Assembly: GCF_001428545.1 (NCBI RefSeq)
Contig: NZ_LMHZ01000034.1
Location: forward strand, 4,043 to 55,404
Length of the DNA stretch: 51,362 nt
Source: Noviherbaspirillum sp. Root189
Lineage (GTDB): Bacteria; Pseudomonadota; Gammaproteobacteria; Burkholderiales; Burkholderiaceae_D
Direction: 5' to 3'
Position 1 is the first letter of the stretch. Each line of letters starts with the position of its first letter. A program made the position numbers and the translations under genes. Under the pieces are notes generated by a model. It was given only the letters and a program-made list of their open reading frames with translations, was not told the DNA's origin and searched no databases. Shown piece by piece: positions 1-51,362 of the stretch.

Positions 1-441
1 TTCCAGGGCCAGTACCACGACAGCGAAACCGGTTTGCATTACAACCGCTTTCGGTACTACGATCCCGATAGCGGACGCTTCGTCAGTCAGGATCCGATTG
101 GACTGCAGGGCGGCAATAACCTCTATCAATATGCGCCCAATCCAAGTGGATGGATTGATCCCTTGGGCTTAACTTTTGAAGAGTTGGTTTCCGGTGCAGT
201 CTCTCGAACAGGAACTAAATACCAAGGGGCGGAAATCTATAAATTCAACGACAAAGTTAAAATTAATGGTATTACCTTTCGAAAGGGTGACTACTTTTAC
301 TTAGACAATTTGCACAAAGATCACTTTGAAACGTTTTCGTCAAATCATGAATCTAAGGGCGTTTTTAATTTAGATGGAAAGTTAAATGAATCAAAAACCA
401 AAAGAGCGGAAAAGCGCCGTGGCCCAGGATGCTTCTGTTGA
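1..441 (+). CDS. Rhs-family protein, C-terminal end with variable toxin tip (5' end outside window)
   Basis: The frame is open from base 1. Residues 1-50 are the Rhs-repeat-associated core ([20 protein letters not shown], then NLYQYAPNP and the end mark DPLGL). The core forms the shell that encloses a polymorphic toxin. The last ~90 residues after DPLGL are the variable tip: a basic domain with [18 protein letters not shown], followed by a [12 protein letters not shown] segment. This spacing of acidic and histidine residues recalls small colicin-like RNase domains, but I cannot assign the family firmly. The next ORF overlaps its end by 56 bp and is the expected immunity gene. The delivery route (T6SS or other) cannot be seen. 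Confidence 0.8.
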
Positions 442-793
442 AGAAGCGTGGTTTCGCTTATTGCAAAATAAGGACGATAGTATTGAAACTACCTTTTGCT
501 ATAAATTATTTGAGCTAAGAATTTTTGACGAAATGTTGTTTCAAGAGCTTTGTGCAGATATGGAAAATGTGCTGCAATATTTTCCAATTGAAATCGATAG
601 GCTTAAAACCCTTGTATGGATAATTTCATGCACTTTTCGTTCAGTGTTTTCGCACTACGACAAAACTGACTTATTCACGATAGAAAACTTCGACAACAAC
701 ATTGCGGCGCGCTGGGGGGCAGACTATTGCGACCGTTTTCGATATCTCCTCGACCTCACATTTTCCATCTTGATTGCGAAATGCTCGGATTGA
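386..793 (+). CDS. Putative immunity protein for the Rhs toxin tip
   Basis: 135-residue helical, acidic, cytosolic protein with no signal peptide, rich in Phe, Leu and Trp. It starts inside the toxin-tip frame behind GGAAAG, so the two genes are translationally linked. That arrangement, plus low GC against the flanking core genes, is typical of the cognate immunity gene swapped in with an Rhs tip. I recognise no named family. The role is inferred from position only. Confidence 0.6.
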
Positions 794-932
794 GTATAGT
801 AAAAAGTGATTGTTGCTGAAACGCTTCCATCAGACTACGTTGTCCAACGAATGCGTTTTCAGGGCATCCCCATGCAACATCCATCACCCAAATAAGTTAT
901 CCTAAGCACCCCATCTTCACCGCTCAGCAACC

Positions 933-1730
933 ATGCTCAAGATCATTTCCGCCAACCTTAACGGCATTCGCTCCGCTTCCAAAAAAGGCTTTTTCGACTG
1001 GATGCAAAAGCAGTCGGCTGACTTTGTCTGCGTGCAGGAATTGAAGGCGCAGGCAGCGGATATGACGCCGGAATTTTTGTCGCCGCATAGGTACCATGGT
1101 CATTTCCACTATGCGGAGAAAAAGGGGTATTCGGGTGTGGGCGTGTATTCGCGTTATGAACCCGACGCGATTCAGATCGGCTTTGGGTGCGATGAGTTTG
1201 ATGCGGAAGGTCGTTACGTGCAATGCGATTTCGGCAAGCTGACCGTGATCTCGGTGTACTGCCCTTCAGGCTCGTCCAGCGAGGAAAGACAGCAGGCAAA
1301 GTTTCGGTTCATGGAAGTTTTTTTGCCGCATCTGCAAAAGCTGCGCGCATGCGGACAGGAGGTCGTGATCTGCGGTGACTGGAATATCGCGCATAAGGAA
1401 ATCGACCTGAAGAACTGGAAGTCGAATCAGAAGAACAGTGGCTTCCTGCCAGAAGAACGCGCATGGATGGGCAAGGTGTTTGGTGATGTAGGCTGGGTGG
1501 ATGTCTACCGCGCGCTGCATCCGGAGACCACCGGCGAAGCCTATACCTGGTGGAGCAACCGCGGACAGGCCTGGGCCAACAATGTGGGATGGCGCATTGA
1601 CTACCATGTTTCCACCCCGGCCATCGCGGCCAAGGCCAGCGCCGCAAGCATCTACAAGGATGCGCGCTTTTCCGACCATGCCCCGTTGACTGTCGAGTAC
1701 AACGGTGCGTCGGTGTTCCTGACCGCCTGA
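933..1730 (+). CDS. xthA: Exodeoxyribonuclease III
   Basis: 265 residues, full length for the ExoIII/AP-endonuclease family. Visible motifs are the N-terminal ISANLNGIRSA, the metal-binding glutamate in CVQELKAQ, the catalytic GDWNIAHKEIDLKNW near residue 150, and the C-terminal RIDYH and FSDHAPL that carry the Asp/His pair. It incises apurinic/apyrimidinic sites and degrades the 3' strand of duplex DNA in base-excision repair. It stands alone between the rhs locus and the convergent M48 peptidase gene. Confidence 0.95.
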   Translation: MLKIISANLNGIRSASKKGFFDWMQKQSADFVCVQELKAQAADMTPEFLSPHRYHGHFHYAEKKGYSGVGVYSRYEPDAIQIGFGCDEFDAEGRYVQCDFGKLTVISVYCPSGSSSEERQQAKFRFMEVFLPHLQKLRACGQEVVICGDWNIAHKEIDLKNWKSNQKNSGFLPEERAWMGKVFGDVGWVDVYRALHPETTGEAYTWWSNRGQAWANNVGWRIDYHVSTPAIAAKASAASIYKDARFSDHAPLTVEYNGASVFLTA

Positions 1731-1765
1731 GGCCGTCGGAACAGCCTACAGGGTTGCGCGCCGGT

Positions 1766-2662
1766 TCAGCGGATCGGCGCGATATCTTTCACATTGGTTT
1801 GATACGGCGGCAGCGCGGTCGGCTGCACGCCCTTGACCTTCGCATACAGCGGCATGACCGAAGGCAGGTGCCGTTCCATTTCGGCGATACGGCTCTTGCC
1901 TGCCGGGTGAGTGGAAAACCATTGCGGCGTATTGCTCTTGCTTACCATGCCCATCTTGCGCCAAAGCGCGACACCGGCACGCGGGTCATAGCCGGCGCGG
2001 GCGACGATATCAAGGCCAACGAGATCAGCTTCGGTTTCGTCATCACGAGAAAATTTCAGCATCGTCAGATTGGCAAGGCCGCCGGTGGCGGCGCCAGCAA
2101 GATTGGGGTCAATGCCGAGGAACGCCGACAGGCCGAGACCGGCGATCTTCGCGCCGGCACTCGCCAGGCCCGACTTGGCCGCGCGCTCGCGCCCGTGTTC
2201 ACGCAGTGCATGCGCGATTTCATGGCCCATCACGATGGCGGCTTCGTCATCGGTGAGTTTGAGATCGGTGATGATGCCATTGAAAAAGGCGATCTTCCCA
2301 CCCGGCATGCAGAAGGCATTGATCTCCTTCGAGCCGATCAGGTTGACTTCCCATTTCCACTGTGCGGCGCGTTCATTCCACCGGACCGCATGAGGAATCA
2401 GGTCTTTGGCGATCTTGCGCAACCTCTGCACCTGCGGATGGTCGTCCGGTGCCAGCGCGCGATGCTGGGTGGCCTGCTGCTTAATGCTGTTGTACTGCTG
2501 CACTGCCGCTGCCTCCAGTTCTTCTTCCGAGACAAGGTTACGCAGAGACGACATTTTGTCGACCTTCACCCCATCCGCACTGACTTCATCCTTTGCGAAG
2601 GAGGGCGGCGCGAGCGAGGCCAAGGCCGCCAGAGTGAAAATCAGGGGGGCAGACAGATTCAT
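1766..2662 (-). CDS. M48-family periplasmic metalloprotease
   Basis: 298 residues with a clear Sec signal peptide (hydrophobic run ending PPSFA). The zinc-binding helix is MGHEIAHAL (HExxH) near residue 145, and the third ligand region follows in DDETEADLVGLDI. The M48 C-terminal helix has FSTHPAGKSRIAEME. Homologues in the BepA/LoiP group degrade misfolded outer-membrane proteins in the periplasm; that role here is inferred. Its ATG overlaps the stop of the upstream transporter gene by 4 bp, making it the last gene of the metX operon. Confidence 0.9.
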   Translation of the reverse strand: MNLSAPLIFTLAALASLAPPSFAKDEVSADGVKVDKMSSLRNLVSEEELEAAAVQQYNSIKQQATQHRALAPDDHPQVQRLRKIAKDLIPHAVRWNERAAQWKWEVNLIGSKEINAFCMPGGKIAFFNGIITDLKLTDDEAAIVMGHEIAHALREHGRERAAKSGLASAGAKIAGLGLSAFLGIDPNLAGAATGGLANLTMLKFSRDDETEADLVGLDIVARAGYDPRAGVALWRKMGMVSKSNTPQWFSTHPAGKSRIAEMERHLPSVMPLYAKVKGVQPTALPPYQTNVKDIAPIR

Positions 2663-4170
2663 GTTCGAGACTCCTCGGAAGACTTCAGCACGGACTTAAT
2701 CCATGGCAGCAAGGCATAGGCCGGAAAGGCAAGAATGAAGGTCAGCGCGAAGTAGGCAGCGTATCCCATTTCCTGTGCCCCGATGCCGCCAGCCCATCCT
2801 GCGATGGAACGTGAAAAGGCAAAGATCGAAGATAGGATTGCATATTCTGTCGTGGCACGCGATTTGTCGACGATCGCCATCAGGAAGGCAAGGAAAGCGG
2901 CAGTGCCGAGGCCACCGGTAAACGACTCGATTGCGCTTGCGCTGTACATGAGTACTTGATGAGCGGTAGCGATGTCGGCACCTTGGGTTGCGCGCGGGAT
3001 GAAGTAGGCGGCGGCGACATACCCAACGTTCGACAAGGCCTGCCACAGGCCAAGCACCCAGAGCGCTTTGAAGATGCCGGCGCGGTCGGTGTACCAGCCG
3101 CCGATGATGCCGCCGGCAATCGACAGGCCAAGGCCGAGATTGACCGAGACCAGGCCGATCTGCGTATTGGTGAAGCCGCTGTCGACCCAGAAGGGCTTGA
3201 TCATGAAGCCGATCGAGGAATCGGCCAGCTTGAAGATCAGAATGAAACCGATCAACAGCAGCGCATGCGGCTTGTTGAGCAGGGAAACGATCGCGCCGAA
3301 CATCGGCCCCTTGGCAGAGGCCGCCGACAACTGCTCAGACTGGCCGCGTATGCCCTTGGTGAACAGGATGGCCGACAGGAGAATCAGCCCGACCGGTGCG
3401 CCGCCCTTGAACCACCATGCGCTCTTATAGGGCTTGATCCATTCGGCATCAAGTACACCCAGCACCGGCCACACCAAACCGCCGATGAACAGCAGCAGTG
3501 CCATGATCAGCATCGGTTGCTGCGCGAGCGCCGACATTTCGCTGCTCAGGCTGGCCGGCGCATCACGTGCCGGACGCGGCGGCTCCTTCGGTGCGAAGAG
3601 ACTGAACGCGGCGATGATGAGGAACAGGACCGAGGCCAGGCCGTAGGTCGAAGTCCACCCGGCCACATCGGAGAACCACAGCAGGATGCCGGCGGCAAGC
3701 ATGCCAACCCGATAAAAGCCGATACGAAATCCGTTAGCCAGGCCGAGCTCGCGCTTGTCGAGCTGCTCGATGGTATAGCCGTCGATGGCGATGTCATTGG
3801 TTGCCGACAGCGCGGTGAAGGCACCGATGGCGAACCAGACCCATGGGCCGAATCCCGCCTCGCGTGCGCAAATGATCATTACGATGCCCATGCCGACATC
3901 GGCGGCGGCCATCCAATAGCGATGGCGGCGGGTAAAGTCGATCAGCGGCGCCCACAGGAACTTCAGCGTCCAGGAAAGGCCAAGCAGACTGAGCAGTCCG
4001 ATCTTCGACAGCTCGATGCCCTGTTGCCGGAAGTACACCGGGAACAGATCGAAAAACAACCCAAGCGGAAAGCCTTCTGAAAAATACATCAGGCTGATCC
4101 AGAATAGCTTGGAACGGAGAAGCTTCGGGGGTGCTGCGGTGGTAGCAGCCTGACTGGCGGGAACGCTCAT
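2659..4170 (-). CDS. AmpG-like MFS permease
   Basis: 503 residues with 12-14 hydrophobic segments. The N-terminus has the AmpG-type signature SEGFPLGLFFDLFPVYFRQQ, and DIAIDGYTIEQLD follows near residue 130, as in muropeptide permeases. AmpG proteins import anhydromuropeptides across the inner membrane for cell-wall recycling, so a recycling substrate is likely but not proven. It starts in a 4-bp overlap with the metW stop and ends in a 4-bp overlap with the M48 gene, so all are co-translated with the methionine genes. Confidence 0.85.
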   Translation of the reverse strand: MSVPASQAATTAAPPKLLRSKLFWISLMYFSEGFPLGLFFDLFPVYFRQQGIELSKIGLLSLLGLSWTLKFLWAPLIDFTRRHRYWMAAADVGMGIVMIICAREAGFGPWVWFAIGAFTALSATNDIAIDGYTIEQLDKRELGLANGFRIGFYRVGMLAAGILLWFSDVAGWTSTYGLASVLFLIIAAFSLFAPKEPPRPARDAPASLSSEMSALAQQPMLIMALLLFIGGLVWPVLGVLDAEWIKPYKSAWWFKGGAPVGLILLSAILFTKGIRGQSEQLSAASAKGPMFGAIVSLLNKPHALLLIGFILIFKLADSSIGFMIKPFWVDSGFTNTQIGLVSVNLGLGLSIAGGIIGGWYTDRAGIFKALWVLGLWQALSNVGYVAAAYFIPRATQGADIATAHQVLMYSASAIESFTGGLGTAAFLAFLMAIVDKSRATTEYAILSSIFAFSRSIAGWAGGIGAQEMGYAAYFALTFILAFPAYALLPWIKSVLKSSEESRT

Positions 4171-4778
4171 GCGGGAGATTTCTTACGTAATCGAAACACG
4201 GCAAGACTACCACGCCAGTTCGGAAGAAACGTCACGGGCTTGCCTTCGTGCAACGCTATGCACTCGAGCACTTCGAGCCCCACTTCATTGGCAAGTTCCT
4301 GAAAATCGTAAATAGTTGCGCAGCGGACATTCGGCGTGTCATACCACTCATACGGCAGCGATTTCGACACCGGCATCCTTCCCCCCATCAGCGCCATCCG
4401 GTGTGGCCAATATGCAAAGTTAGGGAATGACACAATAGCCTCGCGTCCGACCCGCGCGATATCACGCAGCACGCCCTCAACATTCTTCATCATCTGCAGT
4501 GCGGACAGGCATAACACGGCGTCGAATGCATTTTCTTCAAACATCGCCAGCCCGCCTTCGAGGTCTTGCTGGATGACCGCAACGCCACGCTCTACGCACA
4601 ATGGAATCTTTTCATCATCGATCTCGACGCCGTAACCAATGCAGTGCTTGTCGGTCTGCAAATACTCGAGCATCACGCCATCACCGCAACCGAGGTCCAG
4701 TACATGCGATGCGTCGCGCACCCAGTGTGCAATAAAGGCAAGGTCGGCGCGCAGCACGCTCAGTTCACGGAAGTTCAT
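4167..4778 (-). CDS. metW: Methionine biosynthesis protein MetW
   Basis: 203 residues from the chosen ATG, which overlaps the metX stop as ATGA and is preceded by AGGAGA. A longer upstream start would intrude into metX. SAM-dependent methyltransferase-like fold: [15 protein letters not shown] (motif I) near residue 27, and the MetW hallmark [12 protein letters not shown] around 115. MetW partners MetX in homoserine activation in many proteobacteria. The metX-metW order is the usual one. Confidence 0.95.
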
Positions 4779-5920
4779 GCGTGTCTCCTGTCGATGTCCT
4801 GCCATACCCGTTCATAGTAGGCGCGCACGGTATTCATGTAACGTTGGTCCTCCAGCAGGAAAGCATCATGCCCATGCGGCGCATCGATCTCCGCATACGA
4901 CACCTTGCGTTTGTTCTTTACCAGCGCCTGCACGATTTCACGGCTGCGCTCCGGCGAGAAGCGCCAGTCGGTGGTAAACGAAACGAGCAGGAATTGCGCC
5001 TGCGTATTGGCCAGCGCCTTGGCAAGGTCGTCGCCATATTCGCGGGCCGGGTCGAAATAGTCCAGCGCCTTGGTGATCAGCAGGTAGGTATTGGCATCGA
5101 AGTATTCGGAAAACTTGTCGCCTTGGTAGCGCAGGTAAGACTCGATTTCGAAATCGATACCGAACCCGAATTGATAGCCGCCATTGCGCAGTTCACGCCC
5201 GAATTTTTCGGCCATGCTGTCATCGGACAGGTAGGTGATATGGCCGACCATGCGGGCGACGCGCAGGCCGCGCTTGGGCACCACGCCATGTGCGTAGAAA
5301 TCGCCGCCATGGAAATCCGGATCGGTCAGGATCGCCTGCCGCGCCACGTCGTTGAAGGCGATGTTTTGCGCGGACAGCCTGGGCGTCGATGCGATGACGA
5401 TGCAATGGCGCAGGCGCTCCGGAAAAATCATGCTCCAGGCCAGCGCCTGCATGCCGCCGAGCGAACCGCCCATCACCGCGGCGAACTGACGGATGCCGAG
5501 CGCATCCGCAAGGCGCGCTTGCGCACGCACCCAGTCTTCGACGGTAACGACGGGAAACTCCGCGCCATAGGGTTTGCCGGTGGCCGGATTGATATCCATC
5601 GGACCGGTCGAACCGAAACAGGAACCCGGGTTGTTGACACCGATGACGAAGAAGCGATCGGTATCGAGCGGCTTGCCGGGGCCGACCATGTTATCCCACC
5701 AGCCGACATTCTTGCTGCCGTCCGCACCTTCGTACATGCCAGCCACATGATGCGAGGCATTGAGCGCATGGCAGATCAGGACCGCATTGGAGCGGTCGGC
5801 GTTGAGCGTGCCATAGGTTTCATACACGAGCTTGTAGTCGGCCAGCGACGCGCCGCTCGATAGCGGCAACGGCTCGGGAAATTGCATGGATTGCGGCGTT
5901 ACGATTCCAACAGATGACAT
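4775..5920 (-). CDS. metX: Homoserine O-acyltransferase MetX
   Basis: 381 residues, full length. Alpha/beta-hydrolase fold with the nucleophile elbow [12 protein letters not shown] near residue 158, an Asp in the [12 protein letters not shown] segment, and the catalytic His in APHGHDAFL near residue 350. It transfers an acyl group to homoserine as the first step of methionine synthesis. Succinyl versus acetyl specificity cannot be told by eye; proteobacterial enzymes paired with MetW are often succinyl-specific. It is the first gene of the four-gene operon and lies behind a SAM-II-like riboswitch. Confidence 0.95.
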
Positions 5921-6065
5921 AGTCGTCCAAAAAGAAACTGCTCCGCGTGTCGAAGGCGAATAATGAATAGTGAATGGCGCATAGCGGGTGGCGCAAAGCC
6001 ATCAACCACAGTCCATCGACCAGCCACCATCGACCATCGACAGGCGTCAAGGTTTTTCCGGGCTA

Positions 6066-6103
6066 AAAACAAAAAAGCCCGATAGCTGACAGCTTATCGG
6101 GCT
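6066..6103 (-). terminator. Intrinsic terminator between SAM-II aptamer and metX
   Basis: On the minus strand, arms AGCCCGATAAGCTG and CAGCTATCGGGCT form a long hairpin with one bulge, followed directly by TTTTTTGTTTTT. It lies downstream of the aptamer and about 145 nt upstream of metX, so it is the likely expression platform for transcriptional attenuation when SAM is bound. Confidence 0.85.
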
Positions 6104-6126
6104 AAATTGGGGCGCAAAGGCAAGCA

Positions 6127-6180
6127 CGCTTTAGCCGTATTTATTACGCGCCCGCAAGCTGATTATCAAATCGGCGCATT
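6127..6180 (-). promoter_or_regulatory. SAM-II type riboswitch aptamer upstream of metX
   Basis: The minus strand reads GCGCCGATTT, then a loop, then CTTGCGGGCGCG, followed by TAATAAATACGGCTAAA. GCGCC pairs with GGCGC as P1. The A/U-rich tail ending in GCTAAA matches the SAM-II consensus tail (remembered form UGAUAAAUGUAGCUAAA), which forms the pseudoknot that holds S-adenosylmethionine. Position before metX and the downstream intrinsic terminator support the call. A covariance-model search with the SAM-II model would decide it. Confidence 0.85.
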
Positions 6181-6537
6181 GCGTAAGAATAACTAAGTCG
6201 GATGACACAGTCAAACGTCAAACCGCACGCGGGAAGCTACAGGCGTGTGTTAGCAAGACTCCAAGCCATGCTTAAACTAGTCATCTGCGTACCAGGACCG
6301 AAAGCATCACGGCAACGATGATAAAACAGCAATTCTGGCAATTCGGGCGACCAGCATGCTATCGGACAACCCCAGCTAGAGAATTCTCAATCCCGCCCCA
6401 AAAAGCAGCGACCGAAAGCAAACTGCAAGCTAGTGTGAATTAAAGTAGAGATAAGTATAAAGAAACGGCGCATGAACCCGGGCGCCAGTCATACCAACAA
6501 CCGGGGTTATCAGTTCAAGGAAAACAGGAGCAAAGAC
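6181..6537. other. Intergenic region between metX leader and tctC
   Basis: 357 bp between two divergent units. It should hold the metX promoter (minus strand, beyond the riboswitch) and the tctC promoter (plus strand). An A/T-rich stretch near 6438-6460 could hold a -10 element for tctC, but no convincing -35/-10 pair is visible. No other gene is supported. Confidence 0.4.
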
Positions 6538-7518
6538 ATGAAATCAGGAAAATTTACTTCCCTTACCCGCCTGCTGGCCACCTCGGTGACCGCGCTCGGC
6601 CTGCTGGCCGCAGGTCCCGCGCTGGCGATCGACAGCATCAAGATGCTGGTGCCGGCGAACCCGGGCGGTGGCTGGGATCAGACCGGTCGTGGTTTGCAGC
6701 ACGCGCTGCAACAGAATGATATCGTCAAAAAAGTCCAGGTGGACAACAAGGGCGGTGCCGCAGGCACGATTGGCCTGGCGCAGTTCGTCAACTCTTCCAA
6801 GGGAGACGGCAACGCATTGCTGGTCGGCGGCAGCGTAATGGTGGGCGGCATCGCTCTCAACAAGTCGCCGGTCAACCTGTCCCAGGTCACCCCGATCGCC
6901 CGCCTGACCGGCGAGTACGATGTGCTGGTGGTGCCCGCAAGCTCGCCGATCAAGTCATTGAAAGAACTGATTGCGCAGTTCAAGGCCAATCCGGGCAGCG
7001 TGTCCTGGGGTGGCGGTTCTGCTGGCGGCACCGATCACATCATCGTCGCGATGATCGCCCAGGCAACCGGCGTCGATGCTTCCAAGATCAACTACATCCC
7101 GTTCGCGGGCGGCGGTGAAGCGCAGGCTGCGATCATGGGCGGTCATGTCACCGTCGGACTGTCCGGATATAACGAGTTCGCCGGCCAGATCGAATCCAAG
7201 AAGCTGCGTCCGATCGCCGTGACATCGGGCAAGCGCCTGCCGGGCATCGATGTGCCGACCCTGAAGGAGCAAGGCGTTGACGTCGAGCTGGCTAACTGGC
7301 GTGCAGTGTTTGGCGCCCCCGGCATCAATGAGCAGCAAAAGAAAGACTTGATCGCCGCCGTTGAGAAGGCAGTGCGCAGCAAAACCTGGCAAGACCTGCT
7401 GGCCAAGAACGGCTGGAGTGACGCCTATATGGCAGGCGATGAATTCAAGACCTATCTGACCAACGAAATCACCAAGACCGAACAGATCATGACCAGCCTC
7501 GGTCTGGTAAAGAAGTAA
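6538..7518 (+). CDS. tctC: Tripartite tricarboxylate transporter substrate-binding protein (TctC/Bug family)
   Basis: 326 residues from ATG 6538, which has AGGAG nine bases upstream; an in-frame ATG at 6472 lacks a ribosome site and would put extra residues before the signal peptide. The signal peptide ends near GPALA. The mature protein begins IDSIKMLVPANPGGGWDQTG, the Bug-family first strand and ligand-binding loop. GGAAGTIG and FAGGGEAQAAIMGGHV are also family motifs. It binds a carboxylate in the periplasm and delivers it to TctAB. The substrate is not predictable here. Confidence 0.93.
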   Translation: MKSGKFTSLTRLLATSVTALGLLAAGPALAIDSIKMLVPANPGGGWDQTGRGLQHALQQNDIVKKVQVDNKGGAAGTIGLAQFVNSSKGDGNALLVGGSVMVGGIALNKSPVNLSQVTPIARLTGEYDVLVVPASSPIKSLKELIAQFKANPGSVSWGGGSAGGTDHIIVAMIAQATGVDASKINYIPFAGGGEAQAAIMGGHVTVGLSGYNEFAGQIESKKLRPIAVTSGKRLPGIDVPTLKEQGVDVELANWRAVFGAPGINEQQKKDLIAAVEKAVRSKTWQDLLAKNGWSDAYMAGDEFKTYLTNEITKTEQIMTSLGLVKK

Positions 7519-7550
7519 TCACAACCACGAGCTGCATTACGCAGCGCATT

Positions 7551-7590
7551 GCGTGAACCCGGCCACCGTGGGTGGCATGTGGTTCACCGC
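7551..7590 (+). other. Intercistronic stem-loop between tctC and tctB
   Basis: GCGTGAACC and GGTTCACCGC pair as an outer stem, with CCACC / GGTGG as an inner stem. There is no T-run, so it is not an ordinary terminator. A stem-loop after a binding-protein gene commonly protects that part of the mRNA and gives more binding protein than permease; this role is inferred. Confidence 0.55.
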
Positions 7591-7680
7591 TTCAAGCTGC
7601 GCAACCCGGAACCTCAGTAAACCTGTCGTTCCGGCATTCGTCCCACTTGGTATTCGTAGTCTTCACTTCTAGGTGACAAC

Positions 7681-8163
7681 ATGACATCTCGTTCTCCCAT
7701 CGTATTCGGAGAGCTACTGGCCGCCCTCGGCCTGGCCGGACTGGGCATCTACACCCTGATCGGGACGCAAGCCATATCCGCCGGCGGCGGCTATGCGCAG
7801 ATCGGCCCGCGTGCCTTTCCCTACCTGATCGGAGCCGGGCTGGTGATCCTCGGCGGCATCCTGTGCTGGCAAGCGGTTTCCGGGGGCTGGCGCAACGTGC
7901 CGCAGGATGAAGCGCACGATACCCCCGACTGGCTGGCTTTTGGCATCCTGACCGCCGGCGTGCTGCTGCACATGGCGGCGATCGGCTGGGCCGGATTCAT
8001 CCTGGCCTCGACTTTCCTGTTCATCCTGATTGCACGCGGCTTCGGCAGCCGCAAGCTGCTGCGCGACATCCTGGTCGGTGCGGTGCTGTCGGCCGCCGCC
8101 TACTTTATCTTTACCCTGGGGCTGGGCTTGAACCTGCCTGCCGGCTTGCTCGGAGGCCTGTAA
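7681..8163 (+). CDS. tctB: Tripartite tricarboxylate transporter small membrane subunit TctB
   Basis: 160 residues with four hydrophobic segments (around residues 8-28, 38-60, 82-105 and 125-155). This is the usual size and topology of TctB, the small subunit that partners TctA in the inner membrane. The ATG follows GGTGAC and the gene ends 2 bp before tctA. Identity rests on topology and the tctC-tctB-tctA order. Confidence 0.9.
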
Positions 8164-8165
8164 TC

Positions 8166-9686
8166 ATGGACACCATGAACGCTTTGCTGTCCGGTTTTGC
8201 AGTCGCCATGACCTTGCAGAACCTGCTGCTCGGACTTATCGGCGTCACACTCGGCACGCTGGTCGGCGTATTGCCGGGCGTCGGCCCCGCATTAACCGTC
8301 GCCTTGCTGCTGCCGGCCACCGCCAGCCTGGATCCGACCGGCGCGCTGATCATGTTTGCCGGCATCTATTACGGCGCGATGTACGGCGGCTCCACGACCT
8401 CCATCCTGCTCAACACACCGGGCGAGTCGGCCACGATCGTCACTGCGCTCGAAGGCAACCTGATGGCCAAGAAAGGCCGTGCCGGACCCGCGCTGTCAAC
8501 CTCGGCCATCGGCTCGTTTGTCGCCGGGACCATTTCGGTCATCATGCTGACCGCGGTCGCACCGCTGGTAGTCAACCTCGCATTGAAATTCGGTCCGGTA
8601 GAATATTTCTCCGTCATGGTACTGGCATTCATCACGGTGTCGACCTTGCTGGGCTCGTCCATGGCGCGCGGTCTTGCCAGCCTGTTCTTCGGCCTGTGGA
8701 TTGGCCTGATCGGCATCGACGGCCAGACGGGTCAGCCCCGCTTCACGATGGGCATCCCGGAATTGCTGGATGGCATTGATGTGGTTGTTGCGGCGGTCGG
8801 CTTGTTTGCGGTTGGCGAAACGCTCTACCTCGCGACCTACCTCAACAAAACCGCGGACGTGATCGAGCAGGTGAAAGGTTCGATCTGGATGTCGAAGTCC
8901 GACTGGGCGCGCTCCTGGAAACCCTGGCTGCGCGGCAGCGTGCTTGGCTTCCCGATCGGCGCGATGCCTGCTGGCGGCGCCGAGATCCCCACCTTCCTGT
9001 CGTATGCCATCGAGAAAAAGCTAAGCAAGCATCCGGAAGAATTCGGCCATGGCGCGATCGAAGGCGTCGCCGGTCCGGAGGCGGCCAACAATGCATCGAG
9101 CACGGGCACGCTGGCAATGCTGCTGACGATCGGCTTGCCAACGTCAGCAACGGCGGCTATCGTGCTGGCCGCATTCCAGCAATATGGCCTGCAACCCGGC
9201 CCGCTGCTGTTTGAGAGCCAGCCTCAGCTGGTCTGGGGTCTGATTGCATCAATGTATATCGGCAATGTGCTGCTGCTGGTGCTCAACCTGCCGCTGGTCG
9301 GTTTGTGGATCAAGCTGCTGTCGATCCCGCGTCCGCTTCTGTACGGCGGCATTCTGATCTTTGCCACGCTGGGCGCCTACGGCTTGCGCAATTCCTGGTT
9401 CGACCTGCTGCTGCTCTACATCATCGGCCTGATCGGCTTCGTGATGCGTCGTTATGACATACCGGTAGCGCCGACTATCGTCGGCATGATTCTCGGTCCG
9501 GTCGCGGAACAGCAATTGCGGCGCTCCCTGTCGATCAGCCAGGGAGATCCGTCAGTGTTCTTCACGCATCCGATTTCGGCGACAGTGCTGGGCATTACCC
9601 TGCTGTTGCTGATCGCCCCACCCCTGTGGAAGCGGCTCAGTGCGAGGAGGCATCCTCCTGCGGGAAAGGCTACAGCGGCGCCTTGA
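8166..9686 (+). CDS. tctA: Tripartite tricarboxylate transporter large permease TctA
   Basis: 506 residues with about 11-12 membrane segments. TctA signatures include [17 protein letters not shown] near residue 37, [20 protein letters not shown] near 70, and the second half-repeat with [21 protein letters not shown] and GPEAANNA near 300. It forms the channel that moves the TctC-bound carboxylate inward using ion gradients. Last gene of the operon, followed by a strong bidirectional terminator. Confidence 0.95.
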
Positions 9687-9721
9687 AAAAGGCGACCTCC
9701 CTACCGCGGGTAGGGCGCAAA

Positions 9722-9756
9722 AACGAAAGGGCCCTGCGGGGCCCTTTCGTTTTCAT
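9722..9756. terminator. Bidirectional intrinsic terminator between tctA and ptsI
   Basis: AACGAAAGGGCCC, loop TGCG, then GGGCCCTTTCGTTTTC is a perfect 13-bp stem. It has a T-rich tail on the plus strand and a matching A-rich start that serves the minus strand. It separates the convergent tct and ptsI transcripts. Confidence 0.9.
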
Positions 9757-9798
9757 TGCAGCGTGCCGCACTGCATGATCCGCAAGCTTGATCTCAGC

Positions 9799-11562
9799 TC
9801 AGGCTGGATTTCCTTCTGCCCGCAATTGCTCCACTGCCGACATGATCATGCTCGGTTCCATCGCCCGCAAAATCTTTTTCATATGCGGCGCAATCGCGCC
9901 AAGATCGCTGTTCAGGATCTCCTGCTTCACTGCCAGCAATTGCGTCGGATGCATCGAAAATTCACGCAGCCCCATGCCAAGCAACAGGCGTGTCAGCTTG
10001 ATATCCCCCGCCATTTCACCGCACACCGATACGGGGATGCCCGCTTTCGCGCCCATGGCAATCGTGCTCGACAGCAGGTAGAGCACGGCGGGATGCAAGG
10101 GATTGTAGAGATGGGCGACTTCGTGGTCGGCGCGGTCGATGGCCAGCGTGTACTGGATCAGGTCGTTGGTGCCGATGGAGAGGAAATCCATGCGCTTGAC
10201 GAACAGCGGCAGCGTCAATGCGGCGGCCGGGATTTCGATCATCGCACCCACCTGGATCAGCGGATCGAACTTCTTGCCGGCATCGCGCAGTTGCCCCTTG
10301 GCCTGCTCGATCATGGCCAGGCTCTGGTCGATTTCAAATGCGTGCGCAAGCATCGGGATCAGCAATTTGATCGGGCCGTAAGCGGAGGCGCGCAGGATCG
10401 CACGCAACTGTGCGAGGAACATTTGAGGCTCGGCCAGGCAGAAACGTATCGCGCGCAACCCAAGTGCCGGATTGAGCGCGGTCTGCTCCGCGGCATCGAG
10501 CGGTTTGTCTGCGCCAATGTCGAGTGTACGGATCGTGACCGGCCGGCCCTTCATGGCCACCACTGCCTTGCGATAGGACTCGAACTGCTCGTCCTCGGAA
10601 GGCAATTTGTTGACGTAGCCGGTGCGGCCCATGAACAGGAATTCCGAACGGAATAGGCCCACACCCATCGCGCCCGCTTCCAGCGCACCCGGGCAATCGT
10701 CCGGCAATTCGATGTTGGCCAGCAAGGTGATCGGCGTGCCATCGCGGGTGATCGCCGGCGTCTTGCGCAGCTTGCCGAGCTTCTTGCGGTCACGCAGTAA
10801 TTTTGCCTGGCGCTCGCGATACTGTTCGAGCACACTCGGCGCGGGATCGACGATAACGACGCCGGCATCGCCATCGATGATGACCCAGTCGTCCTGCTGG
10901 ATCAGCGCCGATGCGTTGAACATACCGACCGCTGCCGGAATATCGAGACTGCGCGCAACGATCGCGGTATGCGAGTTCTGGCCGCCCAGGTCGGTAACGA
11001 AGCCGCCGAACGCACGGTCCTTGAACTGCAGCATGTCGGCGGGCGAAATGTCGTGCGCGACGACGATCATGCGTCCCACGCTTTCGTCGCCATCGGCATT
11101 CGACGGCAAGGTGGATGCCGTGCCGGTCAGCACCTTGAGCACGCGTTCTCCGACTTGCTGGATATCGCTCTTGCGTTCGCGCAGATAGGCGTCTTCGATC
11201 TCGTCGAATTGCGCGGACAGTTCATCGATCTGCGTTACCAGCGCCCATTCGGCGTTGTAATAGCGCGAGCGGATGATATCGAGCGGCACTTCGGCAATCA
11301 TCGGGTCCGACAGGATCAACGCATGCACATCGATGAACGCACCAAGTTCCGCCGGGGAATCCTTGGGCAAGTCGTTCCAGATGGTCTGCAATTCCTTGTG
11401 CACGGTCGCGATGGCTTTTTGCAGGCGCTGGACTTCAGCCTCCACCTGCTCTTGCGGTACAAGGTAATGTTTGACGTCCAGGGCGGCGGGCGCAAGGATA
11501 TGCGCACGGCCGATTGCAATGCCGCGTGATACCGGAATGCCGTGTAAGGTAAATGAAGCCAT
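9799..11562 (-). CDS. ptsI: PTS enzyme I (phosphoenolpyruvate-protein phosphotransferase)
   Basis: 587 residues, full length. The phosphohistidine loop GGQNSHTAIVARS lies near residue 190. The PEP-binding domain shows LFRSEFLFM, GADKPLD and the C-terminal ICGEMAGD-type motif (VCGEMAGD) around residue 510. It takes phosphate from PEP and passes it to HPr (ptsH), which lies just upstream on the same strand. With an EIIA but no sugar permease here, this is the regulatory-type PTS typical of betaproteobacteria. Confidence 0.97.
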   Translation of the reverse strand: MASFTLHGIPVSRGIAIGRAHILAPAALDVKHYLVPQEQVEAEVQRLQKAIATVHKELQTIWNDLPKDSPAELGAFIDVHALILSDPMIAEVPLDIIRSRYYNAEWALVTQIDELSAQFDEIEDAYLRERKSDIQQVGERVLKVLTGTASTLPSNADGDESVGRMIVVAHDISPADMLQFKDRAFGGFVTDLGGQNSHTAIVARSLDIPAAVGMFNASALIQQDDWVIIDGDAGVVIVDPAPSVLEQYRERQAKLLRDRKKLGKLRKTPAITRDGTPITLLANIELPDDCPGALEAGAMGVGLFRSEFLFMGRTGYVNKLPSEDEQFESYRKAVVAMKGRPVTIRTLDIGADKPLDAAEQTALNPALGLRAIRFCLAEPQMFLAQLRAILRASAYGPIKLLIPMLAHAFEIDQSLAMIEQAKGQLRDAGKKFDPLIQVGAMIEIPAAALTLPLFVKRMDFLSIGTNDLIQYTLAIDRADHEVAHLYNPLHPAVLYLLSSTIAMGAKAGIPVSVCGEMAGDIKLTRLLLGMGLREFSMHPTQLLAVKQEILNSDLGAIAPHMKKILRAMEPSMIMSAVEQLRAEGNPA

Positions 11563-11600
11563 CGATGTGCGGACTTGTCTATGCGTATTGTGCGTACTGA

Positions 11601-11870
11601 TTATTCGCCTTCGCCAAACTTATTCTGGATCAGCTCGACCAAGGCATCGAATGCGGCCTTTTCATCGGTGCCGTCGGCTTCCAGTGTGACCTTCGCGCCC
11701 TTGCCGGCGGCCAGCATCATCACACCCATAATCGACTTGGCGTTGACGCGTCGTGCGTTGCGGCTGAGCCAGACTTCGCTCTGGAATTTGGCGGCGAGCT
11801 GGGTCAGTTTTGCCGAGGCACGGGCGTGCAGCCCGAGCTTGTTGATGATTTCGATTTCCTGTTGAATCAT
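11601..11870 (-). CDS. ptsH: PTS phosphocarrier protein HPr
   Basis: 89 residues. The active-site histidine is in NKLGLHARASAKLTQLA (His15 region). The serine-46 region reads AKSIMGVMMLAAGKG. It accepts phosphate from enzyme I and passes it to EIIA. It sits 38 bp upstream of ptsI and about 100 bp downstream of the EIIA gene on the same strand, so the three are likely one transcript. Confidence 0.97.
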   Translation of the reverse strand: MIQQEIEIINKLGLHARASAKLTQLAAKFQSEVWLSRNARRVNAKSIMGVMMLAAGKGAKVTLEADGTDEKAAFDALVELIQNKFGEGE

Positions 11871-11966
11871 GTCTGCTTATCGTTATCGTTGTGGAAGTCC
11901 GTCGTGTTTCTGCGTGCGCCTTGTACTTCAATTTTTACTTGTATTTCTACTGCATTCGCCGTTGCT

Positions 11967-12374
11967 TCAGTTCGGTGAAAGCCGGACCCGGTTGTCCACC
12001 CTGACCGCACCGCTCTGTCCGCCGGCCAGCGCCATTTCGACAACAACGTCGATGGTATCGTTGCGATAGGTGAGTGCACGCAGCAGCATCGGCAGGCTGA
12101 TGCCGGCGATCACCTCCACATGCCCGGGGCTGCACAGCCGCAGCGTGCAATTGGAAGGCGTACCGCCCATCACATCGGTAATCACCAGCACACCGGAACC
12201 GTCGTCAAGGCGATTGATTGCTTCCTGCGCCACCCGGTTGACTTCGGCGGTGTCCTGGTCGGCACGCACATCGATCGCCTCCATCCTTTCGGGACGCGCG
12301 CGAAACACATGGGTCGCCGCCTCGATGAAGGCGTTGCCCAGAGGTGCATGCGTAAGTAGAAGAATGCCAATCAT
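11967..12374 (-). CDS. PTS EIIA component, mannose/fructose (Man) type
   Basis: 135 residues, the size of a stand-alone EIIA-Man domain. It starts MIGILLLTHAPLGNAFIEA, with His9 as the phosphorylation site. DVMGGTPSNCTLRL near residue 68 is the family's active-site loop. It receives phosphate from HPr. No EIIB/C/D genes are nearby, so it is probably regulatory, as in the PTS-Ntr-linked ptsI-ptsH-manX loci of Burkholderiales. Confidence 0.92.
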   Translation of the reverse strand: MIGILLLTHAPLGNAFIEAATHVFRARPERMEAIDVRADQDTAEVNRVAQEAINRLDDGSGVLVITDVMGGTPSNCTLRLCSPGHVEVIAGISLPMLLRALTYRNDTIDVVVEMALAGGQSGAVRVDNRVRLSPN

Positions 12375-12589
12375 GATTGCTCTTTATAGACCGACTGCCG
12401 TGTTGTCCGGCGGCTTCCGCGTCTCCCGCGATGTCGGCCTCTCCGTTAGCGGTGCTTCGGCACCTGTTGATTGTTTTTCGATAGTTACGACGTAGTTGCG
12501 ACGTATGCTGCTGTACGCTGATGGCGGCTTGATGGCAACAGGCAGCAAGTCATTTTCTCCACGCCGCCGTCACGGTCGCCGCTGGTCTG

Positions 12590-13525
12590 CTACTGCTTTT
12601 CCAGGGCCTCGATAAACATCCCGGCAACGTCGAAACCGGTTTGCTGCTTGATTTCCTGGAAACAGGTCGGGCTGGTCACATTCACTTCCGTCAGGCAATT
12701 TCCAATGATGTCTAATCCTACCAGCAATAATCCGCGTCTAGCCAGAACTGGAGCAAGAGCTTCGCCGATTTCCCGGTCGCGATCCGAAATCGGCTGGGCG
12801 ACGCCCAAACCGCCTGCGGCGAGATTGCCACGCACTTCGCTGCCTTGCGGAATGCGCGCCAGGCAGAACGGCACCACTTGACCGCCGATCAGTAGCACAC
12901 GCTTGTCGCCCTTGACGATCTCCGGAATGAAGCGCTGCGCCATGATGCTGTGAGCCCCATTGCCGGTCAGCGTTTCGATGATGGAGCCGAGGTTCATGCC
13001 GTCTTCGCGCACCCTGAAAATCCCCGTGCCGCCCATGCCATCGAGCGGCTTGAGTATCACGTCCTTGTGTTCTTCATGGAAGGCGCGGAGTCGGGCGGCA
13101 TCGCTGGTCACCAGCGTCGGCGAGGTGAACTGCGAAAATTGCGCGATCGCCAGCTTTTCATTGTGGCTGCGGATCGCCTCGGGCCGGTTGCATACGCGCG
13201 CGCCCTGCTTTTCCGCGATTTCGAGCAGATAGGTCAGGTACACGTATTCCATGTTGAACGGCGGGTCCTTGCGCACCACGATGGCATCAAACGCATTGAG
13301 TTCCACCGCTTCCGGCGCATCGGCGCGATACCAGTCATCCGGGTCGCCTGTCAGCGTGATGCGCGCGACGTTGGCGCTCACCTTGCCCCCTTCCAGGGCC
13401 ATGTCCTTCTGCTGGAACGCATAGATGGCGTGACCGCGCCGCGCCGCCTCGGCCATCATGGCAAAGGTGGTGTCCTTGTAAATCTTGAAGTGATCGAGCG
13501 GGTCCGCGAGAAAGGCAAATTTCAT
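12590..13525 (-). CDS. gshB: Glutathione synthetase
   Basis: 311 residues, typical of prokaryotic GshB. ATP-grasp motifs are visible: ILKPLDGMGGTGIFRV near residue 140, RFIPEIVKGDKRVLLIGG near 200, and the C-terminal VGLDIIGNCLTEVNVTSPTC. It joins glycine to gamma-glutamylcysteine using ATP in the cytosol. The start codon shares one base with the gshA stop (TGATG), giving strong translational coupling. Confidence 0.97.
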   Translation of the reverse strand: MKFAFLADPLDHFKIYKDTTFAMMAEAARRGHAIYAFQQKDMALEGGKVSANVARITLTGDPDDWYRADAPEAVELNAFDAIVVRKDPPFNMEYVYLTYLLEIAEKQGARVCNRPEAIRSHNEKLAIAQFSQFTSPTLVTSDAARLRAFHEEHKDVILKPLDGMGGTGIFRVREDGMNLGSIIETLTGNGAHSIMAQRFIPEIVKGDKRVLLIGGQVVPFCLARIPQGSEVRGNLAAGGLGVAQPISDRDREIGEALAPVLARRGLLLVGLDIIGNCLTEVNVTSPTCFQEIKQQTGFDVAGMFIEALEKQ

Positions 13526-14823
13526 CAGTAGACTTCCGGGTTCGGATCGGTTTTTTCAAGCTCGAGAGAGGCCGCCAGCAAGGCCATGCGCGCCACGACG
13601 CCGTACATATAGAAGCGGTTCGGCGGCGCGGTACCCGGCTTGGCTTGCAAGTCTGGCAAGGCATGCTGCTGCGCGAAAGCGAGCGGCACGAAATGCGCGC
13701 CTGGCGAGTTGAGGTTTTCATCGACACCACGCTCGGCATGCACCCGATAGAAGCCGCCGACCACGTAACGGTCGATCATGTAAACCACCGGTTCGGCCAC
13801 CGCGTCGTTGATGTGTTCGAAGGTATGCACGCCTTCCTGGATGATCACGTCCGAGACTTCCAGTCCTTCCTTGACCACCGACATCTTGTTGCGCTGTTTG
13901 CGATTGAGATCCTTGACTTCGCTTGCATCCTTGACGGTCATGATGCCCATGCCATAGGTGCCTGCATCGGCCTTGACGATCACGAAAGGCGTTTCCTTGA
14001 TGCCGTATTCCTTGTACTTCTTGCGGATCTTGGTCAGCAGCGTGTCGACGTTGGTCGCCAGGCATTCCTCGCCGGTGCGTTCCTGGAAGTTAATTTCGCC
14101 GCAGCGCGCGAAATACGGATTCAGCATCCAGCCATCGACATCGATCAGCTTGGCAAATTTCTTGACCACTTCGTCATACGCGGCAAAGTGATTGGTCTTG
14201 CGGCGCACCGCCCAGCCGGCGTGCAGCGGCGGCAGGAGACTTTGCTCATGCAGGCCTTCCAGCACGGACGGAATGCCGGACGACAGGTCGTTGTTGAGCA
14301 GGATGGTACAGGGATCGAAGTTCTTCAGACCCAGGCGGCGGCCATTGGCCGAGCGCTCCAGCGGTTCCAGGGTGAGGGTGCTGCCGTCGGGCAGGTCGAT
14401 ATGGGTGGGCTCTTTCACGTCGTCGGACAGCGAGCCGAGACGCACATTGAGACCGGTCTGACGGAAAATCTGGATCAGGCGTGCGACGTTTTGCAGATAG
14501 AAGGTGTTGCGGGTGTGGCGTTCCGGGATCAGCAACAGGTTCTTGGCATCCGGACAGTATTTCTCGATCGCGGCCATGGCGGCCTGGACTGCCAGCGGCA
14601 GCATTTCCGGAGACAGATTGTTGAAACCGCCGGGGAACAGGTTGGTATCGACCGGAGCCAGCTTGAAGCCGGCGTTGCGCAGGTCAACCGAACAATAGAA
14701 CGGCGGCGTATGTTCCTGCCACTCGAGACGGAACCAGCGTTCAATTGCCGGCGTTGCGGCAAGAATCTTTTTTTCGAGGTCGAGAAGCGGGCCGTTCAGG
14801 GCCGTGACGAGATGCGGAACCAT
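13525..14823 (-). CDS. gshA: Glutamate-cysteine ligase (proteobacterial ATP-grasp-like type)
   Basis: 432 residues from ATG 14823, which has GGAAGG upstream; a longer frame exists but has GC-rich non-protein-like sequence before this point. The protein starts MVPHLVTALNGPLLDLEKKI. Its length and motifs such as VKADAGTYGMGIMTV and NSPGAHFVPLAFAQQHAL match the gshA type of Acidithiobacillus and betaproteobacteria rather than the E. coli type. It makes gamma-glutamylcysteine, the rate-limiting step of glutathione synthesis, and lies directly before gshB. Confidence 0.93.
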   Translation of the reverse strand: MVPHLVTALNGPLLDLEKKILAATPAIERWFRLEWQEHTPPFYCSVDLRNAGFKLAPVDTNLFPGGFNNLSPEMLPLAVQAAMAAIEKYCPDAKNLLLIPERHTRNTFYLQNVARLIQIFRQTGLNVRLGSLSDDVKEPTHIDLPDGSTLTLEPLERSANGRRLGLKNFDPCTILLNNDLSSGIPSVLEGLHEQSLLPPLHAGWAVRRKTNHFAAYDEVVKKFAKLIDVDGWMLNPYFARCGEINFQERTGEECLATNVDTLLTKIRKKYKEYGIKETPFVIVKADAGTYGMGIMTVKDASEVKDLNRKQRNKMSVVKEGLEVSDVIIQEGVHTFEHINDAVAEPVVYMIDRYVVGGFYRVHAERGVDENLNSPGAHFVPLAFAQQHALPDLQAKPGTAPPNRFYMYGVVARMALLAASLELEKTDPNPEVY

Positions 14824-15190
14824 ATAAAACCTTCCAAATAGGTAAAGCGCTTGCAAACCGGCTGAATCAGCTGCACGCGCCGCGCGAGGCGTGTATGCGT
14901 GGCGGTCGGGGCAAATCCGGAGCCGATTTTCCGGACAGGCTCTCCTCGGCGCTGCAGTTCCCGACGCTACCGCCTTCATGTCGGGGCGGAAAAGCGCTTT
15001 TCAACTACCTGGGTTCTGCGGCATCGGAGCGATACCGATTCTAATGGTAATCCTCGTTTTGCGTCGGGCGGGGCCTCAAAAGTGCCGATTCAGCTACAAA
15101 TACCGGAATTTGTGGCCGGGCAGAAGGATACACAGATGCCATGCCGGTCAAATTAATTGCGTTTACGACAACAAAGTGCCGATTGAGGAC
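14824..15190. other. Intergenic region between gshA start and amtB terminator
   Basis: 367 bp that should hold the gshA promoter on the minus strand. Short frames on both strands lack ribosome sites and protein-like composition. I see no RNA gene. Confidence 0.4.
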
Positions 15191-15222
15191 GAAAAAAAAG
15201 CGCCTCCGAGGAGGCGCTTTCA
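15191..15222 (-). terminator. Intrinsic terminator after amtB
   Basis: Minus strand: AAAGCGCCTCC, loop, GGAGGCGCTTT, followed by TTTTTTCGTC. It lies about 50 bp downstream of the amtB stop. Confidence 0.85.
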
Positions 15223-15272
15223 AGTCCTGCTTGCGCAGGCAGAGAATTGCTTGCTGCTATGCCGGTTGGCGA

Positions 15273-16829
15273 TTACGAGTGATAAGCCGACTCGCCGTGG
15301 CTGGAGATGTCGAGACCTTCGCGCTCTTCCTCTTCCGGCACACGCAGACCGACGATCAGATCAACCAGCTTGTAGGCGATGAATGCCACCACGCCGGACC
15401 AGATCACTGTCGTCAGGACGCCCTGGAACTGGATCCACACCTGGCCTGCGATCGAGTAGTCGTCCGCAACCTTGTTGGCAACATAGTCATAGATGCCAGT
15501 GCCGCCGAGGGAGGGCGCCGCGAACACGCCGGTCAGCAGGGCGCCGAGGATACCGCCGACGCCATGCACGCCAAACACGTCGAGGGAGTCATCCGCACCC
15601 AGCAGACGCTTGAGGCCATTGACGCCCCACAGGCAGATGATGCCAGCCAGCAGGCCGATCACCAGACCACCCATCACGCCAACGAAACCGGCTGCCGGAG
15701 TGATTGCCACCAGGCCAGCGACCGCACCGGATGCGGCACCCAGCATCGAGGGCTTGCCTTTGCCCATCCATTCGCCGAAGCTCCAGGACAGCGTTGCGGC
15801 AGCAGTCGCCAGCAGGGTATTGACCAGAGCCAGGGCAGCGGTACCGCCTGCTTCGAGTGACGAACCGGCGTTGAAACCGAACCAGCCCACCCACAGCATC
15901 GATGCGCCAACCATGGTCAGTGTCAGGGAGTGCGGCGCCATCGATTCCTTGCCGTAGCCGACACGCTTGCCAATGACGTACGCACCTACCAGACCGGCGA
16001 TCGCAGCGTTGATGTGAACCACGGTGCCGCCTGCGAAGTCAAGCGCGCCCTTCTGGAACAGCCAGCCGGCGGCGGCCGTCGCCTTTTCCGCTGCCGCTGC
16101 ATCGGTGTAGGCATCCGGACCAGGCCAGAACCAGACCATATGTGCCATTGGCAGGTAAGCGAAAGTGAACCACAGCACGACGAACAGCAGCACTGCGGAG
16201 AACTTGATGCGCTCGGCGAACGCGCCGACGATCAGGCTGCAAGTGATGGCTGCGAAGGTTGCCTGGAACGCTACAAACACGAACTCCGGAATCACCACAC
16301 CCTTGCTGAAGGTCGCCGCCACTGTTTCCGGCGTAATGCCCTTGAGGAACAGGCGATCAAAAGAGCCGATGAAGCCGCCGCCTTCGGTAAATGCAAGCGA
16401 GTAGCCATAGACGCACCACAACACCACGATCAGCGAGAAAATCATGAAGACTTGCATCAGGATCGACAGCATGTTCTTGGTGCGGACCAGGCCGCCGTAG
16501 AACAGTGCCAAACCGGGAATGGTCATCAGGATCACGAGGACCGTGGCGATCATCATCCAGGCGGTATCACCCTTGTTGGGAACCGGTGCCGGCGCTGCTG
16601 CGGCAGCCGGTGCTTCGGCTGCGGTTGCTGCAGCGGCGGCAGGAGCGGCAGCCGAAGCGGCCGGTGCGGCGGCGGACGCAGCGGGTTCAGCAGCGGGAGC
16701 AGCGGCTTGTGCTACCACGATGGCTTCGGATTTTACCGCGGGTTCATCCGCAGCCATCGTCGGCTGCGCAAAGCCGACTGCGAACAGCAGCGTGCTGGTC
16801 GCGAGGAAGCTTGCCAATAATTTTTTCAT
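15273..16829 (-). CDS. amtB: Ammonium transporter with long Ala/Pro-rich N-terminal extension
   Basis: 518 residues from ATG 16829 (ribosome site AAGGAG). The order is: cleavable signal peptide (ending PTMAA); an Ala/Pro/Glu low-complexity stretch of about 60 residues; then the 11-helix Amt core beginning NKGDTAWMMIATVLVIL. Core signatures include FYGGLVRTKN, VWFWPGPDAY, and DFAGGTVVHINAAIAGLVGA near residue 270 with the first pore histidine. DVFGVHGVGGILGALLTG carries the second pore histidine. It moves ammonium across the inner membrane. glnK lies 10 bp upstream on the same strand. Confidence 0.95.
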   Translation of the reverse strand: MKKLLASFLATSTLLFAVGFAQPTMAADEPAVKSEAIVVAQAAAPAAEPAASAAAPAASAAAPAAAAATAAEAPAAAAAPAPVPNKGDTAWMMIATVLVILMTIPGLALFYGGLVRTKNMLSILMQVFMIFSLIVVLWCVYGYSLAFTEGGGFIGSFDRLFLKGITPETVAATFSKGVVIPEFVFVAFQATFAAITCSLIVGAFAERIKFSAVLLFVVLWFTFAYLPMAHMVWFWPGPDAYTDAAAAEKATAAAGWLFQKGALDFAGGTVVHINAAIAGLVGAYVIGKRVGYGKESMAPHSLTLTMVGASMLWVGWFGFNAGSSLEAGGTAALALVNTLLATAAATLSWSFGEWMGKGKPSMLGAASGAVAGLVAITPAAGFVGVMGGLVIGLLAGIICLWGVNGLKRLLGADDSLDVFGVHGVGGILGALLTGVFAAPSLGGTGIYDYVANKVADDYSIAGQVWIQFQGVLTTVIWSGVVAFIAYKLVDLIVGLRVPEEEEREGLDISSHGESAYHS

Positions 16830-16839
16830 CTGGGTCTCC

Positions 16840-17974
<1,135 letters not shown>

Positions 17975-18211
17975 GTTAGTCCCTTTTTTGTCGGTGAAAA
18001 AATACGTGGCATTGCATTTATCCAACTACTTAGCAGGACTCATGCCACCGTTTTCATGCCACAATTGCGTTATCAGAATTTCTATTTCTTGGACTGTTTG
18101 CAAGTAAACGCACTGCAGTTGAAAGTGCGCACCACGTCGAACGCACCATGCTGAAGCGGCGGTCTTCATATCGCACCACCGAGGTGCATATTTTTTAAGC
18201 AAGGATTGATG

Positions 18212-18454
18212 ATGAACAAGAACGACTTTTTTAATGACCTGCAAAGCAAGATCAACCAGGCAATCGAAAACTCGCCGATGAAAGATGTCGAGAAGAACGT
18301 GAAAGCGATGATGAGTCAGGGCTTTTCCAAGCTGGACCTGGTGACGCGCGAGGAATTCGATATCCAGGCGCAGGTACTTGCCAAGACCCGCGCCAAACTC
18401 GAAGCGCTGGAAGCACGCGTGACCGAACTGGAAGCACAGCTGAAAAAGCCTTGA
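18212..18454 (+). CDS. ubiK: Ubiquinone biosynthesis accessory factor UbiK
   Basis: 80 residues, the family's size (BMFP/YqiC). It starts at the second of two adjacent ATGs, six bases after AAGGA. N-terminal amphipathic helix, then VTREEFDIQAQVLAKTRAKL and a C-terminal coiled coil with heptads. UbiK binds lipids and helps ubiquinone synthesis complexes. Standard neighbour of comM in betaproteobacteria. Confidence 0.92.
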   Translation: MNKNDFFNDLQSKINQAIENSPMKDVEKNVKAMMSQGFSKLDLVTREEFDIQAQVLAKTRAKLEALEARVTELEAQLKKP

Positions 18455-18495
18455 CCCTGCGCTTGCCACTCGGGCAAGCCCCAATCGCCTCATTC

Positions 18496-18545
18496 GTATC
18501 GGCATGCATTGCGCACGGATAGCGCAGTCACAGGCATGCCGATAC
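18496..18545. repeat. Inverted repeat downstream of ubiK
   Basis: GTATCGGCATGC and GGCATGCCGATAC form a 12-bp inverted repeat around a second small GCGC/GCGC stem. There is no T-run on the plus strand. It could be a factor-assisted terminator for ubiK or a protein-binding palindrome. Confidence 0.6.
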
Positions 18546-18606
18546 CTATGCCCCTGGTCGGTCAAGGCCAGCGCGCGGCATGCCAAAAACAACAACATGA
18601 GGTTCA

Positions 18607-19572
18607 ATGAGCTTAGCTGTATTGAAGAGCCGCGCCCTGTCGGGCATGCAGGCTCCCGAAGTGACCGTCGAAGTCCATCTGGCCAACGGCCTGCCCTCTT
18701 TCACCATTGTCGGCTTGCCCGACACCGAAGTGAAGGAATCCAAGGACAGGGTTCGCGCCGCGCTGCAAAACGCCCGTTTTGAATTCCCCGCGCGACGCAT
18801 CACCGTCAATCTCGCCCCTGCCGATCTGCCCAAGGAATCCGGCCGCTTTGATCTGCCGATTGCGCTCGGCATCCTCGCCGCGTCCGAGCAAATGCCCGGC
18901 GACGAACTTGCCAAGTACGAATTTGCCGGTGAACTCTCGCTGTCCGGTGAACTACGGCCCATCCGGGGCGCGCTGGCAATGACCTATGCCATGCATCGCG
19001 CCGGCGACGCGTCAGGAAAACAGCGCGCCTTTATCCTGCCGCGCGCCAACGCCGACGAAGCGGCGATGGTGACCGATGCGTCGATCTACCCGGCCGAATC
19101 GCTGCTGCAGGTCTGTGCGCACTTTGCGTCACGCGACAGCAGCGCCCGTCTGGCCCGCCATCGTGCGGAAGCCGCACCGGCGAGGCCGGTCTATCCGGAT
19201 TTCGCCGACGTCAAGGGACAGGCACAGGCCAAACGGGCGCTGGAGATTGCCGCGACAGGGGGCCACAGCGTACTTATGGTAGGTCCTCCGGGCACCGGAA
19301 AATCCATGCTTGCGCAACGCTTTCCCGGCATCCTGCCGCAGATGACCGACGAAGAAGCGCTGGAGTCGGCCGCAGTGCAATCGCTGACCAGCGGCTTTTC
19401 AATTGCCCGCTGGAAGGCGCGTCCTTACCGCGCGCCGCACCATACCGCTTCCGGCGTGGCGCTGGTCGGCGGTGGCAGTACGCCACGCCCAGGAGAAATC
19501 TCGCTGGCGCATCGCGGCGTGCTCTTTCTTGTTATATCCACGTCAGAATTCATTAGACCAAGTTACTCCTGA
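18607..19572 (+). pseudogene. comM: comM (YifB, Mg-chelatase-like AAA+ helicase), 5' part, interrupted by the island
   Basis: Residues 1-308 are a normal ComM N-terminus (SLAVLKSRALSGMQAPEVTV) plus the start of the AAA+ domain with Walker A GPPGTGKSMLAQRFPGI. The frame reads SLAHRGVLFL and then leaves the family sequence at base 19531. In intact homologues the next residues are the Walker B DELPEF; here 13 unrelated island-encoded residues and a stop follow. ComM is a branch-migration helicase used in natural transformation. With Walker B and the whole C-terminal half missing, this product cannot be active. Confidence 0.95.
19525..19540 (+). mobile_element. Left island-chromosome junction in comM
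   Basis: Family conservation of ComM ends after codon CTT at 19528-19530. The following G could belong to either the comM GAT/GAC codon or the island. Downstream, GC content falls and codon use changes. The exact crossover core cannot be set without the right junction. Confidence 0.8.
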
Positions 19573-20031
19573 CGTCACTGTCCACCCTCCTTCAAAGATA
19601 TATCCGTAATCGACTGTATTAGTTCTAGCAGTTGATAGTCTTCGGACCGGCACAGATACCGCTCTCCATCGGAATGCAATGACTGAGAGGTCATTGCTGA
19701 CAGCCTCACCGTACTCTCAAGTGCCAAAGTTAGTCTTGAGCGATAACCATACCTCGGTACCGTTTGTCTTTCGATAGCCAACCATCCCCTCCATAACAGC
19801 TCTCACATCCTGGTCTCGCCCCGTCATTGCAGTCACCCAAATCCTTTGTAAAAGCAAAAACGGAAATCCACCATTTGTACGTTTGCTGGTGTTTTGTATA
19901 GTGCTATTGCTGTCGTTTAATTTACCGTAAGTATATGATTTTAAAGGAATTTAATCGTTGACGCCTTGGTTTCAGAGTGGCAGAATTGCCCCCAGCAGCA
20001 GTACGAACAGAGTTACAAGGGGCAGCAATAG
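19573..20031. other. Non-coding left end of the island
   Basis: 459 bp without a supportable gene. It probably holds recombinase-binding sites and the promoter of the recombinase operon. A candidate promoter is TTGACG, 17 nt, CAGAAT (about 19958-19986). A 68-codon minus frame at 19575-19781 lacks a convincing start and is not called. Confidence 0.4.
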
Positions 20032-20145
20032 ATGGACACAGTGATACCAAACCTAGAAAGCGGTATTGATACCTTTGGCATCGAAACTTTCTTAGTGCAT
20101 TTCGGCAACGAGGTAAGGCCCCGCCAGCCTCTACGTAGCATTTGA
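20032..20145 (+). CDS. Small leader ORF before the recombinase operon
   Basis: 37 codons starting ATG behind AAGGGG, ending in TGATGA three bases before the first recombinase start. It has no known family. The tight spacing suggests translational coupling with the recombinase, or an eroded N-terminal part of it. Coding status is uncertain. Confidence 0.35.
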   Translation: MDTVIPNLESGIDTFGIETFLVHFGNEVRPRQPLRSI

Positions 20146-20148
20146 TGA

Positions 20149-21492
20149 ATGGCTTGGAAGGTTTATTACAGTGACCCTGACATCACTGCAAAAGCCGGTT
20201 TCGGTAGAGTTGCTCGGCTTCCCTGCATATTCGACGACCGTCCCGGCTATCACCGCCGCGCGAGTCGCTACATCATCGAGCGAGGTCTAGGCCGTTGGGA
20301 CCCAATACATCGTGGTAACCCCCCAAGCGAAACTCCACTAACTGATGGAACGATATGGAACTACGCATGTTGGTTACTCAACTTTTTAGAGTGGGCAAGC
20401 CTCCGAGGTATAGACCTCACTACATGCACTTACGCAGACCATGTCAGAGGACGTTACCAAGAAGAAATGCTCAAAGGCATTTGGTCACGGGACGGCGATG
20501 GACTGGGGCCAAAGACCATTAATCTGCGAGTCCAGCAAGCCTGCGATTATCTGAATTGGACAGGTGACAAGGGATATCGAGCGCCTTTTATGGTGCCTTA
20601 TGAGGTAGTGCCAGTTAGGGTCGCTAGCAAGACTAACTATGGACCAAGAATAAAGCATGTCCGACAACGAAAGGGAAAGGTTCGTCAGAATAAGCGCCGA
20701 CTAAGAATGCCAACAGACGGCGAGGTGCGTTCGTGGCTCGATAGTGTTTATGCCAAGTTTGGTGAAGCCCTTGGGCTGATGTGCGAAACCATCCTATTGA
20801 CTGCAATGCGACTTGAGGAAGTCGCCTGCTTTCGCATAGATACATTACCGCCGGACCCAGAAGACTGGCTCATCACAAACCCAATTGCTCCCCGCAAAGA
20901 CCAGCTGGTAGAGATTGAAATCATGTATGGCACGAAGGGGCCCTGCAACGGATACGACCATGGCGACAAGATTGGGCCAGCTCGTTTCATAAAAATTCCA
21001 TTAGAACTCGCAGAGCGTCTGCATGTGTACCGTAAAAAGCACCGCAATCCTGCACTCAAGCGATGGGTTAATGCGGCGACATCGACACTCGAGAAAAAGC
21101 AGCGTGTAGATGAAGCCGTGCACTTGTTTCTTGAGGAAAGTACGGGGGAGCGCATCAAAAGCAAGCGTCTCTACAACGCATGGACGGGGGTAGATTTGCC
21201 ATTCAAGGGGTGGTCGCCACATCTAGGTCGAGATTGGTGGGCGTGTTCCGTCCTCTGGATAGGTCTTCAACAACACAAGCATCTGCTCTCCTTAGGCGGG
21301 AACGTTGCGCAAGAGCTTCTTGAATCAAGCGGCATGTCGATTATTCGACTACAGATTCAGCCTCAGTTAGGGCACGCCGACGACAAGACAACAATGATTT
21401 ATTTGCGGTGGGCTGCAGATATGTTTGGTACTGCCCTATCGATTCGGTACGCCAACGACAATGAGGATATCCTCGAAATGGAACAAACCTAA
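20149..21492 (+). CDS. Tyrosine recombinase 1 of the integration module
   Basis: 447 residues. N-terminal SAM-like/core-binding part around 70-150, then the catalytic domain. The catalytic set is complete: Arg221 in TAMRLEEVACFR, His358 and Arg361 in SPHLGRDWW, His409 in QLGHADDK, and the nucleophile Tyr418 in TTMIYLRW. It should cut and rejoin the attachment sites at comM. It begins an operon of four genes with short gaps or overlaps. The layout recalls GmtY of gamma-mobile-trio elements or TnpA of Tn554; the exact subfamily needs a profile search. Confidence 0.88.
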   Translation: MAWKVYYSDPDITAKAGFGRVARLPCIFDDRPGYHRRASRYIIERGLGRWDPIHRGNPPSETPLTDGTIWNYACWLLNFLEWASLRGIDLTTCTYADHVRGRYQEEMLKGIWSRDGDGLGPKTINLRVQQACDYLNWTGDKGYRAPFMVPYEVVPVRVASKTNYGPRIKHVRQRKGKVRQNKRRLRMPTDGEVRSWLDSVYAKFGEALGLMCETILLTAMRLEEVACFRIDTLPPDPEDWLITNPIAPRKDQLVEIEIMYGTKGPCNGYDHGDKIGPARFIKIPLELAERLHVYRKKHRNPALKRWVNAATSTLEKKQRVDEAVHLFLEESTGERIKSKRLYNAWTGVDLPFKGWSPHLGRDWWACSVLWIGLQQHKHLLSLGGNVAQELLESSGMSIIRLQIQPQLGHADDKTTMIYLRWAADMFGTALSIRYANDNEDILEMEQT

Positions 21493-21499
21493 CCAAGAC

Positions 21500-23539
21500 A
21501 TGGGCATTCGAACTTACAACAAAGACCACCTTAGAGAACTCGCACCGCCGGTGGTGTTAGCAACTACCTCTGTTACAGCAACAAGCTCTATCTCCGATGA
21601 CCTTCTACGTTTCTGGACCAAGAATCCGGACACGCCAGTCCTAGTAGATTTGCATGTCTTCAGAGATGGTGAATATGAGCGAAGTATCAGAGGCGGGTCT
21701 TGGTTGGGCCCCTTCAGCGGTCGCCCGAAACTTATTGACCAACTCGCTCCTGCAGTCCGGGGAATTCTCGAATACGCCGCAGCTAACACGACCGTTCAAT
21801 ACCTGCATGCATTTCGGACATGGTGGCGTCTCCTGGATGCAGTTGAGAAGGTTGTCGTTCCAGGAAATATCTCTATAGCGCCTGTGAACGAAGTAAGTGA
21901 CATTACGGAAATTCACCGTCGGTACGCATATGACCGAGGAATGGCCCGTCTTCCATTCACAAACTTCATACGCATAGTCAATTTAGTGCGAAAAACACAT
22001 GGACTTTCGCAACTCTATTGGAGTCCGCCCGAGCGGCCCGACCCAAGCAGACATCTACCACCTAAGAGTCAAACGGACAAAATTCGATTTGCACTAAAGC
22101 GTATGTGGTTCGATGCGGTGTATCGCTGGGAAAAGACGGAAGAACTGATGCTTAGTCAGGCACCAAGCAATGACAAGGATGCGGCGCTGCTCCGTAACTA
22201 TCAAAAGTTTCAGCTGGCGGTTCGAGTTATAGGCAACCCTAAGCCTAGCGGAAAGGAAATTTACGGCGATATGTCAAAAGACGTCTTCCAAACCAATGGC
22301 TATAGCGTTCCGACTATGCTAAGGGGTAATTATCCGGATGCTTGCGATATCAGAGCCGCATTTCATTTGTGTCTGGCCGACACCGGATGGAACTCATCCG
22401 TATTGTTGAGTCTGGACGTCAACGAGGAATTCATAGTTCCTCACCCTAAAGACCCGAAACGCTATTTAATGTATGGGCATAAGGCGCGAGGCGACTCTGA
22501 ACAGATTACAGAGGGACTATTTAAGTCGCGGGGTTCTCCCGGCGGCATCTTGCAAATACTGATAAAGCGCACTCAGCCTCTGCGAGAACAGCTTCATATA
22601 GACCTTGCAAAGCTCAAAAAGGAATTCGAAGAATTGAGGGCGAGCGGCTCCGCATCAGAGGTGCTTGATGAGAAGCATAAACAAATCGTAAAACTAGAGC
22701 AAGGTACTCGCTCTCCTTGGATATATGCGGTGCCAGGCAGAGGGAACATTACTTGGTTAGATGAGGTGAGTTACGGCCGTGGAGTAGATAGAACTCAACG
22801 GGGAAATTTCCTTGACGAGCTAGTCGAGCGCATAAACCTAACGCAACCACCAAACGAACAGGTTACCAAAATGAAGCCTGCTGACTTTCGGGACGCTTTC
22901 GCAGCATACGCTTATCGAATAAGTGGTGGCATGGTGCTGTATGTCATGAAGGCTTTAGGGCATAAATGGCCTGGAACTACCAAAGATTACTTAGACAATA
23001 CATTGCTCAATGATGAAAGCGACAGGCTCTACCGTACTTTCAGCAACGCTTTGTGGCATGAAGTCAAGTTCCATGGCCGTGTGGACTCAACCATCATTGC
23101 AAAATGGTGTCGAGAAGGTGACGTCAAAGAGAAAGAGCGGAATCGGCTGCATGAATATCGCGCGCTAAGGCGCAGTCGCATTGGTGTGGGGTGTAAAGAC
23201 CCAACGAATCCACCCAAACATATCGCCCCGACATTCAAACCTGATGGAGAGGCAATGTGCCCCGTTCACCGCTGTACATTGTGTCTTGAAAATGCGGTTA
23301 TCTTCCCAGATAGCTTATATGGTCTGACCAAGCGATTAGCCGAATTGCTACATATTCGGTCGAGAATGTCAGCCGTAGCGTTTGCTGAATCGTCCTTTGG
23401 TGAGGAGCTCACAAACACGACACTAGCACTGCAGCATTTCGATGAAAAAGAAGTACAAGCTCTCTTCGCGGATTGGGAGCAGCGCATTGCAAGTGGCGAG
23501 CATCGGGTCATTGACTCCGACGGCATCCTCAGTACTTAG
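21500..23539 (+). CDS. Tyrosine recombinase-like protein 2, with degenerate active site and zinc-like cluster
   Basis: 679 residues from ATG 21500, eight bases after the previous stop; longer in-frame starts overlap gene 1. The C-terminal fold keeps a recombinase pattern: Arg464 in PADFRDAF, His488 in KALGHKWPG and Tyr497 in TTKDYLDN. The first catalytic Arg is Asn298 (TGWNSSVLLSL) and the HxxR histidine is Ala461. After the domain lies CPVHRCTLC (587-595), a likely zinc site. It probably keeps DNA binding and perhaps limited catalysis, acting as a partner of proteins 1 and 3. Confidence 0.8.
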   Translation: MGIRTYNKDHLRELAPPVVLATTSVTATSSISDDLLRFWTKNPDTPVLVDLHVFRDGEYERSIRGGSWLGPFSGRPKLIDQLAPAVRGILEYAAANTTVQYLHAFRTWWRLLDAVEKVVVPGNISIAPVNEVSDITEIHRRYAYDRGMARLPFTNFIRIVNLVRKTHGLSQLYWSPPERPDPSRHLPPKSQTDKIRFALKRMWFDAVYRWEKTEELMLSQAPSNDKDAALLRNYQKFQLAVRVIGNPKPSGKEIYGDMSKDVFQTNGYSVPTMLRGNYPDACDIRAAFHLCLADTGWNSSVLLSLDVNEEFIVPHPKDPKRYLMYGHKARGDSEQITEGLFKSRGSPGGILQILIKRTQPLREQLHIDLAKLKKEFEELRASGSASEVLDEKHKQIVKLEQGTRSPWIYAVPGRGNITWLDEVSYGRGVDRTQRGNFLDELVERINLTQPPNEQVTKMKPADFRDAFAAYAYRISGGMVLYVMKALGHKWPGTTKDYLDNTLLNDESDRLYRTFSNALWHEVKFHGRVDSTIIAKWCREGDVKEKERNRLHEYRALRRSRIGVGCKDPTNPPKHIAPTFKPDGEAMCPVHRCTLCLENAVIFPDSLYGLTKRLAELLHIRSRMSAVAFAESSFGEELTNTTLALQHFDEKEVQALFADWEQRIASGEHRVIDSDGILST

Positions 23540-23552
23540 GAAAGACATATCT

Positions 23553-26030
23553 ATGGAGCGTAAAAATTTTTCCGCCGAAAAGACTCCGTCTCCCACGGCG
23601 AACATCATAGCCAATAACACAGCTTTCGGTATTCCTCAGAAGCTCTCCCGCGAACAAGAAATCAACGCTACTCGCAATCGCGTCTTACTACATGCGACTG
23701 TGGAATCCATTCATCTTCTGGACAAAGACGGCATCTTAGTCATTCAAAACCTTTTGCAACACGGTAGCACTTATGGTTTTTGGTCAACGCCGAGAAAATG
23801 GGCACCTTCGGAACATAGTGAAGCAACTCTAAACGTCGACTTGCGGAAAAGAATTGTTCACTTCCTACCTAAACGTCATCAACGCTTAGTTAATGAAGCT
23901 GATGCCGCGAAAGCAAACATTCAACACTTTTCAGAAACTGGAGAAATTCTTCCACTCCAAAGCGCAGCTACATGGGTGCAGCACCTTCTTGAAGGTGCCT
24001 TACTGACTATCACACGGTATCTCGTCCTTCTTCGGATGGGCCCAGTAGGAATTGGAGACAAACGGAGGAATACATCACTTGACCCAAGCAACGTCAAAGA
24101 TATTGGATACAGCTATTTCTCTCAATTACTTGCGTTAGGCGTGTCTAAATGGCTGGGGCAGAACCTAAGCGGCGGAGCCTTGGAAGACGTCACTCCAATT
24201 ATGTCCCCTGTGAACGTATGTTTTTTGAGTTGCATTCAAGCGGCAGACTTGGACTCGATGAGCACGTCGAGTAAGAAATACGCGACCCGCGAAATTCAAA
24301 GGATGCGTATTCTCAAAGAACGAGGACTATGGAGCGATGTGCCTGCTATCAGTGACACCACAACGAAACCAACGGATGTAGCTGGACCTGAGCGCCTAAG
24401 GCAGTCACAGCAAAAACCGAAGGACCCGCACCGTCCCCTCCCCGACGATTACGTGTCTGAAATGGGTCGGCGAAGTCTTTGGCTGATACAGGAGCTCGCA
24501 CCAAACTTGCTAACTATTGCACAGGAAATTCAGTCGCTTTGGCAGAGCACTGACGACTTAACGGTAACACCAAAAGCAGTAAAAAAACGCCGTATTACAC
24601 AGGTAAGAAAGTATCTTTGTAGTTACGTTTGGCGCGATAGTCAGGGAGGCATTATCAGTGCACCTCTGTTTTCTATTCGCTTGGCGCAATCGGGTAAAAA
24701 AAGAAAGAAGAAGTCCGGCAAGAATTCAGTTGTATGTAGCATTACGACTAAGGATGTGGAAAAAACAGAAGAGGCCCCCCTAGACAAAGAGGAAATGGTC
24801 GTGTTGAGTACTTCGGAAGGCTTGGCTTGGCCACCTAAGAGCTTTGCTCAAATCATGGTTCTCCTGAACAACGTTCAGCTTGCACACCTCTTTGTCGTTT
24901 CGCTTTCAACAGCAGGACGAAAATCCGAAACGTTCAATCTTGAACGATGGTGTGTTCAATACGCTCGCAATGGGATGCCCTATGCGAATGGCCGAACGTT
25001 CAAACTTGTCAAACGCCATGACGGAGAAATTCGCGATTGGGTGTTACCTGATTTGGCAGTTCAAGCGATTGAACAGCAGACAAGGCTGGTCAGTCTGGCT
25101 GAGACCATTGGCCCGTTAACTCCCAAACGCCAGCCGGACGGAGGGAAACCACCTCCGCAATCGCTTGGGACACACCTATGGGGCCGTGTATCCGGCCTCG
25201 GCAATAGCAAGCGAACAGAGCCATTACATGACATCAATGGTGCCCTTATTGCGTACGCCATTGCTTTGGGCATGGAAACAGCTCCTGGCGGCCAAAACCT
25301 TCGTTCGCATCGATTCAGAAAGACTGTAGCCCGCCTAGTAGCATTGGCTTTAACTCAAGCCCCAAAGGTGCTAATGGACGTCTTTGGTCACGACTGTATC
25401 GAATCAACCCTGTACTACATACTCAACGACAGAGATTTGCGGGGCGAAATCGAAGAGGTCAGCCGAGAGCTGAGAGTAATGCGCGCCAAGGAGGTCATAG
25501 AGGCAATAGTCGCTAGCGAAGACAAACCGGAACCGCAACTTCCGCTCGGTGGTTACGGTGGCCCGGCTGCGCTAATGATAGGTAGAGCCATTGAAGTCCA
25601 GAAAGAGCGCTTGCATCAGCATGGCGACGAATGGGGAGCAAATAGTGCTATCGAATTAGCAGAAATACTTACCCTCCAAGGAAAAGCATGGCAGTTGGTC
25701 AGAGAGGGAGTTATGTGTACAAAGTTTCCAGGCACCGAATCAGGCCCATGCAACAAAAGCAAGGGACATCCGGAGCCCTCACGCTGCCAATCCAGCTGCA
25801 AACATAGGCTTGAGGATGCGTTCCTGCGTGAAGATGTAGATGGTGCTATTCAGGCTTCAGTTAATGCATACAAAGAAGCTGGCGCGAACGGCGAGGACCT
25901 GGTTCAAGCTCTGTGGGCCGGCCAGATTCGCACTCATGTGAGACGGTTCGAGGACCTACGTGAAAAATGGATGAAGGACACTACGGTTCAGCAGGTAGTT
26001 TCAGAAGCCGAAGACGAGGTGCCTGCGTGA
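23553..26030 (+). CDS. Tyrosine recombinase 3 (large) of the integration module
   Basis: 825 residues from ATG 23553, 14 bases after AGGAAAG and just past the stop of gene 2. Long N-terminal part of unknown function, then a recombinase domain with a full set: Arg456 in TAGRKSETF, His586 and Arg589 in SHRFRKTVA, His613 in VFGHDCIES and Tyr622 in TLYYILND. A Cys-rich segment follows near residues 730-755 (four cysteines, CQSSCKHR at its end). Comparable in size and place to GmtZ-type integrases. Confidence 0.83.
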   Translation: MERKNFSAEKTPSPTANIIANNTAFGIPQKLSREQEINATRNRVLLHATVESIHLLDKDGILVIQNLLQHGSTYGFWSTPRKWAPSEHSEATLNVDLRKRIVHFLPKRHQRLVNEADAAKANIQHFSETGEILPLQSAATWVQHLLEGALLTITRYLVLLRMGPVGIGDKRRNTSLDPSNVKDIGYSYFSQLLALGVSKWLGQNLSGGALEDVTPIMSPVNVCFLSCIQAADLDSMSTSSKKYATREIQRMRILKERGLWSDVPAISDTTTKPTDVAGPERLRQSQQKPKDPHRPLPDDYVSEMGRRSLWLIQELAPNLLTIAQEIQSLWQSTDDLTVTPKAVKKRRITQVRKYLCSYVWRDSQGGIISAPLFSIRLAQSGKKRKKKSGKNSVVCSITTKDVEKTEEAPLDKEEMVVLSTSEGLAWPPKSFAQIMVLLNNVQLAHLFVVSLSTAGRKSETFNLERWCVQYARNGMPYANGRTFKLVKRHDGEIRDWVLPDLAVQAIEQQTRLVSLAETIGPLTPKRQPDGGKPPPQSLGTHLWGRVSGLGNSKRTEPLHDINGALIAYAIALGMETAPGGQNLRSHRFRKTVARLVALALTQAPKVLMDVFGHDCIESTLYYILNDRDLRGEIEEVSRELRVMRAKEVIEAIVASEDKPEPQLPLGGYGGPAALMIGRAIEVQKERLHQHGDEWGANSAIELAEILTLQGKAWQLVREGVMCTKFPGTESGPCNKSKGHPEPSRCQSSCKHRLEDAFLREDVDGAIQASVNAYKEAGANGEDLVQALWAGQIRTHVRRFEDLREKWMKDTTVQQVVSEAEDEVPA

Positions 26031-26572
26031 ACGACACAGCTACACCCAAGCCGACCCGGCGCTCGGAATCCACACGTGCATTGATTAAGGAGAGGGCGTT
26101 AGAGAGAGGGAAAGAACGGTCTCAAGGGTTTGAAATGCATGTACGCTCAGTGATGAGAATCATCGAGCAAGAGCTAGCTAACAACGAAGACAAATATCCG
26201 CATAACAAAGGCGACCTCTCCTTAAATGAACTTGCTCGACGAGCTGATGTTCACCCTACAACGTTCTTTAGCTCCAAACAGCGCGATTTTGGCCTTGAGG
26301 TAAAGAAATGGCTTGAGGAAATCAAGACTGGAAAAGTGATTGGTCGTGGTGCTGTCCGTCGCGAGTTAGCCGACCGTATCGCGAATTGGAAGGCACTTTA
26401 TGACGGCCTTGCCCAATCTCACCGCGATACCGAACTTGAGCTGCAGCAGGCCGAAGCTGACCTTATTGCAGCACGTGCAGACATCGAAACCCTACAGCGT
26501 GAGAAGCAGCGCCTACAAGAAATCTTGAGTGAAATGTCTGATAAGAAGGTTGTATTGCTACACCAGCCCTAA
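26027..26572 (+). CDS. Small HTH/coiled-coil protein of the integration module (GmtX/TnpC-like position)
   Basis: 181 residues from GTG 26027, which overlaps the previous stop as GTGA. A very basic N-terminus, a helix-turn-helix-like stretch LSLNELARRADVHPTTFF near residues 68-86, and a C-terminal coiled coil from about 130 to 172 rich in Glu, Gln and Arg. In Tn554 and gamma-mobile-trio elements a small protein of this type closes the recombinase operon and influences DNA binding or orientation. The assignment is by position and shape, not by a firm family match. Confidence 0.65.
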   Translation: MNDTATPKPTRRSESTRALIKERALERGKERSQGFEMHVRSVMRIIEQELANNEDKYPHNKGDLSLNELARRADVHPTTFFSSKQRDFGLEVKKWLEEIKTGKVIGRGAVRRELADRIANWKALYDGLAQSHRDTELELQQAEADLIAARADIETLQREKQRLQEILSEMSDKKVVLLHQP

Positions 26573-26785
26573 AGTTGGTCTAGCGGATGCTACTGCTTTC
26601 TAGCTAGATACGACATTTAAATGGTGCTTTTGAAGTAGCGCCATGAGAACTGACATGTGCGATAAGAAGGTCACCACCTACCTGTACACATCGGGCGGCA
26701 TCCTGCGCTTTTGCTTCACCTTGCAACAGCACTTGAGTGTGAGCCCACATAAGGGCTCGATGTAGAGGCTATAAGAGATTTAAAT

Positions 26786-27427
26786 ATGAATGATGAACTC
26801 GAATTTCACTTCGGAGGGCGCAAGTTCTATCCGGTATCGGTCAAATTCTTCAATACATATGCAAAGAATTTATCAAGACTAACCGGAGATGGACTACAGC
26901 GTTCAAGAGAAACGCTGGCGCAAATTTACGGATATCGAAATGTTTTCGAACTCCAAAAGGCCTTGGAAGAGGAATACATTCCTGGACCATTTGAAGACGA
27001 GATAAATTACGAAAACGCGGATGTCGAAGCCATCCAAGATGCCCTCAACACGAGGAATGCACTCGCGTTACACATCATCCTTGAACGAGGTCAAGCCTTT
27101 TACGCGAACGGCGCGCCAGCACCGAATCTATTTCAAGTATCCGTTCTTGAATTGTTCAGCAGTCCAAAATCTCATTTGCAAGCATTTAGGTCGCTTCAGA
27201 TTCCCAAAACGACCTCCAAAGAGCGGATGCAAGAGCGGAGAAAGTATCTTCCATGTATTGATGCCGATGAACCTATGCAAGCCAAAGTACCTGTTGGGAA
27301 AGTCACTGATTCTATTATGGAGGTTGAAGAGTCCGTTCACTTCTCGCAGCCACCTCTGAAAAAGGAACCGCCGGCTGTCGTCGTCACGCACAAGAGGCGA
27401 AAACAGATACTAAAACCATCTGAATAG
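26786..27427 (+). CDS. Hypothetical protein next to the integration module
   Basis: 213 residues. The N-terminal 60 residues contain LSRLTGDGLQRSRETLAQIYGYRNVFELQKAL, a helix pattern (split here only for description) like the short lead domain seen before varied effector domains in mobile elements. The remainder is charged and ends in a basic tail (KRRKQILK). No catalytic motif, signal peptide or membrane segment. A 213-bp gap separates it from the recombinase operon. Function unknown. Confidence 0.6.
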   Translation: MNDELEFHFGGRKFYPVSVKFFNTYAKNLSRLTGDGLQRSRETLAQIYGYRNVFELQKALEEEYIPGPFEDEINYENADVEAIQDALNTRNALALHIILERGQAFYANGAPAPNLFQVSVLELFSSPKSHLQAFRSLQIPKTTSKERMQERRKYLPCIDADEPMQAKVPVGKVTDSIMEVEESVHFSQPPLKKEPPAVVVTHKRRKQILKPSE

Positions 27428-27529
27428 TCAGATATTCATCATCAGAAGTGCATAAGACAGGGTAATCCCTAGTTTTGACAACCAAAGCCAATGCAGTGAG
27501 CTTGTAAAAGCCAAGACCCATTGGCCGCC

Positions 27530-28804
27530 TTACGCAGTCTCGACCAGTTCGGGATTGCGCAGGCTTAGGTCAATGACATTGTGACCAGCTTCGCCCGCTC
27601 GACGGCGCATCAATTCTGCTACGAGCATTGCGGCTGCATAACAGCCCACAAACGGGGCACCCACGGAACGTGTTGCCAGCGTCGTGACACCACAGGGGTC
27701 CGCCCCCTTTGTGACCAACGCTTGGTAGGCAGGCGCGAGCGGCTTCGGTCCAGAAACTACGTTACCTGCCCAGATTCGAGCCGCAGAAGAGGTTCCAGGG
27801 AAGCCGCGGACTCGCAATGCACGGAAATCGCTGTAGCCAGAACCTAAGCCAGCATCAAGCACGGTAGAAAAACCAGCCCCTTCACAAATACGTCGGGCGC
27901 TCGGATTGTCGACGCCGAATAATGCAGTCATTGGTTCTGTCGCCGCGACATGAGTTGCTGCATCGAAACGACGCTCAACAATACGTGTTCCAAATCCACG
28001 ACGCTCCATCCAAGCTGCCACGGTTCTTGTCTTCATACGTTTCAAATCCGAAGCCCCAGACAAAACCGACGTTGTGAGCGTAGATTCAGTCACGATGTCG
28101 ATGTCTTGCAACACAAGCTGTATTGCATGCTGCTGCCGCATCAGACCGAGTGTCCAACAGTAGGCCTGTCCCAAGTGGCCCAAGCCAATAAGCCAGAGGC
28201 CCCGGTCAAGCGAAGCTAACGTGCCGGCAGATGGCTGAGCTAAATCAGCCTTCATTGACCAGAGCGAAAAGCACATCGCTCGGCGTCCTGCATAAGGGCT
28301 GTCTCCGCGAAGAATTGAGAAGGCTTCGCTTACAGCCAATGCACCGGCTGCAACACACGCTGGTACGAAAGCGTCAGCATCTGATGTCGCCTTTCCTCCA
28401 ATACCAAACGACCACCCAACTGCCCAAGGAGCCAGCTTTGAATTACCGACGCCTCCTGCAACGGTACCGATGTAAATTTCCGGCCAAGAACCCGACTGTG
28501 TGGAATTCGAATGCACTCCAGCCCAAGTCGAAAAGTCAGACAGTTGGATGCCTTCAAAGCCATGTACGACGAGTTCGATGTCCCGGGTGCCGCAGATTTG
28601 TACGTTTCCTTGGAAACTTCTCGCCGCAGTGTTGATGACGGTGAGCGCAATTATCTGCAGCGCCGGAGATTCCGCAACGTCGGCTCCCAAAACCACGCGT
28701 ACTCCATATTGAGAAAATGTAGCGATGGCTTCATCCATGGTAGTGGCCTCGCCGCTGTCAACGAGCAGCTTCATCAGGCGGTGAAAAGAGTCTGCATGTA
28801 TCAC
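27530..28804 (-). CDS. bilC: E1-like (ThiF-fold) activating enzyme of a bacterial ISG15-like system
   Basis: 424 residues from GTG 28804, seven bases after AAGGA; the stop of the JAB gene forms part of that site. An N-terminal inactive-looking alpha/beta half (1-195) precedes a Rossmann domain with GLGHLG (207-212) and LQDIDIV. The candidate catalytic Cys371 lies in DPCGVTTLATRSVGAPFVG, the typical E1-family crossover segment. E1 adenylates the Ubl C-terminal glycine and passes it to its own cysteine, then to E2. Last gene of the Ubl-E2-JAB-E1 operon. Symbol by analogy with Bil systems. Confidence 0.88.
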   Translation of the reverse strand: MIHADSFHRLMKLLVDSGEATTMDEAIATFSQYGVRVVLGADVAESPALQIIALTVINTAARSFQGNVQICGTRDIELVVHGFEGIQLSDFSTWAGVHSNSTQSGSWPEIYIGTVAGGVGNSKLAPWAVGWSFGIGGKATSDADAFVPACVAAGALAVSEAFSILRGDSPYAGRRAMCFSLWSMKADLAQPSAGTLASLDRGLWLIGLGHLGQAYCWTLGLMRQQHAIQLVLQDIDIVTESTLTTSVLSGASDLKRMKTRTVAAWMERRGFGTRIVERRFDAATHVAATEPMTALFGVDNPSARRICEGAGFSTVLDAGLGSGYSDFRALRVRGFPGTSSAARIWAGNVVSGPKPLAPAYQALVTKGADPCGVTTLATRSVGAPFVGCYAAAMLVAELMRRRAGEAGHNVIDLSLRNPELVETA

Positions 28805-28813
28805 TATTTTTCC

Positions 28814-29287
28814 TTAGAGTAGTTGGATTCGGTTTTGCGCATCCTGGCCGTAAAAACTAGACCACTGTTTCCCGCCCAAGTAGACATTTACGCTAACGTC
28901 GCTCGGCATTACGTTTCCTTGCGCATAGTGGGGCACGATGAGTGCGACATGCCCCGCTTGCGAAATCATTGGATTGGTTTTGTCGGACACGCTTTGGCGG
29001 GGACCTTTCGGGTGGGTATGTATGTCGCCGACTACCGCCATCCCAAATTCGGAGCACTTACCCCAAAGTTTGGTGAATGCAGCTGTGCTGAGACAGACAT
29101 AGCCCTTTGCCAGTGCGTTCGGGTCCAACGCGTCATAAGGCACCCACATGCGCACACGGCGAGTAAGTCCGTTAGCATCCCCCAAGAGGAAAGCACCAGA
29201 TTCGCGGATACCGCCGCCACGAAGACGTAGGTCGGAAATCAGGTCTGTCCAAAGCGGCGTTGGCATTTCAAGCAGATATGAGTTCAT
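28814..29287 (-). CDS. bilD: JAB/JAMM-domain deconjugating metalloprotease
   Basis: 157 residues. The zinc motif is complete: Glu29 in GIRESGAFLLG, His90 and His92 in GDIHTHPKG, and Ser99 to Asp102 in QSVSD. This is the domain order of bacterial JAB peptidases that cut isopeptide bonds of ubiquitin-like proteins. An alternative start at 29266 (one base after the E2 stop) would give a protein starting MPTPLWTDL and may be the true start, since the family usually begins there. Operon position between E2 and E1. Confidence 0.88.
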   Translation of the reverse strand: MNSYLLEMPTPLWTDLISDLRLRGGGIRESGAFLLGDANGLTRRVRMWVPYDALDPNALAKGYVCLSTAAFTKLWGKCSEFGMAVVGDIHTHPKGPRQSVSDKTNPMISQAGHVALIVPHYAQGNVMPSDVSVNVYLGGKQWSSFYGQDAQNRIQLL

Positions 29288-29717
29288 GGCTTTGCAAAAT
29301 TTCGTGAATGGCTTCGACGTATTGGAGCAGTCCGCGTGATGGGTTCCAGATGAGATGAGGGTGTTCCCCATGCCAGTTGTCATGGCCCACAATGGACTCG
29401 CGGTCGCAGGGGATGTAGAGCGCCGCGCCAGCCTTCCATCCGGGATTGAAAACCTGCGACACACGTCCGCCTCGTGGCCAAAGATGGGCGGCAAGCTGCT
29501 GCTGTGCCTGGTAATCCCAAGGCGTCCCTTGAGGAGGGCGCCCTGGGTAACCAGAGCATTCGAACCGGATGCAGACAGCGTGCCCATTGCGGTCAAAGAC
29601 CTCGATAAATGCATGGGGCCAATTGAGCGAGACGAGCCGCCAACGGCCGCGTGCAGCACCTGCCTTGAATCGGCCAGAGGCGAGGTCTGATTCCAGAGCT
29701 TGGCATTCCTGGTTCAT
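29268..29717 (-). CDS. bilB: E2-like conjugating enzyme of the ISG15-like system
   Basis: 149 residues from ATG 29717, preceded by GAGAGGAA; an upstream ATG at 29765 lies inside the Ubl gene. Bacterial E2/UBC-like pattern: FIEVFDRNG strands, CSGYPGRPPQGTPWD, then GAALYIPCDRESIVGH with Cys104 as candidate catalytic residue, a WHGEHPHLIWNP segment and a closing helix. It accepts the Ubl from E1 and transfers it to targets. Eight bases after the Ubl stop. Confidence 0.83.
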   Translation of the reverse strand: MNQECQALESDLASGRFKAGAARGRWRLVSLNWPHAFIEVFDRNGHAVCIRFECSGYPGRPPQGTPWDYQAQQQLAAHLWPRGGRVSQVFNPGWKAGAALYIPCDRESIVGHDNWHGEHPHLIWNPSRGLLQYVEAIHEILQSHELISA

Positions 29718-29725
29718 ATTTCCTC

Positions 29726-30214
29726 TCAGCCGTTGACGCGAGGCGCGGGGACCAAGTCGAAGCAAACCGAGTCTTGGGGTGCCTTCACCAAGCAGCCGAG
29801 GTGCAAATCCGGGTCAGGACGGGTGTCGGTACCGGAGAGTTGCAACATCAGCTCAGCAGCGTCGGACGGGGTGACGCCGAACTCGTGCGCAGCCCAGCGT
29901 TTGACGCGTGCGATGGTGGTGTTCGGGCGGAATGTATGGTGTGCTTCACGGCCCGCGTAGCGGACATTCACGGTGATGGATTTCAGACGGTGCAGGTGCA
30001 GCCGCAGGCCGTCGGTGATGGTGTCCACCTTATCGATGGCATCTTCGTCATCATCATCTTCGATGAAGAGGAAGAGCATCTCGCCGAGGTGCACTTCTGC
30101 GATACGTGCCAGGCACGCTTGACGGACAGCATTTTTGGAGGCGCCCTCCTCGATTTCGAGGACCTCAATGTCTTTGAGCAGTTCGGATTGAAGGAATACT
30201 TGAGTCATGGTCAT
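29726..30214 (-). CDS. bilA: Ubiquitin-like modifier with two beta-grasp domains (ISG15-like)
   Basis: 162 residues (160 if the second ATG at 30208, better spaced from GAAAG, is used). Domain 1 spans about 10-75; domain 2 spans 78-158 with the strand-helix pattern SITVNVRYAGREAHHTF, IARVKRWAAHEFGV and a hydrophobic SVCFDLVP strand. The chain ends PRVNG, so a free C-terminal glycine is exposed without processing. In known Bil systems this protein is conjugated to a phage tail component and impairs virion assembly. First gene of the operon, 35-41 bases from the shared promoter-like motif. Confidence 0.85.
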   Translation of the reverse strand: MTMTQVFLQSELLKDIEVLEIEEGASKNAVRQACLARIAEVHLGEMLFLFIEDDDDEDAIDKVDTITDGLRLHLHRLKSITVNVRYAGREAHHTFRPNTTIARVKRWAAHEFGVTPSDAAELMLQLSGTDTRPDPDLHLGCLVKAPQDSVCFDLVPAPRVNG

Positions 30215-30248
30215 CTTTCAGCGGGCCATGCAAAATGTGGCCCTCACC

Positions 30249-30278
30249 TACTCAATCGACGCATCTCCTTAAAACCCG
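30249..30278 (-). promoter_or_regulatory. Shared composite motif, copy C, upstream of the ubiquitin-like operon
   Basis: Minus strand: CGGGTTT, 12 nt, TCGATTGAGTA. The same two blocks at the same spacing occur at 35060-35089 and 41533-41562. The motif ends 34 nt before the bilA start and lies between the helicase stop and bilA, so it gives the Bil operon its own promoter or operator. The downstream block does not resemble a housekeeping -10, which suits an alternative sigma factor. Confidence 0.7.
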
Positions 30279-30298
30279 AACTAAAACAACAATAATTA

Positions 30299-33200
30299 TC
30301 AAACAGCTGGCAACGACGGGCACAGGTACGAATATGAGCACCGTGCACAAGAATAGCTATCCTTTTTAGGCGCAAAAATTCCTGCCCGCAGACCCAACGC
30401 AATCTTGGTTGCATTAGAGCGCTCAGTGACCCTCACCGGTTTCACTTCTCGCCTCACCAGACGACTGAGGTCAAAAAGCTCCGCTTCCACAATTGGCGTT
30501 GTCGTTGACGTCAAGCTCATCAACTGTCCAAGGATGTTGTCCTGCCCCTTCAGATAGTTCTTCGCTCCACTATAGAAGTCGACACAATGCAATCGACTAC
30601 CACCAGGCGCAGCTACAGCTACTCCCCATGGTAGACCGACTGTCAACTGACGCACGTCAGCGTCCGCTTCGATAAACTTCCCGTTAATACTATGGAGATA
30701 GGAGGCTCCAGCAGCGGCAGCAGCCCAAGCTTGCTCCCAAAGCTGCGGGTCAGCACTTCGCTCGGGTAGGTGCGCCGCTAGCCAGTTCATTTCAAAAGCG
30801 CTAGCAAGCTCGTCATACCTGCCCTGTGAAGCCAAGCTTTTGAGTACGCGTCGAACAAGTCCCCTCGCTTGGAGGGATGGGTTGGGCGTAAGTTCTTGCC
30901 CCATCTCCATCCCAAAACGGTAGAGGTACTCTCGTGGACAACGGTGGTATGCAAGAAACCCTTCGTTTGTGGCTGATGTAGGTGCCTCCGCTGGAGGCAG
31001 GCGCACGAGCCCCGGCGGTTGAGCGAACACCGGTGGGCCGGGACGCGCAACAAGAATCTTCCTGGCGACCGCACCATCAAGTGCTGCAACCGATTCGAAA
31101 CGAAAATCAGCACTACTTTGGTAGATACTAAGTGCATCCTTTGCGCGTGAGACGGCGACGTAGAGCAGGTTATGCTTTTCAACATCCGACTCATATTCGA
31201 ATTGCTTCGGTGAACTCCCGATGGCGTGCGGAGGCAATAAAGTCTTATGTTCTTCTGCTCCGGCATATTCCTTACCGTCCACACTTACCAGATGCACCGA
31301 TTGAAACTCCAAACCTTTGCTTGCGTGGACGGTCATAACCCTCACGCCTTCAATGGCGCCCGTTTCAGGCGGAAGCTCGCGGTCGATATAGACGTCACGA
31401 ATCTGTTGTCGTAACCTGAGTCGGTTGTGTAGTCGGAACAGTGTAGGACGCTTGCGGTCACCGTCACCGACTCGCGCCATATAAACGAACTGCCACTGAG
31501 CGAGTCTTTTTAGATGTCCATCGATACTATTATCGGCAAGGTCCGCCAGCAAAAATCTTTGTTCAAGAAGCAGTTCGCATAGAAAATCCCACGGACTGGT
31601 TGACCATAATGACCTACCAAGTCGCCGTGCTAGGTATCGTCGACTGTCATGACCAGCCTGGGATAACGGCAGGGTTTCCGATTTGAGCCAACCGTTTCGC
31701 TGAAGCGCGCCATCGCGCGAAACCGCTTCAATGGCTGCCTTGACATCTTCACGTGTCATTTGCGGCGTCACCAGCTCGCCAACGCGTAAGAGCGCCCTGG
31801 GGCTCCGCTCTACTACGAGCTGGATAACGGCAAGAATATCTTTGACTTCTGGACGTGCGAGAAGCTCGCCTACATATAGTACAGGCACGCCTGCGTCTCT
31901 GAGTTCCTTTGCTGCCTCTGCGACTGCTGAACCTGTACGAGAGATGATGGCCTGCTGTCGCAATGGTATGCCATTGGCGAGGTCACTGCGCACACCATCT
32001 ACGACGCCTTTCCACATTGAGGGCCGAGAAGTGGCCTGAACGAACGAGGCAGACCTGTTACTGGGGCCTTTCTGGCATTCGGGAATAGCGAGTGGATGGT
32101 TGCCTTGTAGAGGATGGAGTTCCCCCGTCGCCACCGTAACGTCAATGACTTCCTGACAACTTCTGCGATTCATGACGAGGTTGTACTGCTTCGCTGATTT
32201 GAACCGTGTACCGAATCCCAACAAAGCGCCAAGGGAGGCGCCCCGCCAGTGATAGATGGCCTGCCGAACGTCCCCAACCACCCAGAGAGATTTTGCATTC
32301 AACGACAACTGCGCTGTTAAACCCATCATTGCGGATGTCAGGTCTTGAAATTCATCGACAAGCACATGTTGGTAATTGTCGACGATGTCCGAGAACCTTA
32401 CGCGGTCCGCCGCAATAGCCAAGGCGGGAGCAGCCACGAGGTCAACGAAATCAACCATTCCCGCTTTTTGAAGCGCCGCTTGATATGTTCGAGCGACTGC
32501 TGCCACGTCGCGGAATCTGGCGCGTTCGTCATGGTCAGTCGTCGTACTCAATGCCTTGGCAAGATAGTCGTCAATACTGACCAATTCCTCTTTGATTCTT
32601 AGACAAGCATCGATTACCGGCGGTAGCCATTCATAAGGGTCGTCCGTTCGCTTGAAATACTCCAGTTTCACCCCGACGAGCGCTTTAGCCGTTGCCGTTA
32701 GCTGTGTAATCTTGTCTGCAACCGCAACATCTTGAGTAACGCCAAAGTGCTGGTAATACTTTCTCAAGAACTCCAAGCCAAAAGCGTGGAAGGTGCCCGC
32801 CCAAATTTCTGATGCCCCTTTTACGCCTGCACGCTGCAGCCTATCTACAAGCTCTGCAGCAGCCTTATTCGTGAAGGTCAAAACCAGAATCTTGCGCGGG
32901 TCAACGTTGTCCTGCTCAATTAGCTTCTTGACACGATGGATAAGTGTGGTCGTTTTGCCTGTTCCCGGCCCTGCAACGACATGAACATGCTTCTCCGGTG
33001 CGTTGATTGCGGCCACCTGGTCGGGACTCGGCGGAGGGAGCGGAGCAGGCGGCTTCGGAACATAGGGCGGCAGGAGGACAGCGTCAAGAACCTGTTGACG
33101 CGCAACCTCGAGAGGCAGACCAAGTTCTTTGGCGATTTGGCGAGGCCCTTTACCCGAAATGAACATGGCCCTCGCCACATGGCGGGGGAGAAGTAGCTCT

Positions 33201-33607
33201 CGGCCGAAGACGTTCTTCTGAAGCTCGTCCCGTTCACGCGCCCCATAAGCCTCGACGTATGCTGAGGCCGGCGAGGAAGGCAGGAAGCCGTCTGCATTGC
33301 GATAAACGGTGTCTTCATCGATATCAGGGTCAAGTCTAAAGTGCCCGAGCTCGTGAGCAATCAGATAGGCCTTTTCCGGCCAACTATAGTCCTGCCTGCA
33401 ATATATCCAACCTTCGGAGCGCCGAATGGTTGCATTTGCGCCCTTGAGCACACCACTGGTATGAGGAACTTCTTTGACGCCGAGATTGAGGATATCCTCG
33501 ACATGCACGAGCAAATCCTTAGTCGATACTGGCGTGTCAGCTTGGCCCCCGACCAACTCAATCCGAAGCTTCAGAGCCTCTTCACGTGCCCGGAGAAACG
33601 GGCTCAT
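30299..33607 (-). CDS. ImmA/IrrE metallopeptidase - UvrD-type helicase - FeS nuclease-like fusion
   Basis: 1102 residues. (1) Residues 1-150: ImmA/IrrE peptidase with HELGH (85-89) and the NVFGRELLLP helix. (2) Residues 190-860: superfamily 1A helicase with AGPGTGKTT (212-220), VLVDEFQDLT near 430, TVHASKGLEF near 780 and LYVAVSRAKDAL near 835. (3) C-terminal AddB/Cas4-like module with YHRCPREYLYRF near 915 and CARCSYSYLC at the end, four cysteines that could hold an iron-sulfur cluster; its nuclease strand reads VDFYSGAK, lacking the usual lysine, so cleavage is doubtful. ImmA/IrrE proteins cut HTH repressors after DNA damage. It starts two bases after the HTH-like gene. Confidence 0.88.
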   Translation of the reverse strand: MSPFLRAREEALKLRIELVGGQADTPVSTKDLLVHVEDILNLGVKEVPHTSGVLKGANATIRRSEGWIYCRQDYSWPEKAYLIAHELGHFRLDPDIDEDTVYRNADGFLPSSPASAYVEAYGARERDELQKNVFGRELLLPRHVARAMFISGKGPRQIAKELGLPLEVARQQVLDAVLLPPYVPKPPAPLPPPSPDQVAAINAPEKHVHVVAGPGTGKTTTLIHRVKKLIEQDNVDPRKILVLTFTNKAAAELVDRLQRAGVKGASEIWAGTFHAFGLEFLRKYYQHFGVTQDVAVADKITQLTATAKALVGVKLEYFKRTDDPYEWLPPVIDACLRIKEELVSIDDYLAKALSTTTDHDERARFRDVAAVARTYQAALQKAGMVDFVDLVAAPALAIAADRVRFSDIVDNYQHVLVDEFQDLTSAMMGLTAQLSLNAKSLWVVGDVRQAIYHWRGASLGALLGFGTRFKSAKQYNLVMNRRSCQEVIDVTVATGELHPLQGNHPLAIPECQKGPSNRSASFVQATSRPSMWKGVVDGVRSDLANGIPLRQQAIISRTGSAVAEAAKELRDAGVPVLYVGELLARPEVKDILAVIQLVVERSPRALLRVGELVTPQMTREDVKAAIEAVSRDGALQRNGWLKSETLPLSQAGHDSRRYLARRLGRSLWSTSPWDFLCELLLEQRFLLADLADNSIDGHLKRLAQWQFVYMARVGDGDRKRPTLFRLHNRLRLRQQIRDVYIDRELPPETGAIEGVRVMTVHASKGLEFQSVHLVSVDGKEYAGAEEHKTLLPPHAIGSSPKQFEYESDVEKHNLLYVAVSRAKDALSIYQSSADFRFESVAALDGAVARKILVARPGPPVFAQPPGLVRLPPAEAPTSATNEGFLAYHRCPREYLYRFGMEMGQELTPNPSLQARGLVRRVLKSLASQGRYDELASAFEMNWLAAHLPERSADPQLWEQAWAAAAAGASYLHSINGKFIEADADVRQLTVGLPWGVAVAAPGGSRLHCVDFYSGAKNYLKGQDNILGQLMSLTSTTTPIVEAELFDLSRLVRREVKPVRVTERSNATKIALGLRAGIFAPKKDSYSCARCSYSYLCPSLPAV

Positions 33608-33608
33608 A

Positions 33609-34217
33609 TCACTCCACTTCCTTGTCGAGATGGAGCAACCGCGTTGCTTCTTCCCCTGATATTCCGGCGGCCCGAATAGCTTCTTCCCAACTTACAGGCT
33701 GTGAATCAACGCCGGGCTTTCCATCCGAGCTGAAAGACTGTTTTGGCTGTAGTTGGAAGTTCAACTGAAAAACATTAGCTAAAGCCGCGAGCTGCACCTG
33801 AAGTTTTTCCGCTAAGCGCTTTATTAGCACGTAAGGTGCAGATACCTCCCCACTGATGACTTGATTGAAAAGGTCAACGTGTTCGCCCAAGCCGATTTGA
33901 CGTGCAAATTTCCGAGCAGCCGGTCCCCTGCACTGCTTCAGGGCAGTCCTTGCTTCGGCCACGGGGCCGGTGTTTGCATGTACTGCATTCAGCATCAAGC
34001 TACGCGTTGCGTTGAACAGCTCAGCATCGAATACGATTTCGTCATCCGATTCACCTTCATCGAACATCAATGAGATTTCCGCGATTTGAGCTGCGTACTG
34101 CGGATGAATGAGTGTGAGTTCTTTCCACTGTTGCGCAGAAGGATGCGGATGCGCTGCAAGAAATGCCTCAATTACCAAAGAGGCTTCTTTCTCCGTCAGA
34201 TTAGTTTGCTCAGACAT
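33609..34217 (-). CDS. HTH-like/acidic partner protein between sigma factor and ImmA-helicase
   Basis: 202 residues, acidic in the first half. Residues 120-160 (VDLFNQVISGEVSAPYVLIK, then RLAEKLQVQLAALANVF) resemble the helices of an XRE-type DNA-binding domain, the usual substrate type of ImmA/IrrE peptidases. It overlaps the sigma-factor gene by 8 bp and precedes the fusion protein by 2 bp, so all three are made together. It may be an anti-sigma factor or repressor cleaved by its neighbour; that is inferred from context. Confidence 0.6.
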   Translation of the reverse strand: MSEQTNLTEKEASLVIEAFLAAHPHPSAQQWKELTLIHPQYAAQIAEISLMFDEGESDDEIVFDAELFNATRSLMLNAVHANTGPVAEARTALKQCRGPAARKFARQIGLGEHVDLFNQVISGEVSAPYVLIKRLAEKLQVQLAALANVFQLNFQLQPKQSFSSDGKPGVDSQPVSWEEAIRAAGISGEEATRLLHLDKEVE

Positions 34218-35028
34218 GCCCGTATCCTTTTTTCAGCGCTGAAAGAGCTCCCTTCAAATACTTCTGAACAGAGCTTTCACTAAGGCCCATCACGGCACCA
34301 ATTTGCTTATGGGTCATTTCTTGAAAATAGTGAAGTGTCACGGCCGTTCTCTGCTTTTCGGGAAGTCTCAAAATAGCCGCGCGACATTTTCTAACCATTT
34401 GCTTTTGTTCCAGAGCTTCGTCAGGCCTAAGCGTATAGTCATCTTCGACCTGCTCAGTCAGTGATAGCCCACTACCATCTTCGTCAGAAGACGAAGTAAT
34501 CGCGTCCACTGACGGCGCCGAGTTCTTTAATGCGATTTCAGACTTGAACCAGTCCAGAAGACGCATTTTGACGTACTGGCCAAAAGTGACTTCAGCAAAG
34601 CTGACTTCAACTTTGCTTCGGAAGATACGGTCTATCACATAGGCTACGGCTTCGACGCTTGACTCGCTGCTGCGACTCAGGACTCCGAGCCAATTTATCT
34701 CGGTATGGAAAAAGCGGCCAAGTTCTAATACCAGTCGCTTGTTCAGGGCGAGCGCAATAGCATTTTGGACGCGTGCTACTCCGCCAAAGTTACTGCGAGC
34801 CAAGGTAACCAAAACTTCGGATGGAATATATCCTGGCTGGTTGTACTTCTCGATAGCCAATGCGGAAAGCAGCTGGTCATGAGTCATCTTGAAGACTGCT
34901 GCGAGCCACTTTTCATGCTCGGGCCGGCGAACGTAATTGGTCAAACACTCAGCTTCTTCCGCATCGGTGTCTACATCAATGCCAACCTCTTCCTTAACTA
35001 CCTCTTTTGGAACCATATTTTTCGTCAT
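34210..35028 (-). CDS. Island-encoded sigma-70-family sigma factor
   Basis: 272 residues from ATG 35028; a TTG at 35034 is closer to the strong AAGGAGG and could be used instead. The C-terminus is a clear region 4: ILRLPEKQRTAVTLHYFQ, then MTHKQIGAVMGLSESSVQKY with its HTH. Residues 60-175 form an atypical, long region 2 (FGQYVKMRLLDWFKSEIA), with an acidic linker to region 4. The N-terminal 60 residues are acidic and unique. It should direct RNA polymerase to special promoters; the repeated motif at its own upstream edge is the obvious candidate. Other reading: a phage-like regulator. Confidence 0.8.
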   Translation of the reverse strand: MTKNMVPKEVVKEEVGIDVDTDAEEAECLTNYVRRPEHEKWLAAVFKMTHDQLLSALAIEKYNQPGYIPSEVLVTLARSNFGGVARVQNAIALALNKRLVLELGRFFHTEINWLGVLSRSSESSVEAVAYVIDRIFRSKVEVSFAEVTFGQYVKMRLLDWFKSEIALKNSAPSVDAITSSSDEDGSGLSLTEQVEDDYTLRPDEALEQKQMVRKCRAAILRLPEKQRTAVTLHYFQEMTHKQIGAVMGLSESSVQKYLKGALSALKKGYGHV

Positions 35029-35045
35029 CGACAATAGACGTCTGA

Positions 35046-35136
35046 TGCCCCTCCTTGTGTACTCAATCGAGGCAACTCAGTGAAACCGGAAAACTTTATG
35101 GATTATTTTCGCATACTGTTCTCATAATGATGACTC
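35046..35136 (-). promoter_or_regulatory. Shared composite motif, copy A (91-bp repeat), upstream of the sigma operon
   Basis: Minus strand: CCGGTTT, 12 nt, TCGATTGAGTA (35060-35089), followed by AAGGAGG and the sigma gene. It is part of a 91-bp segment that aligns without gaps to 41519-41609 (about 74 of 91 identical by eye), including an upstream block TATGCGAAAATAA (35103-35115). The ordering upstream block, two-part core, gene start suggests an autoregulated promoter with an activator site. Confidence 0.72.
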
Positions 35137-35323
35137 AATGAAGATTCTGCCATGCAATTTGCCTTGATTTGATTCCTAGAAATGCAGCTAAAGCATATTA
35201 GAAGATTCAATTATGGCAATATGTGCTGTATCCGTTTTAACTTTCATATCATGAATAAGAACGATTCCTTCACCGGCCACGTGCGGACAGTCGAAGCACT
35301 TGCCTAAATTGCAACAATTACCT

Positions 35324-35372
35324 AAGCTAGCAATAGCTTTTGCAGCCACCGTCGCGTGGCTGCTTTCTTTTT
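35324..35372 (+). terminator. Tandem hairpins with T-run: intrinsic terminator or end of a small RNA
   Basis: AAGCTA-GCAA-TAGCTT (35324-35339) is a perfect 6-bp hairpin with a GNRA loop. It is followed at once by GCAGCCAC / GTGGCTGC (8-bp stem, 35342-35363) and TTTCTTTTT. This is a good intrinsic terminator 13 bases before the next plus-strand gene. No ORF leads into it, so it may end a non-coding RNA starting within 35140-35320, or act as an attenuator. Confidence 0.65.
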
Positions 35373-35384
35373 GAAGAGACCACG

Positions 35385-36119
35385 ATGAGCTTGGTAGCTA
35401 AATACAACCGGCGTGTAATGGATATTTGGGAAGAATTTGGAACCACGCAACCGCGAATGCCCCTCCTTCTGCCAGAGTTGAACGAAAATCCGGAATTGGT
35501 CATTGTCGGCATGAACCCTTCGTTCAATACTGAATGGCTCGACAAGCAGCTCAAGGACAATAACTGGCCTTCAGGCGGACCTTGGACGACTGACTCCCTG
35601 TTTGTATGGGACCAGAACGCCAGGAGCCGCATGCCTCACGTCATCGAGTTTGAGGCTTTTGCGAAAACAGCCTATGCCAGCTACTTCTCCCGAGTACAAA
35701 ACTTTGCATCAGCAGTTGGCTGCGCCAAACAATGGGAGCACTTAGACTTGTTTCTGATGCGGGAAACCTCGCAAAAAGAGGCCCTTAAGATGGTCTTGGC
35801 CAAAAAGCGACCTATTGGCCAACTCAATAAGTTTGGCCAAGTGCAGCTGCAGCTCTTCACAGAAACACTCGTCGACATGCAACCTAAAGTTGTCGTTGTA
35901 GCAAATGCGACCGCGGCGGGTCTTGCCAAACAGATGCTCGGCCCTAGCCATCAGGTTGGCGAGCCCGCAGCGCTCACGTTCGAATCGCTGCCCAACACTC
36001 GTTTTTTCTTCAGCGGCATGCTCTCCGGGCAGCGTTGCATGGACAACTTCTCTTTGGAACGCCTCGTGGCTCAGGTGAGCGCCTATTTCCAGCAATTGAA
36101 CATCAAAGGCAGTAACTAG
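35385..36119 (+). CDS. Uracil-DNA-glycosylase-superfamily-like protein
   Basis: 244 residues from ATG 35385, with GAAGAG upstream; an earlier ATG at 35340 falls inside the terminator hairpin. ELVIVGMNPSF (about 40-50) resembles the first-strand active-site loop of the UDG/MUG superfamily (GxNPS). VVVVANATAAGLAKQMLG near 185 is the second core strand and helix. The other catalytic motif is not obvious, so base removal cannot be claimed. Cytosolic. Its place between defence modules suggests action on modified or damaged phage DNA. Confidence 0.6.
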   Translation: MSLVAKYNRRVMDIWEEFGTTQPRMPLLLPELNENPELVIVGMNPSFNTEWLDKQLKDNNWPSGGPWTTDSLFVWDQNARSRMPHVIEFEAFAKTAYASYFSRVQNFASAVGCAKQWEHLDLFLMRETSQKEALKMVLAKKRPIGQLNKFGQVQLQLFTETLVDMQPKVVVVANATAAGLAKQMLGPSHQVGEPAALTFESLPNTRFFFSGMLSGQRCMDNFSLERLVAQVSAYFQQLNIKGSN

Positions 36120-36159
36120 AGGAGGACCGGGCTTCTTCGGAAGGCGAGCGGGTCTGCTA

Positions 36160-36609
36160 ACGCAGAAAATTTTCAGACAAAGAAAACCTTACAGGCCGAC
36201 TCGCAGTGCAAGGAACTCGACCAAAAGTTGAAGGTGTTGCTGGACTTCAAGGGTAAGTATCCGAGCTTCAGCCAGCTTTATGGCTACATCGCGCAACTGA
36301 TTATTTAGGCGACTCGGAACTGGAATACTTTTCCGCCTTCGCCAAGCAGTTGGCGAAGCACTAGACGGTGTGCCGCCGGAGCAAGTGGATGTTTCAGGCT
36401 TGGTGCTGACGGGTTACGACATCAAGGCATAGGTAAAACCGGATGACGAGTTAGATAATGCCGATTTGATTCTTAAACCGATTGGCCCAGACGGTGGCGG
36501 TAAGGCCATGACTCTGGACTACTTGAGTGAAATCATCATCAAGCTAAACAAGTTGTTCGGCGAAGCGACGCCGTTGGCAGTTGCTAGTTGCGGCGCGGTC
36601 GTTGTGTAA
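36160..36609 (+). pseudogene. hsdR: Remnant of a type I restriction HsdR subunit (C-terminal region)
   Basis: Three frames joined end to end read like HsdR C-terminal helices. The first has ADSQCKELDQKLKVLLDFKG and YPSFSQLYGYIAQLI then stops. The second has GDSELEYFSAFAKQLAK then stops. The third has DGVPPEQVDVSGLVLTGYDI, a stop, and LSEIIIKLNKLFGEATPLA. At least two frameshifts and an in-frame TAG are present, and the motor and nuclease parts are absent. No hsdM or hsdS is nearby. A decayed former restriction locus. Confidence 0.75.
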
Positions 36610-36647
36610 TGTAATAAATCTGCGTTCCAATCTATCACCGCCCAACG

Positions 36648-37562
36648 ATGACAACCTTACAAGACTTAAGACCAACGACTAGAGAGCGCGTCCAGGACAT
36701 CGTCGACCGCCTCGGCATCGCAATGACAACTAAGTATGACTGGTGTTTCAGTAATACCGGCGGCCCATATCTGGTCAATATCTGGCATGACAACATGTAC
36801 GAAGAGAATGGCGACATTTATTTCGTCGACCGCACCTCGGACTGGGCGGACGAAAACCGCGCAACGGCCATTCAGGTGCAGCTGAACCGTGCGAGCGCAG
36901 TGTCTTCACTAATCCAGACGGCCTACTACACCAAAGCGCCTGTTAATGTTGCCATTCTCGATGGCACACGCAAAACAGTTGGGCTTCGGGAAACCAGCGA
37001 AGCAAAACAAAGAGAGCTCGACTCAGTCCTCTGGTATCCGCATCATAAGGACAAGGATGGTCGCATTATCGTCATTCGGGGCAGACCGCAACCGGATGAC
37101 TTTGACCCCTACAACGAAGAACAGCAAGACCAAAAGCAGACGCCTGTGCCACCGCCGCCCAATAAGGTGGAAGGTTCAGGCACAGCGATTTTTGAGCGCG
37201 ACTCGGAAATAGTAAAAGCAGTGAAGCAACGGGCGGTCAACGGTTGCTGTGAGTTTTGCGGGAAGGAAGGCTTTAAAACGGCAAGCGGTGGATTTTATCT
37301 AGAAGCGCATCACGTCATCCCATTGAATTGCGGGGGACCGGACGACGTTCGCAACGTGGTGGCAATCTGTGCCGATGACCACCGCCGGGCGCATTTTGGT
37401 GAGGACCGACATGCCGTTCGCGACAGAATGATTTGGGAGGTTCTCGCTGTCCATTATCCGAACGACGTGGCGTTTTTCGAGGCAATGGACGAGAAGTCGC
37501 TCGACATTAAACGTAGCGACTCGGGGCAACGCAAACTCGAAGACAACCGAATAGATAACTAA
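36648..37562 (+). CDS. HNH endonuclease-domain protein (McrA-like)
   Basis: 304 residues. The N-terminal 170 residues form an unrecognised alpha/beta domain, possibly for recognising modified DNA. A Pro-rich linker (PVPPPPNK) follows. The C-terminal HNH domain has CEFCGKEGF near 207, LEAHHVIPLNCGG near 226 and VVAICADDHRRAHFG near 245, with zinc cysteines and catalytic histidines present. Domain order is that of type IV, modification-dependent restriction enzymes such as McrA. Convergent with the DprA-like gene. Confidence 0.82.
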   Translation: MTTLQDLRPTTRERVQDIVDRLGIAMTTKYDWCFSNTGGPYLVNIWHDNMYEENGDIYFVDRTSDWADENRATAIQVQLNRASAVSSLIQTAYYTKAPVNVAILDGTRKTVGLRETSEAKQRELDSVLWYPHHKDKDGRIIVIRGRPQPDDFDPYNEEQQDQKQTPVPPPPNKVEGSGTAIFERDSEIVKAVKQRAVNGCCEFCGKEGFKTASGGFYLEAHHVIPLNCGGPDDVRNVVAICADDHRRAHFGEDRHAVRDRMIWEVLAVHYPNDVAFFEAMDEKSLDIKRSDSGQRKLEDNRIDN

Positions 37563-37617
37563 AGTCAAAATTTGAAGCGGCCGCCCTTGTCGGCAAAGTA
37601 AGTGGCTGACTCGAGTA

Positions 37618-38565
37618 CTATGTCAGTAAGCCTGCCTCAATCGCTTCGTAGTCGTTTTTCGACCTAAGAACGATAAGGCGCTCCAAATCTGACTCTTGGC
37701 ATTTGAGTATTGAGAGCTTCTCGGTGACACTGCCAGTGGTCAATGCAATGTTTCCGCGTGCTTTCTCATATCCACTTGTAATGTCTGCACGCGTTGCAAC
37801 TGGAACTATTAGGAATCGCCCGTATCGGAGTGCGGCGCGGCTTGCATGCAGGCTACCACCGCCCCTGTCAGACTGCACCATCACCACAGCCTTCGAAAGA
37901 GCCGCTTGAATCTTATCTCTTTCTACAAACTGGCCAGAGAACGCGGGTGTCCCATAGCCATACTCTGATACTAAAAGGCCGCCTTTCTTCACGATGGAGT
38001 CAGCAAGAGCAGCATTCGATTTCGGATAGACTGCATCTAGTCCATGAGCCATAACAGCTACCGTCGAGCCATCATGGTTCAGAGCCTCTTTGTGGGCAAC
38101 CGAATCAAGACCAAGCGCAAGCCCACTAACTATTTGCCATCCTGCGTTCCCAAAGTACTGAGTGATTCGCCGAGCGGTTTCAATCCCATGCTCGGATGGC
38201 TCGCGTGTGCCGATGACCGCAATAGCCTTCGCGGAGAATCGCGCCGGGTCCCCGGCGACATATAGAAGCGCAGGTCTGTCTTCCGTTGCGGCTAAAAGTC
38301 GTGGATAGGCCGGGTCCAACGGGCTCAAGATGGTATGACCACGCTCTGACGCTTGTCGAAGGTCTTCCTCCGCCGCCTTTAACGCCTTCTCATAGACTAA
38401 GCTTTCAGGCTGCAGCGACGCGAGTTCCGGGAACGTTTCAGCCAACTCTTCTAGCTTGACCTGAAAAAACAGCGGTTCCATGGCCAAAGCTTGGAGGGCC
38501 TTCCGGCCCACTCCCTTTACCTTGCTCGCAAGTAGTACACGAATTGTGTAGTCAGATACAGACAC
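37618..38565 (-). CDS. DprA/Smf-like protein of a PRTase-associated conflict operon
   Basis: 315 residues from GTG 38565, which shares one base with the previous stop (TAGTG). N-terminal helix-hairpin-helix KVKGVGRKALQAL. The Rossmann-like DprA core shows AVIGTREPSEHGIETARRI, SGLALGLDSVAHKEAL, VMAHGLDAVYPKSN and LVSEYGYGTPA, followed by VMVQSDRGGGSLHASRAALR. Classical DprA loads RecA on incoming single strands. In this operon, with phosphoribosyltransferases, it more likely senses DNA or a nucleotide ligand. Not the housekeeping dprA, judging by its island context. Confidence 0.83.
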   Translation of the reverse strand: MSVSDYTIRVLLASKVKGVGRKALQALAMEPLFFQVKLEELAETFPELASLQPESLVYEKALKAAEEDLRQASERGHTILSPLDPAYPRLLAATEDRPALLYVAGDPARFSAKAIAVIGTREPSEHGIETARRITQYFGNAGWQIVSGLALGLDSVAHKEALNHDGSTVAVMAHGLDAVYPKSNAALADSIVKKGGLLVSEYGYGTPAFSGQFVERDKIQAALSKAVVMVQSDRGGGSLHASRAALRYGRFLIVPVATRADITSGYEKARGNIALTTGSVTEKLSILKCQESDLERLIVLRSKNDYEAIEAGLLT

Positions 38566-40034
38566 TATTGGATATCTTCCGTGTGGTTGCAGGACGGTGT
38601 CTGATTGTACCCGGTGCAGCCCCAGAACCGGTTGCCATATCGCTTGTTGGTACGGCGAACCATGGGTCTGTTGCAGACTCCGCAGAATTTCGGATGCATG
38701 TCCTCCGTATAGGCACAACGCTCGTCTTCCTCTTCCTCAAAGTACCCGGAACATCCCCAGAAATGAGTGCCGTCGGCCTGATTGCGGCGAATCCGCATCG
38801 GACGAGTACATCGCGGGCAACTTTTGTCATCCTGCTGGACGCTCACCGTTTTGGCAAAAGCCAATCCAGTCACCGAGGCCGCCCCGGCGGTTTCCAGCAG
38901 GTCGATAGCGCGCGCGATAGTTGACCCAGTAGTTACTACGTCGTCGATTACGAGAATATGCTGGCCGCGAATGCGTTCGGCAGCACCTTCCGCGAGCTGG
39001 AGTGCCCGTTTGGCTTCCTCCGCCCGCTGGTCGGCTGAGAGAGTCTTCTGCTTCAGCGCATCGGCGACATACCGCAGAAGCGATGCATCAAAGCTCACCC
39101 CGACGAACTCCGGTCCCGCAGCTTGTTGAACGCGGCATAGGAAATTCTCCAAGCGCGGGTGGCCACTGGCTTTTCCCGGTATTACAGTGACTAGGTCAAA
39201 AGGATGCTCATTTTGGAACAGATATTCAGGTGCTCGTCGGAGGACGTGCAACACAACGTCGACCCAATACGGCTGAAGCTCAAACTGCGGGATACTCTCT
39301 TTGCGCGCGATGTCTTGTGACAGCGCATGCGCCTCGTGGAGCGTGGCCGTAACCACTGCCTTCTGGCTGTAGTAGCGACCAAGGCACAGAATCCGCAGTT
39401 GTTCAGAGACGGTTATCACATTGCCTGAGAGGTCGAGAGGAAGGAAATAGGTTGCGCTACGGTGGAAATCAATAGACTGATGCTCTGCAGCCCGCTCCGC
39501 GAAGAAGCGGAAGTCGCTTGGGTCATCAAAGTAGTCAATCAGATTTCGTGACGACAAGGTTGCCGCTGGCGCCGTCGAGACGGTTTCCCGCGATGCCCAA
39601 GTCGGAACGACCGGCAGAACTCCAGCGTTGTATGCAGCGACAATATCGATGTACTCGTCACCGACATAAAGCACGTGGGGGCCTGGGTCCTCCCCAAGTC
39701 GCTCGAGCGCAAGCAAGATTCCATCGGGCGCCGGCTTTGGCTCCTTGCCTGCACGCTTAACGTCGGAGTAAGTTACAACCACGTCAAAGTCGTCTCGCAT
39801 CTCCAAATGGGCAAGAATGCGTTCGATATAGCCTCGTCCTGCATTGGACACAATCCCGAGCAGGACACCTCGTTCCTTCAGCTCCCTAATCACTTCCGGA
39901 ACGGGACGATACGGCGCGACCTGCGCCATCGTCTCCGGTGTAAGCAAATCGTATTCGAGAGACTCACGTATCTCCCGGACCGACCGCGTTTTCACCAAGG
40001 TATTGTCGAAATCGAACAAAACAACGTTTGCCAT
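38565..40034 (-). CDS. HAD phosphatase - phosphoribosyltransferase - double zinc-ribbon fusion
   Basis: 489 residues. (1) HAD domain, 1-160: nucleophile motif FDFDNTLVKTRS at residue 7 and YVGDEYIDIVAAYNAG near 125. (2) ComF-like PRTase, about 180-400: PRPP loop HILVIDDVVTTGSTIARAID near 365. (3) Two topoisomerase-type zinc ribbons at the end: CPRCTRPM with FWGCSGY, then CGVCNRPM with FWGCTGY. It likely makes or breaks a phosphoribosyl nucleotide and binds nucleic acid through the ribbons. It overlaps the DprA-like gene by one base. Confidence 0.82.
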   Translation of the reverse strand: MANVVLFDFDNTLVKTRSVREIRESLEYDLLTPETMAQVAPYRPVPEVIRELKERGVLLGIVSNAGRGYIERILAHLEMRDDFDVVVTYSDVKRAGKEPKPAPDGILLALERLGEDPGPHVLYVGDEYIDIVAAYNAGVLPVVPTWASRETVSTAPAATLSSRNLIDYFDDPSDFRFFAERAAEHQSIDFHRSATYFLPLDLSGNVITVSEQLRILCLGRYYSQKAVVTATLHEAHALSQDIARKESIPQFELQPYWVDVVLHVLRRAPEYLFQNEHPFDLVTVIPGKASGHPRLENFLCRVQQAAGPEFVGVSFDASLLRYVADALKQKTLSADQRAEEAKRALQLAEGAAERIRGQHILVIDDVVTTGSTIARAIDLLETAGAASVTGLAFAKTVSVQQDDKSCPRCTRPMRIRRNQADGTHFWGCSGYFEEEEDERCAYTEDMHPKFCGVCNRPMVRRTNKRYGNRFWGCTGYNQTPSCNHTEDIQ

Positions 40035-40089
40035 CCTGGTTTCCTAGTTCGCCAATTTTTGCATTGAACCGTGCTCCGTCTCCACAGAC

Positions 40090-41223
40090 TCACGCCAACA
40101 GCGATGTCAACGCGGCTTGGCTTCCAAAATTGCTGGTTCCGGGAAAAGGGCTAGACGCCCAGATGAAGTCTGACGCTTGCACTGGAGCGAACGGGTTAGT
40201 CTTCAGCTCAATTTGATAGGCACTAAGCTGGTTTCCAAATTTGCCCAAAGCGATACCGGTAACTGACGCCGCTCCAGCCTTGCGCAGGAAGGCTGCGGCC
40301 ACCCCGAAGGAGACGCCATACGTTGTACAGTCATCGACCACCACCACGTTCTTCCCGCGAAGCTTATTAGCGTAGAACGGATTCAAGTGAATGGTTGTGA
40401 CCTGCCCTGTAGGGTCCCGCCTATCTCCACTAAAGCCGCCACTGGACCGTTTGGCTGAAGGCGTATGTCGAATGAACAAAGGCTGACCGCGCTCCGCATT
40501 TCGGACGCGCGAAGCCGTCGTGCGCAGTCGATGGGTGAAGTCGCTAAGAGTCTCGTTGTCAGAGTTGTCGCTGCTGGATGATGGGTAGACGCCCCAGACG
40601 AGGTCTGGGACGACACCGGCGCCCATAAACAACATGGACCGAGCGGTCACTGCGAGCAGTGCATTCAAGTGAACGCCTCCGTTTTTGACAGTCTGTTTGA
40701 TTTTCCCTGCAAAAACCTGCTGGTCGATTCCCTTGCCAATCTGCGATAGGTCCGCCAAGACTTTTACGCTGTAGCCCGGTGTGTCTCCTTGGTACCACCA
40801 GTGCCCCTGCCACCCCGCAGTCAACGCGATGACTTGTTCAAGCTCAGTAGGATTAGCGGCTCGAATGCCCAAGTCTGCAACGTACTTATTGTTTGACCAC
40901 CCAGCACCAATCACTACCGCATGACCGTTCTTCGCCATTTGGATGTCGTCCAGTTTTGAGGCTAAAACCAGTACGTCGTGATTCTGTAACTTGAAGTGCT
41001 TAGCATTATGCGAGACCACCCCTCCATCTTGTCTTCCTGGACTGCGAAGGAATTGAACCGCAGTGTTAGCAAACGCTTGCTTGAACCAAACGGGTTCCGG
41101 GTGGTTCGACAAAAGAGCGACCGGATTTCCCGCCGTCGCGAAGTCAGCCAGCACTTTGACAATAGCCGGATGGGGTACCCCCGCAACCAAAACAGAGTCT
41201 GGAGATGTCAGCAGAATTTGCAT
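40090..41223 (-). CDS. HAD-like / phosphoribosyltransferase-domain protein
   Basis: 377 residues from ATG 41223, preceded by GAGGA with six-base spacing; a longer frame to 41295 is not favoured. N-terminal part (1-120) has alternating strands and helices like a HAD fold lacking a clear DxD nucleophile. The C-terminal PRTase domain has the PRPP loop KNVVVVDDCTTYGVSFGVA near residue 310, matching the sister gene's motif, and the shared segment AGAASVTGIALGKFG. First gene of the operon with the HAD-PRTase and DprA-like genes. Exact substrate unknown. Confidence 0.78.
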   Translation of the reverse strand: MQILLTSPDSVLVAGVPHPAIVKVLADFATAGNPVALLSNHPEPVWFKQAFANTAVQFLRSPGRQDGGVVSHNAKHFKLQNHDVLVLASKLDDIQMAKNGHAVVIGAGWSNNKYVADLGIRAANPTELEQVIALTAGWQGHWWYQGDTPGYSVKVLADLSQIGKGIDQQVFAGKIKQTVKNGGVHLNALLAVTARSMLFMGAGVVPDLVWGVYPSSSSDNSDNETLSDFTHRLRTTASRVRNAERGQPLFIRHTPSAKRSSGGFSGDRRDPTGQVTTIHLNPFYANKLRGKNVVVVDDCTTYGVSFGVAAAFLRKAGAASVTGIALGKFGNQLSAYQIELKTNPFAPVQASDFIWASSPFPGTSNFGSQAALTSLLA

Positions 41224-41518
41224 ATAGAGTCCTCGCAATTTTTGAGTGAATGCACGGAGCCACGCCGAAACGTTGCAGCCAACGACACGACGCACCGTCT
41301 CAGCAATTGGTTCAGTTTCTAAAACTTGGGCGAGTGCGGAAGCGCAGATATGCCTCCCGTAACCGAATCCCAGTGCAAAATTTTAGGTTTCTGACCGCAC
41401 CGTTTTGCTTATCCACATGTTAAACATCCATAAATAAAGACTATCAACGTAAAAAACCTATAAATTTCTCGTCTTACGGTCGCAGATTTTCAGTTTATGC
41501 AGCTATTTCCACGTTGAT

Positions 41519-41609
41519 TGCCCTTCTTTCTGTACTCAATCGAGGCAACCCAAGCAAACCGGAAAACTTTTTGAGTTATTTTCGCATATTGTTTTAACCG
41601 TGATGATTC
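41519..41609 (-). promoter_or_regulatory. Shared composite motif, copy B (91-bp repeat), upstream of the DprA/PRTase operon
   Basis: Minus strand: CCGGTTT, 12 nt, TCGATTGAGTA (41533-41562), plus the upstream block TATGCGAAAATAA. It aligns without gaps to copy A. It points toward the PRTase operon but lies about 310 bases from its start codon, so either the transcript has a long leader or the copy is a recombination scar. The leader (41224-41518) contains no supportable gene. Confidence 0.65.
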
Positions 41610-41939
41610 TGGGAAATTTCTACTCAACAACTTTTCTCTCGATTACTTTGCAGAAATATGAGCAAGTTAAGATGACATATCGCGTCTCTGAGTGTCGACA
41701 CGGTCTTCAGCGCATTATGCTCACGACTGCCACGAGACTTAATTAAACTGCAAGTCCCTTTATCTATATTCATATGAAGAGCCCCGCGACATTCATTGGC
41801 ACCTGAAAGGCAATCAGGCGTGTGGACGAGGAACACTGACAGTCTTTTCTAACACCGTTAAGTGAAGGCTCCGTCAGAACGCAGAAAAATTATTCAAGGA
41901 TTCTCGGGTAGTTTGGGAACTGATTGCTGGCTAATCTCC
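41610..41939. other. Gene-free stretch between copy B and the small lysine-rich gene
   Basis: 330 bp of AT-rich sequence. It should hold the promoter for the plus-strand pair that follows. A 70-codon minus frame (41624-41836) lacks a ribosome site and is not called. Confidence 0.35.
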
Positions 41940-41971
41940 TATGCGAACGTCGCGAACGCGACGGTTCGTAT
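41940..41971. promoter_or_regulatory. Inverted repeat before the small lysine-rich gene
   Basis: TATGCGAAC-GTCGCG and CGCGAC-GGTTCGTATG are near-perfect arms around AA, with one bulge and one mismatch. It lies 22 bases before the ATG and just before AAGGAG. There is no T-run, so it is more likely an operator or an mRNA hairpin controlling translation than a terminator. Confidence 0.55.
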
Positions 41972-41993
41972 GACTATGAACAAGGAGAAAACC

Positions 41994-42224
41994 ATGTCAA
42001 AACCCATTTCAAAATCCAAAACGAAAAACTTGAAGCCGTCGCCGCGCCCGGCTATTAGCAAGCCAAAGCCTGACTCCGGTCCTAAACCGAAAGCAAAAAC
42101 ACCATGGACTATGGAAGCAGCGAGTCGGATATACTCCGCGACTCACAGAAAATATGGTCAGATTGAAAAGGATTCGATTGCGGCCGATGCAATGTCTGAA
42201 GCTATGCGAAACCAGTTGAAGTAA
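41994..42224 (+). CDS. Small lysine/proline-rich protein
   Basis: 76 residues from ATG 41994 with a strong AAGGAG nine bases upstream. The N-terminal 38 residues are almost only Lys, Ser, Pro and Thr (PISKSKTKNLKPSPRP), like a disordered nucleic-acid-binding tail. The C-terminal 35 form a helix-rich segment (TMEAASRIYSATHRKYGQIE) resembling a short domain found at the ends of plasmid-borne small proteins. It precedes the next gene by 16 bases. Function unknown. Confidence 0.65.
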   Translation: MSKPISKSKTKNLKPSPRPAISKPKPDSGPKPKAKTPWTMEAASRIYSATHRKYGQIEKDSIAADAMSEAMRNQLK

Positions 42225-42240
42225 TCTTCCCCCCGAAATC

Positions 42241-43539
42241 ATGTCGACAGCAAGAATGTTCGGCTTCCCGGACGTCAGGATGTTATTGAACGCATTTGTG
42301 AAGGCGAGCCATCTCGTTCCTTCCGACAGCGAACTCTACGCTGACGTTCGGCAGTTCATGACAGGAAAGCGAAGGCTTTACGCCGGCCTCGAAAAGGCAA
42401 CAAGGTCAAACGCGCGACCCGTAGTCGATTTTCCGAGGCTATGGAATCTACTCGAAGAGGACCTAGGTAAAAAGTGGTTGACCCCAGAAATGAGTAAGGC
42501 GATATTCTCTCGCCTGGAAGGTACCCTTGACGTCTATTTAACTGATTTTGTACACAAAATTTCTGGAGCGGCTCTACCTACGACGCGGATATCGGAGATT
42601 CTCGGGGCTACCTTTTTCGCTCAACGGCTTGCCGTAGACTTGAACTGGTTGGAGCAGAAATGGGGCATCGGTGTACTGAGAAAAATTTTGCCCAAAGGCT
42701 CTCTCGAACCGAATCCGGTGGCCCAAGTATTGCGCTGGATTCGCAAGCTGGAGGGGTGGTCACAGAGAAAAGCTGCACTGCTAGCCGGGCTGAAGCCTAT
42801 TGAGGTGGTTGACCAAATGAGCAATTGGGAGACCGGGAGGAGCGCTCCACGAAAGGATTCATTCCCGTTACTTCGAAAGCTATATGGCCTAGAGACGAAT
42901 GAGCAGTACAGACTTTGGTTTTGGATTGCTCTTTGCGTATCCTCCATGGAGGATACCTTTCGTAAGGAGATTGCGGACGGTATAGGTAGGACATTTGATT
43001 TGAGCGCCGCTCAAGCCCCCTTGGTGGAGGCAACAAATGCAGCAATCGTCGAAGCATCTCCTCCTACATCCTTTCAGGTGCTCGTAGAGCTGCTATGTAA
43101 ACAGAGCGTTAATCGTAAACAGGGAGACCGTGACCGTGCACTCGCGGCATTGGACGAGTTTCACGACCACGTGGTGAAGAATGGTGGCTTAGGTGAGTTT
43201 CATGTGCCGGCTATGGCCGGGCGCATCGCAATGTTGAGCCACGACCCCACATCTGCCCGTGACCATTTTCAAAAGGCAGTGGAGCTAGCACAGTACCAGG
43301 AGCCACATTCAGTAGAAAGAATATTGCGAGAAGCAGCGGCAATCTTCCATCGGCACCGCTATGCCGTTCCATTGAAAGATGTTACTGACCTCCAATGGAT
43401 TATGGGAGTTCACCCTATCCAGATACGGAAAGCAGCATGGGATGACGATGACACGTGGGAGTCTGTAACCGAACAAAAGCGGGTATTCGACTATTTCCGT
43501 TATTTCCCTCCCCAAGCATTTTTTGACCGAGTGGAATAG
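42241..43539 (+). CDS. Hypothetical protein with central XRE-like HTH and TPR-like C-terminus
   Basis: 432 residues. Residues about 160-220 read LRWIRKLEGWSQRKAALLAG, then SNWETGRSAPRKDSFPLLRK, an XRE-type helix-turn-helix with the usual W/E-x-G-R-x-x-P turn. Residues 300-380 form helix pairs like TPR (SHDPTSARDHFQKAVELAQY). No enzyme motif. The N-terminal 150 residues are helical and unrecognised. Operon with the small basic protein; the pair could be a regulator or sensor-effector module. I do not recognise the family. Confidence 0.62.
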   Translation: MSTARMFGFPDVRMLLNAFVKASHLVPSDSELYADVRQFMTGKRRLYAGLEKATRSNARPVVDFPRLWNLLEEDLGKKWLTPEMSKAIFSRLEGTLDVYLTDFVHKISGAALPTTRISEILGATFFAQRLAVDLNWLEQKWGIGVLRKILPKGSLEPNPVAQVLRWIRKLEGWSQRKAALLAGLKPIEVVDQMSNWETGRSAPRKDSFPLLRKLYGLETNEQYRLWFWIALCVSSMEDTFRKEIADGIGRTFDLSAAQAPLVEATNAAIVEASPPTSFQVLVELLCKQSVNRKQGDRDRALAALDEFHDHVVKNGGLGEFHVPAMAGRIAMLSHDPTSARDHFQKAVELAQYQEPHSVERILREAAAIFHRHRYAVPLKDVTDLQWIMGVHPIQIRKAAWDDDDTWESVTEQKRVFDYFRYFPPQAFFDRVE

Positions 43540-43568
43540 GAGCTACGCCAAAACATCTCCGGTAAATT

Positions 43569-44471
43569 TCATGCCCAGATGTCGTCCAAGTCCTTCGCTT
43601 TGAGAAGTTTATCTCGTTGGGCATAGCGCGGTGACTGCATATTTACATTGCTGTACTCGGTTCTGCATTTTGGTTCGATTTTCTGAGCTGGCCCTTTGAA
43701 GGTCAGAAGGAACTTTCCAGAATTTTCGTATGGGGTGATTGAAGCGATTTCTGCGACATGGGTCACTGCGCCTACTGGGGCTACTTGGTATGCCGCGATG
43801 TACTTCAGCTTCGGAATTTGTTTTGCGCCTATTCGAATGGCGAACCAACAGTTCTCACCGATGAAGCGCTTGTTAAAACCTTCTTCTCTTGCAGGCACAA
43901 TAACTGTGTCAAAGTTGCCGTTCCCGGAATCCTCTACGTTTGCTGCGTGGAGGCTCGCCTCGAGTTCAGCAGCTTTGGGAGCAGAAAATGCATTGATTCC
44001 AAGCATCGGAAGGATGAGCAGCATATCGGATAGGAACGCCTTAGCTGTAGCTTTCCCGGCCGGTGACATTGATGGTGCTGTAGGACTATTCTTGTTCAAT
44101 AAAATGGCACGCCCATATGTTTTTGCTTTTTGAATAAGCTCATATTCCAAGAACTGCACTTCGGTCTTACCAATTTTGTGGTTTTTGTCCACAAAGTAGA
44201 CACCCCACTCCCAACCTTCCTTGTTGGCCACATGGTTTTTTAGCCGCTCTCCAACAGGGTCCGCCTCACCAATGTATATCGCTTCCTCCGATACGTTACC
44301 GACAAGGACGTAGACGCCAGCTTGCTTGAAACTCTCATCTGCTTTCAGCTCTTGCAATTGCTCCCGTCTGAACACCACACCGAAACCAGACCAATTCGAC
44401 TTGTCGATGTGACGCACGCCCTCTGGGTCCCCAGTAGTTGAGAAAATTGTGATTGAGAATGGTGTCGACAT
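43569..44471 (-). CDS. GIY-YIG nuclease-domain protein
   Basis: 300 residues from ATG 44471; a GTG six bases earlier is possible. N-terminal 50 residues precede the GIY-YIG core: AGVYVLVG and AIYIGEADPVGERLKNH with the catalytic Arg, and the conserved Glu in FLEYELIQKAK. The C-terminal 160 residues hold a second domain of the type often linked to this nuclease, ending ... AKDLDDIWA. No introns or RecG-like partners nearby. A stand-alone defence or restriction nuclease is possible. Confidence 0.82.
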   Translation of the reverse strand: MSTPFSITIFSTTGDPEGVRHIDKSNWSGFGVVFRREQLQELKADESFKQAGVYVLVGNVSEEAIYIGEADPVGERLKNHVANKEGWEWGVYFVDKNHKIGKTEVQFLEYELIQKAKTYGRAILLNKNSPTAPSMSPAGKATAKAFLSDMLLILPMLGINAFSAPKAAELEASLHAANVEDSGNGNFDTVIVPAREEGFNKRFIGENCWFAIRIGAKQIPKLKYIAAYQVAPVGAVTHVAEIASITPYENSGKFLLTFKGPAQKIEPKCRTEYSNVNMQSPRYAQRDKLLKAKDLDDIWA

Positions 44472-44634
44472 ATTCACTTCGAAGATATTTTTGCCTAAGA
44501 ATTTTAAAGCACGTTGCTATTTTGTCCTAAACTGCACTAAACACCGTGTTGATTTGCCTAGGGCGGGCGCTGGGATACCAAATCGTAGTTCCGGCCTGAC
44601 CACCACATTCGACACGAGTCAGTAAAATCGGGGG

Positions 44635-45465
44635 ATGAAAAAAGCACTTCTCACGTTATCCCTCGTAGCCTCGTTTTCGGCGTATGCAAAACAACCGACG
44701 CTCCTTGATGAGTTGTCGCGTCTCCTTCAAGTACCGGAGTCAAAGGCTCCGGCAGATGCGTCCAGGGGCACTGCGCAGCCAACCGACTTTCGTGCGTGTT
44801 CGCAGTTCTTTGCCAATGGCGCGCCGCCAGTTGTTCCCAATGTCCAGCAGTTCAAGCCGCGGGAGCTCTGCTACGACGCATTCGCTGTGCTTCATTCCGG
44901 CTCGTCAAAGACGCCTGTCTTTGTAGCGGAGCGGCTGAGCCGTGCGCAGCTTGAGAACGACAAGTCCGGCAAGCGCAGCGATAAGTTCTTTGCTGATGGC
45001 AGGCTTCCCCGTGGTGAACGTGCTGAGCTCGACGACTACAAACACAGCGGCTATTCACGCGGGCACCTTGCGCCAGCCGGCAATATGTCGACTCCACAAG
45101 CCATGGCCCAAAGCTTCTCGCTTGCGAACATGGTGCCTCAGACGCCGAAGAACAATCAGAAGCCGTGGAACGGAATTGAGCAAGCGACTCGCAAGTACGC
45201 ATTGCGTGCGAAAGGAGACGTGTACGTCATCACCGGCCCAGTATTTGATGGTACCCCGAAGACCATTGGTGACAATCGAGTCTGGGTACCGAAATACTTG
45301 TATAAATTGGTCTATGATGCAACTACCGGTCACGCTTGGGCGCACTGGATTGAAAACAATGACGAGTCGCGTGCGGGTAAGCCTATCAGCTATGCTGAAT
45401 TGGTCCGGAGGACAGGCATTGAGTTTTTACCCAAGGCGAAGATAACGGGGCCGGCCGATGAGTAA
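44635..45465 (+). CDS. Secreted DNA/RNA non-specific endonuclease (NUC1/EndoG family), copy 1
   Basis: 276 residues with a signal peptide ending SAYAK. The catalytic motif is SRGHLAPAGNM near residue 143, with the general-base His; the usual DRGH Asp is Ser here. The metal-ligand region FSLANMVPQTPKNNQKPWNG follows. The domain cuts DNA and RNA non-specifically in the periplasm or outside. About three quarters of its nuclease domain is identical to the product at 50352-51113. Compared with copy 2 it carries a 25-residue insert after the signal peptide. Confidence 0.9.
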   Translation: MKKALLTLSLVASFSAYAKQPTLLDELSRLLQVPESKAPADASRGTAQPTDFRACSQFFANGAPPVVPNVQQFKPRELCYDAFAVLHSGSSKTPVFVAERLSRAQLENDKSGKRSDKFFADGRLPRGERAELDDYKHSGYSRGHLAPAGNMSTPQAMAQSFSLANMVPQTPKNNQKPWNGIEQATRKYALRAKGDVYVITGPVFDGTPKTIGDNRVWVPKYLYKLVYDATTGHAWAHWIENNDESRAGKPISYAELVRRTGIEFLPKAKITGPADE

Positions 45466-45791
45466 ATGGCGTGTAGTCGCTAAGACTGGTTGCCAGCAAG
45501 TTATGATTGTTGACCTGCTCGCAAACGGAAATCGCTGAAATATGGTCAGGGTGAGAGTATTCGAAGCTCCGGCCTCTACTTCCCGAACGCCCTGCTTATC
45601 ACTAAACGGGCCCGTTTGTGAAACCGAATTTTATAGAAATCAACGACTTAGTATAAGTTGCGCGTAACTGTGCACAACAACGCGAAAGGAGAATATGCGG
45701 TAAATTGATGCAGCATCGAGCTATGAAAACTGTCGAGTAGTCTTGTTCCAAGCCCACATTGTCAGAAGTTAGTCGTCACATAATCTGCAAC
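45466..45791. other. Gene-free interval with a perfect palindrome
   Basis: 326 bp. AAACGGGCCCGTTT at 45604-45617 is a perfect 14-bp palindrome, extended by CAC/GTG on its flanks with one extra base. It could be a regulator site or a terminator stem between the convergent nuclease and YaaW-like genes. No coding sequence is supported. Confidence 0.45.
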
Positions 45792-46592
45792 TTATTCAGC
45801 GTCCTCCCAAAATTTGTCGCCTTCGACGGGGCCGTCCCGCAGGCCAACTATGCCCAAATATAGAAGGATTGGGATGGTCTTACGACTCGCAGCACTCTGT
45901 AGGTCCAAAGCAAGCCAAGCAAGGCTGAGACCCCAGACAATTGGCCCAAGCCACTCAGCCCACCAAGGAAATCTTGTTGCAAGATGCTTAATAAGTTCCT
46001 CGGCCGCTTTTCTTCCAATAAATGCGGCAATCGCGGATACCGCAAGGCTTTGAACAATTATTGCAGTAATTTCTGGGCCAAGTATTGAAAGAAGCAGTGG
46101 TAAGAACCGTGCCTTGTTTTGTTTTAATTTATCAAGGAGTTCTTCTTGCTTGCCTTTGCCTACTCCTGCTTTGGTAAAAAGCTCACGTTGCTGCTCAGAT
46201 GTTAGCGAAAAAAATGTTTTTTCAGCGGCGTACTTAACGAGTCGTTCGACTTTTGCTTCAAGGGTGCCGAGCGTTTTTTGTTTGATTTTCAGTTTTTTGC
46301 TTACATCTGAAACAATCTCTGCCGCGCTTACGCCCCCGAACTCGTTGCCCTTTACGTATTTTCTATAAGCATACGCAATCTCGGAGCTTCCCAAGTAACG
46401 AATTTCTCGCTCAAGAATTTGGCTTAACTCAAGTTTCCGTTTATCTGTTTTAAGGGCTTGATACGCACTAAGCAAACAGGTCAGCTCCTTGTCAGAGGAA
46501 AAATTTACGTAGCTATCCACTTGAGCTACTAGAAATTCGTAATCTGCTGCTTTGCATTTCATGAGCAACGCGGTCATTTCATACGACATCAA
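45792..46592 (-). CDS. YaaW/UPF0174-like membrane protein
   Basis: 266 residues. Soluble helical N-terminal half, then hydrophobic segments around 163-190 and 215-255. The stretch EWLGPIVWGLSLAWLALDL and ASRKTIPILLYLGIVGLR matches the C-terminal pattern of the YaaW (UPF0174/DUF3944) family, where a GPIGW...W...D..GPAYR...PAV.QIA form is usual. Function unknown in the family; homologues often sit in accessory regions. Inner-membrane location predicted. Confidence 0.6.
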   Translation of the reverse strand: MMSYEMTALLMKCKAADYEFLVAQVDSYVNFSSDKELTCLLSAYQALKTDKRKLELSQILEREIRYLGSSEIAYAYRKYVKGNEFGGVSAAEIVSDVSKKLKIKQKTLGTLEAKVERLVKYAAEKTFFSLTSEQQRELFTKAGVGKGKQEELLDKLKQNKARFLPLLLSILGPEITAIIVQSLAVSAIAAFIGRKAAEELIKHLATRFPWWAEWLGPIVWGLSLAWLALDLQSAASRKTIPILLYLGIVGLRDGPVEGDKFWEDAE

Positions 46593-46720
46593 TCTCCCCT
46601 TAGCGGGCTACTATAATTTTGTTTCGGCATATCAGGACGGCGTACGACGATGCCGATGGTCGCGACCACTTCTTACGGTCTAAGCAAGCCTGGCACTTCG
46701 ATTCGTCATGGCCCCAATTG

Positions 46721-48415
46721 TCAATGGATTTTGAAGCGACTAAGGCAGAAGTCAATGACACCTTCCCGTCGAGTATCTACAGAGCCTTTATCAAAGGGGC
46801 CGGCTTGAATCGCGCCTCCCAAATTCCTCATGTCGCTAACTTGCGACGTCAAATAGCCTTGGACTTTGTTCACGGGTGCCTTGTTACTTACACCTTTGTT
46901 CAGTCCCTCCTCCAACAAGCATAGATTGCCAATTCGGTTCTTTTCATAGTCATAGTCCTCGCTGAAGCCGTAGGCACTGACGTCAAAGTCGGGCTCTCTG
47001 CTGAAGATGTGTTCAACTTGCAATCCCTTATATAGCTCAATAGAAGGGTTGTCTTTTGTGTATTCAGCCAAAATGTACTTTACTGCTCCGTTTTGGTAGA
47101 CATCAGCGTCTAGATAATTTTTAAAATTATGGTCGCTCATAAACTTCTCGTTGAAGTTCACGAGATGGGTTGTAATTTCTGCGGTTGTCAGTTTGCCTTT
47201 TGCGACCTCCGAACTCAGCCAATACATGTCAGCTATCGGATTCGTGTTTTTCAACTTGTACACGCGCACTTCCGTCGTTTCCAGTAATGGAAGTAAGTCG
47301 GCTAACTTGCTCTGCATATGAAGCCTGACCAGCAGCGGATAGAGCGTTGCCGTAAATTCAAGGAACTGGAAGGGCTTACGATAGCCCGGTACGGTTTCGA
47401 CATCTTGAACAAGTGCTGAGTAGGCTAGAGCGAAGTTCGTAAAATCGTCTAGGTATGCGAGGATGAACTGCTCAAGTTCATTTTCCTTGCTCTTCAGCTG
47501 TTCACATTTTAATTTCAGGTTCTCAAATACTGTCTCCGCACCATTACGGTTGTTCCAAGTTTCTGGAAACAGCCTTTCCGACGAATAATAGTGATGCGTG
47601 AAGATGGTGTTTTCTTCAAGGCGACCCAGTATTTTGAGCTTTTCCTTTTCAATCAACAGACTGTCATAGCTATCAAATATTTTCTCGAAACCGTCGTTAA
47701 TTTTGGCGTTTAACTTCTCATGCAGATGCAGAGTTGAATAGAGCATCAGGATACTCTTCGTTTTATCGAGGATACGAAGCGGAAGTCCCCTGTCGTTGAT
47801 GATGGAAAACATCTTAACGGCTTGGGCTTGGTTTTCAACGTTGAAAACCAGAACATGAATTCTCTCTTTGATAAAAACGATTCGCTCAGCGGCTTGTGTG
47901 GATGTCAAATGATGGGCTAATGCCATGAATTGCTGTTTCGCGGCATACATGAATCTCTGGCTTCGCTTGTTGTTCTTCGAAATATCAATATTGTTGAATT
48001 CGAAGATAAGCGAATTGAGGAAGTCGCCGTCGCCACCTAACGGCTCGAGCTTCAAGGCATCCGGTGTGCCGATAAGAGCACCCATTTGCTTTGTCTTGGC
48101 GACGTCATTGTCTAGCTTGTCAATTAATACGCTAAGAAGAATAAACAGCGTTGTGATGCGCTGTTGTCCGTCTATAACTTCATAAACAGTGTCGGTGTCA
48201 AGAATCGCCTGCGCACCATTATTTTTATTTTCTTTAAATGAAAGAGTTCCTACAAAGTGATGCATGTTGCTTGCAAGACTCTCTTCGATGTCTTGCCAGA
48301 GAGCTTTTCTCTCATTGTTCGTCCAGCTGTATTTTCTTTGATAGGTGGGGATAACGAACCTATTGCCATTGAAGATTGAGCCGATTGCCTCTGTCTGGCT
48401 TTTTGTAATTGACAT
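46721..48415 (-). CDS. GmrSD-like DUF262/DUF1524 protein
   Basis: 564 residues. DUF262 part: IPTYQRKYSW (22-31) and the ParB-like VIDGQQRITTLF near 80, which binds and hydrolyses nucleotides. DUF1524 part: QVEHIFSREPDF near 475 and IGNLCLLEEGLNKGVSNK near 507, an HNH-type nuclease with the His-Asn pattern. GmrSD proteins are type IV restriction enzymes against glucosylated-hydroxymethylcytosine phage DNA; this single-chain form is commonly found in defence islands. Independent transcription unit. Confidence 0.85.
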   Translation of the reverse strand: MSITKSQTEAIGSIFNGNRFVIPTYQRKYSWTNNERKALWQDIEESLASNMHHFVGTLSFKENKNNGAQAILDTDTVYEVIDGQQRITTLFILLSVLIDKLDNDVAKTKQMGALIGTPDALKLEPLGGDGDFLNSLIFEFNNIDISKNNKRSQRFMYAAKQQFMALAHHLTSTQAAERIVFIKERIHVLVFNVENQAQAVKMFSIINDRGLPLRILDKTKSILMLYSTLHLHEKLNAKINDGFEKIFDSYDSLLIEKEKLKILGRLEENTIFTHHYYSSERLFPETWNNRNGAETVFENLKLKCEQLKSKENELEQFILAYLDDFTNFALAYSALVQDVETVPGYRKPFQFLEFTATLYPLLVRLHMQSKLADLLPLLETTEVRVYKLKNTNPIADMYWLSSEVAKGKLTTAEITTHLVNFNEKFMSDHNFKNYLDADVYQNGAVKYILAEYTKDNPSIELYKGLQVEHIFSREPDFDVSAYGFSEDYDYEKNRIGNLCLLEEGLNKGVSNKAPVNKVQGYLTSQVSDMRNLGGAIQAGPFDKGSVDTRREGVIDFCLSRFKIH

Positions 48416-48559
48416 GGAAGTAATTGGTTAACTATGTTGTTGTAATAAATCTGGATGAGCGGTTCTGCGAAAACGCGTCAGAGAGACATGTCCATGAGGA
48501 CGTCGGCGCTAGGGAGATAGAGTAGGACTTTTCGAGGTGGCTAATGACTCTCCCGTCCA

Positions 48560-49285
48560 TCACCGAGGCATCGCTCCACATGGGTTCCAAAGCGGAGAAA
48601 TTTTCCCCGTCATCTGGAACGTTCCCGCATAAGTATTCGTGCCACGTTTAATATCGACCTCAAACGTTTTTGCGGACCGTAGCGCCGAAATGAGTTCATG
48701 CGGTTTTTCAGGGAAGACAATTTGACCTATCATGTCTATCCCCCATTTTTCGGTTTTTCGAATTCCGTCAATGACGGTTGATACCGTCGCAAAATAGCCC
48801 ATAAAGTTGGGGTCATCCATCAACTTCTTGCCCTGCTCTGTCTTCTCTTTCTCGCTTAGTAATTGGCCATTGCGAATATAAATAAGGGCCTCAGGGACAC
48901 TCGTGTCGCTATTACACCGAAGCGTCATCTCTAGTTTTCCGGCCTGTGCATGAACCGGTGTTGAAGGTGGGTAGAGCGCCTGTTCGCATCGTGCCTGCGC
49001 GGCCACTACGAGGTCACGGACGCCAGACTCGGACAACCCCGCAGCGTCGGGTTTCCTATTCTTTAACAAGTCTTCCTGGGCGGCGCGGAGCGTGGTGCGC
49101 TGGACAGAACTAAGGCGCGGCGAAATGTCTTTCCTTACGCAGGAGCAAAAATTCTGCGCGTCTCCAGTTGGCATCGATGTCATTTGAAAACCCTTCATGC
49201 AAAGGGATATCAAAAAATCTTCAGCCTGGTCTGCCCAAGCAGGAAAGGATGCCGAAAGTGCCACAAGTAAGAGGAATACACGCAT
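48560..49285 (-). CDS. Secreted hypothetical protein
   Basis: 241 residues with a signal peptide (LLLVALSASFPAWA). Mature protein carries four or more cysteines, with a CMKG...FCSCVRKD helix-hairpin near residues 29-50 that is likely disulfide-bonded, and a C-terminal beta-rich half. No family recognised. The promoter should lie upstream of 49285 on the minus strand, overlapping the decayed glycohydrolase fragment. Confidence 0.6.
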   Translation of the reverse strand: MRVFLLLVALSASFPAWADQAEDFLISLCMKGFQMTSMPTGDAQNFCSCVRKDISPRLSSVQRTTLRAAQEDLLKNRKPDAAGLSESGVRDLVVAAQARCEQALYPPSTPVHAQAGKLEMTLRCNSDTSVPEALIYIRNGQLLSEKEKTEQGKKLMDDPNFMGYFATVSTVIDGIRKTEKWGIDMIGQIVFPEKPHELISALRSAKTFEVDIKRGTNTYAGTFQMTGKISPLWNPCGAMPR

Positions 49286-49393
49286 GGGTAGCTATGGACG
49301 AAGTTTCGCATCATTCTATTGTATTTATGCAATTATTGTCTTATCTCGGATAATCCATTGCCAGCATTGCAAGCAGTGTTTTCCGTTGACTAG

Positions 49394-49564
49394 GCTAAGT
49401 CTGCTATCGCCCTTGGCAATGACACACATACTACTGCCTGCATTGCCGGAGGACTCGCCGGAATTCACTTTGGTTTCGAAGCGATTCCGTTGCGTTGGAT
49501 GGACGCTTTGCGTGGCCGAGACTTGGTCAAGCCGCTTGAGAGGGCGTTGCTACTTCGAGCCTGA
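49394..49564 (+). pseudogene. ADP-ribosylglycohydrolase (DraG-like) C-terminal remnant
   Basis: 56 codons read AIALGNDTHTTACIAGGLAG and then FGFEAIPLRWMDALRGRDL. This is the DraG-family C-terminal metal site, normally LGxDTDTTAxIAGxLAG followed by IPxxW. An in-frame TAG lies just upstream, in the place of a family residue, and the N-terminal 250 residues are absent. The His in THT replaces a metal-binding Asp. A relic of an ADP-ribosylation module, 56 bp before the next gene. Confidence 0.7.
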
Positions 49565-49620
49565 CCCAGAGCATTGAACTGTGCGACACGCGCCGCCAAC
49601 ATAAATACAAGGAAGAGGAT

Positions 49621-50292
49621 ATGAGGATTGTTCAGCCAGCAGGAACTCGTGGAAGCTTGAAATGGATGCAACGGCTAGCATCGTCGTATCCGCAGTTGCT
49701 AGATGACGCGATGCGTGAGGCTGGCGGGCTACAAACGGGTGAAACAATCCGGTGGGTTTCGCCACGAAAGGACGATGAGTGGGCTGAATATCGTGACCGA
49801 GACTTCTTGGTGCAGGTTGGCCAAGAAAGACTGACGGAGGCGTTGGCAGGGTTTTGGCCGCGAGGTGGGCCGCAGTGGGATGCTCTAGGGGTTAGTAGCA
49901 ATGGAACAGTGCTTTTGGTGGAGGCTAAAGCGCATTTGGCAGAACTAACTTCTACTTGCCAAGCATCACCCGCTTCGCGAGCCGTCATTCAAAAGTCGCT
50001 TGAGGCGACGAAGGCTGCATTTGGCGCCGCACCAAATGCAAATTGGCTAGAAGGCTATTACCAGTATGCCAATCGCCTCGCGCACCTGCATTTTTTTCAG
50101 AACCATCGTGTGCCCTCGAAGCTGATATTTGTCTACTTTATGGACGATGCCGATATGAAAGGGCCACGTTCGCCAAGTGAATGGAAAGAAGGACTTTCGC
50201 CTGTATATAAGCATCTAGGATTCGACTCATTGAACCATGTACCTGACTTGGTCAACCTTTATATCGACACCAAGGCTCTCGTTGCAATTTGA
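49621..50292 (+). CDS. PD-(D/E)XK nuclease-like hypothetical protein
   Basis: 223 residues, start ATG behind AAGGAAGAGG. The nuclease core is visible: Asp87 in PQWDALGV, then Glu101 and Lys103 in VLLVEAKAH, the D...ExK spacing of PD-(D/E)XK enzymes. A helix-rich remainder has YYQYANRLAHLHFF and LIFVYFMDD, family features of a hypothetical group seen in many bacteria. It may cut DNA; substrate unknown. Cytosolic. Confidence 0.68.
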   Translation: MRIVQPAGTRGSLKWMQRLASSYPQLLDDAMREAGGLQTGETIRWVSPRKDDEWAEYRDRDFLVQVGQERLTEALAGFWPRGGPQWDALGVSSNGTVLLVEAKAHLAELTSTCQASPASRAVIQKSLEATKAAFGAAPNANWLEGYYQYANRLAHLHFFQNHRVPSKLIFVYFMDDADMKGPRSPSEWKEGLSPVYKHLGFDSLNHVPDLVNLYIDTKALVAI

Positions 50293-50351
50293 TACCAAAT
50301 CGTTGTTCGACTACGCTTTCATGCTGAATAGGTGTAGGTAGAATCGCTGGC

Positions 50352-51113
50352 GTGAAAACAGTCCTCATTGCGATATTTCTCCTCGCTTCATCATCCGTAT
50401 ATGCCAAGCAGCCAGTCACAATAACAGAGTCATCCGGCAGTTCGAACTTCCTAACATGTCCACAATTTTTTGCTGGTGCTACATCACCTCGCCTCAATAA
50501 GTCCTTTCAAATACCGCCACGTGCCCTGTGCTACCAGTCCTTCGCGGTCCTGTACTCGCCGCTCTCAAAAACTCCGGTGTTTGTAGCAGAGCGACTGAAC
50601 AAAGCACAACTTGAAGATGCGAAAGGTGAGAAGCGCACAAACCGGTTCTTTGCTGACGCTCGACTGAAGAAGGCTGAACGCGCCGAACTGGACGATTACA
50701 AAGGTAGCGGATTTGACCGCGGACATATGGCTCCTGCGGGCGATATGCCTGATGCTCGTGCCATGGCTCAAAGCTTTTCACTGGCGAACATGATGCCTCA
50801 GACGCCGAAGAACAATCAAAAGCCTTGGAATGGGATTGAACAGGCAACACGCAAGTACGCATTGCGGGCAAAAGGAGACGTCTACGTCATCACCGGCCCG
50901 GTCTATGAAGGCAAGCCCAAGACGATTGGTGACAATCGGGTGTGGGTACCCAAATACCTATACAAGCTGGTCTACGACGCAACAACAGGGCGCGCCTGGG
51001 CACACTGGATTGAAAACAATGACGAAGCACGTGCGAGCAAACCAATTAGCTACGCTGAGCTGGTTCGAAGGACGGGCATTGACTTTCTATCAAAGGAAAA
51101 GGTTCTCGACTGA
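50352..51113 (+). CDS. Secreted DNA/RNA non-specific endonuclease (NUC1/EndoG family), copy 2
   Basis: 253 residues from GTG 50352. The signal peptide ends SVYAK. The canonical motif FDRGHMAPAGDM is complete, and FSLANMMPQTPKNNQKPWNG follows. It lies in direct orientation to copy 1, 4.9 kb away. Both genes share GATACCAAATCGT and GTTC about 60 bases upstream and TAAAAT/TAGAAT six to seven bases before the start codon, so they may be expressed from related, perhaps leaderless, promoters. The complete DRGH makes this the better candidate for an active enzyme. Confidence 0.9.
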   Translation: MKTVLIAIFLLASSSVYAKQPVTITESSGSSNFLTCPQFFAGATSPRLNKSFQIPPRALCYQSFAVLYSPLSKTPVFVAERLNKAQLEDAKGEKRTNRFFADARLKKAERAELDDYKGSGFDRGHMAPAGDMPDARAMAQSFSLANMMPQTPKNNQKPWNGIEQATRKYALRAKGDVYVITGPVYEGKPKTIGDNRVWVPKYLYKLVYDATTGRAWAHWIENNDEARASKPISYAELVRRTGIDFLSKEKVLD

Positions 51114-51132
51114 CTACCGAAGAAGGTCCAAT

Positions 51133-51362
51133 CTAATCAACCTCGATACGTCTCTCAAAATACTTGACGACCTCTTCTGGTGGCAGGGGCCGAGAGAATA
51201 AGTATCCCTGAATTTCATCGCACTCAAGAATTCGCAACGCTTGCAACTGCTTATCAGTTTCTACCCCTTCAGCAATGACGCGCATGCCCAATGCCTTCGC
51301 CATCGATATTATGGCCTTGAAAAAGACTTCACCCTCTTTGCTCCGGCCGAGCTGGTCGGTAA
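51133..51362 (-). CDS. EAL-domain cyclic-di-GMP phosphodiesterase, C-terminal end (5' part outside window)
   Basis: 76 codons to the right edge. Read on the minus strand they give TDQLGRSKEGEVFFKAIISM, then IAEGVETDKQLQALRI and CDEIQGYLFSRPLPPEEV, the last third of an EAL domain (EGVE and the QGY...PLP motif are intact). It hydrolyses c-di-GMP. Whether it belongs to the island or the chromosome cannot be told here. Confidence 0.9.
   Translation of the reverse strand, partial: TDQLGRSKEGEVFFKAIISMAKALGMRVIAEGVETDKQLQALRILECDEIQGYLFSRPLPPEEVVKYFERRIEVD

Follow-up and report, generated by a model that had tools for sequence, protein, structure and literature searches.

The three copies of a two-block motif found in the window (the whole stretch of 51,362 nucleotides from Noviherbaspirillum sp. 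Root189 that was analysed) are best explained as -35/-10 promoters of an alternative sigma factor encoded in one of the operons they precede, with three modules joined in a single regulon. On the basis of sequence comparison, a probability of roughly 0.78 is assigned to this explanation as a whole; the narrower claim, that the motif is a promoter dependent on the module-encoded sigma factor, is held with somewhat more confidence. The comparison establishes, at the level of sequence, the position, spacing, orientation and rarity of the motif, and the presence of matched sites beside the sigma genes of relatives.

Gene content

The sigma-like gene heads a module, followed by a gene for a partner of about 200 aa and a gene for an M78 peptidase-UvrD helicase fusion, directly upstream of BilABCD. 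The features of the window are as follows.

27530..28804, minus strand: bilD, E1-like (PADLOC BilD 2.3e-144)
28814..29659, minus strand: bilC, JAB peptidase (PADLOC BilC 5e-58)
29268..29765, minus strand: bilB, E2-like (PADLOC BilB 6.6e-57)
29726..30214, minus strand: bilA, ubiquitin-like (PADLOC BilA 3.5e-50)
30249..30278, minus strand: site C, motif within the 84 nt that separate bilA from the helicase stop; putative Bil promoter
30299..33607, minus strand: M78 (ImmA/IrrE) peptidase-UvrD-type helicase fusion, 1102 aa, HELGH at residue 85
33609..34217, minus strand: partner, 202 aa, all-helical low-confidence model; proposed anti-sigma factor
34210..35034, minus strand: sigma-like protein, 274 aa; Pfam region 4 significant, Foldseek matches
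35060..35089, minus strand: site A, motif preceding the sigma-like gene by 25-31 nt; putative autoregulatory promoter
37618..38718, minus strand: ShosA-like DprA-family protein (PADLOC ShosA 6.7e-78)
38565..40034, minus strand: HAD hydrolase, phosphoribosyltransferase and zinc ribbons
40090..41295, minus strand: ShosT-like phosphoribosyltransferase (PADLOC ShosT 8.1e-47), likely start ATG 41223
41533..41562, minus strand: site B, motif preceding the ShosT-like phosphoribosyltransferase (PRTase) gene by about 309 nt

The genes bilA, bilB, bilC and bilD lie in this order and were identified as BilABCD by PADLOC models. The BilC match covers residues 126-279 of the ORF, so the true bilC start is probably further downstream. 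The ShosT- and ShosA-like genes are in one operon, with the extra HAD-PRTase gene between them.

The sigma-like protein matches Pfam Sigma70_r4_2 (9.3e-15) and, above the cut-off, NCBIfam sigma70-ECF, but no match to Pfam region 2 was found. Its structural model is of low confidence (pLDDT 53.7); with it, Foldseek returned 12 matches at E<=1e-3, apparently sigma factors by title, over 195-346 alignment columns and with TM-scores of no more than 0.35. In most of ten relatives scanned the Pfam region 4 match was absent or below the cut-off; it was above the cut-off only in L064 and L067, and L050, L053, L055 and L066 gave no Pfam sigma match whatever. The family diverges fast. By sequence alone the sigma gene was recovered in two of 195 family genomes, its own included, and in 399 order genomes only the gene itself and five weak matches (28-31% over part of the protein) were obtained; the latter were set aside as other sigma factors. 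The sequence search of plasmids and phages gave none at E 1e-8, and viral contigs searched with sigma and partner alignments gave none either. Relatives were reached instead by a search with BilB.

The partner belongs to no Pfam or NCBIfam family, though it may hold a hidden HTH; a fold search with its weak model gave nothing significant. The partner profile was found in 3/392 family genomes and 1/369 class genomes (its own genome included in both), and the search of plasmids found nothing. From gene order only, the partner is proposed to be an anti-sigma factor. The M78-UvrD fusion would serve as damage sensor and protease; a HEXXH motif starts at residues 79-88 in all 13 helicase fusions examined.

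Copies and rarity of the motif

An exact scan of the window for C[C/G]GGTTT-N12-TCGATTGAGTA returned exactly three copies, all on the minus strand, at the coordinates given in the initial annotation, and no further match appeared when three mismatches were allowed. The distances reported there also hold: site C lies 34 nt from the bilA start (30214), site A lies 25 nt (TTG 35034) or 31 nt (ATG 35028) from the sigma gene, and site B is 309 nt from the likely ATG (41223) of the PRTase gene, or 237 nt from GTG 41295. The core of site A is TTCCG-N17-CGATT. The length of the gap between site B and its gene was counted against a promoter reading.

Dinucleotide shuffles of the window (n=100) contained the motif 0.05 times on average and once at most. 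The scan of the 6.15-Mb genome (90 contigs) proposed by the initial annotation recovered as exact copies only the three already known; with three mismatches it gave two further matches, against five for the reversed control. The exact motif occurs in one of 392 family genomes, which is the window's own. A chance origin was rejected on the shuffles, the genome scan and the family genomes together. The excess over chance claimed for the three-fold repeat stands, but its copies are not fully independent: sites A and B lie within a 91-bp stretch that is 81% identical (74/91), which makes it probable that one arose from the other by duplication, and we take site B as the probable copy, placed before the Shos-like operon. 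Site C occupies the same place as the gap site of relatives.

Wide occurrence of the motif without the sigma gene, named in the initial annotation as evidence against a sigma-driven regulon, was examined in part, since the strict exact pattern misses the sigma-bearing relative G155 and diverged sites would escape the 392-genome scan. With three mismatches, five matches elsewhere in three genomes (G710, G155, G778), against none in the reversed control, count against the reading. A pattern with a 13-N spacer, serving as chance control, gave six matches. The consensus sequences of flagellar sigma-28 and of sigma-54 did not fit the motif.

Matched sites in relatives

The sigma-partner-M78/UvrD module is found repeatedly on plasmids, where it precedes Bil or multiubiquitin operons. 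In all 12 loci of the first set, a shared two-block site (TTCCG, 16-18 nt, CGAYT-like) occurs both upstream of the sigma gene and in the gap between the helicase and ubiquitin-like (Ubl) genes. The site differs among loci and agrees within a locus; the score of these pairs was reached by only 0-5 of 200 shuffles, with two near-copy pairs among the 12 loci. Pseudoduganella guangdongensis (L007/L008/L015) and Oxalobacteraceae AB_14 (L014), whose sigma proteins are only 38-40% identical, carry AGTTTTCCGGTT-N12-CTCGATT upstream of the sigma gene, and in their helicase-Ubl gap, before a different Ubl operon, stands a site that has diverged but keeps the TTTCCG-N17-CGATT spacing.

Scanned whole, seven plasmids had every site with 0-1 mismatch at the sigma-upstream region or the gap, with two exact sites in each of five and four in each of two Variovorax plasmids. 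In L055 the sigma and partner genes are present, a different gene stands in the helicase place, and both sites are kept (gap, no mismatch; upstream, one mismatch, 6/200 shuffles).

The agreement within loci was assessed over 16 loci, after removal of L014, L049 and L069 as near copies. The own pairs gave a sum of 223, whereas 20,000 permutations averaged 191.7 and never exceeded 212. In nine of the 16 loci, not in all, no other pair of the row scored higher than the own pair. For 12 chosen loci, site distance followed sigma distance (r=0.58, reached in 0/10,000 permutations), a comparison in which within-locus distances are biased by hand-picked sites, by the omission of L050, L014 and L063-L069 and by use of the short annotated L062 protein. 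The own-pair test is its unpicked counterpart; it left out L054 (sigma gene cut by an IS), L055 (taken for control), L060 (a copy of L044) and L067 (IS downstream), and failed in seven of 19 loci (L062-L066, L068, L069), where 10 to 193 of 200 shuffles reached the score. The failure of L062 is explained by a late annotated start. For L063-L069 no upstream site better than chance was found, even from 260 nt before to 120 nt after the annotated start. In these seven later module loci a sigma-family HMM detected the gene in 7/7, and the gap site was present in 7/7; they are no blind test, since the consensus was written after L062-L069 were known. In L050, L052 and L053 the two sites of each locus match one another but agree poorly with the consensus.

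With locus-matched sites in distant bacteria and a site that accompanies the sigma gene, the proposal that a dedicated sigma factor may switch on several defence operons through the motif gains good support. Its description as an island-specific regulon fits only in part: the design is general to the sigma-partner-M78/UvrD module, and what is special to this window is the third copy, which would add the Shos-like operon.

Proposed mechanism and alternatives

The sigma gene would be under its own control through site A, and its product would also bind at site C, between the helicase gene and bilA, and start transcription of BilABCD. Site B would be a copy of the sigma promoter placed before the Shos-like operon, bringing three modules under one regulon. 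On sensing DNA damage or single-stranded DNA, the M78 domain of the helicase fusion would destroy the anti-sigma partner and release the sigma factor; this release step is given slightly less than an even chance.

An improbable alternative is that the motif is an operator of the HTH-like partner or of another repressor, relieved by M78 cleavage as in CapH/CapP, with transcription from sigma-70 promoters. Three CapH/CapP-type Bil operons (L057-L059) are consistent with it: by annotation, HTH and ImmA/IrrE genes stand there in the place of the module. The non-significant fold matches of the weak partner model include small HTH repressors and controllers, the longer partner of L026 matches RHH_5 weakly (8e-5, under the curated cut-off), and partner divergence is about equal to sigma divergence. 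The site itself, however, is directional, lacks dyad symmetry and keeps a fixed orientation to the gene and a 16-18 nt block spacing, which fits a sigma factor. L026, a relative that has the partner and lacks the sigma gene, yielded no site. A sigma-70 scan gave seven matches in total against 7.6 expected, none of them a minus-strand match overlapping site A, B or C; one plus-strand match overlaps site C.

It is still less likely that the blocks are a promoter for another host factor (the housekeeping or another sigma factor, or an activator), with only an incidental link to the sigma gene. Pfam does not recognise some of the module's first genes as sigma factors, and two loci would suit such a factor. 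On one phage contig the full motif precedes a phage gene by 31 nt, and a search of 20,000 of the contig's 21,048 bases detected no sigma gene. The other is a Shos-like locus of Rhizobium (L043), again with no sigma gene detected; its 1-mismatch site before ShosT overlaps the end of an upstream ORF and was equalled in 4/200 shuffles within 149 nt and 14/200 within 300 nt. Yet none of the other 391 family genomes contains the exact motif, near-perfect sites occur only at the module in the seven plasmids, and the type of site shifts with the type of sigma factor. The site is also missing from Bil operons without the module; the sigma-family HMM found no gene in L051, L056-L059 and L061, and those loci, the three CapH/CapP-type operons included, have no site. 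A ZC08 match to the phage contig was set aside, being coding and located elsewhere.

Copies of a mobile or recombination element, such as a repeat or attachment site left by insertions, would account for the likeness of sites A and B, but are extremely improbable, since site C and most sites of relatives have little in common beyond the two blocks and their spacing, and all keep the same position with respect to the genes.

Comparison with known systems

The proposed sigma control resembles that of ECF and other alternative sigma factors, which form autoregulated operons with the sigma gene followed by that of its anti-sigma partner and have promoters with 16-18 nt spacing. It differs in that the sigma protein of the window has a longer N-terminal region without a recognised region 2, and in that the regulon would consist of defence modules. 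In the type III CRISPR system CalpL/CalpT/CalpS, a cyclic-nucleotide-activated Lon-like protease causes the sigma factor to be released from its partner as a defence signal. A protease would free the sigma factor here as well, but as an M78-helicase fusion. The published BilABCD system reportedly comprises four genes, to which the window adds the sigma module upstream.

CapH/CapP and the Deinococcus PprI(IrrE)/DdrO pair likewise combine an M78-type metallopeptidase with a neighbouring defence or damage regulon, and in known members single-stranded DNA triggers the peptidase to cleave a regulator (PMC13373217, PMC10904395). That regulator is a repressor, whereas in the window a sigma-like protein is encoded together with a partner of no recognised family; the window's peptidase is fused to a UvrD-type helicase and the DNA site is promoter-like. 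Among CapH/CapP-type features, the M78 HEXXH is present and a CapH-like HTH repressor was not recognised in the partner. CapK/CapS, two regulators encoded ahead of Bil, Bub and CBASS operons, has parts that resemble anti-sigma kinases and anti-anti-sigma (STAS) proteins, but CapS is a DNA-binding repressor and the sections on the pair in the available part of that source mention no sigma factor (PMC13373217). The immune-operon regulators met in the available parts of the literature are repressor systems, namely CapW/BrxR, CapH/CapP, CapK/CapS and RptR (PMC13373217 among the sources). No published account of such sigma control was found in the open-access literature, which is weak evidence as most subscription papers lie outside that scope.

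Tentatively, and with odds clearly below even, the module may be a portable, self-contained immune switch. The M78 peptidase-helicase would sense phage-damaged or single-stranded DNA and destroy the anti-sigma partner, and the freed sigma factor would amplify its own operon and fire ubiquitin-like conjugation. Unrelated operons such as Shos would join by promoter duplication, and at least one phage has the promoter, perhaps using or titrating the alarm. The matched sigma-promoter pairs make the sigma-factor reading testable, and the site can predict members of the regulon. If true, a dedicated sigma factor would mean positive, self-amplifying control, and several defence systems could be coordinated by the spread of one short promoter.

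Motif copies and their surroundings in the window

Three minus-strand copies of the two-block motif, C[C/G]GGTTT and a second block separated by 12 nt, had been claimed in the initial annotation, and they are present exactly as described; dinucleotide shuffles gave a mean of 0.05 copies and a largest value of 1. The sites and neighboring genes are:

30249-30278, minus strand: site C, before bilA
35060-35089, minus strand: site A, before the sigma-like gene
41533-41562, minus strand: site B, about 309 nt before an operon of a ShosT-like PRTase, a HAD-PRTase and a ShosA/DprA-like gene
34210-35034: sigma-like gene, followed in order by a 202-aa partner, a 1102-aa fusion and bilABCD
Between partner and bilABCD: the 1102-aa protein, N-terminal M78 peptidase domain plus UvrD-type helicase
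18607-19572: N-terminal part of a Mg-chelatase/ComM-type gene (Pfam), adjoining the island
43569-44477: PDC-S14 gene (PADLOC), same island
44635-45465: secreted-looking protein, DNA/RNA non-specific endonuclease (Pfam)
46721-48415: GmrSD-type (type IV restriction-like) gene, same island
50352-51113: secreted-looking protein similar to the product of 44635-45465, paralogue-like by eye

A fragment near the module of Oxalobacteraceae AB_14 (locus L014, 7626-8051) resembles by eye the C-terminal end of a Mg-chelatase/ComM-type gene; both islands may lie within comM.

The stretches around sites A and B are 81% identical over 91 bp, which makes one a probable copy of the other. Site C has mainly the two blocks in common with them.

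Occurrence in the genome and family

The whole-genome scan returned no exact copy beyond the three, and this genome was the sole match among 15 of the genus. A scan with up to one mismatch covers near-exact copies only and missed genome G155, in which both a sigma gene and a site are present. It matched 5 of 392 family genomes: this genome, through its three exact copies, and four more that have a single 1-mismatch match each (reversed control, none). The similar spacer of these four matches suggests one conserved coding region. Elsewhere in the genomes G155, G778 and G710, one or two matches with three mismatches occur in each (five in total; reversed control, none).

A protein search of 195 family genomes gave one further sigma of the family, in G155 (39%). 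A GTDB scan identified the G155 contig as Pseudoduganella guangdongensis and added AB_14; both carry the same three-gene module as the window, and they are counted as one lineage because their sigma proteins are 91% identical. The operon after the module in P. guangdongensis encodes, in place of Bil, a Multi_ubiq-E2 protein plus a JAB-E1 fusion (Pfam), and that of AB_14 looks like it by sequence. Upstream of the sigma gene both have AGTTTTCCGGTT-N12-CTCGATT. Their gaps between the helicase and the ubiquitin-like (Ubl) operon contain a diverged site with the spacing TTTCCG-N17-CGATT kept, then a further conserved stretch. In Pseudoduganella (L008, 1830-7812), the sigma gene is preceded by trypsin-like and NACHT/STAND-like genes in divergent orientation.

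The module on plasmids

A BilB search gave 22 plasmid records; 18 were examined, and the four left out look like repeats of these by organism and match. The sigma-like gene, partner and helicase stand directly upstream of bilA in 10 of the 18 (L044-L050, L052, L053 and L060, the last with the same protein accessions as L044). The sigma gene of L054 is interrupted by an IS, and L055 keeps sigma and partner with a different gene at the helicase position. In L057-L059 the module is replaced by an HTH gene plus an ImmA/IrrE gene, by annotation a CapH/CapP-type control; L051, L056 and L061 show no such module.

The M78 part of the helicase as query gave 88 plasmid records, of which seven were examined. 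The module precedes a Bil operon in L063 (4/4 PADLOC Bil models), an IS in L067, and multiubiquitin-ThiF-DUF6527 operons (by annotation) in the other five, among them the cyanobacterial L068. In Aquincola (L062, from a partner search) it is followed by a short BilA-like gene. HEXXH is present in 13/13 helicase fusions examined. The helicases are 28-62% identical, near-copies aside, and the sigma proteins differ so strongly that several pairs lack BLAST similarity.

Identity of the sigma-like protein

Region 4 of the window protein is clear in Pfam; region 2 was not recognized by Pfam. All 12 Foldseek matches (E up to 0.001) to a weak model of it are sigma-factor-like by title and chain, including two integrative models, RPSD and RPSB, which we take to be sigma factors from their entry names. 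Among ten relatives scanned, Pfam region 4 is above cut-off only in L064 and L067; for this reason the products of the first genes of the module are called fast-evolving sigma-like proteins. An HMM from the sigma proteins of 12 loci detects the first module gene in 7/7 M78-query loci (E 7.7e-26 to 7.9e-42) and has no match in L043, L051, L056-L059 and L061. The two blocks, spaced by 16-18 nt, are directional and mostly near gene starts, as expected of -35 and -10 elements recognized by a sigma factor.

Paired sites within loci

In 12/12 loci of the first set (the window, L008, L014 and nine plasmids), a two-block site is common to the helicase-Ubl gap and the 150 nt that precede the sigma gene. 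In each, its score was reached by 0-5 of 200 shuffles and by 0-3 of 200 random stretches from the coding region of the same module. Over 16 loci, near copies left out, own pairs reached a total of 223, above both the mean (191.7) and the maximum (212) of 20,000 permutations; 9 of the 16 loci had their own pair as best or tied best in its row. Pairs vary jointly: L046 has CGATCAA at both its sites, L047 and L062 each have CGACTT at both, and L048 and L049 each have 18-nt spacing at both. The site stands in three tandem copies before the Variovorax sigma gene (L044, 424-573).

Seven later loci did not pass the shuffle test for pairs. L062 failed because its annotated start is late; both its sites match the pattern exactly. 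In L063-L069 no upstream site exceeded chance, even when the search took in the 260 nt preceding and the 120 nt following the annotated start, and the gaps contain TT(A/T)CCG-N16-17-CGATT sites. TTCCG-N16..18-CGAYT occurs at 0-1 mismatch in 17/21 gaps, a count that is not blind since L062-L069 (8/8 among the 17) were known before the pattern was set; such matches appear in 1-15 of 200 shuffles per gap. The gaps of L050, L052, L053 and L054 deviate by 2-3 mismatches.

Specificity

Seven plasmids (90-816 kb) were scanned whole at up to 3 mismatches with patterns from their own loci or kin. Every match with 0-1 mismatch falls either before the sigma gene or within the gap: two exact sites each in the Xanthomonas, Aquincola, Rhizobium, Pseudohalocynthiibacter and Roseovarius plasmids, and four each in two Variovorax plasmids that share the same module. 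Of the four Variovorax sites one is exact and the rest have 1 mismatch, and three stand in tandem before the sigma gene. Extra 3-mismatch matches numbered 2 and 4 in the Variovorax plasmids, where the reversed control gave 3 and 4, and 2 in Rhizobium, where it gave none. Xanthomonas had no extra match against 1 in its control, and the other plasmids had none either.

L055, without the helicase, keeps its gap site (0 mismatch, 0 of 200 shuffles) and an upstream site (1 mismatch, 6 of 200). No site was found in the Bil operons that have CapH/CapP-type control (3 mismatches, a level attained by 164-175 of 200 shuffles), in L056 (189 of 200), or in the stretches searched of L026, which has partner and helicase and in which a sigma gene was not found. 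At L051 and L061 the match has 2 mismatches, a level attained by 84 and 78 of 200 shuffles. In the loci compared, presence of the site thus follows presence of the sigma gene, L043 being an exception. Site distance correlates with sigma protein distance (r=0.58, 12 chosen loci, 0 of 10,000 permutations), to which shared descent and hand-picked sites contribute.

The Rhizobium locus L043 is Shos-like, and no sigma gene was detected in it; a site with 1 mismatch lies at about 5905-5931, about 80 nt before ShosT (4/200 shuffles over 149 nt, 14/200 over 300 nt), and may be real or a chance match. L026 encodes at 7606-8697 a longer partner (363 aa) with a weak RHH_5 match, then the M78-UvrD fusion, and is possibly a repressor version of the same circuit.

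Phage contig and literature

Two different patterns each matched a single contig in the viral collection, the IMG/VR contig L025. It has the full motif AAAGTTTTTCCGGTTT-N12-TCGATTGAGTA at 6008-6037 (minus strand), and a 134-aa phage gene (phrog_2293) follows 31 nt downstream. The sigma HMM, run over 20,000 of the contig's 21,048 bases, had no match. The phage copy may reflect capture, hijack or decoy.

Searches of an open-access library gave no published description of such a sigma module beside Bil or multiubiquitin operons. A term search of the main text of PMC1779556 returned none of sigma factor, UvrD and helicase. Mentions of sigma in the portions of PMC13373217 covered concern anti-sigma resemblance. 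A further defence island is under the repressor RptR (PMC12255303).

Proposed mechanism

The comparison establishes the position, spacing, rarity and pairing of the sites. The sigma-like protein would recognize them, the partner would hold the sigma, the M78 domain would free it from the partner, and the helicase part may contribute damage sensing. The M78 domain of PprI and CapP is ssDNA-activated and cleaves a regulator, as described in sections of PMC10904395 and PMC13373217. The module's position in place of HTH and ImmA/IrrE genes in sister Bil operons supports not the anti-sigma step but a regulatory role.
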